From positions 1 to 64,000 of the forward strand of contig JAHFPN010000001.1 in NCBI GenBank assembly GCA_023269635.1: a DNA stretch of 64,000 bases. The letters are read 5' to 3'. Position 1 is the first letter of the stretch, and the number at the start of each line of letters is the position of its first letter. Positions 1-64,000 of the stretch are shown here, in pieces. The translations under genes and the position numbers were made by a program. The notes beneath the pieces were generated by a model. That model saw only the letters and a list, made by a program, of their open reading frames with translations, had not been told where the DNA came from and did no database searches. Source of the DNA: Hyphomicrobiales bacterium (GTDB lineage: Bacteria; Pseudomonadota; Alphaproteobacteria; Rhizobiales; Xanthobacteraceae).

Positions 1-2
1 GG

Positions 3-695
3 TATCCGTATTTCTGCCTCACCGTATTCCTGATCGGAAGTTGGGTGCGCTTCGACCGCGAGCAGTTCACCTGGCGCTCCGGCTCGAGCCAGCTCCTGCG
101 CCGCCGGCAACTGGTCTGGGGCTCGAACCTATTTCACGTCGGTATTCTCGTCATCTTTCTCGGCCACTTCGTCGGGCTGCTGACGCCGATCTGGGTATTC
201 GACGCGCTCGGCATCTCGCACACCTTCAAGCAATGGATGGCGATCCTGATCGGCGGCATCGCCGGCGTGTTCTGCTTCATCGGCATCACCTTGCTCGTCC
301 ATCGCCGCCTGTTCGATGTGCGCATCCGCAAGACCTCGTCCTTCGGCGACATCGCGATCCTGCTCCTGCTCTACGCGCAGCTGATCCTCGGGCTCGGCAG
401 CATCTATGTCTCGCTGCAGCATCTCGACGGCCATGCGATGGTGAAGCTGATGGCCTGGGCGCAGGGCGTGCTCACGCTGCAGCCGGGCGTCTCCGTGCTC
501 GTCGCCGACGCACACTGGATCTTCAAGCTGCATCTGTTCCTCGGCATGACCATCTTCCTCGTGTTCCCGTTCACGCGCCTCGTGCACATCTGGAGCGCGC
601 CGGTCTGGTATCTCGGCCGCCGCGGCTATCAGGTCGTGCGCACGAGCCGGCCCGAGCGCGGCCAGCGCCCGGCTTGGCCGGTACCGGCGGAGTGA
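3..695 (+). CDS. narI: Respiratory nitrate reductase gamma subunit (NarI), 5' end cut by window
   Basis: This is the membrane haem b subunit of the NarGHI nitrate reductase, which passes electrons from quinol to NarH/NarG. The open frame runs from the window edge, and the residues before the track's ATG at 45 (YPYFCLTVFLIGSWVRFD) belong to the family's first membrane segment, so only about ten N-terminal residues should be missing. About 230 residues are visible, with five hydrophobic segments. Two His pairs (SNLFHVGILVIFLGHF and LHLFLGM...RLVHIW) fit the four haem ligands of NarI. The ATG at 45 is internal. narGHJ would be expected just upstream, outside the window. The parvulin gene follows after 5 bp. 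Confidence 0.95.
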   Translation, partial: YPYFCLTVFLIGSWVRFDREQFTWRSGSSQLLRRRQLVWGSNLFHVGILVIFLGHFVGLLTPIWVFDALGISHTFKQWMAILIGGIAGVFCFIGITLLVHRRLFDVRIRKTSSFGDIAILLLLYAQLILGLGSIYVSLQHLDGHAMVKLMAWAQGVLTLQPGVSVLVADAHWIFKLHLFLGMTIFLVFPFTRLVHIWSAPVWYLGRRGYQVVRTSRPERGQRPAWPVPAE

Positions 696-700
696 CGGCG

Positions 701-1534
701 ATGAGCGGCAGCGCGCACTCGGCGGCGATCACGGCCAAGCCCGCGGTCGTCAGCGTGAACGGCGTTCCGATCCCGCGCGACGCCATCGCGCGCGAGGTGC
801 AGCATCACTCGGCGCCGAGCCCGGTCGCGGCCTGGAAGCAAGCCGCCCGCGCGCTCGCCGTGCGCGAGCTGCTGCTGCAGGAGGCGCGGCGCGTCGGCGT
901 AGCCGTCGAGCCGCTCAGCGACGCGGAAGGTCGCCGCGAGACCGAGGAGGAGGCGTCGATCCGCGGCCTGATCGAGCGCGAAGCGAAGGTCCCCGAGCCG
1001 GATCGGGAGACCTGCCGCCGTTACTACGAGCAGAACCGGCGGCGCTTCCGCTCGCCGGACATCTACGAGGCCGCGCATATCCTGATCGCCGCGCCGGCCG
1101 GCAACGCAGAGGCTCACGCGCAGGCACGCGAGCAGGCCAGCGGCATGCTTGCCGACATCCGCGAGAACCCGGCGCGCTTTTCCGAATTCGCCGACGAATT
1201 TTCCGCCTGCCCCTCGGGCGCCCACGGCGGCAATCTGGGGCAGATCACCCCCGGCCAAACCACCCCGGAATTCGAGCGTGCGCTCGAAATCCTCGAGCCG
1301 GGCTCGTTCTCATCCGAGCCGGTCGCGACCCGCTACGGTTTCCACATCATTCGCCTCGACCGCAAGATCGAAGGGCGCGAGCTGCCGTTCGAGACGGTCG
1401 CGCCGCGCATCGCGGATTATCTAAGAGAGAGCGTGCGGCGCCGCGCGGTCGCCCAGTTCATCGCGCGGCTGGCCGAGCGCGCCGAGATTGCCGGTGTCGA
1501 ACTTGCGGGCGCCGAGGCGCATCGAGTGCATTAA
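701..1534 (+). CDS. PpiC/parvulin-type peptidyl-prolyl isomerase of the nar operon
   Basis: A 277-residue protein with an N-terminal helical region (about 1-115) and one parvulin rotamase domain at about 121-222. The family marks are EAAHIL, GGNLGQ and a terminal GFHIIRLD. No signal peptide is seen, so a cytoplasmic location and a role in folding nitrate reductase subunits are likely. The track's ORF begins at 41, inside narI in another frame; the ATG at 701, 5 bp after narI, is the sensible start. NifM/PpiC-like genes directly after narI are a known nar-operon arrangement in proteobacteria. The function in Nar maturation is inferred from position. Confidence 0.85.
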   Translation: MSGSAHSAAITAKPAVVSVNGVPIPRDAIAREVQHHSAPSPVAAWKQAARALAVRELLLQEARRVGVAVEPLSDAEGRRETEEEASIRGLIEREAKVPEPDRETCRRYYEQNRRRFRSPDIYEAAHILIAAPAGNAEAHAQAREQASGMLADIRENPARFSEFADEFSACPSGAHGGNLGQITPGQTTPEFERALEILEPGSFSSEPVATRYGFHIIRLDRKIEGRELPFETVAPRIADYLRESVRRRAVAQFIARLAERAEIAGVELAGAEAHRVH

Positions 1535-1548
1535 AGGAGACGGCAGCC

Positions 1549-1827
1549 ATGCTCGGCGATCTGATTGCGCGCCTCGAGGATGAAGCCGTGGCCGCGGAAG
1601 CACTGCTGTCGCTGGACGATCTGCCCTTGGTCGCGAACGTCGCCAAAGCCTCGGCCAATGCCGGTGTTCCGCCCGGCGCCTATGCGGCCGCGGCGGTGGG
1701 GCGCTTTGTGGCCGAGGCTACCGACGAGGAATGGCTCGCGTTGATCGGAATCATGACGCGCGATGCAGATCCCGCCGGCGCCTTCCTGCGCCGCGCCGTT
1801 GCAAAACGCTTGGCGCTTCCAGCCTAG
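1549..1827 (+). CDS. Small conserved-type protein of the nar operon, function unknown
   Basis: A 92-residue, Ala-rich, mildly acidic protein with no signal peptide or clear membrane segment; it looks entirely helical. It has a strong Shine-Dalgarno (AAAGGAG) seven bases before the ATG and lies 14 bp after the parvulin gene, so it is almost certainly translated and co-transcribed with narI. I do not recognise a domain. It is the last gene of the nar transcript, since the next gene is convergent. A chaperone or assembly role is only a guess from position. Confidence 0.7.
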   Translation: MLGDLIARLEDEAVAAEALLSLDDLPLVANVAKASANAGVPPGAYAAAAVGRFVAEATDEEWLALIGIMTRDADPAGAFLRRAVAKRLALPA

Positions 1828-1863
1828 GACCGATCCATTGATGATCGAACGCGGGGATCGAGG

Positions 1864-2127
1864 CTATTGCTTCGCACCTTCCCCCGGCCGTTTCGCTTCC
1901 AGATATTGGATCGCCGCTTCGAGCGTGATCAGCTTCGGATAGTCTTTTTCCGGAATATTCACGCCGAGCCGCCGATGCACGGCGGTGACGAAGTTGAGAA
2001 AATCCATGGAATCGATGTCGAGGGCCTCGCGCAGGTCGGCGGACGGATCGACCGCCTCGATATCGACGTCGGGCGCGATGTTTTCGAGCTCCTCCTTGAC
2101 CACCGCCTGAATGCTTTGATCGCTCAT
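1864..2127 (-). CDS. Acyl carrier protein
   Basis: An 87-residue carrier protein. The DSMDFLNF motif around Ser40 is the 4'-phosphopantetheine attachment site, and the size and helical pattern match ACPs. Its ATG overlaps the E2 stop (ATGA), so it is translationally coupled to the dehydrogenase genes and is the last gene of the acs-E1-E2 operon. The track's longer ORF is an upstream shadow. A dedicated ACP in a 2-oxoacid dehydrogenase operon is unusual; it might accept an acyl group from the E2 or ligase product, but no partner acyltransferase is visible. Confidence 0.88.
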   Translation of the reverse strand: MSDQSIQAVVKEELENIAPDVDIEAVDPSADLREALDIDSMDFLNFVTAVHRRLGVNIPEKDYPKLITLEAAIQYLEAKRPGEGAKQ

Positions 2128-3320
2128 AGCTTGTCCGGCTCCTGCAGCAGCTTGCCGATTTCGGCGAGGAACAACGCACCGGCGTGGCCGTCGCTGACCC
2201 GGTGATCGGCGGCCAGCGTGACGGTGACGACCGACCGCGGCGCGATTGCGCCGTCGATTATCCATGGCCGCGTGACCACCCGGCCGATGCCGATGATCGC
2301 GACTTGCGGCGGATAGATGATGCCGTACAGCGCCTCGACCCCGCGCTCGCCGAGGCTTGAGACCGTGATCGTCGCATCGGCGATCTCGGAGCTGCGGATG
2401 CGGCCGGCCCGCGTGCGTTGCACGAGGTCGCGCATCCGCGCCATCAGCTCGTCGAGCGCAAGAGCGTCGGCGTCGTGGATCGCCGGCGCGGCCAGGCCGC
2501 CGCCACGAATGGCGATCGCCATCCCAAGATGCACGGCGGCGATCGGCTCGAACTTTCCATCGCGATGGAAGCCGTTGAAGGCGGGAAACCGTCGCGCCGC
2601 GAGCGCAACCGCTTTCATGGCGAGCGCACCCATCAAGAGCCGCGACTCGGGCGGCCGTTCGGCATTGGTGCGCGCGAGCCACGCCTCGCATTTCGTAACG
2701 TCGACCGTGTGCTCGAGGTAGTAGTGAGGGATCTCTCGCTTCGAGCGGGTCATGGCGGCGGCGATGGCCGCGCGCATGGCGTCGAGGTCGAGCCCGATGG
2801 CCCGTTTTCCGGCGGGGGCGGCGGCGCCGAGCTGACGCTCGACATCGGCGAGTTCGATCGCGCCGGCCGGGCCGCTGCCGGCAATGGTCGCGAGATCGAT
2901 GCCGTGCGTCTCTGCGAGCTGTCGCGCCGCCGGCGACGCGCGGACGCGGCCCGCGCGCGGAGGTGCCATCCCCGCGGGCGCCGGGCTCGGCATCTTTCGT
3001 TCGACCGGCGGCGGAGGGGCGGGCGCAAAGGCCGGCGCCGCCTTGGGCGCGGGCGGCGCCGCGGCTACGCCCGTTCTTGCTTCCTCGTCCGTCACCACGC
3101 GGGCGAGCGGCGTTCCGACTGCCACCTTCTTGCCGAGCTCGACCAGCACCTGCTCGATCCGGCCGGTCTCGAAGATCTCGATCTCGATCGCGCCCTTCTG
3201 GGTTTCCACCACCGCGACGATGTCACCGCGTTTCACGCGGTCGCCCGGTTTGATCAGCCATTCCACCAGTGTGCCCGCCTCCATTTCGGCGCCGAGCGAA
3301 GGCATGCGGAACTCGACCAT
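2124..3320 (-). CDS. Dihydrolipoamide acyltransferase (E2) of a 2-oxoacid dehydrogenase complex
   Basis: A 398-residue E2. The N-terminal lipoyl domain (about 1-78) has the lipoyl-lysine context ETQKGAIE (Lys42). An Ala/Pro-rich linker follows, then a peripheral-subunit-binding domain (RASPAARQLAETHGID) and the catalytic acyltransferase domain with the HxxxDG signature (HRVSDGHAG) near the C-terminus. The ATG at 3320 starts exactly at the lipoyl domain; the track's extension to 3905 lies inside the E1beta gene. It transfers the acyl group made by E1 to CoA. Substrate (pyruvate, acetoin or branched chain) cannot be read from the sequence. No E3 gene is present, so E3 must come from elsewhere. 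Confidence 0.93.
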   Translation of the reverse strand: MVEFRMPSLGAEMEAGTLVEWLIKPGDRVKRGDIVAVVETQKGAIEIEIFETGRIEQVLVELGKKVAVGTPLARVVTDEEARTGVAAAPPAPKAAPAFAPAPPPPVERKMPSPAPAGMAPPRAGRVRASPAARQLAETHGIDLATIAGSGPAGAIELADVERQLGAAAPAGKRAIGLDLDAMRAAIAAAMTRSKREIPHYYLEHTVDVTKCEAWLARTNAERPPESRLLMGALAMKAVALAARRFPAFNGFHRDGKFEPIAAVHLGMAIAIRGGGLAAPAIHDADALALDELMARMRDLVQRTRAGRIRSSEIADATITVSSLGERGVEALYGIIYPPQVAIIGIGRVVTRPWIIDGAIAPRSVVTVTLAADHRVSDGHAGALFLAEIGKLLQEPDKL

Positions 3321-3328
3321 GGCGCCCC

Positions 3329-4336
3329 CTAGGCCCGGCCGAGCGCGGCCTTGGCCGCGGCGACGATCTTCGGCGTCTGCGGGAGGGCGGCTTCTTCCAG
3401 GTGGCGCGGATAGGGGATCGGCACTTCCTCGCTGCAGACGCGGCCGATGGGCGCGTCGAGATCGAAGAACGCCTGCTCGACGATGCGGGTGCAGATTTCG
3501 GCGGCCAGGCTCCCGCTGCGCCACCCTTCGTCGACGATCACCGCCCGGCGCGTCTTGGTCACCGAAGCCATGATGGTGGCGTCGTCGAGCGGCCGCAGGC
3601 TGCGCAGGTCGATCACCTCGGCGTCGATGTTCTCGGCGGCCAGCGCGCTCGCGGCCTCGATCGTCTTCCACAGCGAGCCGCCGTAGGTGATGAGCGAGAT
3701 GTCGCGTCCGGCGCGTCGCACCGCGGCTTTGTCGATACCGACCGGGCCGGCGTCGGCCGCGAGCTTGCCGCTCATGTTGTAGAGCATGATGTGCTCGAAG
3801 ATCAGCACCGGATCCGGATCCTCGAGCGCGGTCCACAGCATGCCGCGGGCGTCCTCGAGCGTCGCGGGTGCCAGCACCTTGATGCCGGGGATATGCGCGT
3901 ACCAACCTTCCAGGCTGTGCGAGTGCTGGGCCGCAAGCTGACGGCCGGCGCCGGTCGCCATGCGGATCACCAGCGGCACGCCGAACTGATTGCCCGACAT
4001 GTGCCGCACCGTCGCCGCGGTATTGAGAATCTGGTCGAGCGCGAGCAGGCTGAAATTCACCGTCATCACTTCGACGATCGGACGCATGCCGGCGATCGCC
4101 GCGCCGATGCCCGCCCCGGTGAAGCCCGATTCGGAGAGCGGCGTGTCGCGAATTCGCTCGGGGCCGAACTCCGCCAACAAGCCCTTGCTCACGGCATAGC
4201 AGCCGCCATAGCGCCCGACGTCCTCGCCCATCAGGAATACGCGCGGATCCCGCTTCAACGCGTCGCGGATCGCCTCGCGCACCGCCTCACGATAGGTGAG
4301 CTCGATCGTCGCGGATGGGGCTGTTGCAGCAGGCAT
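3329..4336 (-). CDS. 2-oxoacid (pyruvate/acetoin-type) dehydrogenase E1 beta subunit
   Basis: A 335-residue TPP-dependent E1 beta subunit. It has the N-terminal [15 protein letters not shown] helix, the GEDVGRYGG loop, [16 protein letters not shown] and the DLRSLRPLD segment, all typical of PdhB/AcoB. It pairs with the E1alpha encoded 13 bp upstream, and the E2 start lies 8 bp downstream. It supplies half of the TPP site and the E2-binding C-terminal domain. The distinction between pyruvate and acetoin dehydrogenase is not resolved. Confidence 0.93.
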
Positions 4337-4349
4337 GGAGCGTCGCCGA

Positions 4350-5338
4350 TCAATTGGCCGTTTCCGCGTACGTGTAGCGCGTGAGTTGTTCGACCGGCTC
4401 CCAGGTGCCGGCTTCGGCGAAAGCGACGGCCTCGGCCAGCTCCGCGGCGACCTCGGCTTCGATGCGCGCGACGTCCTCGGGATGGATCATCTTGTTCTGC
4501 TCGAGCCATCCCTGAAAGCGCACGATCGGTCCTTTCTTCCGCCAGGCTTCGACCTCCGCCTTGTCGCGGTAGAGCTGGGCATCGAACATCGAGTGCGCCC
4601 GGAAGCGGTAGGTGCGGCATTCGAGGAAATACGGCTTGACCGTCTCGCGCACCGCATGCACCGCGCGGCGCGCCGCCGCCTCGACCGCCACCACGTCCAT
4701 GCCGTCGACTGCCTCCGATGCCAGCCGGTAGCACGCAGCCTTGGCGTGAATGTCGGTCTCCGACTCGGAGATCGCCAGCGCCGTTCCCATGGCATAGAGA
4801 TTGTTCTCGCACACGAACAGCACCGGCAGCGACCACAGCGCCGCCAGATTCATGCTCTCGTGGAACTCGCCTTCGGCCGCGGCCCCTTCGCCGAAGAAGC
4901 AGGCGGTGACGCGCTTCTCGCCGCGCATGCGATCGGCGAGCGCGAGACCGATCGCGAGCGGCAGCCCGCCGCCGACGATGGCATTGCCGCCGTAGAAATT
5001 GGTCGCCCGATCGAACAAATGCATCGAGCCGCCGCGCCCGCCGCTGCAGCCCTCGCGCTTGCCGTACATCTCCGCGAGCGCCGCCTTCATGGACATGCCG
5101 CGGACGAGGGCGTGGCCGTGCTCGCGGTAGGCGGCCACGACCCGGTCGCGCTGCTCGAGCACGGGAATTACACCGACGGCGACCGCTTCCTCGCCGTCGT
5201 AGAGATGCAGGAAGCCGCGGATTTTCTCCTGGGTATAGAGCTCGGCGCACTTGTCCTCGAAGCGACTGATGCGGATCATCTGCTTCAGCAGCTCGAGCGA
5301 ATGCGCCCGCGTCAGATGCGGCCTGTCGTCGGTCCGGT

Positions 5339-5342
<4 letters not shown>
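4350..5342 (-). CDS. 2-oxoacid (pyruvate/acetoin-type) dehydrogenase E1 alpha subunit
   Basis: A 330-residue E1 alpha subunit, which decarboxylates the 2-oxoacid on TPP. The start is visible as an ATGA overlap with the acetyl-CoA synthetase stop. It has the conserved [10 protein letters not shown] helix, the [11 protein letters not shown] loop, [10 protein letters not shown] and the TPP/Mg motif, written here as [10 protein letters not shown]...CENN. The first acidic residue is Glu rather than the usual Asp of GDG. The phosphorylation-loop region [10 protein letters not shown] is present. The partner is the E1beta gene 13 bp downstream. Confidence 0.93.
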
Positions 5343-7093
<1,751 letters not shown>

Positions 7094-7149
7094 GGCCGGC
7101 TCTGGGCAGGTTCGGGCCTGCAGATTGAATGATCGATATCGCGGTAACT

Positions 7150-7163
7150 TTGATGCGGGTCAA
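7150..7163. promoter_or_regulatory. FNR/FixK-like box between acsA and the divergent ABC importer
   Basis: The site TTGATGCGGGTCAA matches TTGAT-N4-ATCAA at nine of ten positions. Its centre is about 64 bp from the acsA start and 66 bp from the importer start, so either promoter could use it at about -41 with a leader of 20-25 nt. The match is read directly; control by an FNR/FixK protein is inferred. Confidence 0.5.
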
Positions 7164-7221
7164 ATCCGCGTGGGGCGACGATTGCTAGATTTTCGACTAA
7201 AGTTCTCAATAGGAGGACGCC

Positions 7222-8352
7222 ATGGTCCATCCAATGAAGACGATCGCGTCGGCGCTGGCCGGCCTGCTGTTTGCGGCGGGGCCGGTCGCGGCACAACCGG
7301 CGCCGCCGATCGAGGACGAGTTGGTTCTCATCACCCCGGTCGCCAAGACCCTGACCGATCCCGCGCTGGCGGAGTTCGTCAAGTATGCGAAGGAAAAATG
7401 GAACATCACGGTCAGGACGAGCGCGCTCGCGGCCGGAACGCCGGTCGCCTATGGGCGCATCGTGGAATGGAAGGGCCGCCCGGAGGCGGACATCTTCTGG
7501 GGCGGCGAAAGCGCGCTGTTCGACAAGCTCGCCGAGCAGAATCTGCTCGCCAAGCTCGCCTTGCCGCAGGCGGTGGTGGATTCGATTCCGGTGAGCATCG
7601 GCAAGCCGAAGCCGATTCCGCTTAAAGATCCGAACGGCTTCTGGATCGGCACCGTGCTCGAGCCCTACGGGATCGTCTATCAACCGACCGTGTTGCGACG
7701 GCTCGGCGTACCCGAACCGAAGGATTGGAACGATCTGCTCAATCCGAAACTGAAGGGCAATATCGCGCAATGCGCGCCGACCCGCTCGAGCAGCAGCCAC
7801 GCCACCTATGAAGTCATTCTCCAGCGTGAAGGCGACGTGAAGGGCTGGGAGTGGCTGCGGACGCTGGGCGGGCTTACCGGCATCTTCACCGCCCGCAGCC
7901 GTGACGTTCCCTCGGTCGTGGCGAAGGGCGAATTCGCCGTCGGGTTCGCGGTGCCGAGCTACATGGCCTTCGAAGATCGGCTGGCGGGCTTCGATATCAA
8001 GTTCGTCGCGCCGAAGACGGCTTGGGTCACGCCCGAGCCGATCGCGATTCTCGCGGGCGCAAAACATCAGAAGGCCGCGCGCGCGTTCATCGAGTTCATG
8101 CTCTCGGAGCGCGGACAGCGAGTCGCGATGGAGCGCGGCGTGTTCCCGATCACGCCGAAATACCGCGTGCAGGGTCCTCCCGGATCGACCGCCGAATTGG
8201 CGGTCGAGTTCACGGGCGGCCTGCGTTCCTACTTCGATCAGGAAGTGACCAACATCTATGACGACGCCGTCGCGCAGGCGCGCTACGAGCAGGTCAACAC
8301 GCTGTTCCGCAAGGAGATCGAGTCGGTCTGGGAAGAGCTCAAGAAGAAGTAG
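7222..8352 (+). CDS. ABC importer periplasmic binding protein (Fe3+/polyamine type)
   Basis: A 376-residue extracytoplasmic solute-binding protein. It has a Sec signal peptide (hydrophobic AGLLFAAGPVAAQ) with cleavage near residue 25 and an architecture like the Fe3+/putrescine/thiamine group (ADIFWGGESALFDKL, EPYGIVYQP). AGGAGG stands five bases before the ATG at 7222; a second in-frame ATG lies at 7234. It heads a three-gene operon with an ATPase and a two-domain permease. The ligand is unknown. Divergence from the acs-dehydrogenase operon suggests a carboxylate or small organic solute, but this is only context. Confidence 0.85.
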   Translation: MVHPMKTIASALAGLLFAAGPVAAQPAPPIEDELVLITPVAKTLTDPALAEFVKYAKEKWNITVRTSALAAGTPVAYGRIVEWKGRPEADIFWGGESALFDKLAEQNLLAKLALPQAVVDSIPVSIGKPKPIPLKDPNGFWIGTVLEPYGIVYQPTVLRRLGVPEPKDWNDLLNPKLKGNIAQCAPTRSSSSHATYEVILQREGDVKGWEWLRTLGGLTGIFTARSRDVPSVVAKGEFAVGFAVPSYMAFEDRLAGFDIKFVAPKTAWVTPEPIAILAGAKHQKAARAFIEFMLSERGQRVAMERGVFPITPKYRVQGPPGSTAELAVEFTGGLRSYFDQEVTNIYDDAVAQARYEQVNTLFRKEIESVWEELKKK

Positions 8353-8385
8353 CCAGCCGATTTTTCAGGGGGACCGGGGCTGCGC

Positions 8386-9461
<1,076 letters not shown>

Positions 9462-9462
<1 letters not shown>

Positions 9463-11135
9463 TGAAGCTGCCCCGCACCATCCCGTCTGCGCTCGGGTTC
9501 GGCGTCATCTGGGCCTTCCTGATCCTATTCGTGGTCTATCCGCTCTTCCGCATCTTCTACGACGCCTTTACCGACGAGGCCGGACGGCTGACGCTGGTCA
9601 ACTTTTTCGAATTCTTCACCGATTCTTTCTATCTGCGCTCGCTCTGGCAATCGATGGTCTTGGGCGTGGCGGCGGTCGTCACCACGTCGGTGATCGGAAT
9701 TGCGGTCGCCTTTCTCCTCATTCGCTGCGAGTTCCCGTATCGCAATCTGTTCTCGTATCTCACGATGCTGCCGCTGATCCTGCCGCCGCTCGTCGGCGTG
9801 CTCGGGTTCGTCTTCATTCTCGGCCGCGCCGGAAGCGTCAATGTGATCTTGATGGATTGGTTCGGCATGGAGAAGCCGATCAACTTCATGTACGGGATGC
9901 AGGGGGTGTTGCTGGTCGAAACCGTGCACCTGTTCCCGATGATGACGCTCAGCGTGCTCGACGCGCTTTCCAAGGTCGATCCCTCGCTGGAAGAGGCCGC
10001 GCAAGGCGTGGGCGCGAAAGGCTGGCGCAGGTTTCGGGACATCACGCTGCCGCTCACCACGCCCGGCTACGTCTCCGGGGCGCTCTTGGTCTTCATCTGG
10101 ACTTTCGCCGATTTCGTGACGCCGCTCGTTCTCGGCGTGCAGGATCTGCTCGCGCCGCAGGCCTATCTGAACATCGTGCAGTTCGTCGACCGGCGCATCT
10201 TCCGGATGGGGATCGTGATCTCGGCGCTCCTCGTCCTGCTTGCCATCGTGTTCGTGCTGGCGGCGCGGCAGTACGTGGCATTGAAGGACTACAGCTCGCT
10301 CACCTATTCGAAGATCGAGCGGCGCCGGCTGGGCCCGGTCGAGCGCTGGCTCGCGGTCGGCTTCCTCACGCTGCTTCTCGTCATCTCGTTCATCCCCCAG
10401 GTCGGGGTCATGTTTGCCGCCGTCGGAAGGGGCTGGGCGCTCACGCCGATCCCCGTCGTCTATACGCTCGAATTCTTCCGGCAGGTGAGCATCGAGACGC
10501 CCAAATTCATCATCAACTCCTTCGTGTTCTCGGGGCTCGCGGTAGTTGTGTGCCTGGTCGTCGGCGTGCCCATGGCCTGGATCCTGGGACGGACGCGCGC
10601 GCCCGGCCGCAACACCATGGACGCGCTCACCACGCTGATCCTTGCCATTCCCGGGACCGCGATCGGCATCGCTTACATTCGCGCGTTCAATTACCCGCTG
10701 CCATTGATCGATATTCCGCTCACCGGCATGTGGATCATCCTGCCGCTGGTGCTGGCGGTTCGCCGCCTGCCCTACACCGTGCGCGGCAGCCATTCCTCGC
10801 TGCTGCTCGTACACAAATCGATGGAGGAGGCCGCGGAAAACGTCGGCGCCAGCAAGCCGCGCGTATTCTGGGACATCACGGTGCCGCTGGTCTGGAAAGG
10901 CATCCTGGTCGGCGCGCTGTTCTCGTTCCTCACTTCGATCCAGGAAGCCTCGGCCACGATTTTCCTCACCCTCGGGGGCTGGGAGATGATGCCGGTCGGC
11001 ATCTTCACCTTCTATATCGCGGGCTCGCAGAGCCAGGCGGCGGCCCTCGGCGTGATCTTGATCGCCATGTGCGCGTTCAGCCTGTACGTGGTCAACCGCA
11101 TTGCCGGGACCCGCGTCGGCGGATTGTTCGGCTGA
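9462..11135 (+). CDS. ABC importer permease with two fused transmembrane domains (FbpB type)
   Basis: A 557-residue inner-membrane protein containing two tandem BPD_transp_1 modules, each with about six hydrophobic segments and an EAA loop. The first is EEAAQGVGAKGWRRFRDITLPL, the second EEAAENVGASKPRVFWDITVPL. The double module matches FbpB/ThiP-type permeases, where one gene supplies the whole membrane pore. It ends the operon eight bases from the convergent gpsA gene. Confidence 0.93.
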
Positions 11136-11143
11136 TCGCGAGA

Positions 11144-12148
11144 TCAATTCAGGTCGGCGAGCTCGGCTCCGGGCGGACGCGCCAGCAGCTCCGCGATCGT
11201 TGCTTCGATCGCTGCGCCCTCGTTCACGATCCGGTTCACCGCCGACGCGATCGGCACCTGCACGCCGAGACGGCGGCCGAGTTCGCTGATCGAGGCGGCG
11301 GTATGGACGCCTTCGGTCACCACCTTGCGCTCGGCGAGGATGTCCGCCGCTGCCCGTCCTTCGCCAAGCGCGATGCCGAACGTGGTGTTGCGGGATTGCG
11401 TGCCCATGCAGGTCAGCGTGACGTCGCCGCTGCCGGCGAGGCCCAGGAGGTTGATCGGGTTGCCACCCTTGGCGCGGGCGATGCAAGCCATCTCGTGGAG
11501 GCCGCGCGCGATCAGCAGCCCACGCACGTTTTCACCCCTCCGCTTCGCGATGGCGATGCCGCAGGCGATCGCGAGCACGTTCTTGAACGCGCCGCCGATG
11601 GTCGCGCTGATCGGGTCGTTGGATGTGTAGAGCAGGAAGCGCGCGCTGCTGAGCGTCTTCGCCAGTCGTTCGGCCAGCGGCTGATCGGCGCTGGCCAGCG
11701 TGACGCCCGTCGCGAGCCCGCGCGCGACTTCTTGCGCGAACGAGGGGCCGGCGAGCACCGCCACCGAAGCCTGCGGCAAGGCCTCGGCGATGACCTCCGG
11801 CATGAGCGCGCAGGTGCCGCGCTCGATGCCCTTAGAGCAAGAGATCACCGGGGTTCCCGGCCTGAGCGCGCTGCGCATGTTCTCGGCAACGCCGCGCAAG
11901 AATTGCGACGGGACCGCGAGAAGAACGAGGTCCGCCGCGCCGGCAACCTCGCCGAGATTCGTGCTGGCCGCAATTCCAGGCTCGACCGCGAGCCCCGGCA
12001 GAAAATGCGGGTTGCCGTGCCCGGCATTGATCGATTCCACGACCTCGGGCTCGTGCGCCCACATCCTCGCCTGCAACCCCGCGCGCCGCGCCACGCATGC
12101 CATCGCGGTTCCGAACGATCCACCACCAATGATCGATGCTGTTTTCAC
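11144..12148 (-). CDS. gpsA: NAD(P)H-dependent glycerol-3-phosphate dehydrogenase
   Basis: A 334-residue enzyme converting dihydroxyacetone phosphate to sn-glycerol-3-phosphate for phospholipid synthesis. The dinucleotide fold starts directly (TASIIGGGSFGTAMA). Catalytic-site segments GPSFAQEVARG, GGAFKNVLAIACGIA and GLAGSGDVTLTC are all present. The track start at 12271 lies inside the upstream SDR gene; a GTG at 12148, just before the Rossmann strand and 31 bp after the SDR stop, is the better start. gpsA in a benzoate-pathway operon is odd. It may be a second copy or have shifted specificity, but the sequence looks like ordinary GpsA. Confidence 0.88.
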   Translation of the reverse strand: MKTASIIGGGSFGTAMACVARRAGLQARMWAHEPEVVESINAGHGNPHFLPGLAVEPGIAASTNLGEVAGAADLVLLAVPSQFLRGVAENMRSALRPGTPVISCSKGIERGTCALMPEVIAEALPQASVAVLAGPSFAQEVARGLATGVTLASADQPLAERLAKTLSSARFLLYTSNDPISATIGGAFKNVLAIACGIAIAKRRGENVRGLLIARGLHEMACIARAKGGNPINLLGLAGSGDVTLTCMGTQSRNTTFGIALGEGRAAADILAERKVVTEGVHTAASISELGRRLGVQVPIASAVNRIVNEGAAIEATIAELLARPPGAELADLN

Positions 12149-12179
12149 GGCTCGCTCGGCAATCGCCGGGGATTTCGGG

Positions 12180-12935
12180 TCAATAGGTCGCTCGCCCGCC
12201 CGAGATGTCAAACACGCCGCCGGTGGTGAACGAGCAGTCGGCCGAGGCGCAGAAGGCGGCCATCGCGGCAATCTCCTCGACCAGCACGAAACGGCCGCGC
12301 GGGACCTTGGCCAGCATGGCCTGGACGAAATCGTCCTTGAACTGCTTGAGCAACTCGGTGTTGGCCGCGGATGGCGTGATGCAGTTGACCGCGATGTCGT
12401 AGCTGGCGAGCTCCTTGCCGAGCGATTTGGTGAGCGCGATCAGGCCGGCCTTGGCGGCCGAATAGGCCGGCGCCCGCGGATTGCCCTCCTTGCCGGCGAT
12501 CGAGGCGATGTTGACGACGCGGCCGTAATTGTTGGCGATCATCTGCGGGACCACGGCGCGGCAGCAATGGAACGGGCCGTCCAGATTGACGGCCATGACC
12601 TGCCGCCAGGCGTCGAGCGGATATTCCCAGGTCGTCTGCGTCGGGCCGCCGATCCCGGCGTTGTTGACGAGAATGTCGATGCGTCCGAACGCCGCGAGCG
12701 TCGCGTCACGCGCCTGCTCGACGCTTGCATAATCCGCCACGTCGCAGCGGAACGCGGTGACCCGGCCGCGGCCCTTCAGCTCCCGCGCGGTCTTCTCGGC
12801 GAGCGGCTGATCGCGATCCCAAATCGTGACTGCCGCGCCCGAGTCGAGAAAACGCTCGGTGATCGCTCGACCGATGCCTTGGGCGCCGCCGGTGACGACT
12901 GCGAAGCGGCCACTAAGGTCGATCCGGTTGGGCAT
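12180..12935 (-). CDS. SDR-family oxidoreductase (FabG-like)
   Basis: A 251-residue classical short-chain dehydrogenase. It has cofactor motif TGGAQGIG, NNAG, catalytic Ser in NIASIAG, YSAAK and the GGRATY C-terminus. Asp at the end of beta-strand 2 (TIWDRD) suggests NAD(H) preference. It lies 68 bp downstream of boxB on the same strand, so it may oxidise a hydroxyacyl or aldehyde intermediate made after ring opening by BoxC. The standard box pathway instead uses the aldehyde dehydrogenase BoxD, which is not here. Confidence 0.85.
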   Translation of the reverse strand: MPNRIDLSGRFAVVTGGAQGIGRAITERFLDSGAAVTIWDRDQPLAEKTARELKGRGRVTAFRCDVADYASVEQARDATLAAFGRIDILVNNAGIGGPTQTTWEYPLDAWRQVMAVNLDGPFHCCRAVVPQMIANNYGRVVNIASIAGKEGNPRAPAYSAAKAGLIALTKSLGKELASYDIAVNCITPSAANTELLKQFKDDFVQAMLAKVPRGRFVLVEEIAAMAAFCASADCSFTTGGVFDISGGRATY

Positions 12936-13003
12936 GCTGATTCTCCGCCGGATCGATCGGATTCCGCTTGACGCGCGCCTTCATCGATCGCGCCAGGCGC
13001 GGT

Positions 13004-14455
13004 TCAGGTTTCGATTTTCACATATTCGAAGTCGCCGGGCTTGTTGTCGATGCCGACCTTCGGCGGGGCGATCCAGCCCGCGAACTTGCCGGGATCGAAT
13101 TCCGTCCGCATCAGCGTCCCGATGAAATCGCCGTCCTGCTGCGACGGCAGCCACTCGTTCTTGCGCTTCCGCCACGTCGCGTCATCGATCAATTCGCCGG
13201 CGGAAGTCGCGTGCACGTCCTTGAACTCGCCGATCTGCCGGTGAAAGGCGACATGCGGCAAGCGGAGGCGGAAGTCATAGCCCGCGGTTGCGATGATCTT
13301 GTTCCAGCGCAGCAAGCCCTTGGCGCAGTCCTCCGTATAGTCGTCCCTGAGCCGCATGTTGAGCGCGGGCAGCGCCGGCTCGTCCACTTGTCTGATCTTG
13401 CCGTCGACGAGCTTGAGCACCGGATAGGTGGAGTTGTTCAGGCGGTGGTCGTCGGCGATCTGGGTTTCGTGAAAGCGGCCTTTCAGCCCCGCGTTGTATG
13501 CGTTCGCCGCGTTGGTCGAGAGCTCCGAGCCGAACAGATCGAGCGTGAGCGAATAATGCAGATTGAGCTTTTTCTGGATCGTCGGCAGGTCGATGACGCC
13601 GAGTGCACGCACGCGTTCGACATCGTTCGGGTCTTCGATTCCGGCCGCCTTCATCGCCTCGCAGGTGCGCTGGACCGTGCGGCTGATGCCGGTTTCGCCG
13701 ACAAACATGTGGTGTGCTTCCTCGGTCAGCATGAAGCGGCAGGTGCGCGAGAGCGGATCGAAGCCCGATTGCGCGAGGCTGTGCAGCTGCATCTTGCCGT
13801 CGCGGTCGGTGAAATAGGTGAACATGAAGAACGACAGCCAGTCGGGCGTCTTCTCGTTGAAGGCGCCGAGCATGCGCGGCGCGTCCGCGCTGCCCGATCG
13901 GCGGCGCAATAGCTCTTCCGCCTCCTCGCGGCCGTCGGCCCCGAAGTACTTTTGCAGGATATAGACCATGGCCCACAGGTGCCGGCCTTCCTCGACATTG
14001 ACCTGGAAAAGGTTGCGCATGTCGTAGAGCGACGGCGCGGTCTTGCCGAGATGGCGCTGCTGTTCGACCGATGCGGGCTCGGTGTCGCCCTGGATCACGA
14101 CCAGGCGGCGCAGCATGGCGCGATACTCGCCCGGAACTTCCTGCCAGGCCTTCTCGCCGTAATGCTGGCCGAACGGAATCTTGCGGTTCTCTTCGGCCGG
14201 GGCGAGCAGGATGCCCCAGCGGTAATCCGGCATCCGCACGTAGTCGAACTTGGCCCAGCCGCGCGGATCGACCGAGTATGCGGTGCGGAGATAAACCAGC
14301 GACTGCTGGAAGCCTTCCGGCCCCATGTCGTTCCACCAATTGATGTAGCCCGGGTGCCATTTCTCCAGCGCCGCTTTCACGCGCGAGTCGGCGTTGAGAT
14401 CGACGTTGTTCGGGATCAGGCCGTTATAGTCGACATTGATGACGTTCACGTTCAT
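13004..14455 (-). CDS. boxB: Benzoyl-CoA 2,3-epoxidase, oxygenase subunit BoxB
   Basis: A 483-residue diiron monooxygenase that converts benzoyl-CoA to its 2,3-epoxide with O2 and electrons from the reductase BoxA. It shows the family's start (IPNNVDLNAD, WWNDMGPEGFQQS), the helix NVEEGRHLWAMVYIL and LTEEAHHMFVGETG, which carry the expected iron ligands. Length matches BoxB. It sits two bases after boxC in the operon bclA-hydrolase-boxC-boxB. No boxA gene is in the window, so electron supply must be encoded elsewhere or be replaced. Confidence 0.96.
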   Translation of the reverse strand: MNVNVINVDYNGLIPNNVDLNADSRVKAALEKWHPGYINWWNDMGPEGFQQSLVYLRTAYSVDPRGWAKFDYVRMPDYRWGILLAPAEENRKIPFGQHYGEKAWQEVPGEYRAMLRRLVVIQGDTEPASVEQQRHLGKTAPSLYDMRNLFQVNVEEGRHLWAMVYILQKYFGADGREEAEELLRRRSGSADAPRMLGAFNEKTPDWLSFFMFTYFTDRDGKMQLHSLAQSGFDPLSRTCRFMLTEEAHHMFVGETGISRTVQRTCEAMKAAGIEDPNDVERVRALGVIDLPTIQKKLNLHYSLTLDLFGSELSTNAANAYNAGLKGRFHETQIADDHRLNNSTYPVLKLVDGKIRQVDEPALPALNMRLRDDYTEDCAKGLLRWNKIIATAGYDFRLRLPHVAFHRQIGEFKDVHATSAGELIDDATWRKRKNEWLPSQQDGDFIGTLMRTEFDPGKFAGWIAPPKVGIDNKPGDFEYVKIET

Positions 14456-14457
14456 GG

Positions 14458-16113
14458 TCAGACCCTTTCCCGGTCGAAGGTCGGCTGCACGCCGCTGCCG
14501 TAGAGCTTGAGCGCGCCCTTTTCGCCGACCGAATTCGGCCGCTGGAAAATCCAGTTTTGCCAGGCGGTGAGCCGTCCGAAGATCTTGGTTTCCATGGTTT
14601 CCGGCCCGGCGAAGCGGATGTTCGCTTCCATGCCGGTGAGCGCATCGGGCGAGAAGCTCGCGCGCTCCTCGAGCATCACGCGGATTTCGTCGTCCCAGTC
14701 GAAAGCTTCATAGGCGAACGTGACCAGGCCGAGCTCCTGCGCCTCCTTGCCCTCGATCGGGGCGCCGATCTTCGCTTTCGCGCGCTCGATGCTCTCGTCC
14801 TCTCCGAGGAAGCGTGTCTGCAGCCGGGTGAGGCCGTTCCCCATCGGATAGAAGCCGAAATTCGCTTCACTCAGCGCGATCGCGGCCGGCTGCCGGTTGT
14901 CGCCGTCGCGCTTGCCGACCAGCATGACCGACCGATCCGAAGCAAAGACCAGCTCGGCGAGCGTGCCGGCGAAACAGGTGCCGGGCTCGACCAAGGCTAC
15001 GAAGGTTTTCGCGCTCACGTCGATCCGCTTCAAGACGCGCTTCACGTAGTGCCGGACCTCGCGCATCAGCCAGTTGTCCTGATTGTGCGCGAGGAACGCG
15101 TCGTGGTCGAGCACGCTTTGCGCATCGCCTTCGGTGCGGAACACGACGAGCCCGATCGCGGGCTCGTTGACGCGGAGATGCAGGATCGCGTCCTCCAATT
15201 CGCGGGCGAACGCGAGCGGCCAGAAGAAGGCGCCGAGTGCGTGTGCGGCTTCGAGTGTTGCCGGCGCGGCCCGCGTCGGCGCGCGCACGGTGACGGTGGC
15301 GAGCCCGCGCTCGCGCTCGATTTCGACCCGCACGTGCGGATAGGTGATGCCGTTATCGGAGATCTTGCGGTCGAGCGGGGTGAGCTTGATGCCTTGGGCC
15401 GCGCGCGGACGGTCGGAGCGGGCGGCGAGCTCGCGCGCCCGCGCCTTCACCGTTTCATCCCATTTCGATTTCTGGATTACCTCGTCGACCAGCCGCCAAT
15501 CGACCGCCTTCTGGCCGCGCACGCCTTCCTCGGTCGAGCAGAAAACGTCGGCGAAGTCGCGGCGTACCTTGCGCTTGTCGGTGACGCGCGTGATGCCGCC
15601 GGTGCCGGGCAGCACCGCGAGCAACGGGGTCTCGGGGAGCGCAACCGAGGAGCGGCGATCATCGACCAGCATGATGTGGTCGGTCGCGAGCGCGAGCTCG
15701 TAGCCGCCGCCGGCCGCCGTGCCGTTCACCGCGCAAAGATAGATCTGTTTCGAGTTTTTGCTGGCGTCCTCGATGGCGAGGCGAGTTTCGTTGGTGAACT
15801 TGCAAAAATTCACTTTCAGCCCGTGGCTCGCCTTGCCCAGCATGCGGATGTTGGCGCCGGCGCAGAACACGTTCTCCTTGCCGGACTTGATCACCACCGC
15901 GCGCACTTCCGGATGCTCGAACCGGAGTCGCTGCACCGCGTCGTTGAGCTCGATGTCGACGGCGAGATCGTAGGAATTGAGCTTCAGTTCGTAGTCGGGC
16001 GAGAGCCCGCCCGCGGGATCGACGTCCATGACGAGAAAGGCGATCTCGTCTTCAAGCACAATCCGCCAATGGCGGTAGCGGCCGGGCTCGGTGCGGAAAT
16101 CGATCGGAGTCAT
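14458..16113 (-). CDS. boxC: Benzoyl-CoA-dihydrodiol lyase (2,3-epoxybenzoyl-CoA dihydrolase) BoxC
   Basis: A 551-residue crotonase-superfamily enzyme that opens and decarbonylates the 2,3-epoxybenzoyl-CoA ring to 3,4-dehydroadipyl-CoA semialdehyde and formate. It has two crotonase-like regions. The N-terminal one holds the oxyanion-hole segments SGKENVFCAGANIRML and NGTAAGGGYELALATDHIM, the latter with LPETPLLAVLPGTGG. The C-terminal half is BoxC-specific. The start at 16113 gives MTPIDFRTEPGRYRHW, typical of the family. It lies between the hydrolase gene (87 bp upstream) and boxB. Confidence 0.96.
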   Translation of the reverse strand: MTPIDFRTEPGRYRHWRIVLEDEIAFLVMDVDPAGGLSPDYELKLNSYDLAVDIELNDAVQRLRFEHPEVRAVVIKSGKENVFCAGANIRMLGKASHGLKVNFCKFTNETRLAIEDASKNSKQIYLCAVNGTAAGGGYELALATDHIMLVDDRRSSVALPETPLLAVLPGTGGITRVTDKRKVRRDFADVFCSTEEGVRGQKAVDWRLVDEVIQKSKWDETVKARARELAARSDRPRAAQGIKLTPLDRKISDNGITYPHVRVEIERERGLATVTVRAPTRAAPATLEAAHALGAFFWPLAFARELEDAILHLRVNEPAIGLVVFRTEGDAQSVLDHDAFLAHNQDNWLMREVRHYVKRVLKRIDVSAKTFVALVEPGTCFAGTLAELVFASDRSVMLVGKRDGDNRQPAAIALSEANFGFYPMGNGLTRLQTRFLGEDESIERAKAKIGAPIEGKEAQELGLVTFAYEAFDWDDEIRVMLEERASFSPDALTGMEANIRFAGPETMETKIFGRLTAWQNWIFQRPNSVGEKGALKLYGSGVQPTFDRERV

Positions 16114-16200
16114 GGCCTACCCAGGGGCCTTCGAAGCGGACAATGAATTATGTTGCATGGGACTAGCATAAAGAGCGCACCGAGAACAATGGTATGAGAA

Positions 16201-17055
16201 CTAAAGTGCATGTTCCTCGACCTGGGCAGCGGGCGCAAGCCCTTCGTGCATTGTCAGGATTCGGTGCGTGAATTCGGCGATCGCTTCAAGCGTCGTTTCC
16301 GGCTGGTCGAACTGCGGCGAGTGGCGGCAATCGGCCAGCAGCAGAGACTCGACCGGGCAATAGGTCGCCTCGCGCGCCAGCTCGAGCTGAGCCGCGGTCC
16401 CGTATTCGTCGTCCTCGCCCTGCACGATCAGCATCGGCACCCGCACGTGCGCGAGCTCGTCGTCGAGCCGCCACTCGCGGAACTCAGGCGTCAGCCAGGC
16501 GCCGTTCCATCCCTTAAACGCCACGTCCACATGCGCGTTGTAGCGCGCGAGGCGCGCGCGCAGGTCTCCCGTCTCGTAGGCCGCTTTCGCGGCGGCGATG
16601 CTGCGGATCGAGACCTCCTCGACGAAGAAATGCGGCGCCAGCAGCGCGAGCCCGCGTACGCGGAAGTCCTGGCCGCTGCCGGCGTAGATGGTCGCGATCG
16701 AGGCGCCGTCGCTATGGCCGACGAGCACGGTTTTGCGGATGCGCGCCTGATCGAGAACCTCCGGCAGAACGTTCAGCGCTTCGTCGTGCATGTAACGGAC
16801 CGGGCGGGGGAGCGGCACCGGATCGGACTTGCCGTAGCCGGGGCGCGAATAGGCGAGTACGCCGTAGCCCGTGCGTTGTGCGAGCCGCGCCGGAAAATCG
16901 CGCCACATCTCGAGGCATCCGAGTCCTTCATGCAGGAGCACGAGGCTCGGCGCCGCGTCCGGCGGCGGCCCGTGCCATTCCGCCTCGATGTTCAGGCCCC
17001 GTACGACGATGCTGCGGCTCATGCCGCGGCCCGGCTCGCGGCCGCCGGCCGTCAT
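16201..17055 (-). CDS. Alpha/beta-hydrolase of the box cluster
   Basis: A 284-residue alpha/beta-hydrolase. The oxyanion HEGLG loop, nucleophile elbow GHSDGAS and final catalytic His in CRHSPQF are visible. The start overlaps the bclA stop (ATGA), so it is coupled to benzoate-CoA ligase; an internal ATG at 17022 is an alternative. Hydrolases of this kind recur in box clusters and may be thioesterases that clear dead-end CoA thioesters or lactonases. The substrate is not shown by the sequence. Confidence 0.82.
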   Translation of the reverse strand: MTAGGREPGRGMSRSIVVRGLNIEAEWHGPPPDAAPSLVLLHEGLGCLEMWRDFPARLAQRTGYGVLAYSRPGYGKSDPVPLPRPVRYMHDEALNVLPEVLDQARIRKTVLVGHSDGASIATIYAGSGQDFRVRGLALLAPHFFVEEVSIRSIAAAKAAYETGDLRARLARYNAHVDVAFKGWNGAWLTPEFREWRLDDELAHVRVPMLIVQGEDDEYGTAAQLELAREATYCPVESLLLADCRHSPQFDQPETTLEAIAEFTHRILTMHEGLAPAAQVEEHAL

Positions 17056-18683
17056 CCCGCGGCTCCCGTGCCCTTGTGCGGGGAGGTCGTTGCTGCGCGC
17101 TCTTCGCGAAGCTTGAAGCGCTGGATCTTTCCGGTCGCCGTCTTCGGAAGCTCCGCGCGCACTTCGATCCAGCGCGGATATTTCCAGGCGCCGGCCTTCT
17201 CCTTCACGTGCGTCTTCAAGGATTCCAGCAGCTGCTCGTTGGCGGCAACGCCCGCCTTCAACACGATAAATGCCTTCGGTTTCACCAGCTTGTCGTCGTC
17301 TTCGACCCCGATCACCGCGGCCTCGAGCACGGCTTCGTGCGAGATCAGCGCGGCTTCGACCTCGAACGGCGAGACCCAGATGCCGCCCACCTTGAACATG
17401 TCGTCGGTGCGGCCGCTATAGTGATAGTAGCCGTCGGCATCGCGTGTGTACTTGTCGCCGGTATAGGTCCATTCGCCGGCAAAGGTGCGGCGGCTCTTCG
17501 CGCGCTGGTTCCAGTAGCCTTCAGCGGCCGAAGGGCCGCGGACCACGAGCTCACCGACTTCGTCGATTCCGACCTCGCGCCCGTCCTCGCCGAGAATTTT
17601 CGCGTCGTAGCCCGGCACCGGCTTGCCGGAGGTTCCGTAGCGAATGTCGTCGGGACGGTTGCTCACGAAAATATGCAGCATCTCGGTCGAGCCGATACCG
17701 TCGAGTATGTCGGCGCCGACCCGTTCGCGCCAGCGCTCGCCCACATGCGCGGGCAGCGCCTCGCCGGCGGACACGCAGATGCGTAGCCGGTCCGAGCCCG
17801 CGCCGCGCGAAAGATCCTTGTGCGCCAAAAGCGCCGCAAACAGCGTCGGCACGCCGTAGAAGATCGTCGGCCGCTCGCGCCGCATGACCTCGAACACGGC
17901 GTCCGGCGTCGGCCTGCCGCCGAACAGAACGGTGGTAGCGCCGACCGACATCGGGAACGACATGGCGTTGCCGAGCCCGTAGGCGAAGAAGATCTTGGCG
18001 GCCGAGAACACCACGTCATTCTCGCGGATGCCGAGCACGTTCTGGCCGTAGAGCTTCGCCGTTGCGATCAGGCTCGAGTGCACGTGCTTGGTGCCCTTGG
18101 GCTCCCCGGTCGAGCCGGAGGAATAGAGCCAGAACGCCACCTCGTCGGAGATCGTCGGCGCGGTGGCGATTTCCGGCTTGCCGCGCGCGAGCACGTCCTC
18201 GAACAGGAGCACCTCGCGTCCCGCCAACGCCGCCTTGTCGGCTTGGCTCGCGCCCTGGAGCACCAGCAACTTTAGACTCGGCAGCCGGCTCAGGATCGGC
18301 GCGATGGTCTTGGCGAGCGGCGCCGAGACGAACACGGCCTCGACCCGGCTGTCTTGCAGAATGTAGGCGTATTGCTCGGTGGTGAGCAGCGTATTCAGCG
18401 GGATGCAGACCACGCCCGCGCGGATCGAACCCCAGAAAGCGACCGGATAGTCGACGGTGTCGAAGAGCAGGAGCGCGATGCGGCTCTCCCGCTCGAGGCC
18501 GAGCGCGCGAAGGCCGTCGGCGAAGCGGGCGCTTTGTTGCTGCAGCTCGCCGAAAGTGAGCTTGCGCTTCTCGTCGATGAAGGCGGTCTTTTGCCCAAGG
18601 CCGCGCGCGACGATCGCGTCCACGAAGTCGGTCGCCGCGTTGTACGGCCGCCGTTCGGAGAATTCCCGGAGCGAGATCGCCAT
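17052..18683 (-). CDS. bclA: Benzoate-CoA ligase
   Basis: A 543-residue ANL-family ligase that activates benzoate to benzoyl-CoA, the entry step of the box pathway. It has the A3 loop LYSSGSTGEPKGTKHVH, the aromatic-ligase pocket AAKIFFAYGLGNAMSFP, A5 GIGSTEMLHIF, A8 GRTDDMFKVGG and A10 PKTATGKIQRFKLR, whose Lys is the usual acetylation target. A strong GGGGGAGG Shine-Dalgarno precedes the ATG. It is the first gene of the minus-strand box operon and diverges from the boxR-type regulator. Confidence 0.94.
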   Translation of the reverse strand: MAISLREFSERRPYNAATDFVDAIVARGLGQKTAFIDEKRKLTFGELQQQSARFADGLRALGLERESRIALLLFDTVDYPVAFWGSIRAGVVCIPLNTLLTTEQYAYILQDSRVEAVFVSAPLAKTIAPILSRLPSLKLLVLQGASQADKAALAGREVLLFEDVLARGKPEIATAPTISDEVAFWLYSSGSTGEPKGTKHVHSSLIATAKLYGQNVLGIRENDVVFSAAKIFFAYGLGNAMSFPMSVGATTVLFGGRPTPDAVFEVMRRERPTIFYGVPTLFAALLAHKDLSRGAGSDRLRICVSAGEALPAHVGERWRERVGADILDGIGSTEMLHIFVSNRPDDIRYGTSGKPVPGYDAKILGEDGREVGIDEVGELVVRGPSAAEGYWNQRAKSRRTFAGEWTYTGDKYTRDADGYYHYSGRTDDMFKVGGIWVSPFEVEAALISHEAVLEAAVIGVEDDDKLVKPKAFIVLKAGVAANEQLLESLKTHVKEKAGAWKYPRWIEVRAELPKTATGKIQRFKLREERAATTSPHKGTGAAG

Positions 18684-18714
18684 CGTCCTCCCCCTTAGAG
18701 CGGGACGGTTGTTC

Positions 18715-18736
18715 TTGCGGCTGGTCGCAAAGTGTA
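18715..18736 (-). promoter_or_regulatory. bclA-box promoter -10 and overlapping palindromic operator
   Basis: On the minus strand a TACACT -10 (plus positions 18731-18736) is followed directly by the inverted repeat TTGCG-N6-CGCAA (18715-18730). The repeat lies over the probable transcription start, where a bound repressor would block the operon. BoxR is the obvious candidate, binding in the absence of benzoyl-CoA. The repeat is seen in the sequence; the binding is inferred. Confidence 0.45.
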
Positions 18737-18814
18737 TCGCCCGGTTGGGCGGTCCGCCGCCGCGCCTCCGGGTCGAACTGAATTCCTTGGTTTCATTTGA
18801 TTATGGCCACGCGA

Positions 18815-18820
18815 TATAAT
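18815..18820 (+). promoter_or_regulatory. Probable -10 element of boxR
   Basis: A perfect TATAAT hexamer 19 bases before the ATG at 18839. It would place the transcript start near 18827, downstream of the TTG (18797) and ATG (18803) that extend the frame, and so supports the 18839 start. No good -35 is seen (best TTTCAT at 18-bp spacing). Confidence 0.4.
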
Positions 18821-18838
18821 GCAGGCAAGAGACGGATC

Positions 18839-19759
18839 ATGAAGAATAACGTCAAGCGCAATTCGGCCGCCGCGGAGCGGCAGAGCGCGGATCCGTTCCT
18901 GCGCCGGCTCGGCGATCGCGTGCGCACCACGCGGACCCAGCGCGGCATGACGCGCAAGGCGCTGGCGCGCCACGCGGAGGTTTCGGAGCGCTACCTCGCC
19001 CAACTCGAGACCGGACAGGGCAATTGCTCGATCGTGCTGCTGCGGCGAATTGCGCGCGCCATCGGCGTTCCGGTCGCGGATCTCGTGGGTGACCGTCCGG
19101 AGCGCTCGGTCGAGACGGTTCTCATCGACCAGTTCCTCGAGCGGCTCTCCGCAAAGGAGCTGCGCGACGTGCGCGAGCTTCTGCTCTCCCGCTTCGGCCG
19201 GTCGATCGGCGACCTCAGGCGCAACCGCATCGCCTTGATCGGCCTCCGCGGCGCCGGCAAGTCGACGCTCGGACGCCTGCTCGCGACCAAGCTCGACGTT
19301 CCGTTCATCGAACTCGACCGCGAGGTGGAGCGCTTAAGCGGCATGAGCCTCGGCGAGATTTTCGAGATGTTCGGCCAGGAGACCTTCCGCCGCACCGAGC
19401 GCGCGGCGCTCGAAGAGGTCTTGCAGCAACACGAGCGCTTCGTGCTGGCGGCGGGCGGCAGCATCGCGACCGAGCCGGGCACGTTCGAGCTCCTGACTTC
19501 TTCCTGCTTCACCGTCTGGGTCCGGACCGATCCCGGCGAGCACATGCAACGGGTGATCGATCAGGGCGATCTCCGGCCGATGGCCGACAATTCGCGCGCG
19601 ATGGAGGATCTGGTTTCGATCCTGAAAAGCCGCGAGCCGTTCTACGCCCGCGCCGACGTCACTTTGCAGACCGCAGGGCAAACGCCCGAGCAGAGCCTGC
19701 GCGAGCTTCTCGACCTTCTCAGGCACCCGGAGCGTCAGCCGGCCCGCAGGAGCGGATAG
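18839..19759 (+). CDS. boxR: BoxR-type transcriptional regulator: XRE HTH plus shikimate-kinase-like domain
   Basis: About 306 residues. The N-terminal HTH_3 domain contains TRKALARHAEVSERYLAQLETGQGN. The C-terminal domain resembles shikimate kinase, with Walker A GLRGAGKST and the shikimate-kinase core FIELDREVERLSGMSLGEIFEMFG...RRTERAALEEVL. In BzdR/BoxR proteins this domain binds benzoyl-CoA and relieves repression. It diverges from bclA across a 155-bp gap containing a palindrome. I chose the ATG at 18839 (weak AAGAGA ribosome site, TATAAT upstream) over the TTG at 18797. Confidence 0.92.
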   Translation: MKNNVKRNSAAAERQSADPFLRRLGDRVRTTRTQRGMTRKALARHAEVSERYLAQLETGQGNCSIVLLRRIARAIGVPVADLVGDRPERSVETVLIDQFLERLSAKELRDVRELLLSRFGRSIGDLRRNRIALIGLRGAGKSTLGRLLATKLDVPFIELDREVERLSGMSLGEIFEMFGQETFRRTERAALEEVLQQHERFVLAAGGSIATEPGTFELLTSSCFTVWVRTDPGEHMQRVIDQGDLRPMADNSRAMEDLVSILKSREPFYARADVTLQTAGQTPEQSLRELLDLLRHPERQPARRSG

Positions 19760-19774
19760 GCGCCGGGCCGATCG

Positions 19775-20515
19775 TCAGACGCCGAGATGCCGGTGGATCA
19801 GCGCCTGCTCGGCGCGCAATGTCTGCGTCGTGCCGTCGAACACGATTTCGCCCTTGGACATGATCACGTGCCGGTCGGAGAGGGCGAGCAGGTCCTCCAG
19901 ATTCTTGTCCACGACCACCGCGGCAATTCCGGTCGCGGTGACGAGCCGGAGCGTGGCCCAGATTTCGTCCCGCACCTTGGGGGCGAGACCCTCGGTCGCT
20001 TCGTCGAGCAGGATCAGATCCGGATTGGTCACCAGCGCCCGGCCGATCGCGAGCATCTTCTGCTCGCCGCCGGAGAGCTGATTGCCCCAGTGCGCCCGGC
20101 GCTCGGCCAGGCGCGGAAACAGCTCGTACACCCGATCGAGCGTCCACAGCGGCCGCGCACCCCGTCCGGCGCGCGCGGCCAGCGTGAGATTCTCCTGCAC
20201 GGTCAGGTTCGGGAACACGCCGCGGTCCTCGGGCGCGAAGGCGAGCCCGGCCTTGGCGATCGCGGCCGGCCGCGCGCCGGTGATCTCGATGCCGTTCAAA
20301 TGAATTCGGCCGCTCTGCGCCCGCGCCAGGCCCATGAGCGTACGCAGGAGCGTGGTCTTTCCCATTCCATTGCGGCCGAGCAGGCTCACGGTTTCTCTCG
20401 GCATCACCCGGAAGTCGACGTTCCGCAGGATGTGGCTCTGGCCGTAATAGGTGTTGAGCCCCTTGGCCTCGAGCGCGGGGTCCGAACGAACATTTGGGCG
20501 GGCCGATGCGCTCAT
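19775..20515 (-). CDS. LIV-type ABC importer ATPase (LivF), importer 1
   Basis: A 246-residue LivF-family ATPase. It has Walker A GRNGMGKTT, signature LSGGEQKMLAIGRAL, Walker B LILLDEATEGLAP and an H-loop position where the usual EQN is DKN (VVVDKNLEDLLAL). The ATG overlaps the stop of the LivM-LivG fusion (ATGA). It ends importer 1 (binding protein, LivH, LivM-LivG fusion, LivF) and is convergent with boxR. Proximity to the box genes suggests an aromatic acid as substrate. Confidence 0.92.
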   Translation of the reverse strand: MSASARPNVRSDPALEAKGLNTYYGQSHILRNVDFRVMPRETVSLLGRNGMGKTTLLRTLMGLARAQSGRIHLNGIEITGARPAAIAKAGLAFAPEDRGVFPNLTVQENLTLAARAGRGARPLWTLDRVYELFPRLAERRAHWGNQLSGGEQKMLAIGRALVTNPDLILLDEATEGLAPKVRDEIWATLRLVTATGIAAVVVDKNLEDLLALSDRHVIMSKGEIVFDGTTQTLRAEQALIHRHLGV

Positions 20516-22296
20516 CCCGGAGCCTCGTCGGCATAGCGCCCGAGATAGGCCTTGCGCACGGCCGGGTCGCGGCGGATGTCCTGCGGGGCGCCGTGGGCGA
20601 GCACGCGGCCCTCGACCAGCACGGTGAGGGTGTCGGCGGTTCTGAAGATCGCGTCCATGTCGTGCTCGATCAGCACCACGGTGTGATCCACCGAGAGGTC
20701 GCGCAGGAGCGCGGTCACCCGCCCGGTCTCCTCCGGGCCCATGCCGCCGAGCGGCTCGTCGAGGATGAGGAGCCGGGCGCCGGAGGCGATCAGCATCGCG
20801 ATCTCGAGCTGCCGCTGCTCGCCGTGGGAAAGGTGCGTGGCGCGGTCCTCGGCGCGCGCGGCAAGGCCGACGGCGTCCAGCGCATAGGCGATCTCGGCCG
20901 CTTCCTCGGCCGCGTTCTTGCGCGCGCTCAGGCGGAACGGGCTCGGGTGCCGCGCCTGCGCCGCGAGCAGACAATTTTCGCGCACGGTGAAGGGCAGGAA
21001 CACGTTGGTGCGCTGGTAGCTGCGGCCGAGGCCGCGGCGCGCTACCGCGTGCGCCGACCAGCCGCCGATCTCCTCGCCGTCGAGTCGGACGCGGCCGGCG
21101 GTCGGGCGCAGCGTTCCCGCCAGCACGTTGACGAACGTGGTCTTGCCGGCGCCGTTCGGACCGATGACGCCGTGCACGCGATTGGGTGAGAATTGCAGAG
21201 TGACGTTGTCCACCGCGATGAGCCCGTCGAAGGCCCGAGTGAGGCTTTCGACCTCGAGCTCTTTGCCACGTTGCGGCCGGCGTGCGCGGGTCTGGCCGGG
21301 CGTGGACGGCGGAAACGCCGCCGCCGGCTTGGCAGCGCGATCGAACAAGCCGGCGATACCGCGCGGCGCGGCCAGCACCGCGGCGATCAGGATCACGCCG
21401 AGCGCGAGCGACCAGTGGTCGGCGATCGAGGAGCCGACATAGCTCGAGGTCTTGAGCGCCTCCTCGATCAGCGCGTACAGAATTGCGCCGAGGATCGGCC
21501 CGAACAAAGTCCCGGTCCCGCCCAGCACCACCATCATGATGGCGACTCCCGACTCGCGCCAGCCGAACAGATCCGGTGCCACGTAGCCGTCGATGGTCGC
21601 GAACAGCGCGCCGGCCAAGCCGCTGACGGCGCCGGCGATTATGAAGCTCAAGAGCTTGAAGACATAGGGGTTGAAGCCGAGCGCGCCGATGCGCTGCTCG
21701 TTGAAACGGATTCCCTGCAGCACGCGGCCGAACGGGCTCCGCGCCAGCCAGAGCAGCAGGAGATACGAGACGACGAGCGCGCCCAGGCAGAAATAGTAGA
21801 AGCTCGTGCGGCTTCCGAGATCGAGGATCGTCACCGACCCGAGCGCGAACTCCGGTTTCACGTTGATGTAGGCGCCGTCGGAGCCGCCCGCGAAACGCGT
21901 GTCGTGGAACAGCGAATACAGCATTTGGCCGAAAGCAAGCGTCACCATGATGAAATAGAATCCGCGGGTGAGCACGGCGAGCGCGCCGATGATCGCGGCG
22001 CCGATCGCGGCCGCGAGAATCGCGAGCGGGAACGCGATGAATGCGTTCGCGGGCTCGGCCTCCGGCGACACGAAATAGAGCGCATAGGCGCCGAGCCCGA
22101 AGAACATGGCGTGTCCGAAGCTCACGAGCCCGGTGATGCCGATCAGGAAGTCGAGACTGATAACCATGATTGCGATCACGATCACGCGGGTTGCGAACTT
22201 GACCGCGTAGGTTCCGCCGAAGAACGGCAGCACCAGCGCCGCGGCAAGGAGCAGAACCAGAAGGATCGTGACCGAGAGACGCGGCGGCTTCAGCAC
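20512..22296 (-). CDS. Fused LivM permease-LivG ATPase, importer 1
   Basis: A 594-residue protein. Residues about 1-315 form a LivM-type permease with eight or more hydrophobic segments (LIGITGLVSFGHAMFFGLGA, GPILGAILYALIEE). A linker rich in Pro/Arg follows, then a LivG ATPase from about 345, with Walker A GPNGAGKTT, signature LSHGEQRQLEIAM, Walker B LLILDEPLGGMG and H-loop IEHDMD. The start is GTG, one base after the livH stop. Separate LivM and LivG are usual; fusions occur in some proteobacterial aromatic-acid importers. The frame is open throughout. Confidence 0.93.
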   Translation of the reverse strand: MLKPPRLSVTILLVLLLAAALVLPFFGGTYAVKFATRVIVIAIMVISLDFLIGITGLVSFGHAMFFGLGAYALYFVSPEAEPANAFIAFPLAILAAAIGAAIIGALAVLTRGFYFIMVTLAFGQMLYSLFHDTRFAGGSDGAYINVKPEFALGSVTILDLGSRTSFYYFCLGALVVSYLLLLWLARSPFGRVLQGIRFNEQRIGALGFNPYVFKLLSFIIAGAVSGLAGALFATIDGYVAPDLFGWRESGVAIMMVVLGGTGTLFGPILGAILYALIEEALKTSSYVGSSIADHWSLALGVILIAAVLAAPRGIAGLFDRAAKPAAAFPPSTPGQTRARRPQRGKELEVESLTRAFDGLIAVDNVTLQFSPNRVHGVIGPNGAGKTTFVNVLAGTLRPTAGRVRLDGEEIGGWSAHAVARRGLGRSYQRTNVFLPFTVRENCLLAAQARHPSPFRLSARKNAAEEAAEIAYALDAVGLAARAEDRATHLSHGEQRQLEIAMLIASGARLLILDEPLGGMGPEETGRVTALLRDLSVDHTVVLIEHDMDAIFRTADTLTVLVEGRVLAHGAPQDIRRDPAVRKAYLGRYADEAPG

Positions 22297-22297
22297 G

Positions 22298-23158
22298 TCA
22301 CGCCCGCCCGAATAGACCGCCCGGGCGCGCGACCAGCACCGCCGCCATCAGGGCGTAGACCACGACGCTCGCGAATTGGGGCAGGAACACCTTGCCGAAG
22401 GCGTCGGCGAGCCCGATCAGGAGCGCGCCGACAAAGGCGCCCTTGATGCTGCCGATGCCCCCGATCACGACCACGACGAAGGAGATGATGAGCACCCGCT
22501 CGCCGATGCCCGGATAGACGGTCTCGACCGGCGCCGCGATGATTCCGGCGGCGGCCGCGAGCGCGACACCGGCCGCGAACACGAAGCGGAACAGAATCCG
22601 CGTGTCGATGCCGAGCACCTCCACCATTTCCCGGTTCGATTCGCCGGCGCGGATCATCTGGCCGACGCGCGTGCGCTGGATCACGAGCATCATCCCGAGC
22701 GCGAGCAGCACGCAGATTCCGGCGATCGCCAGCCGATAGACCGGATAGCTCAAGACCTCGGTGAGGCGGATGCTGCCCGAGAGATACGAGGGGATCGGCA
22801 CGCTGAGCGGACGCGTTCCCCACAGAATCCTTTGCAGCTCATTGAAGATGAGGATCAGCCCGAAGGTCAGCAGCACCTGCTGCAGATGGTCGCGCCCGTA
22901 GAGGTGCCGGATGAAGAGCCATTCGATTGCTGCGCCGAACAGGAAGGCCAGCGGAATTCCCGCCGCAAGCGCGAGAAAAATATCGCCGAGCCAGCTCGTA
23001 AGCGTGACCGCAAGATAGGCCCCGAGCATATAGAAGGAGCCGTGCGATAGATTGATGATGCCCATGATCCCGAACACGAGCGTCAATCCGCTCGCGGCGA
23101 GAAAGATCAACAGCCCGTATTGCAGGCCGTTCAAAATTTGGACGAGGACGAGTTCCAT
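22298..23158 (-). CDS. LIV-type ABC importer permease (LivH), importer 1
   Basis: A 286-residue polytopic permease of the LivH family with MGIINLSHGSFYMLGAY near the N-terminus, the MIRAGESNREMVEVLGID cytoplasmic loop and a terminal RPGGLFG. The ATG at 23158 has a GGGGGAG ribosome site; the track's start at 23221 lies in the untranslated leader containing a stem-loop. It lies between the binding-protein gene (69 bp upstream) and the LivM-LivG fusion. Confidence 0.93.
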   Translation of the reverse strand: MELVLVQILNGLQYGLLIFLAASGLTLVFGIMGIINLSHGSFYMLGAYLAVTLTSWLGDIFLALAAGIPLAFLFGAAIEWLFIRHLYGRDHLQQVLLTFGLILIFNELQRILWGTRPLSVPIPSYLSGSIRLTEVLSYPVYRLAIAGICVLLALGMMLVIQRTRVGQMIRAGESNREMVEVLGIDTRILFRFVFAAGVALAAAAGIIAAPVETVYPGIGERVLIISFVVVVIGGIGSIKGAFVGALLIGLADAFGKVFLPQFASVVVYALMAAVLVARPGGLFGRA

Positions 23159-23187
23159 GCCGGCTCCCCCCGAGCGCCGGATGTGAG

Positions 23188-23209
23188 AGCGGGGGCCGAA
23201 GCCCCCGCT
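23188..23209 (-). other. Intercistronic stem-loop with TTCG tetraloop after importer 1 binding-protein gene
   Basis: On the minus strand AGCGGGGGC and GCCCCCGCT pair perfectly (9 bp) around a TTCG loop, the very stable cUUCGg type. It follows the binding-protein stop by about 19 bases and precedes livH. There is no T-run, so it is more likely a 3'-end stabiliser or partial terminator that raises binding-protein mRNA relative to permease mRNA. Confidence 0.7.
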
Positions 23210-23227
23210 TTCATAACCCATTCGCGA

Positions 23228-24433
23228 TCAGGACGAGAGTCGGCAGCCGGTGCCAGGATCGGCGTAGGCGGTCACCGCGGTCTTGATCAGCGCGTTGGCG
23301 CCGTTCTTGTACTCGCGCAAATAGAAGTTCTGGATTGGATTGTTGGAAGCCGAGAGTTTGAACGGCCCGCGCGGGCTCGCGAACGTCGCCTTGCTCATCG
23401 CCGCGTTGAGCGCGTCACGTTTCGACACGTCGCCGCCGACCGCCTGGAGGCCGACTTCCAGGAGCTGCATCGTGTCCCAGCCCTGGACCGCATAGACGTC
23501 GGCAGCTTTCTTGGTGGCCGCCAAATACGCCGCGCGGAACGCCTTGTTTTCCGGATTGTCGATGTCGTCGGCATAGTGGAGCACGGTCTTGACGCCGTCA
23601 CCGGCGCCGACGATCGCCTGCTCGACGCCGTCGGTGAGGAAGCCCGAGCCCCAGAGCGGAATGTTCGCCTTGAGGTTTGCGGCCGCGTAGTCCTTCACGA
23701 ACTTTGCGGCACCGCCGCCCGCGAAGAACACATACACTGCGTCCGGCTTGATCGACGCGATCTCTGCCAGCGCCGACTGGAATTCTACGTTTGGGAACGG
23801 CACGTCGATGCTCTTCACAATCTGCCCGCCGCCGAGCGCGAAGGTCTCGGCGAAGCCCGCGACGAACTCGTCGCCGGCCGCGTATTTCCACGCGCAGGTG
23901 ACGACCTTCTTGAGGCCCGCCTCCGCCATCGTGCGGCCAGTGGCGAGTCCCACCTGGGTATTGGTGAACGAGGTGCGGAAGATGTTCTTGGCGCACAGGC
24001 TGCGCGTGAGCTGGGTCGCGCCGGCATTGGGGATGATGGTGGTGACGTTTTCCTCGCGCGCGATTTTGCTCATGGCGAGCGCGACGCCCGAGTGGACGCT
24101 GCCGATCAGGATATCGACCTTCTCGCCCTGCACCAGCTTGCTCGCGAGCGCCGGCGCCTTCGGCGGCTCCGACTCGTCGTCGACCTTGACGAACTGGATG
24201 GCGCGGCTGGCGAGCGTTCCGCCCTTCTGTTTCACGTAGAGTTCCATCGCGTTGGTGATGGCCTCGCCGAGCTGGGCGTAGGTGCCGGTATAGGGCAGCA
24301 TGACGCCGACCTTGATCGGCCCTGCTTGCGCGAGTGCGGGCCGCGCGAACGGCAGCGCGATCGAGGCGGCGCCCGCGCCGGCGGCGAGCTCGAGCAGGCG
24401 CCGGCGCGACAGGCCGGACTGAACCTTGGTCAT
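23228..24433 (-). CDS. LIV-type ABC importer binding protein, importer 1
   Basis: A 401-residue type-I periplasmic binding protein (Peripla_BP_6). The N-terminus has a Tat-like signal (SRRRLLELAAGAGAASIALP) cut near AQA. Family segments IKVGVMLPYTGTYAQLG, ILIGSVHSGVALAMSKIA and PDAVYVFFAGGGAAKFV follow. GGGAGG precedes the ATG. It is the first gene of importer 1 and belongs to the group often annotated as binding benzoate or hydroxybenzoate. The ligand is inferred from proximity to the box genes. Confidence 0.92.
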   Translation of the reverse strand: MTKVQSGLSRRRLLELAAGAGAASIALPFARPALAQAGPIKVGVMLPYTGTYAQLGEAITNAMELYVKQKGGTLASRAIQFVKVDDESEPPKAPALASKLVQGEKVDILIGSVHSGVALAMSKIAREENVTTIIPNAGATQLTRSLCAKNIFRTSFTNTQVGLATGRTMAEAGLKKVVTCAWKYAAGDEFVAGFAETFALGGGQIVKSIDVPFPNVEFQSALAEIASIKPDAVYVFFAGGGAAKFVKDYAAANLKANIPLWGSGFLTDGVEQAIVGAGDGVKTVLHYADDIDNPENKAFRAAYLAATKKAADVYAVQGWDTMQLLEVGLQAVGGDVSKRDALNAAMSKATFASPRGPFKLSASNNPIQNFYLREYKNGANALIKTAVTAYADPGTGCRLSS

Positions 24434-24479
24434 GAATTCCTCCCTGATGCCGCGTTGAGCGCGGCCCGTTTAGCGATGC

Positions 24480-24507
24480 AGTATATTACCTGCGCCCCGC
24501 CGGGCAA
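24480..24507 (-). promoter_or_regulatory. Probable sigma-70-type promoter of importer 1
   Basis: Minus strand TTGCCC (-35), 16-bp spacer, TATACT (-10), about 47 bases before the binding-protein ATG. The -10 region GCAGTATA is repeated at 24565-24572 in the same gap, which may mark a second promoter or an operator. Confidence 0.4.
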
Positions 24508-24612
24508 GGATGGGCGAGCGGCAGGCGGACCGCGTCTTGCAACGGATTCTCAACAAGCGCCGCTGCAGTATAGTTCTGAAATGGACCGGCGATTTGCTCC
24601 GGCCGTTGCATT

Positions 24613-25161
24613 TTACTTGAGCGGGACAGCATTCGGTCGCGACGATCGGTCGAGCTCGCGCAACGCGTCGAGCATCAGCTTGCGTTTTTCGGGCCCGATT
24701 TTCTCCGCCAATTGCGTTTCATGCAATGCCGCAAGGCTCTTGATGCGCTTGAGGCTCTTCTGGCCGTCGCGCGTCAGCACCAGGGCATGCGACCGGCGAT
24801 CCTGCTGCGATGCCAGACGCCGGATCAGGCCGCGCTGCTCCAGGAGATCCAGGAGCCGCACCAGCCGCGCCCGTTCGATCCCGAGAAAATCGGCGAGGTC
24901 GGCTTGCGACAGCCCGGGATTGGCCACGATGATGGCGAGTACCGAATATTGCGCCGGCCGGATATCGACGCTCGCGAGCGTCCGCACGAAGTCCTGAAAG
25001 ATCCAAAGCTGAAGCCGCCGTACGAAATAGCCGAGGTGAGTGTTCAAAACGCCGAGATCGAGCGCATTCACCTTGTGCTTACGCACGCGTTCCGCGCGGC
25101 GGAAGGGTGCCGGCTCGGACTCCTGAATGGGCGCTCTCGTTGCGGGCTGTCGATCGGACAC
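24613..25161 (-). CDS. MarR-family transcriptional regulator
   Basis: About 182 residues with a MarR winged helix: dimerisation helices at both ends, the recognition segment LSQADLADFLGIERARLVRLLDLLEQRGLI and the wing RLASQQDRRSHALVLT. I used the GTG at 25161, which has GAGG seven to eight bases upstream; the track uses a TTG at 25179. It lies between two LIV importers and diverges from the second, across a gap with a palindrome. MarR proteins of this kind commonly sense aromatic acids or their CoA esters. Confidence 0.9.
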   Translation of the reverse strand: MSDRQPATRAPIQESEPAPFRRAERVRKHKVNALDLGVLNTHLGYFVRRLQLWIFQDFVRTLASVDIRPAQYSVLAIIVANPGLSQADLADFLGIERARLVRLLDLLEQRGLIRRLASQQDRRSHALVLTRDGQKSLKRIKSLAALHETQLAEKIGPEKRKLMLDALRELDRSSRPNAVPLK

Positions 25162-25211
25162 AGGCTGGCCTCGCGGCAAATCGAAGGCCTTACAGGGGCT
25201 CTCCAGCGGAC

Positions 25212-25248
25212 ATTGTTCTTGACGATATCAATTGTCCACGTCAACAAT
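25212..25248. promoter_or_regulatory. Palindromic operator between the MarR gene and importer 2
   Basis: The right arm CGTCAACAAT (25239-25248) is the exact complement of ATTGTT...GACG on the left (25212-25224) except for three inserted bases (CTT). CAATTG and ATATC lie inside. The gap is otherwise unstructured. It is placed to control the divergent MarR gene and the importer 2 genes; binding is inferred. Confidence 0.5.
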
Positions 25249-25398
25249 AAATCAGAAGTCTTCGAGCGCGAGGGAACCGGGGTAACCTCGCAATCACGAC
25301 GCCGTCCGTCGCTCACGGCGATGGAATCGTCGCCTCGCGCCTGTGAGACCAACGAGCATGGTGGCGGCAGATCGCCATCAAGGTTCAGGGAGGATGAG

Positions 25399-26658
25399 AT
25401 GAGTCACAAAACCCACCAACGTCCGGCGCGCGCGGGCGCCCGCGTAACGCGCCGCACCTTCACGGCCGGCCTCGGCGCGGCCGGCCTCCTCGCCGGCACC
25501 GCACCGTTCGGCATCGTCCGCTCGCAAGGCGCGCCCTTGAAGGTCGGCGTGTTGTTGCCGCGCTCGGGGGTTCAGGCCGGCATCGGTCAGGACTGCCAGC
25601 GCGGCGTCGATGTTACGCCGGGGATTCTCAAGGACCTGGGCCTGCCGAATCTCGCGATCATGAACGGCGATACGGAGTCGAATGTCGAAGTCGCACGCGC
25701 GCGGGCCGAACGGCTGATCGGCGAGGGCGCGCAGCTCCTGGTCGGCGCCTTCGATTCCGGCCAGAGCACCGCGATCGCCCAGGTGGCCGAGCAGAAAGGC
25801 ATCCCGTACGTCATCAACATCGCCGCCGCCCCGCCGATCACCGAGCAGGGCTACAAGTTCGTGTTCCGCAATTTCCCGACCGCGCCGATGATCCTCGGCG
25901 ATGCGTTCGCGAACCAGAAAGAGGTGTTCGAGATCGCGGGTGCCGCGCCGAAAACGGTCGTGTTCATGCACGTGAACGACACCTTCGGCACCGCGATGCA
26001 GCAGGGCATCGGCGCGGTGATGCCGCGCTTCAACATGCCCTACAAGATCGTCGAAACGATCGCCTACGACCCGACCGCGCGCGATCTCTAGGTCGAGGTC
26101 TCCAAGGCCAAGGCCACCGGCGCCGAAGCGTTGCTCATGGTCAGCCGGCTCAATGACGCGATCCTGATCACCCGCGAACTGGTCAAGCAGCGCTGGTCGC
26201 CGATGGCCATCCTCAGCATGGGTCCGGGCTGGTACGAGGATCAGTATCTGAATAGCCTCGGCAAATTGTCCGATGGTCCGATGAGCTTCGTGCCCTGGTA
26301 TGACCCAAACAAGAAGCTGAGCAAGCAGCTCGAAGCCGCGCTCGCCAAAGTGCATCCGGGCGCCAACCTCAATACCAACCACATCTATACGTTCGAGGCG
26401 TTGCTGGTCGCCGCGGATGCCTACAAGCGGGCTGGCTCGGCCGACCCCAAGGCGCTCGCCGACGCCATCCGCAAGACCAACATCACCGACAATGTGAGCG
26501 TCGGCCCGGGCATCCAGTTCAACGAGAAGGGCCAGAACGACAAGCTAAAGAACTCGGCGATCCAGAATCGCGGCGGCAAGCTCGTCACCGTCGCGCCGAA
26601 GACCGCGTCCAATGCCAAGCCCCAATTGCCGATGACGCCGTACGACAAGCGCGGCTGA
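25399..26658 (+). pseudogene. LIV-type ABC binding protein, importer 2, interrupted by an in-frame amber codon
   Basis: A 419-codon frame for a Tat-exported binding protein (VTRRTFTAGLGAAGLLAG; mature part KVGVLLPRSGVQAGIG) is intact apart from TAG at 26089-26091. The frame reads DPTARDL-stop-VEVSKAKATGAEALLMV, where homologues have Ser, so one base change (TCG to TAG) explains it. The second half continues to a normal C-terminus at 26658 without further damage. The start has AGGGAGGA upstream. It may be a very recent pseudogene, a sequencing error, or an amber codon that is read through. The downstream H-M-G-F genes are intact. Confidence 0.85.
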
Positions 26659-26676
26659 TCCTGTCTCGGCCGATCC

Positions 26677-26704
26677 TGCTCCGGCCGCGTCCGCGGCCGG
26701 AGCA
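26677..26704 (+). other. Intercistronic stem-loop after importer 2 binding-protein gene
   Basis: A perfect 12-bp stem (TGCTCCGGCCGC with its complement) around the loop GTCC, 18 bases after the stop and 20 before the livH GTG. No T-run follows. It is placed like the stem-loop of importer 1, so differential mRNA stability or partial termination is likely. Confidence 0.7.
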
Positions 26705-26724
26705 TCGCTTCCGAGGACAGCTCG

Positions 26725-27597
26725 GTGCCCGCGGAAATTTATCTGAACGTCGCCGTCAGCGGCCTTCTTACCGGCCTCGTCTACGGCCTGATGGCGCTCG
26801 GTCTCTCGGTCATCTTCGGCGTGGTGCGCGTCGTCAATTTCGCGCACGGCGAGATGATGACGATCGCGATGTACATCGCGGTGACGCTGTTCGCCGCGCT
26901 CAAGCTCGATCCGCTGGTGATGATGGTGCCGATCGCGGCCGTCCTGTTCGCGCTCGGCTATGCGATGCAGGCCGGCTTGATCAATCCGTTCATCACCCGG
27001 CCCGAGCACAGCCAGTTCATGCTCCTGATCGCGGTCGCGATCATCCTCGTGAACGGGCTGCTCATCATCTTCGGGCCGGACGCACGCTCGGTGCAGACTT
27101 CTTACTCGTTCGACAGCTTCCTAATCGGTCCGTTGATCGTGGACGCCACCAAAGCCTATGCGGGCGCCGCCGCCATCGCGGTCGCGATCGCGCTGTTCGC
27201 GTTCTTCCGCTTCAACCGGATCGGCAAGGCGATCCGCGCCTGCGCCGACAACTACATGGGGGCGCTCGTGGTCGGCCTCGACGTCAAGCGTCTCTATGCC
27301 TTGACCTTCGGCATCGGTGCGGCGTGCGTAGGCGCCGCCGGCGCGATGCTGTCCCTGGTCATCGACGTGACGCCGGCGATCGGCCCCGCCTATACCCTGC
27401 TCGCGTTCGTGATCGTGATCACCGGCGGCCTCGGCTCGATGCCGGGCGCGCTGCTGGGCGGGGTGCTGATCGGGTTGACCGAGGCGCTCGCCGGCCTGTT
27501 CTTCACGCCCTCGGCGAAGACCATGTTCGCGTTCGGGATCCTCGTCCTCGTCCTTCTGTTCCGGCCCCAAGGCATTCTCGGCAGGAGGCAGGCATGA
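26725..27597 (+). CDS. LIV-type ABC importer permease (LivH), importer 2
   Basis: A 290-residue polytopic LivH permease with VVNFAHGEMMTIAMY, the IGKAIRACADNYMGALVVGLD loop and a terminal LFRPQGILGRR. It starts at GTG with a GAGG ribosome site nine bases upstream. It overlaps the LivM gene (ATGA). The binding-protein gene of the same operon carries an amber codon. Confidence 0.93.
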   Translation: MPAEIYLNVAVSGLLTGLVYGLMALGLSVIFGVVRVVNFAHGEMMTIAMYIAVTLFAALKLDPLVMMVPIAAVLFALGYAMQAGLINPFITRPEHSQFMLLIAVAIILVNGLLIIFGPDARSVQTSYSFDSFLIGPLIVDATKAYAGAAAIAVAIALFAFFRFNRIGKAIRACADNYMGALVVGLDVKRLYALTFGIGAACVGAAGAMLSLVIDVTPAIGPAYTLLAFVIVITGGLGSMPGALLGGVLIGLTEALAGLFFTPSAKTMFAFGILVLVLLFRPQGILGRRQA

Positions 27598-28613
27598 TCG
27601 GCCGCCTGGTCGAAGGCACGCCGCGCCGCGGTTTGGTCCTGCTCGCGGTGCTGCTCATGGCGTTTCTGGCCGCGCCGCTGGTCGCGAACGACTACATGCT
27701 CACGGTCCTCATTCTCATTCTTTATTTCTCCTATACCGGCCAGGCCTGGAACATCATGATGGGCTTTGCCGGCCAGCTTTCGCTCGGGCATGCGCTCTAT
27801 GTCGGCCTCGGCGGATATGCGGCCGCCGCGCTCTACTTCCATTTCGGGATCGGCCCGTGGCTGAGCCTGCCGCTCGCAGTCGCGGTCGCGGCCGCGGCCG
27901 GCGCGATCCTCGGGTTCCTCGCGTTTCGCTTCGGCGTCGCCGGCGTCTATTTCGCCATTCTCACGATCGCATTCGCCGAGTTCGCCCGCGTCGGCTTCGA
28001 TCATTTCACGTGGGTCGGCGGCTCCGCCGGCTTGTTCTTGCCGGTCGCGAACTACACGCGGAACGATCTTTGGACGCTGCGCGGCAATCCCACCATGTTC
28101 TACTACGTCATCCTGGCGATGACCGTCGCCGCCTTCGTCCTGTGCCACCTCTTGCTGCGAAGCCGTGCCGGCTATTGCTGGCAGGCGATCCGCGAGGACG
28201 AGGAGGCGGCGCGCGCTCTCGGCATCAACACTTTCCGCTACAAGATGTACGCGGTGGTGCTCTCCGCCGGGATGACCGCCTTCGCGGGCGTGTTCTTCGC
28301 GTTCTATTACAACAATCTGTTTCCCGAGCAGGTGTTCAGCATCTCGCGCTCGATCGAGCTGATCCTCGGACCGATCATCGGCGGCGTCGGGACGCTGGTG
28401 GGGCCGATCATCGGCGCCTTCCTGATCACCGGCCTCGCCGAAAGCCTGCGCGAGGTGATGCATGCGCTCGGCGTGGACGTGCCCGGACTGAAGCAGGTGT
28501 TCTACGGGCTTTGTCTCTTGGCGGTGGTGATGTTCCTGCCGGACGGCATCTGGCCGCCGCTCTCCCGCGCGCTCGGGCTCGACCGCGATTCCTCCCGCGG
28601 GCAGGGGACTTGA
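27594..28613 (+). CDS. LIV-type ABC importer permease (LivM), importer 2
   Basis: A 339-residue permease with the LivM hallmarks GFAGQLSLGHALYVGLGGYAAA, YCWQAIREDEEAARALGIN and the GPIIGGVGTLVGPIIGAF segment. The ATG at 27594 overlaps the livH stop; the longer track start at 27324 is a shadow inside livH. It forms the pore with the preceding LivH. Confidence 0.93.
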   Translation: MIGRLVEGTPRRGLVLLAVLLMAFLAAPLVANDYMLTVLILILYFSYTGQAWNIMMGFAGQLSLGHALYVGLGGYAAAALYFHFGIGPWLSLPLAVAVAAAAGAILGFLAFRFGVAGVYFAILTIAFAEFARVGFDHFTWVGGSAGLFLPVANYTRNDLWTLRGNPTMFYYVILAMTVAAFVLCHLLLRSRAGYCWQAIREDEEAARALGINTFRYKMYAVVLSAGMTAFAGVFFAFYYNNLFPEQVFSISRSIELILGPIIGGVGTLVGPIIGAFLITGLAESLREVMHALGVDVPGLKQVFYGLCLLAVVMFLPDGIWPPLSRALGLDRDSSRGQGT

Positions 28614-28614
28614 G

Positions 28615-29340
28615 ATGCCCGCGCTCCTGGAAGTCGAAGGACTATCCAAGAATTTCAGCGGCTTGCGCGCGGTCCAGGACGTGAGCTTCGCCGTGCCCGC
28701 GGGCGCCATCGTGGCCCTGATCGGCCCGAACGGCGCCGGCAAGACCACCTGCTTCAACATGATCGCCGGCGTCTACCGCCCGGATGCCGGCGCCGTGCGC
28801 CTGAACGGTGAGCGCATCGACGGCCGGCGCGCGGACCAGATCTGTCGCGCCGGTGTCGGCCGCACCTTCCAGCTGGTGAAGCCGTTCGCCGGGCTTTCCG
28901 TGCTCGATAACGTGATCGTCGGGGCGCTCAATGCCAGCCGCACCATGGCCGAAGCGCGGACCCAAGCCGAAGCCATGCTCGACCTGCTCGGGCTTGCGCC
29001 CAAGCGCGCGCTGCCGGCGGCCTCGCTCACGCTCGCCGAGCGCAAGCGGCTCGAGGTCGCGCGCGCGTTGGCGACACGGCCGCGAATGCTCCTGCTCGAC
29101 GAGGTGATGGCCGGCCTGCGTCCGACCGAGATCGATCAGATGGTCAAGCTCTTGCGCGACCTCAATTCCGCGCGCGGCCTTACCATCCTCCTGATCGAGC
29201 ACGTGATGCGCGCGGTCATGGCGCTTTCCCTGCGCGTGATCGTCATGCACCACGGCCAGGTGATCGCCGCCGGCACGCCGGACGAGATTGCGCGCGATCC
29301 CGCGGTGCTCGAATGCTACCTGGGCGAGGAAGCGCTGTGA
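28615..29340 (+). CDS. LIV-type ABC importer ATPase (LivG), importer 2
   Basis: A 241-residue ATPase with Walker A GPNGAGKTT, the LivG FQLVKPF segment and Walker B LLLDEVMAGLRP. The signature loop is SLTLAERKRLEVARAL, where LSGGQ is replaced as in several LivG and UrtD proteins. H-loop IEHVMRAV is present. It starts one base after the livM stop and its own stop overlaps the livF GTG. Confidence 0.93.
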   Translation: MPALLEVEGLSKNFSGLRAVQDVSFAVPAGAIVALIGPNGAGKTTCFNMIAGVYRPDAGAVRLNGERIDGRRADQICRAGVGRTFQLVKPFAGLSVLDNVIVGALNASRTMAEARTQAEAMLDLLGLAPKRALPAASLTLAERKRLEVARALATRPRMLLLDEVMAGLRPTEIDQMVKLLRDLNSARGLTILLIEHVMRAVMALSLRVIVMHHGQVIAAGTPDEIARDPAVLECYLGEEAL

Positions 29341-30044
29341 TCCTGGAGATCGAGAATCTCGAGCTCTATTACGGCGACGCCCAGGCGCTCGACCGGGTTT
29401 CGTTCGCGGTCGAGGAGGGCGAGCTGATCGCGATCGTGGGCGCGAACGGCGCCGGCAAGTCGAGCCTCATTCACACGATCGCCGGAATCGTGACCCCGCG
29501 TAGCGGCCGAATTCGATTCCGCGGCACAGACATTACCGGCCAGCCGACCCATATCACCTGCAATCTCGGCATCGGCCAGGTCGCCGAAGGCCGGCAGATT
29601 TTTCCCTCGCTCACGGTGATGGAGAACCTGGAGATGGGGGCTTTGTTGCCGCGCGCGCGCGGCAAGATGAGGGAGTCGATCGCGCAAGTTTTCGAATTGT
29701 TCCCGCGGCTCGCGGAGCGGAAAAGCCAGATCGCCGGCACCATGTCCGGCGGCGAGCAGCAGATGCTCGCGATCGGCCGCTGCCTGATGGGGCGGCCGGA
29801 ACTGATCATGTTCGACGAGCCCTCGCTCGGCCTCGCGCCCGCCCTGGTGCAGGAGTTGTTCAAGACCATCCGCGCGCTCAATCGGCGCGGCCTCACGATC
29901 ATTCTGGTCGAGCAAAACGTCGCGGTTTCGCTGAAGCTCGCGAGCCATGCCTATGTGCTGGAGAACGGACGCATCGTGATGAGCGGCAGCGGTCCGGAGC
30001 TGCTCAATGACGATCGTATCCGGAACGCATATCTCGGAATTTGA
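29337..30044 (+). CDS. LIV-type ABC importer ATPase (LivF), importer 2
   Basis: A 235-residue LivF ATPase with Walker A GANGAGKSS, LEMGALLPRARGK, signature MSGGEQQMLAIGRCL, Walker B LIMFDEPSLGLAP and H-loop VEQNVAVSL. The GTG at 29337 overlaps the livG stop (GTGA) and fits better than the track start at 29313. The ligase gene follows ten bases later, so uptake and CoA activation are co-transcribed. Confidence 0.93.
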   Translation: MILEIENLELYYGDAQALDRVSFAVEEGELIAIVGANGAGKSSLIHTIAGIVTPRSGRIRFRGTDITGQPTHITCNLGIGQVAEGRQIFPSLTVMENLEMGALLPRARGKMRESIAQVFELFPRLAERKSQIAGTMSGGEQQMLAIGRCLMGRPELIMFDEPSLGLAPALVQELFKTIRALNRRGLTIILVEQNVAVSLKLASHAYVLENGRIVMSGSGPELLNDDRIRNAYLGI

Positions 30045-30053
30045 CGTGTCGTC

Positions 30054-31907
30054 ATGAATGCGAGCAGGCCGCCGTTCGCCGAGATCGAGTTCGCGCCGCC
30101 GCTGGTGGAGCGGCGCGACCTCGGCGGCGGGGCTTTCGAGCTGTTCTCGCCGGTGCCGCTCGGCGCCTATGCGCCGAGCCTCGCTCATATGCTGCGCGAA
30201 CGCGCGGCGAAGCATCTGGACCGCGAATTCCTCGCTGAGCGCGATGGGTCGGGAACCTGGCGCCGGCTCACCTATGCGGGAGCGAGCCGCCAGGCCGATG
30301 CGATCGCGCAAGCGCTGCTCGACCGTGGGTGCCGTCCGGATCGCCCGCTGATGATCCTGTCCGGCAACGCGATCGACCATGCGCTGCTTACGCTCGGCGC
30401 CTATGTGGCCGGCGTCCCGGCGGTGCCGGTCTCGGTCGCGTATTCCTTGATGAGCCAGGACCACGAGAAGCTGAAATACATTTTCGCCGCGATCCGCCCG
30501 CGCGTGGTCTACGCCAGCCACGGCAAGACCTTCGCCAAGGCGCTGGCCGCGCTCGATCTAAAAGATGTCGAGCTGATCGTCGGCGCCGAGCCGCCCGAAG
30601 GCGTACGCGCAGGAACCCTGTCCAACCTTGTCGCCACGACGCCCACGCCGGCGGTGGAACAAGCATTCGCGCAGGTGAATCCGGATACGGTCGCCAAGAT
30701 CCTCTTCACCTCCGGCTCCACGGGAGCGCCGAAGGGCGTGATCAACACGCATCGGATGATGTGCTCGAACCAGACCATGGTCGAGCAAACCTGGAAGTTC
30801 GTGAAAACGGTGCCGGTCGTGCTGGTCGACTGGCTGCCCTGGAACCATACCTTCGGCGGCAATCACAACTTCAATCTGGTGCTGGCGCAGGGCGGCACGC
30901 TCTATATCGACGCCGGCCGGCCGGCGCCGAACCTGATCGAGCACACGGTCAAGAATCTCTCCGAAATCTCGCCGACCATCTATTTCAACGTGCCCGCCGG
31001 CTACAGCATGCTGCTGCCGTATCTGGAGAAGGACGGGCGGCTGGCGAAGAATTTCTTCGCCGAGCTCAGGCTCATCTTCTATGCCGGCGCCGCGCTCTCG
31101 CAGGACTTGTGGGACCGGCTCGAGGCGCTCTCGATCCGGGTCACCGGCCGCCGCGTGCCGATGATCTCGAGTTGGGGCTCGACCGAGACCTCGCCGGTCG
31201 CGACCTCGGGCCATCGCATCATCGAGCAAGCGGGAGTGATCGGCCTGCCGCCGCCCGGCGTCACGCTGAAATTCGTGCCCGCCGGCGGCAAGCTCGAAGT
31301 TCGCGTCCGCGGGCCCAACGTATTTCCCGGCTATTGGGGACGGCCAGACCTCACGAAAGAGGCCTTCGACGAGGACGGCTTCTATCGAATCGGCGACGCT
31401 GCGCGCCTGCTGGATCCCGCGGACCCTTCCAAGGGCGTCGTCTTCGACGGGCGGGTGGCGGAGGATTTCAAGCTTTCGACCGGCACCTGGGTGCATGCCG
31501 GCATGCTGCGCATCGCCGCGCTCGCGGCGGCGGCGCCGGTTCTGCAAGACGCGGTGGTTTCGGGCCACGACCGGGAACAGATCGGCCTCTTGGCCTGGCC
31601 GAGTCTCGCCGGCATGAAGCAGGTCTGCGCCGACGTCTCGCGCCACGACGATCCGGCCAAGCTGATCGGCGCGCGCGAGGTGCGGACGCACATCCGCGCG
31701 GGCATCGCGGCCCACAACGCGCGGCAGACCGGGTCTTCGACCATGATCCGGCGCGTATTGCTCTTGGCCGAGCCGCCTTCGATCGACGCCAACGAGATCA
31801 CCGACAAGGGCTATATCAACCAGCGCGCCGTGCTGGCGCGGCGGCAAGCGCTGGTCGAACGGCTTCATGCCGATCCGGCGGGCGCTGAAGTGATTGTGAT
31901 CGATTGA
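30054..31907 (+). CDS. Feruloyl-CoA-synthase-like acyl-CoA ligase
   Basis: A 617-residue ANL ligase. The N-terminal FSPVPLGAYAPSLAHMLRERA segment and total length match the feruloyl-CoA synthase group rather than short aryl-CoA ligases. A3 is LFTSGSTGAPKGVINTH, A5 SSWGSTETSP, and the A8 region is VFDGRVAEDFKLSTGTWVHAG. The usual C-terminal PxxxxGK lysine is replaced by NEITDKGYINQRAVL, as is normal in this group. As last gene of the importer 2 operon it probably activates the imported aromatic (ferulate or another phenylpropanoid or benzoate). A terminator follows. Confidence 0.85.
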   Translation: MNASRPPFAEIEFAPPLVERRDLGGGAFELFSPVPLGAYAPSLAHMLRERAAKHLDREFLAERDGSGTWRRLTYAGASRQADAIAQALLDRGCRPDRPLMILSGNAIDHALLTLGAYVAGVPAVPVSVAYSLMSQDHEKLKYIFAAIRPRVVYASHGKTFAKALAALDLKDVELIVGAEPPEGVRAGTLSNLVATTPTPAVEQAFAQVNPDTVAKILFTSGSTGAPKGVINTHRMMCSNQTMVEQTWKFVKTVPVVLVDWLPWNHTFGGNHNFNLVLAQGGTLYIDAGRPAPNLIEHTVKNLSEISPTIYFNVPAGYSMLLPYLEKDGRLAKNFFAELRLIFYAGAALSQDLWDRLEALSIRVTGRRVPMISSWGSTETSPVATSGHRIIEQAGVIGLPPPGVTLKFVPAGGKLEVRVRGPNVFPGYWGRPDLTKEAFDEDGFYRIGDAARLLDPADPSKGVVFDGRVAEDFKLSTGTWVHAGMLRIAALAAAAPVLQDAVVSGHDREQIGLLAWPSLAGMKQVCADVSRHDDPAKLIGAREVRTHIRAGIAAHNARQTGSSTMIRRVLLLAEPPSIDANEITDKGYINQRAVLARRQALVERLHADPAGAEVIVID

Positions 31908-31958
31908 TGGGCCGATGGCCGCGCGAGTTTCGCCAATGATGGGCCAACGCCGGAAACC

Positions 31959-31987
31959 GCCCGGCTCCCGCGGCCGGGCCCAATTTT
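31959..31987 (+). terminator. Rho-independent terminator after the ligase gene
   Basis: GCCCGG and CCGGGC pair around a nine-base partly paired loop, followed by CCAATTTT. It is 52 bases after the ligase stop and closes the importer 2 operon. Confidence 0.6.
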
Positions 31988-32173
31988 GCAGAAATTTCAA
32001 GGCTTGGAGTGGGCAGGGTCGCTGCGCCGCAGGCTTCATTCACACGAATGTGGGGGTAGCCCCCGCCCGGACCGAGGCATAAGATTACTCAACAAGCTCA
32101 GACCGAGCGTCGGTTGTGAGCTCTTAAGCGTAGGGGAACAACCGCGCTTCAATTTCCCGAGGGAGGACCATTG

Positions 32174-33547
32174 ATGAGCGAAGTAACGCGCAGGAACTTT
32201 CTCAACAATCTGGCGGTAGGTGCCGCAGCGGCGGCAACGGTGGCGCCGGTTACCTATTTCGCCGGACCGCGGCCCGCGCACGCGGCGATCAAGGTCAAGG
32301 GAGTCGTCCCGGACAAGCCGTTCAAGACCGGGCACATCACGTTTCTGACCGGACCCGCCAATCTCTTGGGCGAACCCGGCCGGAAAGGGCATCTGCTGGC
32401 GGCCGAAGAAATCAACGCCGAGGGCGGATTCCTGGGCAAGCGCAAGATCGAGACCATCATGGCCGACGAGGCCGCCGGCACCGACGCCAACGTGAAAGAG
32501 CTTCGCCGCATGAAGCTCTCCGAGAAGATCGACTTATTCACCGGCGTCATCTCCAGCGGCAACACGCCGGCGCTCGGCCCGGTCGCCGAGGAGCTCGGGC
32601 TGCTGACGATGTTCAACGACGGCTGCACCGACTTCCTGTTCGACAAGGCGGTGCCCAATCCGAAATACGTGTTCCGGGTGACCAACATCCAGTCGGCGGA
32701 CGGCGTCACGTCCGCGGTCGGCGCGGCGAAGGCTTGGCCGAACGCAAAGCGGGTCGCCTCGATCCAGCCGGACTACAGCTACGGCCGCAACGTGCATGAG
32801 CATTTCATGCTGGCGTACCAAAAGCTGGTCCCCGGCGCGACTTCCGTCTCCGAGGCATGGCCGAAGCTCGGCACCACCGACTTTACTCCGCACATCACCA
32901 AGCTGATTTCCGACACGCCGGACGTGTTGATCTGCGGCGTGTGGGGCGGTGACTACGTGGCGTTCTACAAGCAGGCGCTGCGCTACGGCCTGTTCGACAA
33001 GATGAAGGTCGCCACCACGCTCGCCTTCGGCGGGCAGCCGCACGCCATCGGCAAGGATCACCCCGAGGGCGTGCTGGCCGGCGTGCACGCCAACTACTTC
33101 TTCCTGCATCCGGCCAAAGGGCGCTGGCCGACCAACGACGGGTTCGTCGAGCGTTATTACAAGCGCTGGAGCGAATACCCGAGCTTCGAGTCGGACGGCG
33201 CCTATGCGTCGCTCTACCTGCTCAAGGCCGCCATCGAGAAAGCCAACCTGCTGGTGGGCGGTTGGCCGGAGGACGAAGTCATCATCGCCATGCTCGAAGG
33301 CATGGGGATGGATACGCCGGCCGGCTATCTCTACATCCGGCCCGACAACCACCAGGGCTACAAGGACGCCGTGATCGGGATGACCAAGAACAATCCCGCT
33401 TATCCATTCCCGGTTTGGGATCCGAACTCGATCATCACGATTCCCATCCGGGACATCACCGCGCCGCCGAATTGGCCGAAGCCCGGCACGACCCACAACG
33501 AGTCGACGGCGGCGGCCAACTGGCTGAAGACCACCTGGCTGACCTGA
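32174..33547 (+). CDS. LIV-type ABC importer binding protein, importer 3
   Basis: A 457-residue Peripla_BP_6 protein with a Tat signal (TRRNFLNN followed by a hydrophobic stretch to AHA). Mature segments include FKTGHITFLTGPANLLGEPG, GVISSGNTPALGPVAEELG and PDYSYGRNVHEHF. GGGAGGA lies six bases before the ATG; the TTG at 32171 in the track is less likely. It has an unusually Trp/Pro-rich C-terminal tail. It heads the importer 3 region but is separated from its permease genes by a 2.4-kb gene of unknown function. The ligand is unknown. Confidence 0.92.
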   Translation: MSEVTRRNFLNNLAVGAAAAATVAPVTYFAGPRPAHAAIKVKGVVPDKPFKTGHITFLTGPANLLGEPGRKGHLLAAEEINAEGGFLGKRKIETIMADEAAGTDANVKELRRMKLSEKIDLFTGVISSGNTPALGPVAEELGLLTMFNDGCTDFLFDKAVPNPKYVFRVTNIQSADGVTSAVGAAKAWPNAKRVASIQPDYSYGRNVHEHFMLAYQKLVPGATSVSEAWPKLGTTDFTPHITKLISDTPDVLICGVWGGDYVAFYKQALRYGLFDKMKVATTLAFGGQPHAIGKDHPEGVLAGVHANYFFLHPAKGRWPTNDGFVERYYKRWSEYPSFESDGAYASLYLLKAAIEKANLLVGGWPEDEVIIAMLEGMGMDTPAGYLYIRPDNHQGYKDAVIGMTKNNPAYPFPVWDPNSIITIPIRDITAPPNWPKPGTTHNESTAAANWLKTTWLT

Positions 33548-33566
33548 GCGCAACCTAGATCGGCGG

Positions 33567-33603
33567 AGCGGCCGTGTTTTACCGACACGGCCGCTTCCTT
33601 TCC
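33567..33603 (+). terminator. Stem-loop/terminator after importer 3 binding-protein gene
   Basis: AGCGGCCGTGT and its exact complement ACACGGCCGCT (11 bp) enclose a seven-base loop and are followed by TCCTTTCC. It could end part of the transcripts and favour binding-protein expression, matching the stem-loops of importers 1 and 2. Confidence 0.75.
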
Positions 33604-33626
33604 CGGGGGGACGTAAGATTCTGACC

Positions 33627-36002
33627 ATGCACCGGGGCCTGGATAGGTCGGCCGGACCGCGGATGCGCCTCGGCCGCCGAGTTTGCCGTGACTCAATCTG
33701 GCACGGGCGGGTCAAGCGCGCCGCCGCCTTGGCGATCGCCGCGGGACTCTTCATTGCCGGCGGCCAGAGCGGCGCCGGTCATTCGGTTGGTCACTATCCC
33801 TCCTATTTTCCCGACGAGATCCGCATCGACGTCGTCGATCCGACGGCGGCCGCCAAGGGTCTCGTCGATCAAACGCTGCATGCCTATGTCGGCGCAACGC
33901 CGGCGATCGTGGGACCCGTGCCGGGACACGTGAAGTCGGTGACCTCGCTGGGATCGTTTCTGGTCCTTTCCTTCGACACGACCTCCGCACGTTTCGCATC
34001 CGCCGAGGCTCGTTGCGCTGCCGCCCGCAGCGTTCTGGCGGCGCTCCGGGAGGAAAAAGCGGCCGGCTTCGTCTTCCACCCTTATCCGGTGACGCCCTAT
34101 CACGCCGACTACCTGCATCACGTGGACCGCGTCGAGGCCGCGAAGGACTCCGCCATTGGCGGAATTGCGCCGACGTTGCCCAAGAAAATCGGCGCCAAAG
34201 GCCGGCTGGCCGAAGCGATCGTCCGGGCGCGATGGGGGCTCTTGGCCGAAGGCGGGGACGTGACTCTTGAGGAGATTCCGGTTGACCGCCTATTCGCCGC
34301 CGTAAGCGTGCAGTTCGACGGTTGGTCGGGTCCGCCGTGGCTGAAAGACGGCTGGTTCCAGGCACATCGGCTGCTGGCCCCCGGTCTCGATGCCGCATCG
34401 CGGTCGGCGGTGGACGAAAACTATGCGCACCTGATCCGCGGCGAAGTCCTCGGCTTGGCGGAGCGGGCGGATCTGGAGCGGCGTCTGGTGGCGGCGCTCA
34501 CCAAGGGCTGCGAGCGAACGGTGGTCGGCTACACGCTGAAGGAGGAATACATCAACGAGGCGTACCCGTCCGGGGTCGAGAACGTCGCCTACGACTCGCT
34601 CGGCGGACTCAACTCGGCGATCTTCCTCCGCACCGTGAAGCTCAAGGAGTATCCGTGGAACGGCAAGCTGCAAATCGGGGTGCGCGATCGCCCCGGGGCG
34701 GCGTGGAACCCGGTGGCGGGCTTCACCGACGTCATGGGAAAGCTGATCTGGTCGGCCGTCGGCGATCCCGCCATGATTCCAATCCCGTTCAATGCGAGTT
34801 GGATGCCGAACCGCGTGCAAGCGGTCGTCACCAAAGTGGTCGGCCAATCCGGCGGCGTGCGAGTGCCGTCCGACGCGGTCCGCCCGCAGCCCGGAACCGG
34901 GATCTTGCAGCGCGCGGGCGTTGGAGTCTTCAGCTCGGCGAAGGTGGTTTACGAGGTTCTTGCTTCGCCCTTCGAGGACGGCACCGAGATGGAGGTGGCG
35001 GATCTGCTCTATCCGTTCGCTTTCATCTATCGCTGGGGGGCCAAAGCAGGCCCCGGCGATGACGCCCGCGAACCGGTGCTGCAAGCGGCCTTGGCGGCCA
35101 TGCAGGAGCGCCTGGCTGCGCTCAGCGTCGTGCGGGTGGAAAGGACGACCCATGCCATCTCCGAGGACATTAAAGTCGTCCAGAAAACGCCCGTGCTGGA
35201 GGTCTATCTCAGCAACGCGCCCGGCGACGACCGGCAGATAGCGGCGCTGGCGCCGCCGTGGAGCACGGTGCCCTGGCATCTGCTGGCACTGATGGAAGAA
35301 GCGGTCATCCGGGGATATGCGGCTTTTTCGGAAGCGGAAGCTGCCAGGCGGCGAATTCCTTGGCTCGATCTGGTTCGCGATCCGGCGCTCAGAGCGAAGA
35401 TGCTGGACCTGGTCGCGCAGTTCGAGCGTGAGCGCTATCGCCCCGAGCCGCTGAAAGATCTCGTTACCGCCGACGAGGCGGGAGCGCGCTGGCGGTCGCT
35501 CAGAATCTTCGCCGAAAAGAACGGCCATTTCCTGGTCGCCAACGGGCCCTATCGGCTAAAGCAATGGCAACCCGACGCGGTTGTGCTCGAGGCGGTCCGC
35601 GAGCAGACCTATCCCTTGGGCTTCGGCACCTTCGACCGCTTCGTCAATCCGCCGAGGGCAGTGATCAACGCCGTGACGCGACAGTCCGGCGAGATCTTCG
35701 TCCGCGCCCACGCCGAAATGGTCTTGAAAATGGGACGCGATTACCAGCTCGTGAAGGAACCGCTGTTGCGGACGACGTTGCGCGGGACCGTCGGACTGCT
35801 GGTCGTCTCGCGCTATCTGTTGATCGGCCCCGACGGCGCGGTTCTCGAACTTGACAAGATGCGGTGGATGGAGGACGGGCGCTTCGCCATCAAGCTTCCG
35901 CAACACTTGCAGCCGGGGCAGTACACCGTCTTGTTTGCCGTTTTTCTCGACGGCAACACGATCGATCCGAGCGTCGGCCGGCTCGGCGTCAAGATCGAAT
36001 GA
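33627..36002 (+). CDS. Exported two-part protein of unknown function (fused form of the 39.5-43.7 kb proteins)
   Basis: 791 residues with an N-terminal signal-like helix (VKRAAALAIAAGLFIAGG). After it the sequence GHSVGHYPSYFPDEIRI begins the N-half (about 50-410). The N-half is clearly homologous to the 379-aa protein at 39549 (shared: FVFHPYPVTPYHADYLHHVD, NSAIFLRTVKLKEYPWNG, WSAVGDP). The C-half (about 430-791) is homologous to the last 360 residues of the 879-aa membrane protein at 41048 (shared: PPWSTVPWH, YRPEPLKDLV, HFLVANGPYRL). In the C-half FEDGTEMEVADLLYPF and NGPYRLKQW recall SBP_bac_5 peptide-binding proteins. The start is uncertain; ATG 33663 would shorten the long n-region. It sits inside the importer 3 gene set. 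No named family is recognised for the N-half. Confidence 0.85.
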   Translation: MHRGLDRSAGPRMRLGRRVCRDSIWHGRVKRAAALAIAAGLFIAGGQSGAGHSVGHYPSYFPDEIRIDVVDPTAAAKGLVDQTLHAYVGATPAIVGPVPGHVKSVTSLGSFLVLSFDTTSARFASAEARCAAARSVLAALREEKAAGFVFHPYPVTPYHADYLHHVDRVEAAKDSAIGGIAPTLPKKIGAKGRLAEAIVRARWGLLAEGGDVTLEEIPVDRLFAAVSVQFDGWSGPPWLKDGWFQAHRLLAPGLDAASRSAVDENYAHLIRGEVLGLAERADLERRLVAALTKGCERTVVGYTLKEEYINEAYPSGVENVAYDSLGGLNSAIFLRTVKLKEYPWNGKLQIGVRDRPGAAWNPVAGFTDVMGKLIWSAVGDPAMIPIPFNASWMPNRVQAVVTKVVGQSGGVRVPSDAVRPQPGTGILQRAGVGVFSSAKVVYEVLASPFEDGTEMEVADLLYPFAFIYRWGAKAGPGDDAREPVLQAALAAMQERLAALSVVRVERTTHAISEDIKVVQKTPVLEVYLSNAPGDDRQIAALAPPWSTVPWHLLALMEEAVIRGYAAFSEAEAARRRIPWLDLVRDPALRAKMLDLVAQFERERYRPEPLKDLVTADEAGARWRSLRIFAEKNGHFLVANGPYRLKQWQPDAVVLEAVREQTYPLGFGTFDRFVNPPRAVINAVTRQSGEIFVRAHAEMVLKMGRDYQLVKEPLLRTTLRGTVGLLVVSRYLLIGPDGAVLELDKMRWMEDGRFAIKLPQHLQPGQYTVLFAVFLDGNTIDPSVGRLGVKIE

Positions 36003-36061
36003 TGTGCTAGAACAGCCGATGTAACGTTGTAGCGGGCCGCGAAAGATCCCGGGGACGGGGC

Positions 36062-36976
36062 GTGCGGCAAGGGGGGATGGTGACCGGGACGATCTTCGTC
36101 ATTCAGCTGCTCAACGCGCTTTTCTATGCGGCGGTCCTGTTCCTGATCGCCGCGGGCTTGAGCTTGATCTACGGCGTCATGCGCATCGTGAATCTGGCGC
36201 ATGGATCGCTCTACGCGCTCGGCGCCTATGTCACCGCCTGGGCGGTCGGCGGCGCGGTCGGCGCGGCGGTGGCCGGAACGCTCGGCCAAATCGGGCTGTT
36301 CCTGCTCCTGCCGATCGGCGCGATTGCGGTCGGCGTGCTCGGCGCCGTCATCGAGCCCACGCTGCTGCGCCCGCTCTACCGCAGGTCCGAGGAGTATCAC
36401 CTGCTGATTACCTTCGGCTTGCTCATGATCATCGAAGACATGCTCAAGTTGATCTTTGGCGGCACGCCGCTCACCGCCAGCAACATCATGGATGGCTTGG
36501 GATCGATTTCCGTCGGCGCCCTGCCTTACCCGACCTATAATCTTCTGGTGATCGCCATCGGCGTGGCGGCGGCGGTCGGCCTTTGGTGGTTTGTCTATCG
36601 CACGAAGTTCGGCGTGATCTTGCGCGCTATTTCCCAGGACCGGCGGATGGCGGCCGCGCTCGGCATCAATGTCGGGCGCGTCTATGTGCAGGCCTTCGCC
36701 ATCGGCTGCTTTATTACCGGCCTCGGCGGCGCCATCGTCGTTCCGGCCCAAGCCGCGGTGCTCGGCATGGGAGTCGAGTGGCTGATCGTGGCGTTCGTCG
36801 TGGTGGTGATTGGCGGGCTCGGAAGCCTCGAGGGCGCGCTCGTCGGCGCGCTGATCGTGGGCATCGCCCACGTCGCCGGCATCCAGTTCTTCGCCGAGAT
36901 CGAGCTTGCCGTGCTTTATTTGATCGCGACCGTGGTCCTCATGGTGCGGCCGACCGGCCTGTTCGGGAGGGCGTGA
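36062..36976 (+). CDS. LIV-type ABC importer permease (LivH), importer 3
   Basis: A 304-residue LivH permease with MRIVNLAHGSLYALGAYV, LRAISQDRRMAAALGIN and terminal RPTGLFGRA. The track start is GTG at 36062 after GGGGACGGGG; an ATG/GTG pair at 36077/36080 after AAGGGGGG is an alternative. It carries a longer first periplasmic region (AVGGAVGAAVAGTLGQIG) than importers 1 and 2. Confidence 0.92.
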   Translation: MRQGGMVTGTIFVIQLLNALFYAAVLFLIAAGLSLIYGVMRIVNLAHGSLYALGAYVTAWAVGGAVGAAVAGTLGQIGLFLLLPIGAIAVGVLGAVIEPTLLRPLYRRSEEYHLLITFGLLMIIEDMLKLIFGGTPLTASNIMDGLGSISVGALPYPTYNLLVIAIGVAAAVGLWWFVYRTKFGVILRAISQDRRMAAALGINVGRVYVQAFAIGCFITGLGGAIVVPAQAAVLGMGVEWLIVAFVVVVIGGLGSLEGALVGALIVGIAHVAGIQFFAEIELAVLYLIATVVLMVRPTGLFGRA

Positions 36977-36977
36977 G

Positions 36978-37997
36978 ATGGCGAACGCGGCCCTCGCGAC
37001 CACTGGCCCACGCACCGGCCCTTCCACCGGGCGGCTCGCTACGGTGGCTATCATCATCCTGCTGGTGTTGGTGGCGCTGCCGCGGATCGTCGATCCCTAC
37101 CAAACCGTGCTCGTCACCTATGGCTTGGCCATGGCCATCGCCGCGCTCGGGTTCAATCTACTGCTCGGCTACACCGGCCTTTTGTCCTTCGGCCATTCGG
37201 CCTATTTCGGTGCCGGCGCCTACACGGTCGCCTTCATCACCCGCGACCTCGCGGTCCAGTCCATGGAGCTCTGCATCCTGGGCGGATTGATCGGTGCGTG
37301 CGTGGTCGCGGCGCTATTCGGCTTCGTGTGCGTCCGCCACACGCGCATCTTCTTCGGGATTCTCACGCTTGCGCTGTCGCAGGTGCTCTGGAGCCTCGCG
37401 TTCAAGTTTTTCTGGGTTACCGGCGGCACCGACGGGATCCGGGTCGCCTATGCGAAGCTGACGCTCCTCGGCGGCATGATCAATTTCGCCGGGCCGGGTT
37501 CTTACCAGCGCTTCGTGTTTGCCTATTACTATTATGTGCTCGCCGTGTTCGCGATCGCCGCGGTCGTCATGTGGGTGATCGTGCATTCGCCGTTCGGCAA
37601 GGCGCTGCAGGCGATCCGCGACAACGAGGTGCGCGCCGGCTTTGTCGGCATCCCGGTGCGCCGCTATCGCTGGATCGCGTTCATCATCTCCGGCACCTTC
37701 ACCGGGATTGCCGGCGTCTTGTGGGTGCCGCTCAACGGCCTGACCACGCCCGACATTCTCTATTGGCCGTTCTCGGGCGAGCTCGTGTTCATGACCGTGC
37801 TCGGCGGATTCCGCAATTTCACCGGCCCCATCGTCGGAGCGGTGCTGTTCAACTATCTCAAGACCTACGCGGTCGCGAGCAGCGAATATTGGCAGCTCCT
37901 GCTCGGCGTGGTGCTCGTGGCCCTGGTACTGGTGCTGCCGTCGGGCGTCGTCGGCACCTTCGCGCGCCTCGGCCGTCGCTTCGCGAGGAGGCAATGA
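36978..37997 (+). CDS. LIV-type ABC importer permease (LivM), importer 3
   Basis: A 339-residue LivM permease with GYTGLLSFGHSAYFGAGAYTVA, KALQAIRDNEVRAGFVGIPV and GGFRNFTGPIVGAVLFNYLK. The start codon is one base after the livH stop. It has an Arg-rich C-terminal end (RLGRRFARRQ). Confidence 0.93.
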   Translation: MANAALATTGPRTGPSTGRLATVAIIILLVLVALPRIVDPYQTVLVTYGLAMAIAALGFNLLLGYTGLLSFGHSAYFGAGAYTVAFITRDLAVQSMELCILGGLIGACVVAALFGFVCVRHTRIFFGILTLALSQVLWSLAFKFFWVTGGTDGIRVAYAKLTLLGGMINFAGPGSYQRFVFAYYYYVLAVFAIAAVVMWVIVHSPFGKALQAIRDNEVRAGFVGIPVRRYRWIAFIISGTFTGIAGVLWVPLNGLTTPDILYWPFSGELVFMTVLGGFRNFTGPIVGAVLFNYLKTYAVASSEYWQLLLGVVLVALVLVLPSGVVGTFARLGRRFARRQ

Positions 37998-37998
37998 G

Positions 37999-38766
37999 AT
38001 GAACCTCCTCGAAACCGTCCATCTCAAGCGCTATTTCGGCGACACCCGCGCGGTCGACGACGTGAGCCTTTCCGTCGCCGAAGGCGAGTTCGTTTCCCTG
38101 GTCGGACCGAACGGCGCCGGCAAGACCTCCTTGGTCAACGTGGTGAGCGCCTATCTCAAGGCGGACTCGGGCACGATCCTGTTCCGGGGAGCGGACCTCA
38201 CCCATGCGTCGGTCACGGATCGGGTGAAGGCGGGAATCGCACGCAGCTTCCAGATCGTGAACCTGTTCGACGATCTCTCCGCGTTCGATAACGTGGCGCT
38301 CGCGATCTTCTCCCGCCAAGGCAAGACCGTGAACCTCATGGCGCTCGCTCATCTCGATCGCGACGTCACCGCCGAAGCCGATCACGTCCTCGCCCAGTTC
38401 AACTTGAGCGCCAAGCGTAGCGAGCTCGCGCGCGATCTCGCGCAAGGAGAACGCAAGCTCCTGGACGTCGCGCTCGCTTACGCGCTGCGGCCGAAGCTCT
38501 TGTTCCTCGACGAGCCGACGAGCGGCGTCAGCACCCGCGACAAGGGCCAGATCATGGATACCATCGCCTCGGTCGTGCGCGGCGAGGGCATCACTGCCGT
38601 GATCGTCGAGCACGACATGGACGTGGTGTTCAAGTATTCCGACCGCATCGTGGTGATGCACCAGGGCGCGATCCTGGCCCAGGGCACCCCCGACGAGATC
38701 CGCAAGAACGAGCAGGTGGCGATGATCCTGATCGGCTCGGCGGACGCCTTCGCGCGAAAGGATTGA
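37999..38766 (+). CDS. LIV-type ABC importer ATPase (LivG), importer 3
   Basis: A 255-residue ATPase with Walker A GPNGAGKTS, FQIVNLFDDLSAFDNV, signature LAQGERKLLDVALA, Walker B LLFLDEPTSGVS and H-loop VEHDMDVV. It starts one base after livM and its stop overlaps the TTG start of livF. Confidence 0.93.
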   Translation: MNLLETVHLKRYFGDTRAVDDVSLSVAEGEFVSLVGPNGAGKTSLVNVVSAYLKADSGTILFRGADLTHASVTDRVKAGIARSFQIVNLFDDLSAFDNVALAIFSRQGKTVNLMALAHLDRDVTAEADHVLAQFNLSAKRSELARDLAQGERKLLDVALAYALRPKLLFLDEPTSGVSTRDKGQIMDTIASVVRGEGITAVIVEHDMDVVFKYSDRIVVMHQGAILAQGTPDEIRKNEQVAMILIGSADAFARKD

Positions 38767-39491
38767 CCGCCGTGCTCGAGATCAAGGCGATCGACACGTT
38801 TCGCGGCCCCGCCCACATTCTGAACGGGGTCTCGCTGCGCGTGGACCGGCAAGAAGTGGTGTGCCTGGTCGGGCGCAACGGCGCCGGCAAGACCACTACG
38901 ATCGAAAGCATCATGGGCTTCCTGCCGGTGCGGGCCGGCCAGATCGTGTTCCACGACGAGGATGTCACCTCGCTTCCGCCGCACGAGCGCGCCAAGCGCG
39001 GCATCGGCTATTCGCCGGAGGATTGCGGCGTGTTCCCGGAGCTTTCCGTGGCCGAGAACCTGATGATCAGCCGCTGGCTCGGGGACGAGGTCGTCCGCCG
39101 GAGGAACGGCGGCCCCCGCCCCGATCCCGAGGCGCAGGCGTTCGAGCTCTTCCCCGAAGTGAAGAACCTATTGCAGCGCCAGGGCCTGCACTTGAGCGGC
39201 GGGCAGCGCAAGATGGTGGCGATCGCGCGCGCCATAATGCTGTCGCCGACGCTGCTCCTGCTCGACGAGGCATTCGAGGGTCTGGCGCCGGTAGTGGTCA
39301 ACCGCTTCATCGATGCGGTGATGAAGATCAAGGCGATGGGCATCTCCATCCTGATGGCGGAGTCGCATCTCGGCGCCGCGACGCGGATCGGGGATCGGCT
39401 CTATGCCATCGACCGCGGCGAGATCATCTTCCACGGACCGCCCAAGGATGCGCTCGCCGACGAGAAGGTGGTGAAGGCCTTGCGCGGCTAG
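38763..39491 (+). CDS. LIV-type ABC importer ATPase (LivF), importer 3
   Basis: A 242-residue LivF ATPase with Walker A GRNGAGKTT, signature LSGGQRKMVAIARAI, Walker B LLLLDEAFEGLAP and H-loop AESHLGAA, where the usual EQN is ESH. The start is TTG overlapping the livG stop; a GTG at 38772 is the alternative. It ends importer 3 and is followed after 57 bp by the split-form exported protein on the same strand. Confidence 0.92.
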   Translation: MTAVLEIKAIDTFRGPAHILNGVSLRVDRQEVVCLVGRNGAGKTTTIESIMGFLPVRAGQIVFHDEDVTSLPPHERAKRGIGYSPEDCGVFPELSVAENLMISRWLGDEVVRRRNGGPRPDPEAQAFELFPEVKNLLQRQGLHLSGGQRKMVAIARAIMLSPTLLLLDEAFEGLAPVVVNRFIDAVMKIKAMGISILMAESHLGAATRIGDRLYAIDRGEIIFHGPPKDALADEKVVKALRG

Positions 39492-39548
39492 TCCACGCCG
39501 TGCCCTGATCGCGGCGCAAGCGCGCCCGGGCCCAGGTTGGTTGTCGCG

Positions 39549-40688
39549 ATGAATCGGAAGAGCGTACTCGTGGTCGCGATGGCGGCCGCCATGGTAACCG
39601 TGGCGCGGAGCGGCCACGAGCTCCCGGTCTATCCGTCCTTTTATCCGAACGAGATCGAGATTTCGACGGTCGCGCCGGTGCCGGCGGCCGCGCTGCTGCT
39701 CGAGGGCAAGCTGCACGCCTATGTGGGCGAGCCGCCGCGCTTCGCCGGCCCGCCCCCCGACACGGTGCAGAAGGTGGAGTCGCTCGGCGCTTTCCTGGTC
39801 GTGCGCGCCAATCCGGCGCTGGCTGACGAAGCCTCCGCCTGCGCTGCGGTGCGCGCGGTCGCTGCCGATCTTGCCGGCCGAAGCGGGGAGTTCGTCTTCC
39901 ATCCCTATCCGCTGACGCCGATGCATGGCGACTTCTTGCATCACGTCGATCTCGCGGAAGCCGCGAAGGCTCGGCTCCTCGCCGCAACGGCCGATTCGGC
40001 GATGCGCGAGCTCAAGGTGCGCGCCGATAGCGCGCTGGCACTGAGCCTGATCCGGCCGGCATGGCTCGCTCCGGGCCAGGAATGGGACGTGGAGATCGTG
40101 GAGATTTCCGCGGCCGAGCTCGCGTCCTCCTCCGCGTTCGCGATCAATGGATGGCTCGGGCCGCCCTGGCTGAAACAGGGATGGTTCCACGCAGCTTTGC
40201 TCTTGGGGCCTTCCGTTGCTGAACCCGCGGCGACGAGCCGGGTCGAAGCCATGGCGACGCGCCTTCGGGAGCGCGCCTATGTCGGGTTGGCCGAGCAGAT
40301 CAAACTTGAGCGGGAGCTCGTGACCGTGCTCGTACGCGGCTGCCGTGCCGTGGTCGCCGGCTACAGCCTGAAGCGCGAATATTTCAACGCCGAGTTCTCG
40401 GCCGGGATCGAGAACATCGGGTTCGATTCCATCGCCGGGATGAATTCGGCGATCTTCCTGCGCACCGCGAAGCTGAAGGATTTTCCCTGGAACGGCTGGC
40501 TCGCGCTCGGGATCGCGGCGCCGCCGGCTGCGGCCTGGAATCCCATCGCCGGCTTCAGCGATCCGTTCGGGCGGCTGATGTGGTCGGCGATCGGCGATCC
40601 TGTGATGCTGCCCGCGCCCAATGACTCAAGCTGGATGCTGAACCGCGCGTCCGACGTGGATTCGGTCCCGGCCTCAAAGACGGAGTGA
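39549..40688 (+). CDS. Exported protein of unknown function, paralogue of the N-half of the 33627 protein
   Basis: 379 residues. A signal peptide (SVLVVAMAAAMVTVARS) is followed at once by GHELPVYPSFYPNEIEI, closely like the 33627 protein at the same place. Other shared blocks are LHAYVGEPP, FVFHPYPLTPMHGDFLHHVD, GWLGPPWLKQGWFHAALLL, NSAIFLRTAKLKDFPWNG and WNPIAGFSDPFGRLMWSAIGDP. It stops where the SBP_bac_5-like C-half begins in the fused form. No known domain is recognised. It lies four bases before the cupredoxin-like gene. I prefer ATG 39549 to the TTG at 39537. Confidence 0.85.
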   Translation: MNRKSVLVVAMAAAMVTVARSGHELPVYPSFYPNEIEISTVAPVPAAALLLEGKLHAYVGEPPRFAGPPPDTVQKVESLGAFLVVRANPALADEASACAAVRAVAADLAGRSGEFVFHPYPLTPMHGDFLHHVDLAEAAKARLLAATADSAMRELKVRADSALALSLIRPAWLAPGQEWDVEIVEISAAELASSSAFAINGWLGPPWLKQGWFHAALLLGPSVAEPAATSRVEAMATRLRERAYVGLAEQIKLERELVTVLVRGCRAVVAGYSLKREYFNAEFSAGIENIGFDSIAGMNSAIFLRTAKLKDFPWNGWLALGIAAPPAAAWNPIAGFSDPFGRLMWSAIGDPVMLPAPNDSSWMLNRASDVDSVPASKTE

Positions 40689-40692
40689 CACC

Positions 40693-41076
40693 ATGAGACC
40701 AATCTTCTCGCTCGCCCGTATTCTGGCCATTGTGGGCGCGCTGACGTTGATCGCGGGCCTCGCCGGCCCGACCGCGCAAGCCGAAGAGCTCACGTTCGAT
40801 CTGAAGATCGCGCAGGGTCGCGTGCCGGCGGACATGCGCGTCGTCCGCGTCAAGCAGGGCGACGTCGTCAAACTGCGCTGGACCTCCGATCGGCTCGTGG
40901 TCCTGCACCTGCACGGCTACGATATCGAGCGGACGGTGCAACCGGGCGACACCGCGGAGATGAGTTTTACCGCCCGGGTCACGGGAAGGTTTTCCATCAC
41001 GCGCGGCGCGCCGGTGACGGGCGGCGGCCACACCCACGAGGCATCGATTGTCACGCTCGAAGTGCATCCGCGCTAG
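40693..41076 (+). CDS. Small exported cupredoxin-like, His-rich protein
   Basis: 127 residues with a signal peptide (ILAIVGALTLIAGLAGPTAQA) and one beta-sandwich domain of cupredoxin type. KQGDVVKLRWTSDRLVVLHLHGYD gives the strand-turn-strand pattern, followed by VQPGDTAEMSF and VTGRFSI. There is no Cys for a classical blue-copper site. Potential ligands are His in HLHGYD and in GGGHTHEAS. Similar small proteins (EfeO-type cupredoxin_1) accompany membrane metal or oxidase proteins. It overlaps the start of the 879-aa membrane protein by 29 bp and follows the N-half paralogue by four bases, so the three are one unit. Confidence 0.8.
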   Translation: MRPIFSLARILAIVGALTLIAGLAGPTAQAEELTFDLKIAQGRVPADMRVVRVKQGDVVKLRWTSDRLVVLHLHGYDIERTVQPGDTAEMSFTARVTGRFSITRGAPVTGGGHTHEASIVTLEVHPR

Positions 41077-43687
41077 CACGGCTGCGCTGCTCGCTTGTGT
41101 TGCCGCCGGCTCGGCGAGCGCGCACGGCTTCGGCCAGCGCTATGAGCTGCCGCTGCCGCTCTCGTTCTATCTGGTCGGCACCGCGGCGGCGGTGGTGTTC
41201 ACCTTCGTCATGGTCGGGCTGTTCGTGCGGCGCGCGCGGCGGCCGGAGGCCGGTGTTCGCGTCGATCTTCTCGCGCATCCGGTCGGACGGCTGCTCGCGC
41301 GCCTGGATTTGCCGCTCAAGCTGATCACGCTCGTCCTCTTTCTCGCCACGCTCTATGCGGGGTTCTTCGGCAATCAGGATCCATATCGGAACATCGCGCC
41401 GACGCTGGTGTGGATCATCGGCTGGGTCGGCCTCGCCTATGTTTCCGCCCTGATCGGCAACGTCTGGGCGGTGATCAATCCTTGGCGCACGCTGTTCGAC
41501 GCGGTCGACCGGCTCTGGCGGCGGCGCACCGGCGGTACGCTCGGGCTCGGCTGGCGCTATCCGCCGGCACTTGGGGTCTGGCCCGCCATCGTGCTCTTGC
41601 TCGCGTTCTCCTGGACCGAGCTCGTCTATCCGACGCCGGCCATGCCGTTCCACGTCGCCGGCTTCGCGCTCGCCTATTCGGCGCTGACCTGGACCGGGAT
41701 GTTCGTGTTCGGCCGCGATGCCTGGCTTCGGCACGGCGAGGTGTTCAGCCTCGTGTTCGGCGCCTTCGCTCGCCTCGCGCCGACCGACCTGAAGAGCGGC
41801 GACGCCGCCGGCGCGTCCGCGCAATGGACGCTCCGGCCGTTCGCCGCCGGCCTGGTGGGCGAGGTCTCCCCGTCCATGACCGCGTTCGTGCTGCTCCTGC
41901 TCTCGACCGTTCTCTACGACGGGCTGCTCAGCACGCCGGAATGGGCGGCATTCGAACGCGCGGCTGTGGCGCCGCTCGCCGGTTTCGGCGAGCTCGGCGC
42001 CACCGCGGTTCGCACCGTCTGCCTCGTCGTCTTCTGGCTCCTGTTCCTCGGCGCCTATCGGGCGGTGAGCGCGCTCATGAGTTGGGCCGTCGGCGGAATC
42101 CGCTCGCCGCAGGAAATCGCGCACGGCTTCGCGCTCACGCTGATCCCGATCGCGATCGGCTACCACGTCGCGCATTACCTCCTGTTCCTGCTGATCCAGG
42201 GCCAGTACATCGTGCCGCTGCTCTCCGACCCGTTCGGCTATGGCTGGAACCTGTTCGGCACCGCCGGCTATCGGCCCGACATTGCGCTCGTCGGCGCGCG
42301 CTTCGCCTGGTACGTGGCGGTATCCGCGGTCGTGCTCGGCCACATCGTCGCGGTCTATCTCGCGCACGTGCGGGCGATGCAGGTATTCGGCGCGCGCGCG
42401 GCGGTGCTGCGCTCGCAGGTGCCGCTCACCGCGCTCATGGTGGTCTACACCTTCGTGAGCCTGTCGATCCTGGCCGAGCCGATCGTGCAGCAACGCGAGG
42501 CCGCGCAGCCCGCCGCGACGCCGACGATCGAGATCGCGATTCCCGCCGACGCCCTCTTGCCGGCGCCGGGCCGCGGCGAGCTCGTGCCGGTCGGCCCGGG
42601 CAAGCAGGCGCGGCAGAAATTGACCTATCGGCTGCTCGGCTCCGCGTTCCATGACGGAACGCGCACGACCGGCGCCGACCTTCTCTACGCTTATATGTTC
42701 GCCTTCCGCTGGGGCGTGCGCGCGGATACCGGCGCGCACTACGACCCGGCCATCGACGCCGCCACCGCGACCGTGCGCCGGCACATTGCGGCCTTGCGCG
42801 TCATCGGTCTCGACACCGCGTCGCGCTCGTTCCGCGTCGGCGACGTCAATTTCGTTCGCGAACTGATCGGCATCGAAGTCTATACCACGGTCGCGCTGGT
42901 CGATCCGGACCGCGACGCGGGCGTTGCACCGCCCTGGAGCACGCTGCCCTGGCACGTGGTCGTGCTGATGGAGGAGGCGGTCAGCCGCGGGTGGGCCGCG
43001 TTTTCCGAGACCGAGGCTCGGCGCCGCGGCGTTGCGTGGCTCGATCTGGTCCGATCCGAGGAACTGAAGGCGAAGCTTCAGTCCTTGGTCGCGGAATTCG
43101 AGCGCAGCGGCTATCGCCCCGAACCGCTGCAATCGTTGGTGAGCGCCGAGGACGCGCGGCGGCGCTGGGCCGCGCTCGCCGCGTTTCACAAGGAGCGCGG
43201 GCATTTCCTGGTGACCAACGGGCCCTATCGGCTGAAGGCCTGGCGGGCCGACAGCGCGACGCTCGAGGCGTTTCGCGACTTGAGCTACCCGCTCGGCGTC
43301 GGCTCTTACGACGCCTACGCGATTCCGCGCCGGGGTTTCGTGACCCGCATCGAGGACAAGAACGGCCGGCTGAAGATTTCCGCCGACATCGAGATCATCC
43401 GGAAATTTCAACGCAGCTATGCGATCGACCGGCTGCCGCTCGAAACCATCGCGCCGGTGGTCGCGACGCGCGCCGCGCCGGAATGCCGATACATGGTGGT
43501 GGACGAGGACAACCGGGTGGTCGCGGCCGGCACGGTGCGGCCCGGCGCGGGTTCGCTTTTCGAGATCAACCTCGAAGCCAGGCTCGCGCCCGGCCGCTAC
43601 GCGATGTTTGCGATGATCGTGGTGAACGAGAACGCGATGAATGCCGAGATCCGGCGTATCCCGATTTCGATCCCTTCCGGACAATGA
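41048..43687 (+). CDS. Polytopic membrane protein fused to an SBP_bac_5-like domain
   Basis: 879 residues. The signal peptide ends SASA-HGFGQRYELPLPL, putting His at the mature N-terminus. About ten hydrophobic segments follow to about residue 485, with in-membrane His (GYHVAHYLLFLL, VLGHIVAVYLAHV) and INPWRTLFD. This part resembles proteins labelled 'fenitrothion hydrolase' in databases, recalled and not searched. From about 520 the C-half matches the 33627 protein and has SBP_bac_5-like FHDGTRTTGADLLYAY and NGPYRLKAW. The start is TTG with GAGG upstream, overlapping the cupredoxin gene. The large antisense ORF (41051-44611) is a shadow. Confidence 0.85.
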   Translation: MSRSKCIRASTAALLACVAAGSASAHGFGQRYELPLPLSFYLVGTAAAVVFTFVMVGLFVRRARRPEAGVRVDLLAHPVGRLLARLDLPLKLITLVLFLATLYAGFFGNQDPYRNIAPTLVWIIGWVGLAYVSALIGNVWAVINPWRTLFDAVDRLWRRRTGGTLGLGWRYPPALGVWPAIVLLLAFSWTELVYPTPAMPFHVAGFALAYSALTWTGMFVFGRDAWLRHGEVFSLVFGAFARLAPTDLKSGDAAGASAQWTLRPFAAGLVGEVSPSMTAFVLLLLSTVLYDGLLSTPEWAAFERAAVAPLAGFGELGATAVRTVCLVVFWLLFLGAYRAVSALMSWAVGGIRSPQEIAHGFALTLIPIAIGYHVAHYLLFLLIQGQYIVPLLSDPFGYGWNLFGTAGYRPDIALVGARFAWYVAVSAVVLGHIVAVYLAHVRAMQVFGARAAVLRSQVPLTALMVVYTFVSLSILAEPIVQQREAAQPAATPTIEIAIPADALLPAPGRGELVPVGPGKQARQKLTYRLLGSAFHDGTRTTGADLLYAYMFAFRWGVRADTGAHYDPAIDAATATVRRHIAALRVIGLDTASRSFRVGDVNFVRELIGIEVYTTVALVDPDRDAGVAPPWSTLPWHVVVLMEEAVSRGWAAFSETEARRRGVAWLDLVRSEELKAKLQSLVAEFERSGYRPEPLQSLVSAEDARRRWAALAAFHKERGHFLVTNGPYRLKAWRADSATLEAFRDLSYPLGVGSYDAYAIPRRGFVTRIEDKNGRLKISADIEIIRKFQRSYAIDRLPLETIAPVVATRAAPECRYMVVDEDNRVVAAGTVRPGAGSLFEINLEARLAPGRYAMFAMIVVNENAMNAEIRRIPISIPSGQ

Positions 43688-43722
43688 TCCGCCGCGCGTG
43701 ACGAGGCCGGACTTGAATGCCC

Positions 43723-44601
43723 CTAGCGCCGCTTCATGGTCGGATCGAGCGCGACCCGCATCGATTCGCCCAAGGCATTGAACGCAAGCGCGGTGAGCAG
43801 GATCGCCATCCCGGGCGCATACATCTGCTCCGGCGCGATCTCGATGTAGTTGTAGGCCCGCGCCAGCATTCCGCCCCAGCTCGCCGCCGGCGGCTGCACC
43901 CCGAGCGCGAGGAAGCTTAAAGAAGCTTCCGCCAGGAGCGCGATCGCCAGCATCAGCGTCACCTGCACGATCACCGGCTGAATCGCGTTCGGCACGATGT
44001 GGCGGACGATGATGTGCGCCGTGCTGGCGCCGAAGCCGCGCGCGGCGTCGACATAGAGCGCGTTCTTCACCACCAGCGTCTGCGCCCGCACCAGCCTTGC
44101 CAGCACCGGCGCGAACACGAAGCCGACCGACAGCATCGCGTTGGTCAGCCCGATGCCGAGCACGCCGGTCACGGCGATCGCGAGCACGATGGGCGGAAAC
44201 GAGAGCAGGGCGTCGATGAACCGGCTCGCGACCTCGTCGATCCATCCGCCCAGGAAGCCGATCACCAGGCCGACCGGGACCCCGAGCACGATCGCGACGC
44301 TCACCGCCAGGCTCGACGCATAGAGCGAGTTCGGCGCGCCCCAGATCAGCCGGCTGAGCACGTCGCGTCCGAGATCGTCGGTGCCGAGCCAATGCTCGGC
44401 GCTTGGCGGCACCAGGAGCTGGGCGACGTTCTGTTCGACCGGCGAGTAAGGCGCGATCAACCAGGCGAACAGCGATACGATCACCAGCAGTCCGAGATAC
44501 GATAGGCTCAAGACCGCGCGCAGGTCGTTGCGCGCCCAACGCCAGATCGTGGCGCGGCGCGACCGGCGCGGCAACGACGGAGCGGCGAGCTCGATGGTCA
44601 T
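43723..44601 (-). CDS. Dpp/Opp-type ABC importer permease (DppC)
   Basis: A 292-residue permease with the OppC N-terminal region (FAWLIAPYSP), HWLGTDDLGRDVLSRLIWG, six hydrophobic segments and the EAA loop (DAARGFGASTAHIIVRHIVPN). The ATG overlaps the dppB stop (ATGA); the track's longer start is a shadow. It ends the Dpp operon and is convergent with the membrane/SBP_bac_5-like gene. Confidence 0.93.
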   Translation of the reverse strand: MTIELAAPSLPRRSRRATIWRWARNDLRAVLSLSYLGLLVIVSLFAWLIAPYSPVEQNVAQLLVPPSAEHWLGTDDLGRDVLSRLIWGAPNSLYASSLAVSVAIVLGVPVGLVIGFLGGWIDEVASRFIDALLSFPPIVLAIAVTGVLGIGLTNAMLSVGFVFAPVLARLVRAQTLVVKNALYVDAARGFGASTAHIIVRHIVPNAIQPVIVQVTLMLAIALLAEASLSFLALGVQPPAASWGGMLARAYNYIEIAPEQMYAPGMAILLTALAFNALGESMRVALDPTMKRR

Positions 44602-45551
44602 GCTTCGGCAACCCTCGGGTCGAGCAGCGCGTTCAGCACATCGACGATCAGATTGACCAGGATCACGATCGTCACCAGCACCAGCACCACGCCCTGCACC
44701 ACCGGGAAGTCCTTGTTGATGGCCGAATAGGCGACGAGGCTGCCCGCGCCGGGGATCGCGAACACCGCCTCGATCACCACGGCGCCCGAGAACAGCCGGT
44801 TCACCTGCAGCCCGAGCAGGGTCAGCAGCGTCACGCTGACGTTGCGCAAGCCGTGCTTCCACAGGATGGCGAACGGGCCGAGACCCTTGGCGCGCAGCGT
44901 CCGCACATATTGCGAGTTGAGCACCTCGATCAGCGCGCTCCGCGTCTGGCGGGCCAACTCGGCGATCACGCCGGTCGCGAGCGCGATGGCGGGCAGGGTG
45001 GCGTGCTGCAGCGCCCCCCTAGGGTCGACGTTGAAAGCTCTCGCCCCGGTTGCCGGAAACCAGCGTGCCTGCAGCGAGAACGTCACGATCAGGAGGATCG
45101 CGAGCCAGAAGCTCGGCAACGCCACCCCGAGCGAGGCGACGCTGGTCACGAAGGTATCGACGCGCGAGCCGATCCGGGTCGCCGCCAGCACGCCGAGCGG
45201 AATGCCGATCATCGCCGCCAGCACGAGCGCGTAGCTGGCGATCAGGATCGTGTTCGGCAGCCGTTGCAGGATCAGATCGAACACCGGCGCGCTCGACAAC
45301 AGCGAGTTTCCGAGATCGCCGCGCACCGCGTGCAGGAGCCACACCCCGTATTGAACGAGCAGCGGCCGGTCGAAGCCGTATTGCTGGCGGATTTCCTCGA
45401 TCCGCTCCTTCGAGGCGTAGTCGCCGGCCAGCGTGACCGCGGGATCGCCCGGCACGAACTGCAGCAGCGCGAACACCACGAAAGTCGCGAACACGATGAT
45501 CGGCAGCAACTGCCCCAACCGGCGCCCGATCAGAACGGGAAGCTTGGCCAT
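44598..45551 (-). CDS. Dpp/Opp-type ABC importer permease (DppB)
   Basis: A 317-residue DppB permease. An N-terminal membrane segment precedes VPGDPAVTLAG and the YGFDRPLLVQYGVWL region, followed by five more segments and the EAA loop VRTLRAKGLGPFAILWKHGLRN. It lies 53 bp downstream of the binding-protein gene and pairs with DppC. Confidence 0.93.
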   Translation of the reverse strand: MAKLPVLIGRRLGQLLPIIVFATFVVFALLQFVPGDPAVTLAGDYASKERIEEIRQQYGFDRPLLVQYGVWLLHAVRGDLGNSLLSSAPVFDLILQRLPNTILIASYALVLAAMIGIPLGVLAATRIGSRVDTFVTSVASLGVALPSFWLAILLIVTFSLQARWFPATGARAFNVDPRGALQHATLPAIALATGVIAELARQTRSALIEVLNSQYVRTLRAKGLGPFAILWKHGLRNVSVTLLTLLGLQVNRLFSGAVVIEAVFAIPGAGSLVAYSAINKDFPVVQGVVLVLVTIVILVNLIVDVLNALLDPRVAEA

Positions 45552-45604
45552 CGCGTTCGCGTCTCTTGCTGCCGGTCGCTAATGCCGCGGCCGCCGGGCA
45601 ACGC

Positions 45605-47170
45605 TCATGCTCGCAACCAGACCTCGGTGAATTTTGGCACTGCGATCAGGCTGTCTTGATGGTTTTGCACCTTCGGATTGGCGACGCTGACGGCCGGCGA
45701 GATGTACTGCACCATCTGCATGGCCTGCTCGGCCACGAAACGCTGCAGTTTCACGAAAGCGGCCTTGCGCGCGGCCTGGTCCGGCGCCTCCATGGTCGCG
45801 TCGAGCAGCTCGCGGAAGCCCGGCAGCTCGATGCCGCTGGCGTTGCGCAAAGCGGTCTTGCCGAACAGCGCTTCGTAGAGCTGGCTCGGATCGGGGAACG
45901 CCGACGACGGACTGATGAACATCGCGCCCTTCTTCTCGATCATGAACGCCTGCACCGCCTGCTGCGGCGCCAGCGCCGTGAGCTTGATGCGGATGCCGAC
46001 CTTGGCGAGTTGCGAGATGATCACTTCTTGCCGCTGCATCGCCAGCTGGTCGGCCCATCCATAGGCCTCGATCTCGAGGCCGTTCGGGTGGCCGGCATCG
46101 GCCAGGAGCTTCTTCGCCTTGTCGGGGTCGAACGGATAGAAATTCTGGGTCGCCGGATCGCACGCCCAGTGCTCCCTCGGCAGGATGGCGCTCGACACCT
46201 GCCCGAGGCCGACCGCGGAGATCTTGTTGATCTCGTCGCGATTGATCGCGTAGTTGAGCGCCTGCCGGATGCGGACGTCGTTGAGCGGCGGCCGCCCGTA
46301 ATTCAGAAACGCGCCGAACAGCACCAGCGAAGGGCTCGCGGTCGCGACGACGTTCGGCGCGCGGTCCGCGACGGCCTTCTGCGCGGGCTGCAGATTGATG
46401 GCGAGATCGGCTTCGCCCGCGACCACCGCACGCACCGCGGTATTGAGCTCGTTGATGATCTTGATGTTGATGCCGTCGAGGTAAGGCAGGCCCGGCTTCC
46501 AATAGTTCTCGTTGCGCACCAGCACGAAGCTGTCGTTGTCCTGCCAGCTCACGAACTTGAACGGGCCGGTGCCGATCGGCTTGCGGTCGACGTTGCCGCC
46601 GGCGGCTTCCTGGAGCGACTTCGGGGACACGATCAGGCCGACGCGATTGGTCAGGATGTTCGGCAAGCCGGCGTTCGGCCGGTTGAGCTTGAACGTGACC
46701 TGGCTCTTGCCGGTCACCGCGACGCTTTCGACGGTGGCGACATCGGCCTTCACGTTCGAGCGCGGGTCATTCTTGTAGCGCTCGATGTTCAGCTTCACCG
46801 CTTCGGCATTGAACGGCGTGCCGTCGTGGAAGTTGACGCCCTCGACCAGCTCCAGCACCAGCGTCTTCGGGTCGGTGAATTTCCAGGACTTGGCGAGGCC
46901 GGGTTTGAGATCGAGCGTCCGCGGTTCGAAATCGATGAGCGCGTCGAACACCGCGTAGAGGACGTCGAAATCGGTGAGATTCCGTCCCGTCATCGGATCG
47001 ACCGAACCGGGGTTGTAGGGCATCGCCAGCCGCAGCGTGCCGCCCCTGCGCGGCGCGCCCTGTGCCCGGAGGCTGTTCGGCAAGAGCAGCGCGCCGCCGG
47101 CTGCGGCCGCGCCCTTCAATACGTCGCGGCGATGAAACGCTGTTCCGCGGAACTCGTCTCGTTTGGCCAT
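45605..47170 (-). CDS. Dpp/Opp-type ABC importer binding protein (SBP_bac_5)
   Basis: A 521-residue periplasmic binding protein with a Tat-like signal (HRRDVLKGAAAAGGALLLP). Mature-protein hallmarks are GGTLRLAMPYNPGSVDPM, VNFHDGTPFNAEAVK, IGTGPFKFVSW and the lid segment RIRQALNYAINRDEI. GGGAGGAAGG precedes the ATG at 47170. The ligand may be a peptide, nickel chelate or another amphipathic compound; it cannot be read here. It lies third in the run of two ATPases, binding protein, DppB, DppC. Confidence 0.93.
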   Translation of the reverse strand: MAKRDEFRGTAFHRRDVLKGAAAAGGALLLPNSLRAQGAPRRGGTLRLAMPYNPGSVDPMTGRNLTDFDVLYAVFDALIDFEPRTLDLKPGLAKSWKFTDPKTLVLELVEGVNFHDGTPFNAEAVKLNIERYKNDPRSNVKADVATVESVAVTGKSQVTFKLNRPNAGLPNILTNRVGLIVSPKSLQEAAGGNVDRKPIGTGPFKFVSWQDNDSFVLVRNENYWKPGLPYLDGINIKIINELNTAVRAVVAGEADLAINLQPAQKAVADRAPNVVATASPSLVLFGAFLNYGRPPLNDVRIRQALNYAINRDEINKISAVGLGQVSSAILPREHWACDPATQNFYPFDPDKAKKLLADAGHPNGLEIEAYGWADQLAMQRQEVIISQLAKVGIRIKLTALAPQQAVQAFMIEKKGAMFISPSSAFPDPSQLYEALFGKTALRNASGIELPGFRELLDATMEAPDQAARKAAFVKLQRFVAEQAMQMVQYISPAVSVANPKVQNHQDSLIAVPKFTEVWLRA

Positions 47171-47246
47171 TTTCCTTCCTCCCTGCGTGCTCGCCGCGGC
47201 GGGTTGCCGCTCGCGCCGAACGTGGCTGTTGGTTTCGGATAGAGTG

Positions 47247-48289
47247 CTAGCTCTTGATCGCGTTCTCAACTCCTATCGCGCGTGGCGGCCCGGCTCGTCC
47301 CACCTCAACGGTCTTTGCCGGCTCGACGAAATGGCAGGCCACGAGGCGGCCGGGCGCGACTTCCCGCCATTCCGGCTCGCGTTGGGCACATTCCGCAACC
47401 GCAAGTGGGCAGCGGGTATGGAACCGGCAACCGCTTGGCGGCGCCAGTGCACTCGGGATTTCGCCCTTCAGGATGATGCGCTGCCGGTTTCGCAGCCGGG
47501 CGGGGGCCGGCTCCGGCTCCGCCGACAACAGCGCCTGGCTATAGGGGTGAAGCGGCGCCGTCATCAGCGCGCCGGCCGGGCCGAGCTCGACCAGTTTTCC
47601 GAAATACATCACCGCGACGCGATCGCTCATATGGGCGACGACGCGAAGGTCGTGGCTGATGAAGACGTAGGTGAGTGCGAATTCGCGCTGCAAGTCGGCG
47701 AACAGGTTCAACATGTCGGCCTGGATCGAAACGTCGAGCGCCGCCACCACCTCGTCGCACACGATCAGGCGCGGCTCCAGTACCAGCGCGCGCGCGATAT
47801 TGGCGCGCTGTTTCTGGCCTCCGGAAATCTCGTGCGGATAGCGATGCGCCAATTCCGGAGCCAGCGCGACCCGCTCCAGCATCGCCAGCGCCTTCCGGCG
47901 CCGCTCGTCCGGGGTTCCGGTGCCGGCGACGTCGAGCGGCTCGCGCACGGTTTCGAGGATGGTCATGCGCGGATCGAGCGCCGAATTGGGGTCTTGGAAG
48001 ATGATCTGGAACGAACGGCGGTGGCGGCGCAGCTCGCTTGCGCTCAATGCGAACGGATCCTGCGCGAAATGCAGGACCTGCCCGCGGGTCGGCGGGATCA
48101 GGCACACGAGACAGCGGCCGACCGTCGTCTTGCCGGAGCCGGATTCGCCGATGATGCCGAAGGTCTCGCCCTGCTGGACGCTGAAGCCCACCCCGTCCAC
48201 GGCCCTGATGATCTGGCCGCGGTGACGGCCGGCGAAATCGATCACGAGGTCTTTGACCCGCAAGATCTCGTCGGACTCCTCGCGCGCGT

Positions 48290-48293
<4 letters not shown>
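47247..48293 (-). CDS. Dpp/Opp-type ABC importer ATPase (DppF/OppF)
   Basis: A 348-residue ATPase with Walker A GESGSGKTT, FQDPNSALDPRMT, signature ISGGQKQRANIARAL, Walker B LIVCDEVVAALDVS and H-loop ISHDLRVV. The C-terminal oligo_HPY region carries CRFHTRCPLAVAECAQ, a Cys set typical of the iron-sulphur-binding tail in some OppF/DppF. The start overlaps the preceding ATPase stop. Confidence 0.93.
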
Positions 48294-49330
<1,037 letters not shown>

Positions 49331-49451
49331 GGGCCAAGCGCGTTTCCGGAATGATTTATCGCATAGCGCGCCGCGCTTGATAAGGAGCCGGCGAAGCGCG
49401 GTTTCTTCGACCTTCGCGCGAACCGAAATCGGGCGCGTCCGTTCGATCGCG

Positions 49452-50021
49452 CTAGCGCTCGAACAAATCGGGCCGCCGCAGCCGCAGCGTCTGCACCAGC
49501 GCGAGCGTCTTGATATCGGTGAGCTCGCCGGCGTCGGCCATTTCGGCAAGGCGCTGCAAGCCGATTTCGACCACGCTGATCCGCTCGTGTTCATCGGCGG
49601 ATCCGCCGCCGGGCGATATCCGGTCGGCCTCGGCATAGGCGGCGAGATAGAGGTCCATGCGCTCGGTCGAGAGGCCCGGCATGGTCCAGCCGGTCGCCAC
49701 GTGTTCCAGCGTCGCAAGCTTGAGACCGGCTTCCTCGAGCGCTTCGCGCCGCGCGGTGTCGCCCGCGCTTCCTCTCTCCACGATGCCGGCAATCGCCTCC
49801 AGGGTCTCTTCCTGGTTGCTGGCGAAAAACACCGGCGCGCGAAACTGGCGAACCAGGATCGCCGTCTTGCGGACCGGATCATAGGGCAGCACGCTGGCCG
49901 CGTTGCCGTGATCCTCGACCTCGCGGCGGACGCTCGTGGCATCGGCCAGGACGATTGTCAGCACCAGCAGCCGGCACCAGCCCTGGTACGCGGCTTTGGT
50001 TTCAACGATCTCGATCGGCAT
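49452..50021 (-). CDS. Nudix hydrolase, ADP-ribose/nucleotide-sugar pyrophosphatase type
   Basis: A 189-residue protein with the NudF/NudK layout: VLPYDPVRKTAILVRQFR, then a Nudix box. The box reads AGIVERGSAGDTARREALEEAGL. REALEEAG, which binds the metal, is intact, but the upstream conserved Glu is Ser and the spacing is one residue short. It probably hydrolyses a nucleoside-diphosphate derivative, possibly with altered metal binding. It stands alone, 121 bp beyond the Dpp operon start and divergent from the PRPP-synthase-like gene. Confidence 0.82.
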   Translation of the reverse strand: MPIEIVETKAAYQGWCRLLVLTIVLADATSVRREVEDHGNAASVLPYDPVRKTAILVRQFRAPVFFASNQEETLEAIAGIVERGSAGDTARREALEEAGLKLATLEHVATGWTMPGLSTERMDLYLAAYAEADRISPGGGSADEHERISVVEIGLQRLAEMADAGELTDIKTLALVQTLRLRRPDLFER

Positions 50022-50126
50022 TTTCTGCTTCCATGATCGCGGGCGGGATTGCCGGAGACGCCTCGCTATGGCGGAACCGCCGCGATCCCGCTAATTTTGC
50101 GCGGCTCTTGCCATGCGCGGCGCGAA

Positions 50127-50140
50127 TTGACCTGTCTCAA
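50127..50140 (+). promoter_or_regulatory. Degenerate FNR/FixK-like box upstream of the PRPP-synthase-like gene
   Basis: TTGACCTGTCTCAA differs from TTGAT-N4-ATCAA at two positions. Its centre is 58.5 bp before the ATG, so a -41 placement gives a leader of about 17 nt. Alone it is weak; it fits with four better sites in the next 6 kb. Confidence 0.4.
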
Positions 50141-50191
50141 GGCGGAAAGGGGTCCGGCGCCGCATTTTCCAAAGCATACTCGGCCAATCGC

Positions 50192-51226
50192 ATGACGACG
50201 ACACCTTCGATCTGGACACCGCGGGATGCCGCTTCGCATTCGGTCAACAGCGACCGGCTGCGGCTATTTGCGTTACAGGCGACGGCAGAGCTCGGCGCCG
50301 CGATCGCGCAAAGGCTCGGGGTCGCGCTTGCCGCCCATGAAGAGCGCGAATTCGAGGATGGCGAGCACAAGGCGCGCCCGCTCGATATTGTCCGCGGCAC
50401 CGACGTTTATGTCGTGCAAAGCCTGCACGGCGGGCCGCAACAAAGCGCCAACGACAAGCTGTGCCGGCTGCTGTTCTTCATCGGGGCGCTGAAAGATGCC
50501 GGCGCCGCGCAAGTGACCGCGGTCGTGCCCTATCTCTGCTACGCGCGCAAGGACCGCCGCACCAAGCCCAACGACCCGGTGACGACCCGCTACGTCGCCG
50601 CAATGTTCGAGGCGGTGGGGACCGACGCCTTGGTCACGCTCGAGGTACACAATCCGGTGGCGTTCGAGAACGCCTTCCGCTGCCGCACCGTCACGCTGAC
50701 GACGGCGCCGCTCTTCATCGAATTCGCCAAGACCCTCGGTGCCGAAAAACTCGCGGTCGTGTCGCCCGATCCGGGCGGCACCAAGCGGGCCGAGCTGTTC
50801 CGCGAAGCGCTGGAATTGGTCCTCGGCCGGCCGGTCGGCAAGGGCTTCGTAGACAAGCGTCGCAGCGCGGGCGTGCTGTCCGGCGATCTGTTCGTCGGCG
50901 AGGTCGCGGGCGCGACCGCGCTGATCGTCGACGACCTGATCAGCACCGGCCACACCCTGTTGCGCGCGGCGCGCGCGGTGCGGCAGGCCGGAGCGCCGAG
51001 CGTCATCGCGCTCGTCACCCACGGCCTGTTCATGCCGGGATCGGCCGACGTGCTGGCGGACGCGGCGATCGACCGGCTCGTGGTCACCGACGCGGTGCCT
51101 GCGTTCCGGCTCAAGCCGGGCCCGGCGCGCGAAAAGATCGTGACGCTGCCGGCCGCGCCGCTGCTGGCCGAGACCATCCGCCGTCTGCACGGAAACGGCT
51201 CGCTCACGGATCTCCTGGTCTTCTGA
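50192..51226 (+). CDS. Ribose-phosphate pyrophosphokinase-like protein
   Basis: A 344-residue PRPP-synthase-fold protein: N-terminal domain with PYLCYARKDRRTKP, matching the family's flexible loop, and the PRPP-binding loop IVDDLISTGHTLLRAA. The family's usual DLHxxQxQGFF segment is instead LEVHNPVAFENAF, so it is a divergent member, distinct from housekeeping Prs. The track start (49955) is a shadow; ATG 50192 begins the protein. The downstream convergent gene overlaps its 3' end by 23 bp. It probably makes PRPP or a related diphosphate, perhaps with the phosphoribosyltransferase at 53075. Confidence 0.82.
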   Translation: MTTTPSIWTPRDAASHSVNSDRLRLFALQATAELGAAIAQRLGVALAAHEEREFEDGEHKARPLDIVRGTDVYVVQSLHGGPQQSANDKLCRLLFFIGALKDAGAAQVTAVVPYLCYARKDRRTKPNDPVTTRYVAAMFEAVGTDALVTLEVHNPVAFENAFRCRTVTLTTAPLFIEFAKTLGAEKLAVVSPDPGGTKRAELFREALELVLGRPVGKGFVDKRRSAGVLSGDLFVGEVAGATALIVDDLISTGHTLLRAARAVRQAGAPSVIALVTHGLFMPGSADVLADAAIDRLVVTDAVPAFRLKPGPAREKIVTLPAAPLLAETIRRLHGNGSLTDLLVF

Positions 51227-52259
51227 GGATGCGTTCGATCCGCACCGCGTCTCTAGCGGCAAGGCTCAGGTAGGTGCGCGCGAGCGCCGGCCATTTTTCC
51301 GGCGTGCGCGGGTTCGGCTCCAGGAGATGCGCGATCGCCAAGCGCGCCCTGAGCGTCGCGCGATGGCAGCGATAGAACGTGAACAGCTCCTCGCTCGGCC
51401 CGTCGCGCAGCGCCCGGCCGATGTGGCGCTTGATGTAGTCCCCGGCCCAGGCGGCGCCGAGCCGCTCGCATTCCAGGCTCAGATAAGCGATCTCGTCGAA
51501 CGGGTCGACCGCGCGAAGGCGCGGGTTGAATTCCAGGCAGTCGATGATCTTGACCGAATCCCCGAGCCAGATGTGTTCCGGCCTGAGATCGCCGTGCCCG
51601 TCCACGATGCGACGGTGGCGGACGCGGTCGGCGAGCATCCTGGCGCGGCGGGCGAGGAAGCGGCGCTGGACCGCGTCCAGGTGCTGAACGATCCCGGGCG
51701 GAATATCGAGCCGCGGGTGGAGCAGGCCGCTGCGGTTTTCGGCGAGGCTGCGCTGCCATTCGGCGAGATGCATCGCCGGGGAGAAATAGACGCGCGCCGC
51801 TTGCCGGTAGAATCGGACCAGCGTCGCGACCAGCCGGTCCAGCTGCCAGGTTTCGAGCCGGCGCTCGGCGATGCTGCGATCGAGCATGTTGCGCTCGTCG
51901 AGCCGCCGCATCACCACCAGCCAGTCGATTGTGGTCCCGCTCCCGCCGATGGCGAGCCCGGCCGCCGAGCTCACGAGCGGCGCCACCTCGAGATAGACGT
52001 CCGGTGCGAGCCGCCGGTTCAGCCGCAGCTCGGCCCGGCACGCGGCTTCGCGCCGCGCCAGCGTGGAGAAGTCGAGATAAGGAAAGTGAACCGGCTTTTT
52101 CAGCTTGTAGACCGTGTCGCCGGCCAGAAACACCCACGACATGTGGGTCTCCCGAGTGCTCACCTCGGCCGGACGCCGCGGGTAGGCCTCGGCCCGGCTC
52201 AGGAATTCCACCTTCGCCGCGAGCGTCGGCTCAGGAACGATCTCGGCGCTGTCGTGCAC
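51204..52259 (-). CDS. COG2187-type kinase (aminoglycoside phosphotransferase fold)
   Basis: A 351-residue protein kinase-like fold protein. The N-terminal VYKLKKPVHFPYLDFS segment, Brenner-type catalytic loop IVDGHGDLRPEHIWL and the following metal motif region IIDCLEFNPRLRAVDPFDEIAYL are the marks of COG2187. Substrate is unknown; family members are usually not antibiotic-resistance enzymes. It starts at GTG. A perfect FNR-type palindrome is centred 51.5 bp upstream and shared with the divergent hydrolase gene. Confidence 0.85.
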   Translation of the reverse strand: MHDSAEIVPEPTLAAKVEFLSRAEAYPRRPAEVSTRETHMSWVFLAGDTVYKLKKPVHFPYLDFSTLARREAACRAELRLNRRLAPDVYLEVAPLVSSAAGLAIGGSGTTIDWLVVMRRLDERNMLDRSIAERRLETWQLDRLVATLVRFYRQAARVYFSPAMHLAEWQRSLAENRSGLLHPRLDIPPGIVQHLDAVQRRFLARRARMLADRVRHRRIVDGHGDLRPEHIWLGDSVKIIDCLEFNPRLRAVDPFDEIAYLSLECERLGAAWAGDYIKRHIGRALRDGPSEELFTFYRCHRATLRARLAIAHLLEPNPRTPEKWPALARTYLSLAARDAVRIERILRRPGDP

Positions 52260-52303
52260 GGAGAAACCCCGAGAAAATATGGCGCGTTGCCCGGCGCGGG
52301 CAG

Positions 52304-52317
52304 TTGATCCCGATCAA
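52304..52317. promoter_or_regulatory. Perfect FNR/FixK box in a symmetric divergent promoter
   Basis: TTGATCCCGATCAA is a perfect match to TTGAT-N4-ATCAA. Its centre is 51.5 bp from both the GTG at 52259 and the ATG at 52362. On the right a TATTCT -10 (52339-52344) stands at the spacing expected for a class II site, and on the left CATATT lies at the matching position. Both mRNAs would have leaders of about ten bases. The site is seen directly; the activator is inferred. Confidence 0.75.
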
Positions 52318-52361
52318 TCCGCGGCTCCCGCCGGGCCATATTCTATTGCAAGGAGAACGCC

Positions 52362-53066
52362 ATGGTAGCGCCCGCGATGATTTCCAGGGCATCCGACGCC
52401 AAGGCCGGAAGGATCGAGAGCCGCGAGGTGCGCATCCCGCCGCTCGGCCTCGCCGGCACGCTTCAAATGCCGGCTGCGGCGAAGGCGCTCGTCGTCTTCG
52501 CGCACGGCAGCGGATCGAGCCGCTTCAGCCCGCGCAACACCATGGTAGCGAGCGCGCTGAACGCGAAGGGCATCGCCACGCTCCTGTTCGATCTCCTGAC
52601 CCTCGAGGAGGAGGATAACCGCGCCAGGGTGTTCGACATCCCGTTGCTCGCCGACCGGCTGACCAACGTCATCCGTTGGATCGATCAGGAGGCCAAGCTG
52701 GAGCCGCTTCCGCTCGGCCTGTTCGGTGCCAGCACCGGCGCGGCCGCCGCGCTGGTTGCCGCCGCGAGCCTCGGCGACCGCGTCGGCGCGGTGGTTTCCC
52801 GCGGCGGCCGCCCCGATCTCGCCGGCGCCGCGCTCGAAACCGTGCGCGCTCCGACGCTCTTGATCGTCGGCGGCGCCGATTCCGGCGTGATCGAGCTGAA
52901 CGAAGCGGCGCTTCAGCGGCTGAGGGCGCCGAAGGCCCTCGAAATCGTCCCGGGTGCCAGCCATCTTTTTCCCGAACCCGGCGCGCTGGAAGCGGTGATC
53001 GCGCACGCCACGCGCTGGTTCCTGCACCATCTCGGCTCGAGCCGCGCCGCTGCAAGCGCGAGCTAG
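52362..53066 (+). CDS. Alpha/beta-hydrolase (dienelactone-hydrolase-like)
   Basis: A 234-residue hydrolase with VVFAHGSGSSRFSPRN, nucleophile elbow GLFGASTGAAAAL, an acid-bearing segment LIVGGADSGVIELN and catalytic His in GASHLFPEPGAL. No signal peptide. AGGAG precedes the ATG. Similar hydrolases are often joined to or located beside phosphoribosyltransferases, as here (8 bp). Their substrate is not known. Confidence 0.87.
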   Translation: MVAPAMISRASDAKAGRIESREVRIPPLGLAGTLQMPAAAKALVVFAHGSGSSRFSPRNTMVASALNAKGIATLLFDLLTLEEEDNRARVFDIPLLADRLTNVIRWIDQEAKLEPLPLGLFGASTGAAAALVAAASLGDRVGAVVSRGGRPDLAGAALETVRAPTLLIVGGADSGVIELNEAALQRLRAPKALEIVPGASHLFPEPGALEAVIAHATRWFLHHLGSSRAAASAS

Positions 53067-53074
53067 GGGCAGCT

Positions 53075-53749
53075 ATGCCGTTTCGTGATCGCTCGGAAGC
53101 CGGCGGCAAGCTCGCCGCGGCGCTCGCCAAGTACAAAGGCCAGCGCCCGATCATATTCGCGCTGCCGCGCGGCGGCGTGCCGGTCGCGGCGGAAGTCGCG
53201 GCCGCCCTCGATGCGCCGCTCGACTTGATTCTGGTGCGCAAGATCGGAGTGCCGTTTCAGCCGGAGCTCGCGATGGGCGCGGTCGTCGACGGCGGCGAGC
53301 CCATCACGGTGCGGAACGAGGACGTCATCCGCATGGGCGGGATCAGCGAAACCGAGTTCGAGGCGGTGCGCGACCGGGAGCTGGCCGAGATCGACCGCCG
53401 CCGCAAGCGCTACCTCGGCGACCGGCCGCACCCGGAGGTCGCCGGCGGGGTCGCGATCGTGATCGACGACGGGATCGCCACCGGTGCCACCATTCGCGCC
53501 GCGCTGCGCGCCACCCGCATGCGCAAGCCGAAAGCGCTCGTGCTGGCGGTGCCGGTGGCGCCGACCCGCACGCTCGAGGAGTTGCGCGGCGAAGCCGACG
53601 AAATCGTGTGCCTGGAGGATTACGAGCCGTTCGGCGCGATCGGATTCTTCTATTCCGACTTCCGCCAGGTTTCCGACCAGGAGGTGGCCGACATGCTGGC
53701 GCGCTTCCCGCCGAAGCCCGCCGCGAGCGTGGCGCAGCCCGCGGCATGA
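53075..53749 (+). CDS. Phosphoribosyltransferase-domain protein
   Basis: A 224-residue type-I PRTase with FALPRGGVPVAAEVA, VRKIGVPFQPELAMGAV and the PRPP-binding loop VIVIDDGIATGATIRAAL. It is the second gene of a two-gene FixK-box transcript with the hydrolase. The longer track ORF starts inside the hydrolase gene. A link with the PRPP-synthase-like protein 2 kb away is suggested by shared substrate. The base or acceptor is unknown. Confidence 0.88.
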   Translation: MPFRDRSEAGGKLAAALAKYKGQRPIIFALPRGGVPVAAEVAAALDAPLDLILVRKIGVPFQPELAMGAVVDGGEPITVRNEDVIRMGGISETEFEAVRDRELAEIDRRRKRYLGDRPHPEVAGGVAIVIDDGIATGATIRAALRATRMRKPKALVLAVPVAPTRTLEELRGEADEIVCLEDYEPFGAIGFFYSDFRQVSDQEVADMLARFPPKPAASVAQPAA

Positions 53750-53780
53750 GCGGCTCGCCGATCCTGAAGCTCGAGAAAAT

Positions 53781-54245
53781 TCACTTTCGCCGTTCGTAGA
53801 CGCCGACGAGGGTTGCCTCGGCGAGGGCGTGCTGTTGCGCCGCGCGCGCGACCTCCGCGCACGAAGGTTGCTTCGGCAGCTTCAGATGATCGATCGAGAG
53901 CGCCAGCAGCCGGAAGCGGTAGCGATGCGGGCCATGGCCGCGCGGAGGGCACGGCCCGCCGTACCCCGGCCGTCGAAAATCGTTGATCGCCTGCTCGAAG
54001 CCGCTTCTCGCGTCGTGCGGTGCCACCGCCTCCGCGAGCCCGCTGTGGCCGGCCGCGATGTCGTAGATCGCCCAATGGTGCCAGGTGCCGCCGGGCGCGT
54101 CCGGGTCGTCGCAAGTGAGCGCGAAGCTGCGGGCCCCGGCGGGCACTTCGCTCCACTCGAGCGGCGGCGACAGGTCCTCGCCGTCGCAGGTGAACCGACG
54201 CGGGATCGCGCTTCCGGGTTCGAAGGCACTCGAGCTCAAGCGCAT
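53781..54245 (-). CDS. YbhB/YbcL-family PEBP-like protein
   Basis: A 154-residue phosphatidylethanolamine-binding-protein fold. IPRRFTCDGEDLSPPLEW, the anion-pocket CDDPDAPGGTWHHWAIYDI and the PCPPRGHGPHRYRFRLLAL segment are all conserved. No signal peptide. ATG 54245 begins at the first strand; the track extension is a shadow. An FNR-like box is centred 65 bp upstream. Bacterial functions of the family are poorly defined. Confidence 0.9.
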   Translation of the reverse strand: MRLSSSAFEPGSAIPRRFTCDGEDLSPPLEWSEVPAGARSFALTCDDPDAPGGTWHHWAIYDIAAGHSGLAEAVAPHDARSGFEQAINDFRRPGYGGPCPPRGHGPHRYRFRLLALSIDHLKLPKQPSCAEVARAAQQHALAEATLVGVYERRK

Positions 54246-54303
54246 CGCGCCCTCCGCCCATTGATCAAGATCGCAACGATGCTCTCGCCGGACGCGAAAA
54301 TGA

Positions 54304-54317
54304 TTGACGCGGATCAA
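54304..54317 (-). promoter_or_regulatory. FNR/FixK-like box upstream of the PEBP gene
   Basis: TTGACGCGGATCAA matches TTGAT-N4-ATCAA at nine of ten positions. Its centre lies 65.5 bp before the PEBP ATG, giving a leader of about 24 nt at the usual -41 spacing. Confidence 0.6.
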
Positions 54318-54352
54318 TCGCGCCGAGGGCGCGTAGCGCGACGTGGGCCGTG

Positions 54353-54916
54353 CTAGTTCCGGGTCAATTCTTCCGGCCGCGTCTCCAGCGGGACCGAAGC
54401 GAGCACCTGGTACCCGGCGCCGCCCGGCGGCGGCGAGCGAAAGAGCTCGACCGTCCGCACCGGCTGCACCAGAGCCAGTTTCTGGTCCAACGGATTCTTT
54501 CGCGCGATCAGCGAGCCTTGCTTCGGGATGCGCGCGAGCGTGACGTGCGGCAAGAACGGCCTTTCCTCGTTCTGCCCGAACGCGTCGAGCAGAAGTTTCT
54601 TCAAGCGCGCGAGCTCGGCGTCGGGCGCGCATTCGACCCATAGTAACCGCGGCCGTTTCGGATTCGGGCCGTAGCACAGGCGCTCGAATGCAAGCGAAAG
54701 CGGGCGCGCGCCCTGCACGGCACGGCGCAGCTTGTCGAGGGTCGCCGGGATCTCGGTCTCGTTCCACGGCGGCACCAGCGTGAGATGGAGATCGGCTGCC
54801 GGCACCAGCCGGACCGAGAAACGCTCGAGCGGCCGTGCGCGCTCGGCGAGCTCGCGCGCGATTTCGGGTGCAACCCTGATGCCGATGAAGACGCGGGCCG
54901 CCTGATCCTGGTTCAT
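54353..54916 (-). CDS. thpR: RNA 2',3'-cyclic phosphodiesterase (2'-5' RNA ligase family)
   Basis: A 187-residue 2H phosphoesterase with both catalytic HxT/Sx motifs, ADLHLTLVP (about residue 43) and LPHVTLARI (about 124), and an N-terminal RVFIGIRVAPEIA. ThpR hydrolyses 2',3'-cyclic phosphate ends of RNA and can ligate tRNA halves in vitro. It lies on the same strand between the 86-aa unknown gene and the PEBP gene. Confidence 0.93.
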   Translation of the reverse strand: MNQDQAARVFIGIRVAPEIARELAERARPLERFSVRLVPAADLHLTLVPPWNETEIPATLDKLRRAVQGARPLSLAFERLCYGPNPKRPRLLWVECAPDAELARLKKLLLDAFGQNEERPFLPHVTLARIPKQGSLIARKNPLDQKLALVQPVRTVELFRSPPPGGAGYQVLASVPLETRPEELTRN

Positions 54917-54949
54917 TGCGCGAAAAATCCCGGGGCTCTTACCGGCGCG

Positions 54950-55210
54950 CTAGCGCGGCGCGGGAGCGGGCGTTTGCGCGGCCTCGGCTCGGGCATCGCG
55001 AAACAGGGTGAGCTCCCATTCCGCGCGAGGCTCGTCGAGGCGCAGGATGTAGAGATTTCCGTCTTCGCCCCGAACCTTGAAATAGCGGTAGTCGGCCCCC
55101 TGCCATTGATCGAGCGTCTCGGCCACTGCGACCTGGCGCCCGTCGAAATCGATCATCCGGGGCGTCTCCGTCCCCTGATCGTCGACGCGGCTTTCGACTC
55201 GAATGCGCAT
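54950..55210 (-). CDS. Small hypothetical protein of the FixK-box island
   Basis: An 86-residue, probably beta-rich protein (MRIRVESRVDDQGTETPRMI) with aromatic strands QWQGADYRYFKVRGEDGNLYILRLD and a Pro/Ala tail. No signal peptide. ATG 55210 is preferred to the upstream codon at 55234. A TTGAC-N4-GTCAA palindrome lies 107 bp upstream. I do not recognise the family; the pattern suggests a small sandwich or SH3-like fold. Confidence 0.6.
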   Translation of the reverse strand: MRIRVESRVDDQGTETPRMIDFDGRQVAVAETLDQWQGADYRYFKVRGEDGNLYILRLDEPRAEWELTLFRDARAEAAQTPAPAPR

Positions 55211-55316
55211 GGTTTCGCCGCCTGTTGCCGGCACCGCACGGTCGCGGACCGAGGCAGACCTTAACCGCCAATCCGGCCTCGATTATTTCCTTTGACGGCA
55301 ACGCGCGGGCGCCGCC

Positions 55317-55330
55317 TTGACCCACGTCAA
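55317..55330 (-). promoter_or_regulatory. FNR/FixK-like palindrome upstream of the 86-aa gene
   Basis: TTGACCCACGTCAA is a perfect palindrome in its half-sites, each differing by one base from TTGAT/ATCAA. It lies 49 bp from a perfect box facing hsp20, so the two may serve the divergent transcripts separately. Confidence 0.5.
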
Positions 55331-55365
55331 CCGGATGATCGGCATTCCGGGCACCCCCGAAACAT

Positions 55366-55379
55366 TTGATCGGGATCAA
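55366..55379 (+). promoter_or_regulatory. Perfect FNR/FixK box upstream of hsp20
   Basis: TTGATCGGGATCAA fully matches the FNR/FixK consensus. Its centre is 87.5 bp before the hsp20 ATG, giving a start near 55414 and a leader of about 46 nt. Small heat-shock genes are known FixK targets in rhizobia. Confidence 0.7.
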
Positions 55380-55459
55380 AGCCGATCGCGGCGGGGAGCG
55401 GTTTGCTTGCAGCAAGCGGAATCTTCGGTTGTTGCGAACCTGCAGAGGAGGATTGGGCC

Positions 55460-56002
55460 ATGGCCGAAGCAGCCACAAAACTTCCAATCAAGACCGAGAA
55501 GAAGGAGGCCGAGCGCTCGGCGGCGCCCGGCGAATGGAGGCCGTTCGAAAGCCTCCGGCGCGAAGTCGATCGCCTGTTCGACGACTTCCAGCCGGGATCT
55601 TGGCGCCTGCCCTTCGGGCGCACGGCATTCGACGTCGAGCCGCTGTGGCGGACCGAGCTCAAGTGGGGCGCGACGCCGGCGGTCAATATCGTCGAGCACG
55701 ACAAGCAGTATGAGATCACGGCCGAGCTGCCGGGGATGGACGAGAGCAATATCGACGTCCGCTACTCCGACGGCATGATCACGATCAAAGGCGAGAAGAC
55801 CGAGGAGAAGGAGGAAAAGAAGAAGGACTACTATCTCTCGGAGCGCCGCTACGGCTCCTTCCAGCGCTCGTTCCGCGTGCCGGACGGCGTCGATGCCGAC
55901 AAGATCGAGGCCATTCTCAAGAACGGCGTGCTCACGCTGACGCTGCCGAAGTCGCCCGAGGCGCAGAAGAAGGAAAAGAAAATCTCGATCCGCAAGAGCT
56001 GA
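55460..56002 (+). CDS. Hsp20/alpha-crystallin small heat-shock protein
   Basis: A 180-residue small heat-shock protein: variable N-terminal part with FESLRREVDRLFDDF, then the alpha-crystallin domain (about 73-170) with YEITAELPGMDESNIDV, ERRYGSFQRSFRVP and GVLTLTLPKSPEA. ATP-independent holdase that forms oligomers. GAGGAGGA lies upstream of ATG 55460. A perfect FNR/FixK box precedes it, and a long hairpin follows. Confidence 0.95.
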   Translation: MAEAATKLPIKTEKKEAERSAAPGEWRPFESLRREVDRLFDDFQPGSWRLPFGRTAFDVEPLWRTELKWGATPAVNIVEHDKQYEITAELPGMDESNIDVRYSDGMITIKGEKTEEKEEKKKDYYLSERRYGSFQRSFRVPDGVDADKIEAILKNGVLTLTLPKSPEAQKKEKKISIRKS

Positions 56003-56056
56003 GAGAACTCGCGACCGACGCGCGGGCTCTCCGTCAACGGTCTTTCGCCGATCCCG

Positions 56057-56090
56057 GTCCCGGGCGCTGGTCTTCGACAGCGCCCGGGAC
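56057..56090 (+). other. Perfect 13-bp hairpin between hsp20 and hicA-like gene
   Basis: GTCCCGGGCGCTG pairs exactly with CAGCGCCCGGGAC around an eight-base loop. It lies 55 bases after the hsp20 stop. No T-run follows, so it may stabilise the hsp20 mRNA 3' end or separate it from the toxin-like gene by partial termination. Confidence 0.7.
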
Positions 56091-56126
56091 GCGGGGAGGG
56101 GTTGGCACGCAGGGAGTACGGTCAAG

Positions 56127-56363
56127 ATGGAAAGCGCGACATTCCGGAAGTGGCTGGCCGAACGGGGCTGCCGCTTCGATCATCACGAGCAGGAGACGCG
56201 CGGCGAGGGTCACGCGGTCTTGACCATTCACCGTGAAGGCAAGAGCGCCAAGCTCTCGTTGGTCGGATCGCGGGACAACCTCGATCCGCGCGCGGTGCGC
56301 CAAGTTTGCGAGCAGCTCGCTCTCGATTGGCGTGAGCTGCCGGGGCCGAAGAGTCGGGTCTGA
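56127..56363 (+). CDS. HicA-like mRNA-interferase-family protein without HicB partner
   Basis: A 78-residue protein with the HicA dsRBD-like pattern: FRKWLAERGCRFD, then GEGHAVLTIHREGK with the conserved catalytic-type His (His29), LSLVGSRDNLDPRAVRQVCEQLAL. HicA toxins cleave translated mRNA; HicB normally neutralises them. No hicB-like ORF lies on either side, since the next gene is convergent capA. A GGGAG site precedes the ATG. Missing antitoxin suggests a domesticated or inactive member, or an antitoxin elsewhere. Confidence 0.72.
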   Translation: MESATFRKWLAERGCRFDHHEQETRGEGHAVLTIHREGKSAKLSLVGSRDNLDPRAVRQVCEQLALDWRELPGPKSRV

Positions 56364-56390
56364 ATTTTCCCGCGCGCCACTGCTATCGGG

Positions 56391-57566
56391 TCAGCGCCGG
56401 GTGCCCCGGCGCTCGCCGCGTTCCCAGGAAAGCGCGAACGTGTCGTCGGCGGCGCGGTTGACGCGCGCGCCGAACTTCAGGCTCTCCCGATCGACGGTCG
56501 CGCGAATGCTTTCGGCGTCTTCGGCCGAGGCGCGGTGCAGCCGAAACTGCCGCATTTGCAGTGGCACCAGGTCGAGTCCGAGAAGCTCCGCGCTCGCCTG
56601 GCTCAGCAGCGCGAAATACATGAGGCTCAGATCGCTCCGGAAATCCTCGATTCCGGCGATCCCTTCGTAATCGTTCAGGAAGTCGCCGCTTCCGTAGAGC
56701 ACGAGCCGATCTCGATAGACCTCGATCCCCAGCGGGTGATGGGATGAATGCCCGTGGACGATCGAGACCCCGGCGCGATCGATGAGGGCGTGGGCGAATT
56801 TCCGGTGCTCGTCCGGAATCTCGTATCCCCAGTTCGGACCCCAATGGATGGAAGCGACCACGACGTCTCCCGGCTTCCGGATCCGGCGAACCTGATCCGC
56901 CAGCGTATCGGCGGCAGAATCGGAAAGTTGCGGCAAGAAGTTCACGCCGGCGCGATCGCGCGTGGCCGCCCAGTCCGGCGGCGTGCCGCTCGTCACCGTG
57001 GCAAAGGCGAACGCGAGCACCCGGCCCTTGCCTTTGACCTCGAGGATCGCGGGCGCGCTCGCCGCGGCGATGTCGCGGCCGGCTCCGCAGCTCCGGATGT
57101 TGCTCCGCTTCAAGACCTCGAGCGTCTCGATCAGTCCGGCGCGTCCCCAATCCAGCACGTGGTTGTTGGCGAGGACGCAGCAGTCGATGCCGGCGGCGGT
57201 GAGGCAGCTGACATTCTCCGGGCTCATGCGATAGTTGATGCCCTTGCGGGCATGATCCTCGCTGCGGGTGATGCTGGTTTCCAAATTGATGATGCGGACA
57301 TCCGGCTGCGCGCGCGCCCATTGCTCGAGCGCCGCGCCCCATGGGTATGCGAATTCCGCGGGCCTCGGAATTGCGCCGTGCGCGCGCTCGGCGATCTCCA
57401 CGTAGCCGAGCGCCGAATCCATGTACCGCTCGTAGAGGCGCGGGTTCACGGGTTCGGGCAGGATCTGATCGATGCCGCGCCCGGTCATCACGTCGCCGCA
57501 GAGAAAGATGCGGATCGGGCTTGCCCGGCCCGCGTTTCCCTGATCGGTCGTATCGTCGGCGCTCAT
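56391..57566 (-). CDS. CapA/PgsA-family metallophosphoesterase-like protein
   Basis: A 391-residue PGA_cap (CapA) protein with IRIFLCGDVMTGRGID, IINLETSITRSE, CCVLANNHVLDWG, VASIHWGPNWGYE and VHGHSSHHPLGIE, which supply the binuclear metal-site residues. No signal or membrane anchor is seen, unlike poly-gamma-glutamate synthesis CapA, so polyglutamate export is unlikely here. ATG 57566 is preferred to a GTG at 57572. It is 36 bp downstream of dedA, last in the minus-strand run from 64 kb. Confidence 0.87.
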   Translation of the reverse strand: MSADDTTDQGNAGRASPIRIFLCGDVMTGRGIDQILPEPVNPRLYERYMDSALGYVEIAERAHGAIPRPAEFAYPWGAALEQWARAQPDVRIINLETSITRSEDHARKGINYRMSPENVSCLTAAGIDCCVLANNHVLDWGRAGLIETLEVLKRSNIRSCGAGRDIAAASAPAILEVKGKGRVLAFAFATVTSGTPPDWAATRDRAGVNFLPQLSDSAADTLADQVRRIRKPGDVVVASIHWGPNWGYEIPDEHRKFAHALIDRAGVSIVHGHSSHHPLGIEVYRDRLVLYGSGDFLNDYEGIAGIEDFRSDLSLMYFALLSQASAELLGLDLVPLQMRQFRLHRASAEDAESIRATVDRESLKFGARVNRAADDTFALSWERGERRGTRR

Positions 57567-57602
57567 GATCACCAGAACTCAAGCCCTCAAGCCGCGGCTT
57601 CG

Positions 57603-58298
57603 CTACGCGCCCCGCTTGGCCCGCGCGGCACCGATTGCGCGCCACAATAGCTTGCCCGCGATCCACAAGGCGATCGCGATGAGGACGTATCGCAAATTGA
57701 CCAGCGTCATCGCCGCGGCGCCAAGAAAATAGATGAGCGTGCTCCAGAACGTGATCCATAGGACGGTCGCGCCGACCGAAGCGAGTAGAAACGTTACCAA
57801 CGGGAGCCGCAGCACGCCGGCGGCGGTCGAGGTCAGCGAAGCCAGGTTCGCCTGCCAATAGGTCGCGAAAATCGCGCCGACGCCGTACCTCGCGACCCGC
57901 GACTGGGCTTTCTCCAAGGGCTCCCTCAATCCGAACGCGAGCAGCAGCCGGTACCAGCCGTATTTGCCGACGAAGAAATTGATCAGATACGCAGCGCACA
58001 ATCCGGTGGCGGCCATGGCTGCGACCTGGGCAAGCCGCAGCACGTCGTGCCCGGCCAGGATCAATCCGAGCACGATGACCATCGTTCCCGGGAAGTACCA
58101 GCCGACGAGCAACAGCCCCTCGAGCGCCGCGCCGATCAGCACCGTGACGAGGCCGTAGCGCTGAAAGAAATCTCTCGCGATCGGGATCAGGGTCTCTTCC
58201 GGAGGCAGGTCGAGCAGGATCCAGACCGCGTACAGCGAAAGCAAGATGCCGAACAACGCAACTGAAAGGCCGAGCAGATTCTTGGTGGAGCTCCGCAT
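57603..58298 (-). CDS. DedA-family membrane protein
   Basis: A 231-residue polytopic protein with the DedA (VTT) pattern: LEGLLLVGWYFPGTMVIVLG after the first segment, INFFVGKYGWYRLL, and the amphipathic R-bearing segment near FATYWQANLASLTSTAAGVLRLP. DedA proteins act in lipid-carrier recycling and membrane homeostasis. The ATG overlaps the upstream ATPase stop (TGATG), so it is coupled to it. Confidence 0.88.
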   Translation of the reverse strand: MRSSTKNLLGLSVALFGILLSLYAVWILLDLPPEETLIPIARDFFQRYGLVTVLIGAALEGLLLVGWYFPGTMVIVLGLILAGHDVLRLAQVAAMAATGLCAAYLINFFVGKYGWYRLLLAFGLREPLEKAQSRVARYGVGAIFATYWQANLASLTSTAAGVLRLPLVTFLLASVGATVLWITFWSTLIYFLGAAAMTLVNLRYVLIAIALWIAGKLLWRAIGAARAKRGA

Positions 58299-60874
58299 CA
58301 ATCAGGCTCGGTTACCGCGCGCCGGCTTCGGTTCAAGCGCGCGTAGAACCAGACCTTTGCTGTCTCGGTAACGAGCACATAGGCGATGACGATCAGCACG
58401 ATGACGCCGAGCAATCCCGGCGGCAACGGCACGAAGCTGAAGGCGGAGGCGAGCGGTCCGCTATAGGGAATGGCGAACGTGAGGCCGGCGATCACCGCCG
58501 AAATCCAGAACAACAGCGCGCTCGGCCTGCTCGAGAGCGCGGCCGCTTGCGTCCGCAGCACCAGCACGACGGCAACTTCCGTGAGCAGCGAAACCATGAA
58601 CCAGGCGGTCTGGAAATTCGGCTGATCGGCGCCGTACACGCCGAGCAGCACCCCGAAGGTCAGAAGATCGAAGATGGTGCTGATCAGGCCGAAGACGACC
58701 ATGAACGATCGGACGTCGCGCACGCTCCAGCGCTGGGCCGAGGCGATCCGTTGCGGGTCGACATTGTCGGTCGAGATCGCCACCGACGGCAGGTCGGAAA
58801 GAAAATTGTTGAGCAGGATTTGCTTGGCCGCGAGCGGAAAGAACGGCAGGAACGGCGTCATTAGCGCCATGCTCACCATGTTGCCGAAATTGGCGCTCGT
58901 GGTGATGCTTATGTACTTGAGCGTGTTCGCGAATGTGCGCCGGCCGTCTTCCACACCGCCGCGCAGCACATCGAGATCGGGTTTCAGCAGAATAATCTCC
59001 GCGCTTTCCCGCGCCACATCCACCGCCTGATCGACCGAAATGCCAACGTCGGCGGCGTGCAGGGCGGGCGCGTCGTTGATGCCGTCACCGAGGTAGCCGA
59101 CGGCGTGCCCGACCTGTTGCAGGGCTCTGACGATTCGCTCCTTCTGCTGCGGGTCCACCTCCACGAACAGATCGGTCCGGTCGGCGAGGTGCCAAAGCGA
59201 CTCGTCCTTGAGGTCGGCGATCTCCTTGCCGGTGAGCATCGACTTCGGGTCGAGACCGATGGACGCAGCGAGGTGCGCGGTGACGTACCGGTTGTCGCCG
59301 CTGATGATCTTGATGCGGATGCCGAGGCCGGCGAGGTCGCGGATCGTCTTCTCGATTCCGCGCTTGGGCGGATCGGAAAACAGGAGAAAGCCGACGAATG
59401 ACATTCCGCGCTCGTCGTCGCGCTCGTAATGCGGCTTCGCCTCGACGCGCTTGGTGGCGATGGCGAGGACTCGGAACCCTTCGGCGCCCTTCTGCCGGAA
59501 ATACTCCTCTAGGCGCTCACGTTCGGCCTGCGCGAGCGCGGACTCGACGTCCCCGCGGCTCACCATCGTGCAGGTGGCAAGCACGTTGTCGAAGGCGCCT
59601 TTGGTCACGATCAGATGCTTGCCGGGATCGCTCTCGTCGGTGGTGACGATGGTGAGGCGCTTGCGGGAGAAATCGTAGGGAATCTCATCGATCTTTCGTT
59701 GCCCAGCGGTCGAAAGGCCGAGTTTCTCTCCGGCGGCGACGATCGCGGCGTCGAGCGGGTTTTCGATCCCGGTCTCGAGGGAGGCATTGAGAAAGGCGAG
59801 GCGCTGCGCCTCGCTCGAGGGCCGCCCGTCCGGATCGACGACGCCGGTGAGCGCGATCACGCCCTCGGTCAGAGTTCCGGTCTTGTCGGTGCACAGCACA
59901 TCGATGCTGCCGAGGTTCTCGATCGCATCGAGGCGGCGAACGATCACGTGCTTACGCGCCATGGCGCGTGCGCCCGCCGACAGCGTGACGCTGACGATCG
60001 CCGGCAGCAGTTCCGGGGACAGTCCGACCGCGAGGGCGACGGCAAACAGCAGCGACTCGATCGTCGGCCTTCCGAGCACCTGATTGATGGTCAAGACGAA
60101 CAGGACCATCACGATCATCACCTGCAGCAGCAGGTAGCCGAACTGCCGTACGCCGCGCGCGAACTCGGTCTCGGGTGCCTGGGCGGCGATACGCGCGGCG
60201 ATGTTGCCGAATACGGTCCTGCGGCCAGTCTCGACCACCAGCACCGAAGCGGTTCCGCTCCGCACCGAGGTGCCCAGGAACACCGAGTTGGTGCGTGCGA
60301 GGAGCGCGGCATCGGTCACCGCGAGTCCGGGCCGCTTTTCGACCGGGAACGATTCGCCGGTCAGACTCGCCTCAACGACGAAGAAGTCCTTGGCCTCGAG
60401 CAGCAGGCCGTCCGCGGGGACGAGATTTCCCGCCGACAAGAGCACGACATCGCCCGGAACGATGCTGCTCGCCGGCACCGTCTGCGCCGCGCCGTCGCGA
60501 ATGACCCTCGCGCTCAGCGCGATGCGCTGTCGCAGCTCCGCAACGGCGGCGGAAGCGCGGTACTCCTGCGTGAAGCCAAGGAGCGTGCTGCCGAAAACGA
60601 CGATCAGGATGATCGAGGCGTCGCCCCAATCGCGAACGAAGAGCGAGATCGCCGCGCCAAAGACCAGGATCAGTACGAGGGGACTCTGGACCTGGCGGAG
60701 CAGCAGTCTGAGCGCCGAGACCCGCGACTGATCCTCGACGGTATTTTGACCGTGGCGCCGCAGCCGCTCGGCGGCCTCCGCGGCCGAGAGGCCGCGGGGG
60801 CTGGTGCCGAGATCAGCCATCACATCGGCGGCATTCCGGCTCCAATAGTCACCTTTGGGCGCAGCGGCTTGCAC
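58298..60874 (-). CDS. mgtA: MgtA-type P-type ATPase
   Basis: About 858 residues of a P3B-type ATPase that imports Mg2+. It has ten or so membrane segments, actuator loop LTGESFPVEK, phosphorylation motif DKTGTLTEG, KGAFDNVL nucleotide-binding segment, GDGINDAPAL hinge and the MgtA NFLSDLPSVAISTD in the C-terminal membrane part. The track start at 61054 would overlap carbamate kinase by 119 bp. GTG 60874, shortly before YWSRNAADVMADLGTSPRGLSAAEA, is preferred but lacks a strong ribosome site. Confidence 0.9.
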   Translation of the reverse strand: MQAAAPKGDYWSRNAADVMADLGTSPRGLSAAEAAERLRRHGQNTVEDQSRVSALRLLLRQVQSPLVLILVFGAAISLFVRDWGDASIILIVVFGSTLLGFTQEYRASAAVAELRQRIALSARVIRDGAAQTVPASSIVPGDVVLLSAGNLVPADGLLLEAKDFFVVEASLTGESFPVEKRPGLAVTDAALLARTNSVFLGTSVRSGTASVLVVETGRRTVFGNIAARIAAQAPETEFARGVRQFGYLLLQVMIVMVLFVLTINQVLGRPTIESLLFAVALAVGLSPELLPAIVSVTLSAGARAMARKHVIVRRLDAIENLGSIDVLCTDKTGTLTEGVIALTGVVDPDGRPSSEAQRLAFLNASLETGIENPLDAAIVAAGEKLGLSTAGQRKIDEIPYDFSRKRLTIVTTDESDPGKHLIVTKGAFDNVLATCTMVSRGDVESALAQAERERLEEYFRQKGAEGFRVLAIATKRVEAKPHYERDDERGMSFVGFLLFSDPPKRGIEKTIRDLAGLGIRIKIISGDNRYVTAHLAASIGLDPKSMLTGKEIADLKDESLWHLADRTDLFVEVDPQQKERIVRALQQVGHAVGYLGDGINDAPALHAADVGISVDQAVDVARESAEIILLKPDLDVLRGGVEDGRRTFANTLKYISITTSANFGNMVSMALMTPFLPFFPLAAKQILLNNFLSDLPSVAISTDNVDPQRIASAQRWSVRDVRSFMVVFGLISTIFDLLTFGVLLGVYGADQPNFQTAWFMVSLLTEVAVVLVLRTQAAALSSRPSALLFWISAVIAGLTFAIPYSGPLASAFSFVPLPPGLLGVIVLIVIAYVLVTETAKVWFYARLNRSRRAVTEPD

Positions 60875-60935
60875 GGCAATTCCAGAGCGGCTCCCGGCTA
60901 CTCGAGCCCCAGTCTGCCCGGCTGAACGGGCGCCG

Positions 60936-61844
60936 TCATCCCGTGCCCCCGACGATCGTCCCCGCAGCGCCGTCGAGGATGGCCTCGGCCTGTTCGATGG
61001 CGCCGATGCCCGCGGTTCCACCGGTGCGCTCGACGAAGCGGCAGGCCGCTTCAACCTTCGGGCCGATCGAGCCGGGCGCGAAGCTGAAGCTGCGAAGCTC
61101 CGCCGGCGTCGTGTGCCCGATCGGCCGGCCTTCGGACATCGGCCATCGCGTCCATACCGCGGAAACGTCGGTCAGCAGCAACAGAGCATCGGCGCGAATC
61201 TCTTCCGCGAGCAGCGCGGCGGAGTGATCCTTGTCGATTACGGCTTCGACGCCATGAAGGCCGCCATCGCTCGCAATAACCGGGATGCCGCCACCGCCCG
61301 CGCAAACGAGCACGATGCCGGACTCGACCAGCAGCTTGATCACGTTGATTTCGCGGATGCGTTTCGGTGCCGGCGAGGGAACTGCGCGGCGGTAGCCGCG
61401 GCCGTCCGCGACCAACGTCCAGGACGTCTGCGCCGCGAGCCGCCGCGCTTCGGCCTCGGCGTAGACCGGGCCGATCGGCTTGGTGGGATTGGCAAAAGCC
61501 GGGTCGGCCGCGTCGACTTCGACCTGCGTGATCAGGGTCGCGATCTCGCGGCCCGGCAGCTCGCTCGCGAGCGCCTCTTCGATCAGAAAGCCGATCATTC
61601 CTTCGCTTTCGGCGCCGAGCACGTCGAGCGGATAGGGCCGCACGTCGCGATAGGCCGCGGCTTGCAGCGCGAGCAGCCCGATTTGCGGGCCGTTGCCGTG
61701 CGTGATGACGACCCGATGCCGGCGGGCGATCGGCGCCACCGACTTCGCGACCGCGGAAAGCAGATTCCGCCGCTGCACGTCCGCTTCCAGCGGCTCGTTG
61801 CGGCGGAGCAGCGCGTTGCCGCCGAGCGCCATCACGACCAGCAT
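60936..61844 (-). CDS. arcC: Carbamate kinase
   Basis: A 302-residue amino-acid-kinase-fold enzyme forming ATP from carbamoyl phosphate. It shows MALGGNALL, THGNGPQIGLLALQ, KPIGPVYAEAEA, VCAGGGGIPVI, VIDKDHSAALLAEEI and SIGPKVEAACRFVE. Start ATG 61844 overlaps the upstream GTPase stop (TGATG). No arginine deiminase or ornithine carbamoyltransferase is nearby, so the carbamoyl phosphate source is unclear. Confidence 0.94.
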   Translation of the reverse strand: MLVVMALGGNALLRRNEPLEADVQRRNLLSAVAKSVAPIARRHRVVITHGNGPQIGLLALQAAAYRDVRPYPLDVLGAESEGMIGFLIEEALASELPGREIATLITQVEVDAADPAFANPTKPIGPVYAEAEARRLAAQTSWTLVADGRGYRRAVPSPAPKRIREINVIKLLVESGIVLVCAGGGGIPVIASDGGLHGVEAVIDKDHSAALLAEEIRADALLLLTDVSAVWTRWPMSEGRPIGHTTPAELRSFSFAPGSIGPKVEAACRFVERTGGTAGIGAIEQAEAILDGAAGTIVGGTG

Positions 61845-63223
61845 CAGCCTTTCCTCTCCTTCGGCCGGATTCGATCGACAAAGGCGTCGACCAAGGCGGA
61901 GAGCCTTGGCTCGCCGGTTTCGGCATATTCGTAGCGCGCCCGCACGACCGGCTTGTTCAGGCGAAGCAAGCGCGCGAGATCGACCGGAGTCGCCGCCACC
62001 ACCACGTCGGCGTCCGCGCCGTTGATCGTAGCCGCGAGCGCGGCAAGTTGCCCCTCGCCATAGCCGACCGCCGGCAACACGCGGCCGATGTGAGGGTAGG
62101 TCTTGAATATCGTCGCGATCTCCGGCACCGCCGAAATTCTGGGGTCGACGATTTCCGAAGCGCCAGCGGCGATCGCCGCGACGTGGCCGGCGCCATAACT
62201 CATACCGCCGTGTGTGATGGTCGGCCCGTCTTCGACCACGATCACCCGCCGTCCTTTCACGGCGCGCGCGTCGTCGAGCCGGATCGGCGAGGCCGCCTGC
62301 ACGATCGGTGCCCTGGCGTTGACCCTCCGGAGCTCTTGCATGGCGGTGCGAATGTCGTCCGCCGGTGCGGCGTCCACCTTGTTGATGACCAGCACATCGG
62401 CCATGCGCGCCACCGTCTCGCCGGGGTGGTGGGTCGCGATCTGGCGCGGCCGCAAGGCGTCGGCCACGGTGATATGGAGGCTCGGGCGGATGAACGGAAA
62501 ATCGTTGTTGCCGCCGTCCCAGACGATGATCTCCGCTTCCGCCTCCGCCCGGCGGAGGATTTCGGAATAATCCACGCCGGCGAAGACCACATTGCCCGCG
62601 GCGATGTGAGGCTCGTATTCCTCCCTTTCCTCCGCGGTGCAGTCGGCAGCATCGAGGTCGCCAAGCGACGCGAACCGCTGGACGGCTTCCCGCGCGAGAT
62701 CGCCATAGGGCATCGGGTGCCGCAGCACGGCGACGCGCAGGCCCCGCTCGCGCAGCCGGCGCGAGAGCCAGCGCGCGATCGGCGACTTGCCGCATCCGGT
62801 GCGCACGGCGGTGACCGCGATCACCGGCAACAATGCCGCCAGCATGGTGCGCTTCGGACCGAGGAGGACGAAATCGGCGCCGGTCGCGAGCGCGCGCGAG
62901 GCGAGATGCATCACCTGCTCGTGCGGAATGTCGCTGTAGGCGAAGACGACCTCATCGACCGCGTGCGCGCGGCATACTTCTTCGAGTCCTGCCTGCTCGA
63001 CGATGGGAATACCGTCGCGATAGAGCGCCCCCGCCAGTGACGGCGGATAGCGGCGGCCCGCGATACCCGGGATCTGCGCCGCGGTGAACGCGACGACTTC
63101 GCTTCGCGGATCGTCGCGGTAGACGAGATTGAAATTATGGAAGTCGCGGCCCGCCGCGCCGACGATGACCACCCGCCGCCGCGATTCCGGACGCTGTTCC
63201 GATCGTCCAGCCGCGGCCGTCAT
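61844..63223 (-). CDS. COG2403 GTPase, cyclic 2,3-diphosphoglycerate-synthetase-like
   Basis: A 459-residue P-loop protein. The N-terminal Rossmann-like part is VVIVGAAGRDFHNFNLVYRD; the central NTP-binding motif is VRTGCGKSPIARWL; then WDGGNNDFPFIRPSLHI and the nucleotide-base motif LVINKVD. COG2403 contains archaeal cyclic 2,3-diphosphoglycerate synthetase, but bacterial members are of unknown role and often neighbour carbamate kinase. ATG 63223. Translationally coupled to arcC, so the two probably act together. Confidence 0.87.
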   Translation of the reverse strand: MTAAAGRSEQRPESRRRVVIVGAAGRDFHNFNLVYRDDPRSEVVAFTAAQIPGIAGRRYPPSLAGALYRDGIPIVEQAGLEEVCRAHAVDEVVFAYSDIPHEQVMHLASRALATGADFVLLGPKRTMLAALLPVIAVTAVRTGCGKSPIARWLSRRLRERGLRVAVLRHPMPYGDLAREAVQRFASLGDLDAADCTAEEREEYEPHIAAGNVVFAGVDYSEILRRAEAEAEIIVWDGGNNDFPFIRPSLHITVADALRPRQIATHHPGETVARMADVLVINKVDAAPADDIRTAMQELRRVNARAPIVQAASPIRLDDARAVKGRRVIVVEDGPTITHGGMSYGAGHVAAIAAGASEIVDPRISAVPEIATIFKTYPHIGRVLPAVGYGEGQLAALAATINGADADVVVAATPVDLARLLRLNKPVVRARYEYAETGEPRLSALVDAFVDRIRPKERKG

Positions 63224-63232
63224 CTGGATCGC

Positions 63233-64000
63233 CTATCGTCTCGACGCCGAGGTTCGTGCCGTGGGCGGCCCTTCAACATGCCGCTGCTCTTCCTGCGCAT
63301 GCAAGCGGGCAATGCTGTTGACGACTTGGGCGACCTCGGAGTCGTCGAGCGGCGGGCGGCAGCGCACGCGGTTCCATGCGAGCAGCAATTCCAGCGCGAC
63401 TTCGGGATCGACGCCGTGCCACAGCAAATGGCCGGTGAGCGACGCGACGGTGGAATTGCGCTGGCCCTCCGGGACCCCTTCGTGCACGAGCCGTCGCCAA
63501 TCGGCGAGCGACCGGCCGGCGCGGGGCCCGTCCGGGAGCGCATAGAGCCAGCGCGGCAGCGGCGCGAGGGCGATCTGGTCGGGTGAATGGCCGGCGGCCC
63601 ATGCGTAGGGCCGGCCGCTCGGATGAATCGACGGTGGGGCGACGATATAGCCGCCATCGCCGCGCAGATCGATGCCTTGCGCGAGGCCCGCGCGGTTGCG
63701 CACGAGGCCGCCGGGATGGGTGAAGTAGAGATGCCTGCCGCCGCCGCCGGTCACGGCCTCGACCGTCGGCGGCAGGGTGCCGAAGCGCCGCTCGAGTGCA
63801 ATCAGCGAGTCGTCTCCGCCGTGCTTGGGATCGACGTCGAGCACGACGAGATTCGAAATCTCGCCGGTGACGACTCCGAGGTTGGCGTCGGGCCAGCGTC
63901 GGAACCAGTCGGCGATCTCGATCGCGGAGGCGTGGACGCTTTGAAACCCTTCCCAGCGGACGAGTGGTCTCTTCTCAAGGGGGCGCAGCGGCAGGACCGA
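63233..64000 (-). CDS. Bifunctional DNA primase/polymerase domain protein, N-terminus beyond window
   Basis: The frame runs off the window end. Reading past the track's GTG at 63844 upstream gives EKRPLVRWEGF...IADWFRRWPDANLGVVTG, followed by NLVVLDVDPKHGG with the metal-binding DVD. Then VTGGGGRHLYF, the GIDLRGDGGYIVAPPS catalytic segment and the C-terminal helical extension to residue 203 of the track ORF. This is the Prim-Pol (AEP) family, which makes primers and DNA, usually carried by plasmids, phages and integrative elements. It could be the edge of a mobile element at the right end. The GTPase start is nine bases downstream of its stop. Confidence 0.88.
   Translation of the reverse strand, partial: SVLPLRPLEKRPLVRWEGFQSVHASAIEIADWFRRWPDANLGVVTGEISNLVVLDVDPKHGGDDSLIALERRFGTLPPTVEAVTGGGGRHLYFTHPGGLVRNRAGLAQGIDLRGDGGYIVAPPSIHPSGRPYAWAAGHSPDQIALAPLPRWLYALPDGPRAGRSLADWRRLVHEGVPEGQRNSTVASLTGHLLWHGVDPEVALELLLAWNRVRCRPPLDDSEVAQVVNSIARLHAQEEQRHVEGPPTARTSASRR

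Follow-up and report, generated by a model that had tools for sequence, protein, structure and literature searches.

The locus described here raises the question of why a membrane protein should carry part of a solute-binding protein (SBP) at its C-terminus, and of whether such a hybrid serves an importer or acts independently of one. It lies in a 64,000-nucleotide stretch from a Hyphomicrobiales bacterium (the window, meaning the whole of the stretch analysed). The open reading frame at 41048-43687 (+), which begins with a TTG codon and overlaps the preceding cupredoxin gene by 29 bp, encodes an 879-aa fused protein made up of an apparent signal peptide (residues 1-25), a mature membrane domain whose first residue would be His (residues 26-489; 41123-42514, +) and the C-terminal half of a permuted SBP, hereafter the C-half (residues 490-879; 42515-43687, +). 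By family-averaged hydropathy, the ten segments fall within mature residues 16-449, that is, in the first 450 or so residues of the mature protein. The C-half has FHDGT at residue 534, followed by PWSTLPWH and NGPYRLK (NGPYR at about 725), and ends in a beta-rich tail. A sequence-only reading had described a ten-segment membrane protein joined to an SBP-like domain, which the reading frame, the presence of both motifs and the homology given below bear out; it had put the start of that domain at 42590 (residue 515), and while the extension is real, it actually starts near 42515, at about residue 490. That reading was also right about the order of the peptide-binding motifs but not about their spacing, which is 191 residues from FHDGT to GPY as against 88 in the canonical SBP encoded from 45605, and is close to that of TkOppA, an archaeal oligopeptide-binding protein (PDB 7fi3).

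TkOppA is also where the sequence searches lead. Used as a bare sequence, residues 490-879 matched residues 69-295 of TkOppA (E 3.4e-6), the sole match in the PDB sequence set, so the resemblance of the C-half to an SBP is not a matter of chance; as profiles, the fused protein and the C-half matched this solved member of family 5 with E 4.4e-18 and 3.4e-21, respectively. An AlphaFold model of the fused protein was weak (pLDDT 70.6, pTM 0.50), but its single PDB match below 0.001 in Foldseek was again 7fi3 (E 2.5e-8), in agreement with the OppA-like fold that had been proposed. A comparison with Pfam family SBP_bac_5 (PF00496; gathering score 32.4 bits), suggested in the same reading, gave no match to the 879-aa protein even at E 5 and only 12.1 bits for a 791-aa homologue encoded in the same operon; among all of the proteins concerned, solely two distant relatives, L089 and L090, reach the gathering score. 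Searches of the fused and uncut proteins against Pfam and NCBIfam produced nothing over cut-off, so that annotation pipelines would miss the family.

The domain is indeed of type II, as had been claimed, but it makes up only about half of the fold, and its partner half is encoded separately at 39537-40688 (+). Both halves are recognisable from the 791-aa secreted homologue (33627-36002, +), an uncut, circularly permuted OppA-like SBP, whose only matches in this assembly are itself and the two reading frames in question. The C-half is 39% identical to its second half (E 8e-85), while the separate product, a secreted protein of 383 aa (the N-half), is 45% identical to residues 50-400 in its first half (E 7e-100). 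The AlphaFold model of the 791-aa protein, made with 21 homologues, is a good deal better (pLDDT 82.9, pTM 0.84); all of its PDB matches in Foldseek at E<=0.001 are family-5-type SBPs, with 7fi3 at the top (E 3.3e-13). The type II, cluster C fold is thus found in the model of the uncut homologue and, within the fused protein, for the C-half alone. The split pair retains 75 of the 91 positions conserved in the uncut proteins, and the split point corresponds to a stretch of lower confidence in the 791-aa model (residues 351-360, block mean 66). In the mature N-half and 791-aa protein, His2 is nearly invariant and a motif HPYPVTPxHxD is found at residues 101-111; together these might possibly form a metal or ligand site.

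The order of the halves is not the canonical one of a single chain with the usual succession of lobes: it is permuted throughout the family, and in the fused form it is spread over two chains. A profile of the 791-aa protein aligns TkOppA residues 22-298 with mature residues 309-602 (E 7.5e-21); since residue 22 is near the start of TkOppA, the part ahead of residue 309 has to be one of two things, a domain added to the fold or the piece of it that has been displaced. The distant relatives L089 (5219-7741) and L090 (6033-8618, -) are permuted OppA-like SBPs of another proteobacterial family, encoded in ordinary Dpp-type operons, and share the layout of the window family. In L089 the matches come in swapped order, TkOppA 90-310 corresponding to residues 496-716 and TkOppA 402-586 to residues 123-296; in addition, positions 147-355 of SBP_bac_5 correspond to residues 51-285. 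The window family aligns with L089/L090 over 318 columns of the N-half (26-351 to 66-445, E 4.5e-8) and, as a whole profile, with E 1.4e-26. The permutation is thus seen directly in the sequences of the relatives; for the window protein it is deduced from the alignment to them. Rotation of the profile against SBP_bac_5 gave no clear peak for the permutation point, the likely reason being that a joined alignment is prevented by the 191-residue spacing, and the case is accordingly built on the swapped-order matches.

All nine genes of the operon lie on the + strand, with gaps ranging from -29 to about 80 bases, in the order LivK, 791-aa protein, LivH, LivM, LivG, LivF, N-half, cupredoxin-like protein and membrane protein fused to C-half. 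The Liv-type importer is complete, having a type I LivK-type SBP (32171-33547, +; PF13458), two BPD_transp_2 permeases of LivH type (36062-36976, +; PF02653) and LivM type (36978-37997, +; PF02653), and two ABC ATPases of LivG type (37999-38766, +; PF00005) and LivF type (38763-39491, +; PF00005). The NCBIfam equivalog cut-offs for UrtABCDE were not reached (UrtB 168.7 vs 250.3 bits, UrtD 186.9 vs 304.1). Type I rather than type II binding proteins are the usual partners of Liv-type importers. A separate Dpp/Opp-type operon (43723-49942, -), which includes the canonical SBP_bac_5 protein (45605-47269), is convergent to the fused gene and is outside the system described here. An acyl-CoA synthetase of subfamily NF009232 (over cut-off) is encoded at 30054-31907 (+), between two Liv-type operons, and a gene of the benzoate-CoA-ligase family follows the operon in L040. 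Acyl-CoA synthetases (the window, L040) and GMC oxidoreductases (L023, L041, L044) recur as neighbours, and no single neighbouring enzyme is conserved across the loci; the neighbours hint weakly at aromatic or alcohol-derived acids as the substrate.

The explanation that best accommodates all of this, and to which as a whole we would give about an even chance, is that of a two-chain, membrane-tethered receptor serving the co-encoded LivHMGF. On this view, the extension would supply the rear part of an OppA-like SBP (family 5, type II) in circularly permuted order, 39537-40688 would encode the front part as a chain of its own, and the two together would rebuild the fold of the uncut 791-aa protein. 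Signal peptides would export both the N-half and the fused protein, and both ends of the ten-helix membrane protein are predicted to face the periplasm; because the back half is fused to this protein, the assembled two-lobed receptor would be anchored in the inner membrane beside LivHMGF. Ligand would be captured and handed over to the importer, which, to judge by the gene order, may be served also by soluble LivK and, usually, by the soluble uncut receptor. Most fusion loci retain the uncut protein too, and it is possible on that account that the split form does something different.

The ten-helix protein itself belongs to a widespread family, with homologues turning up in 43 of the 299 genomes sampled from the phylum, as well as on haloarchaeal, actinobacterial and proteobacterial plasmids (a plasmid search with the uncut protein gave none). 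Its stand-alone members have about 440-540 aa, and close ones stop no more than a few residues from the model end and the fusion point; among these close homologues, only the operon copies carry the extension of about 390 aa. The small secreted protein encoded just upstream (40693-41076, +) has an HLHGYD ... H motif and scores 17.5 bits (E 0.0044) against Cupredoxin PF13473, under its gathering score of 27 bits; by eye, the usual Cys ligand is absent. A gene of this kind is a conserved partner of the membrane gene, preceding it in alpha-, beta- and actinobacterial relatives as far as Variovorax and Mycobacterium dioxanotrophicus. The name "fenitrothion hydrolase", which we had taken to be a candidate for the membrane family, was dropped, since the papers searched cited the enzyme but offered no link by sequence; an identity with DUF2182/PpoB2 was likewise set aside, with one weak match and no paper found. 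The membrane domain of the Rhodospirillales locus L044 (2663-4150) contains a Cys-rich insert, recalling the Fer4_5 of the distant homologues L107 and L113.

One possibility, then, is that the membrane protein and the cupredoxin form a copper-dependent module, a redox or hydrolytic enzyme to which the split SBP delivers its substrate and whose product is imported by LivHMGF. In the close homologues checked, an AxA-like site (cleavage read by eye) is followed by a His, which would become the mature N-terminus, the position at which histidine-brace copper proteins bind the metal through the terminal amine and two His; the cupredoxin-like partner is present across the three groups just named; relatives adjoin a methane/ammonia-monooxygenase-like cluster, a PCu(A)C copper chaperone gene with a Liv importer, or a gene for a BugD-type binding protein; His residues are conserved within the membrane segments; one family member gives a weak PpoB2 copper-chaperone match (E 0.0036); and the two distant homologues score for Fer4_5. 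These features point to a probably copper-related module used with uptake systems. Against an enzyme, no enzyme family was found for the membrane part at curated cut-off, and the cupredoxin has the sub-threshold score and missing Cys noted above; we regard this alternative as possible but rather doubtful. Much the same tentative standing is given to a version of the tethered receptor in which the permuted type II protein, in two chains, is held by a putative copper-binding ten-helix protein together with the cupredoxin, and a metal-dependent step, linked to capture, comes ahead of import.

The sequence-only reading had favoured a sensor, channel or enzyme over a classical importer. Its observation of a binding-protein domain anchored to a membrane domain with no recognised ABC-permease identity holds, and SBP domains fused to membrane sensors do exist, BvgS-type kinases being an example, so that the SBP half might conceivably gate or signal through the membrane domain independently of any importer. 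The domain searches, however, recognised neither a kinase nor a cyclase nor a channel, and the fusion accompanies LivK, LivHMGF and the missing SBP half. The idea of a domain standing apart from an importer is not supported by the gene order, with a LivK, LivHMGF and the uncut 791-aa homologue of its own directly upstream and the missing half only two genes away. A stand-alone sensor or channel is thus unlikely, and, given the complete Liv-type importer encoded ahead of the fusion, a receptor anchored in the membrane and working for that importer is more likely than a sensor, a channel or a stand-alone enzyme.

Less probable still is that the N-half is an unrelated accessory domain and the extension a degenerate half-SBP with a new role. 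A profile of the N-half gave only weak matches in the PDB (parvovirus capsids, for example), and in hhalign the window N-half has no significant match to a canonical SBP profile. Its link to canonical SBPs is through intermediates rather than direct, but those intermediates, from Dpp-type operons, tie it to the same parts of SBP_bac_5 and TkOppA that are displaced in L089.

The system is not confined to the window. A scan of the GTDB species set yielded 25 loci, in which the uncut form is found alone, beside LivK-LivHMGF, in Rokubacteria, a Deltaproteobacterium and Betaproteobacteria; both forms are found in Xanthobacteraceae and other Hyphomicrobiales, including several Bradyrhizobium, and in Vineibacter; and the split form alone is found in Acetobacteraceae (L043, L045, L046 and L047, of which the first and last have the whole LivK-LivHMGF context and the other two are short contigs). 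The split/fused form spans three alphaproteobacterial orders. Wherever a fusion locus extends far enough for a verdict, the N-half is found immediately before the fusion and the LivK/LivHMGF arrangement recurs. Upstream of several uncut-form operons and on the opposite strand (L033, L035, L038-L042; e.g. L038 7652-8434, -) there is also a conserved gene for a protein of about 220-270 aa, with no Pfam match at E 1e-5. In Bradyrhizobium sp. AS23.2 (L028, 11839-14515), the fused gene is in two overlapping frames, through either a frameshift or a sequencing error.

Trees of the N-halves, C-halves and membrane domains each require a single change, between uncut and split or between alone and fused. 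The corresponding branches have support of 100/98 for the C-halves and 98/90 for the membrane domains; that for the N-halves is weak (82/0), yet the split appears in 200 of 200 bootstrap trees. By all three trees, the split/fused form arose once. For pairs with enough divergence, dN/dS is 0.16-0.33 in the membrane part, the C-terminal extension and the N-half, so the form is under purifying selection. An assembly error or a decaying fusion, which the fragmented window assembly (232 contigs) and the interrupted Bradyrhizobium copy might have suggested, has a negligible claim and is already refuted by the presence of the same fusion, as one clade under that selection, in more than 15 independent assemblies, including those of named isolates. 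The simplest origin for a tethered receptor would be a single event in which a pre-existing pair of cupredoxin and membrane genes inserted into the linker of a receptor gene that had been duplicated, so that the N-half was severed and the membrane gene joined in frame to the C-half. The order N-half, cupredoxin, membrane protein with C-half is the one expected after such an insertion, and stand-alone pairs of this kind exist; in the Betaproteobacterium L041, the uncut gene adjoins a divergent cupredoxin and stand-alone membrane protein pair.

The window family can thus be placed within the family-5 fold as a permuted and divergent branch that falls short of the Pfam cut-off and has a new split and tethered form. 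The fused copy resembles a natural split receptor anchored by an unnamed, widespread membrane family with copper-like features, and the fusion gives that family a functional context in uptake systems. Two questions become open to experiment: can a pair of lobes made as distinct polypeptides act as a single receptor, and does a copper module have a part in the uptake of solutes?

Among known systems, GlnPQ and OpuA are importers with an SBP fused to the permease and, as appears to be the case here, the binding protein is held at the membrane; here, in contrast, what is fused is half an SBP, and its membrane partner bears no relation to the ABC permeases. The co-encoded importer is of the Liv/Urt type (LivKHMGF), its LivK-type SBP and UrtB/LivH-like permease being recognised, but the operon adds type II receptors, a cupredoxin and a ten-helix protein, all foreign to known Liv/Urt systems. 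TkOppA, the closest solved structure by both sequence and fold search, shares the VPxDA...FHDG...GPY region with a long insert before GPY, but it is a single chain in the usual order with no membrane fusion, while the window family is permuted and its fused copy comprises two chains. With the SBP_bac_5 proteins (DppA/OppA), such as that encoded at 45605-47269, the 791-aa homologue shares its fold and FxDGT followed by GPY; it differs in falling under the Pfam cut-off, in its motif spacing, in its swapped halves and in its association with Liv-type rather than Dpp-type permeases. A literature search found no natural permutation of family 5, which does not prove that there is none. One parallel is TpMglB-2 (Tp0684) of Treponema pallidum, a naturally circularly permuted binding protein of an ABC importer (PMC4990184). 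It is a type I glucose-binding lipoprotein in one chain, whereas the window family is of type II, has uncut and split versions that can be compared, sometimes within the same operon, and in the latter is both split and fused to a ten-helix protein.
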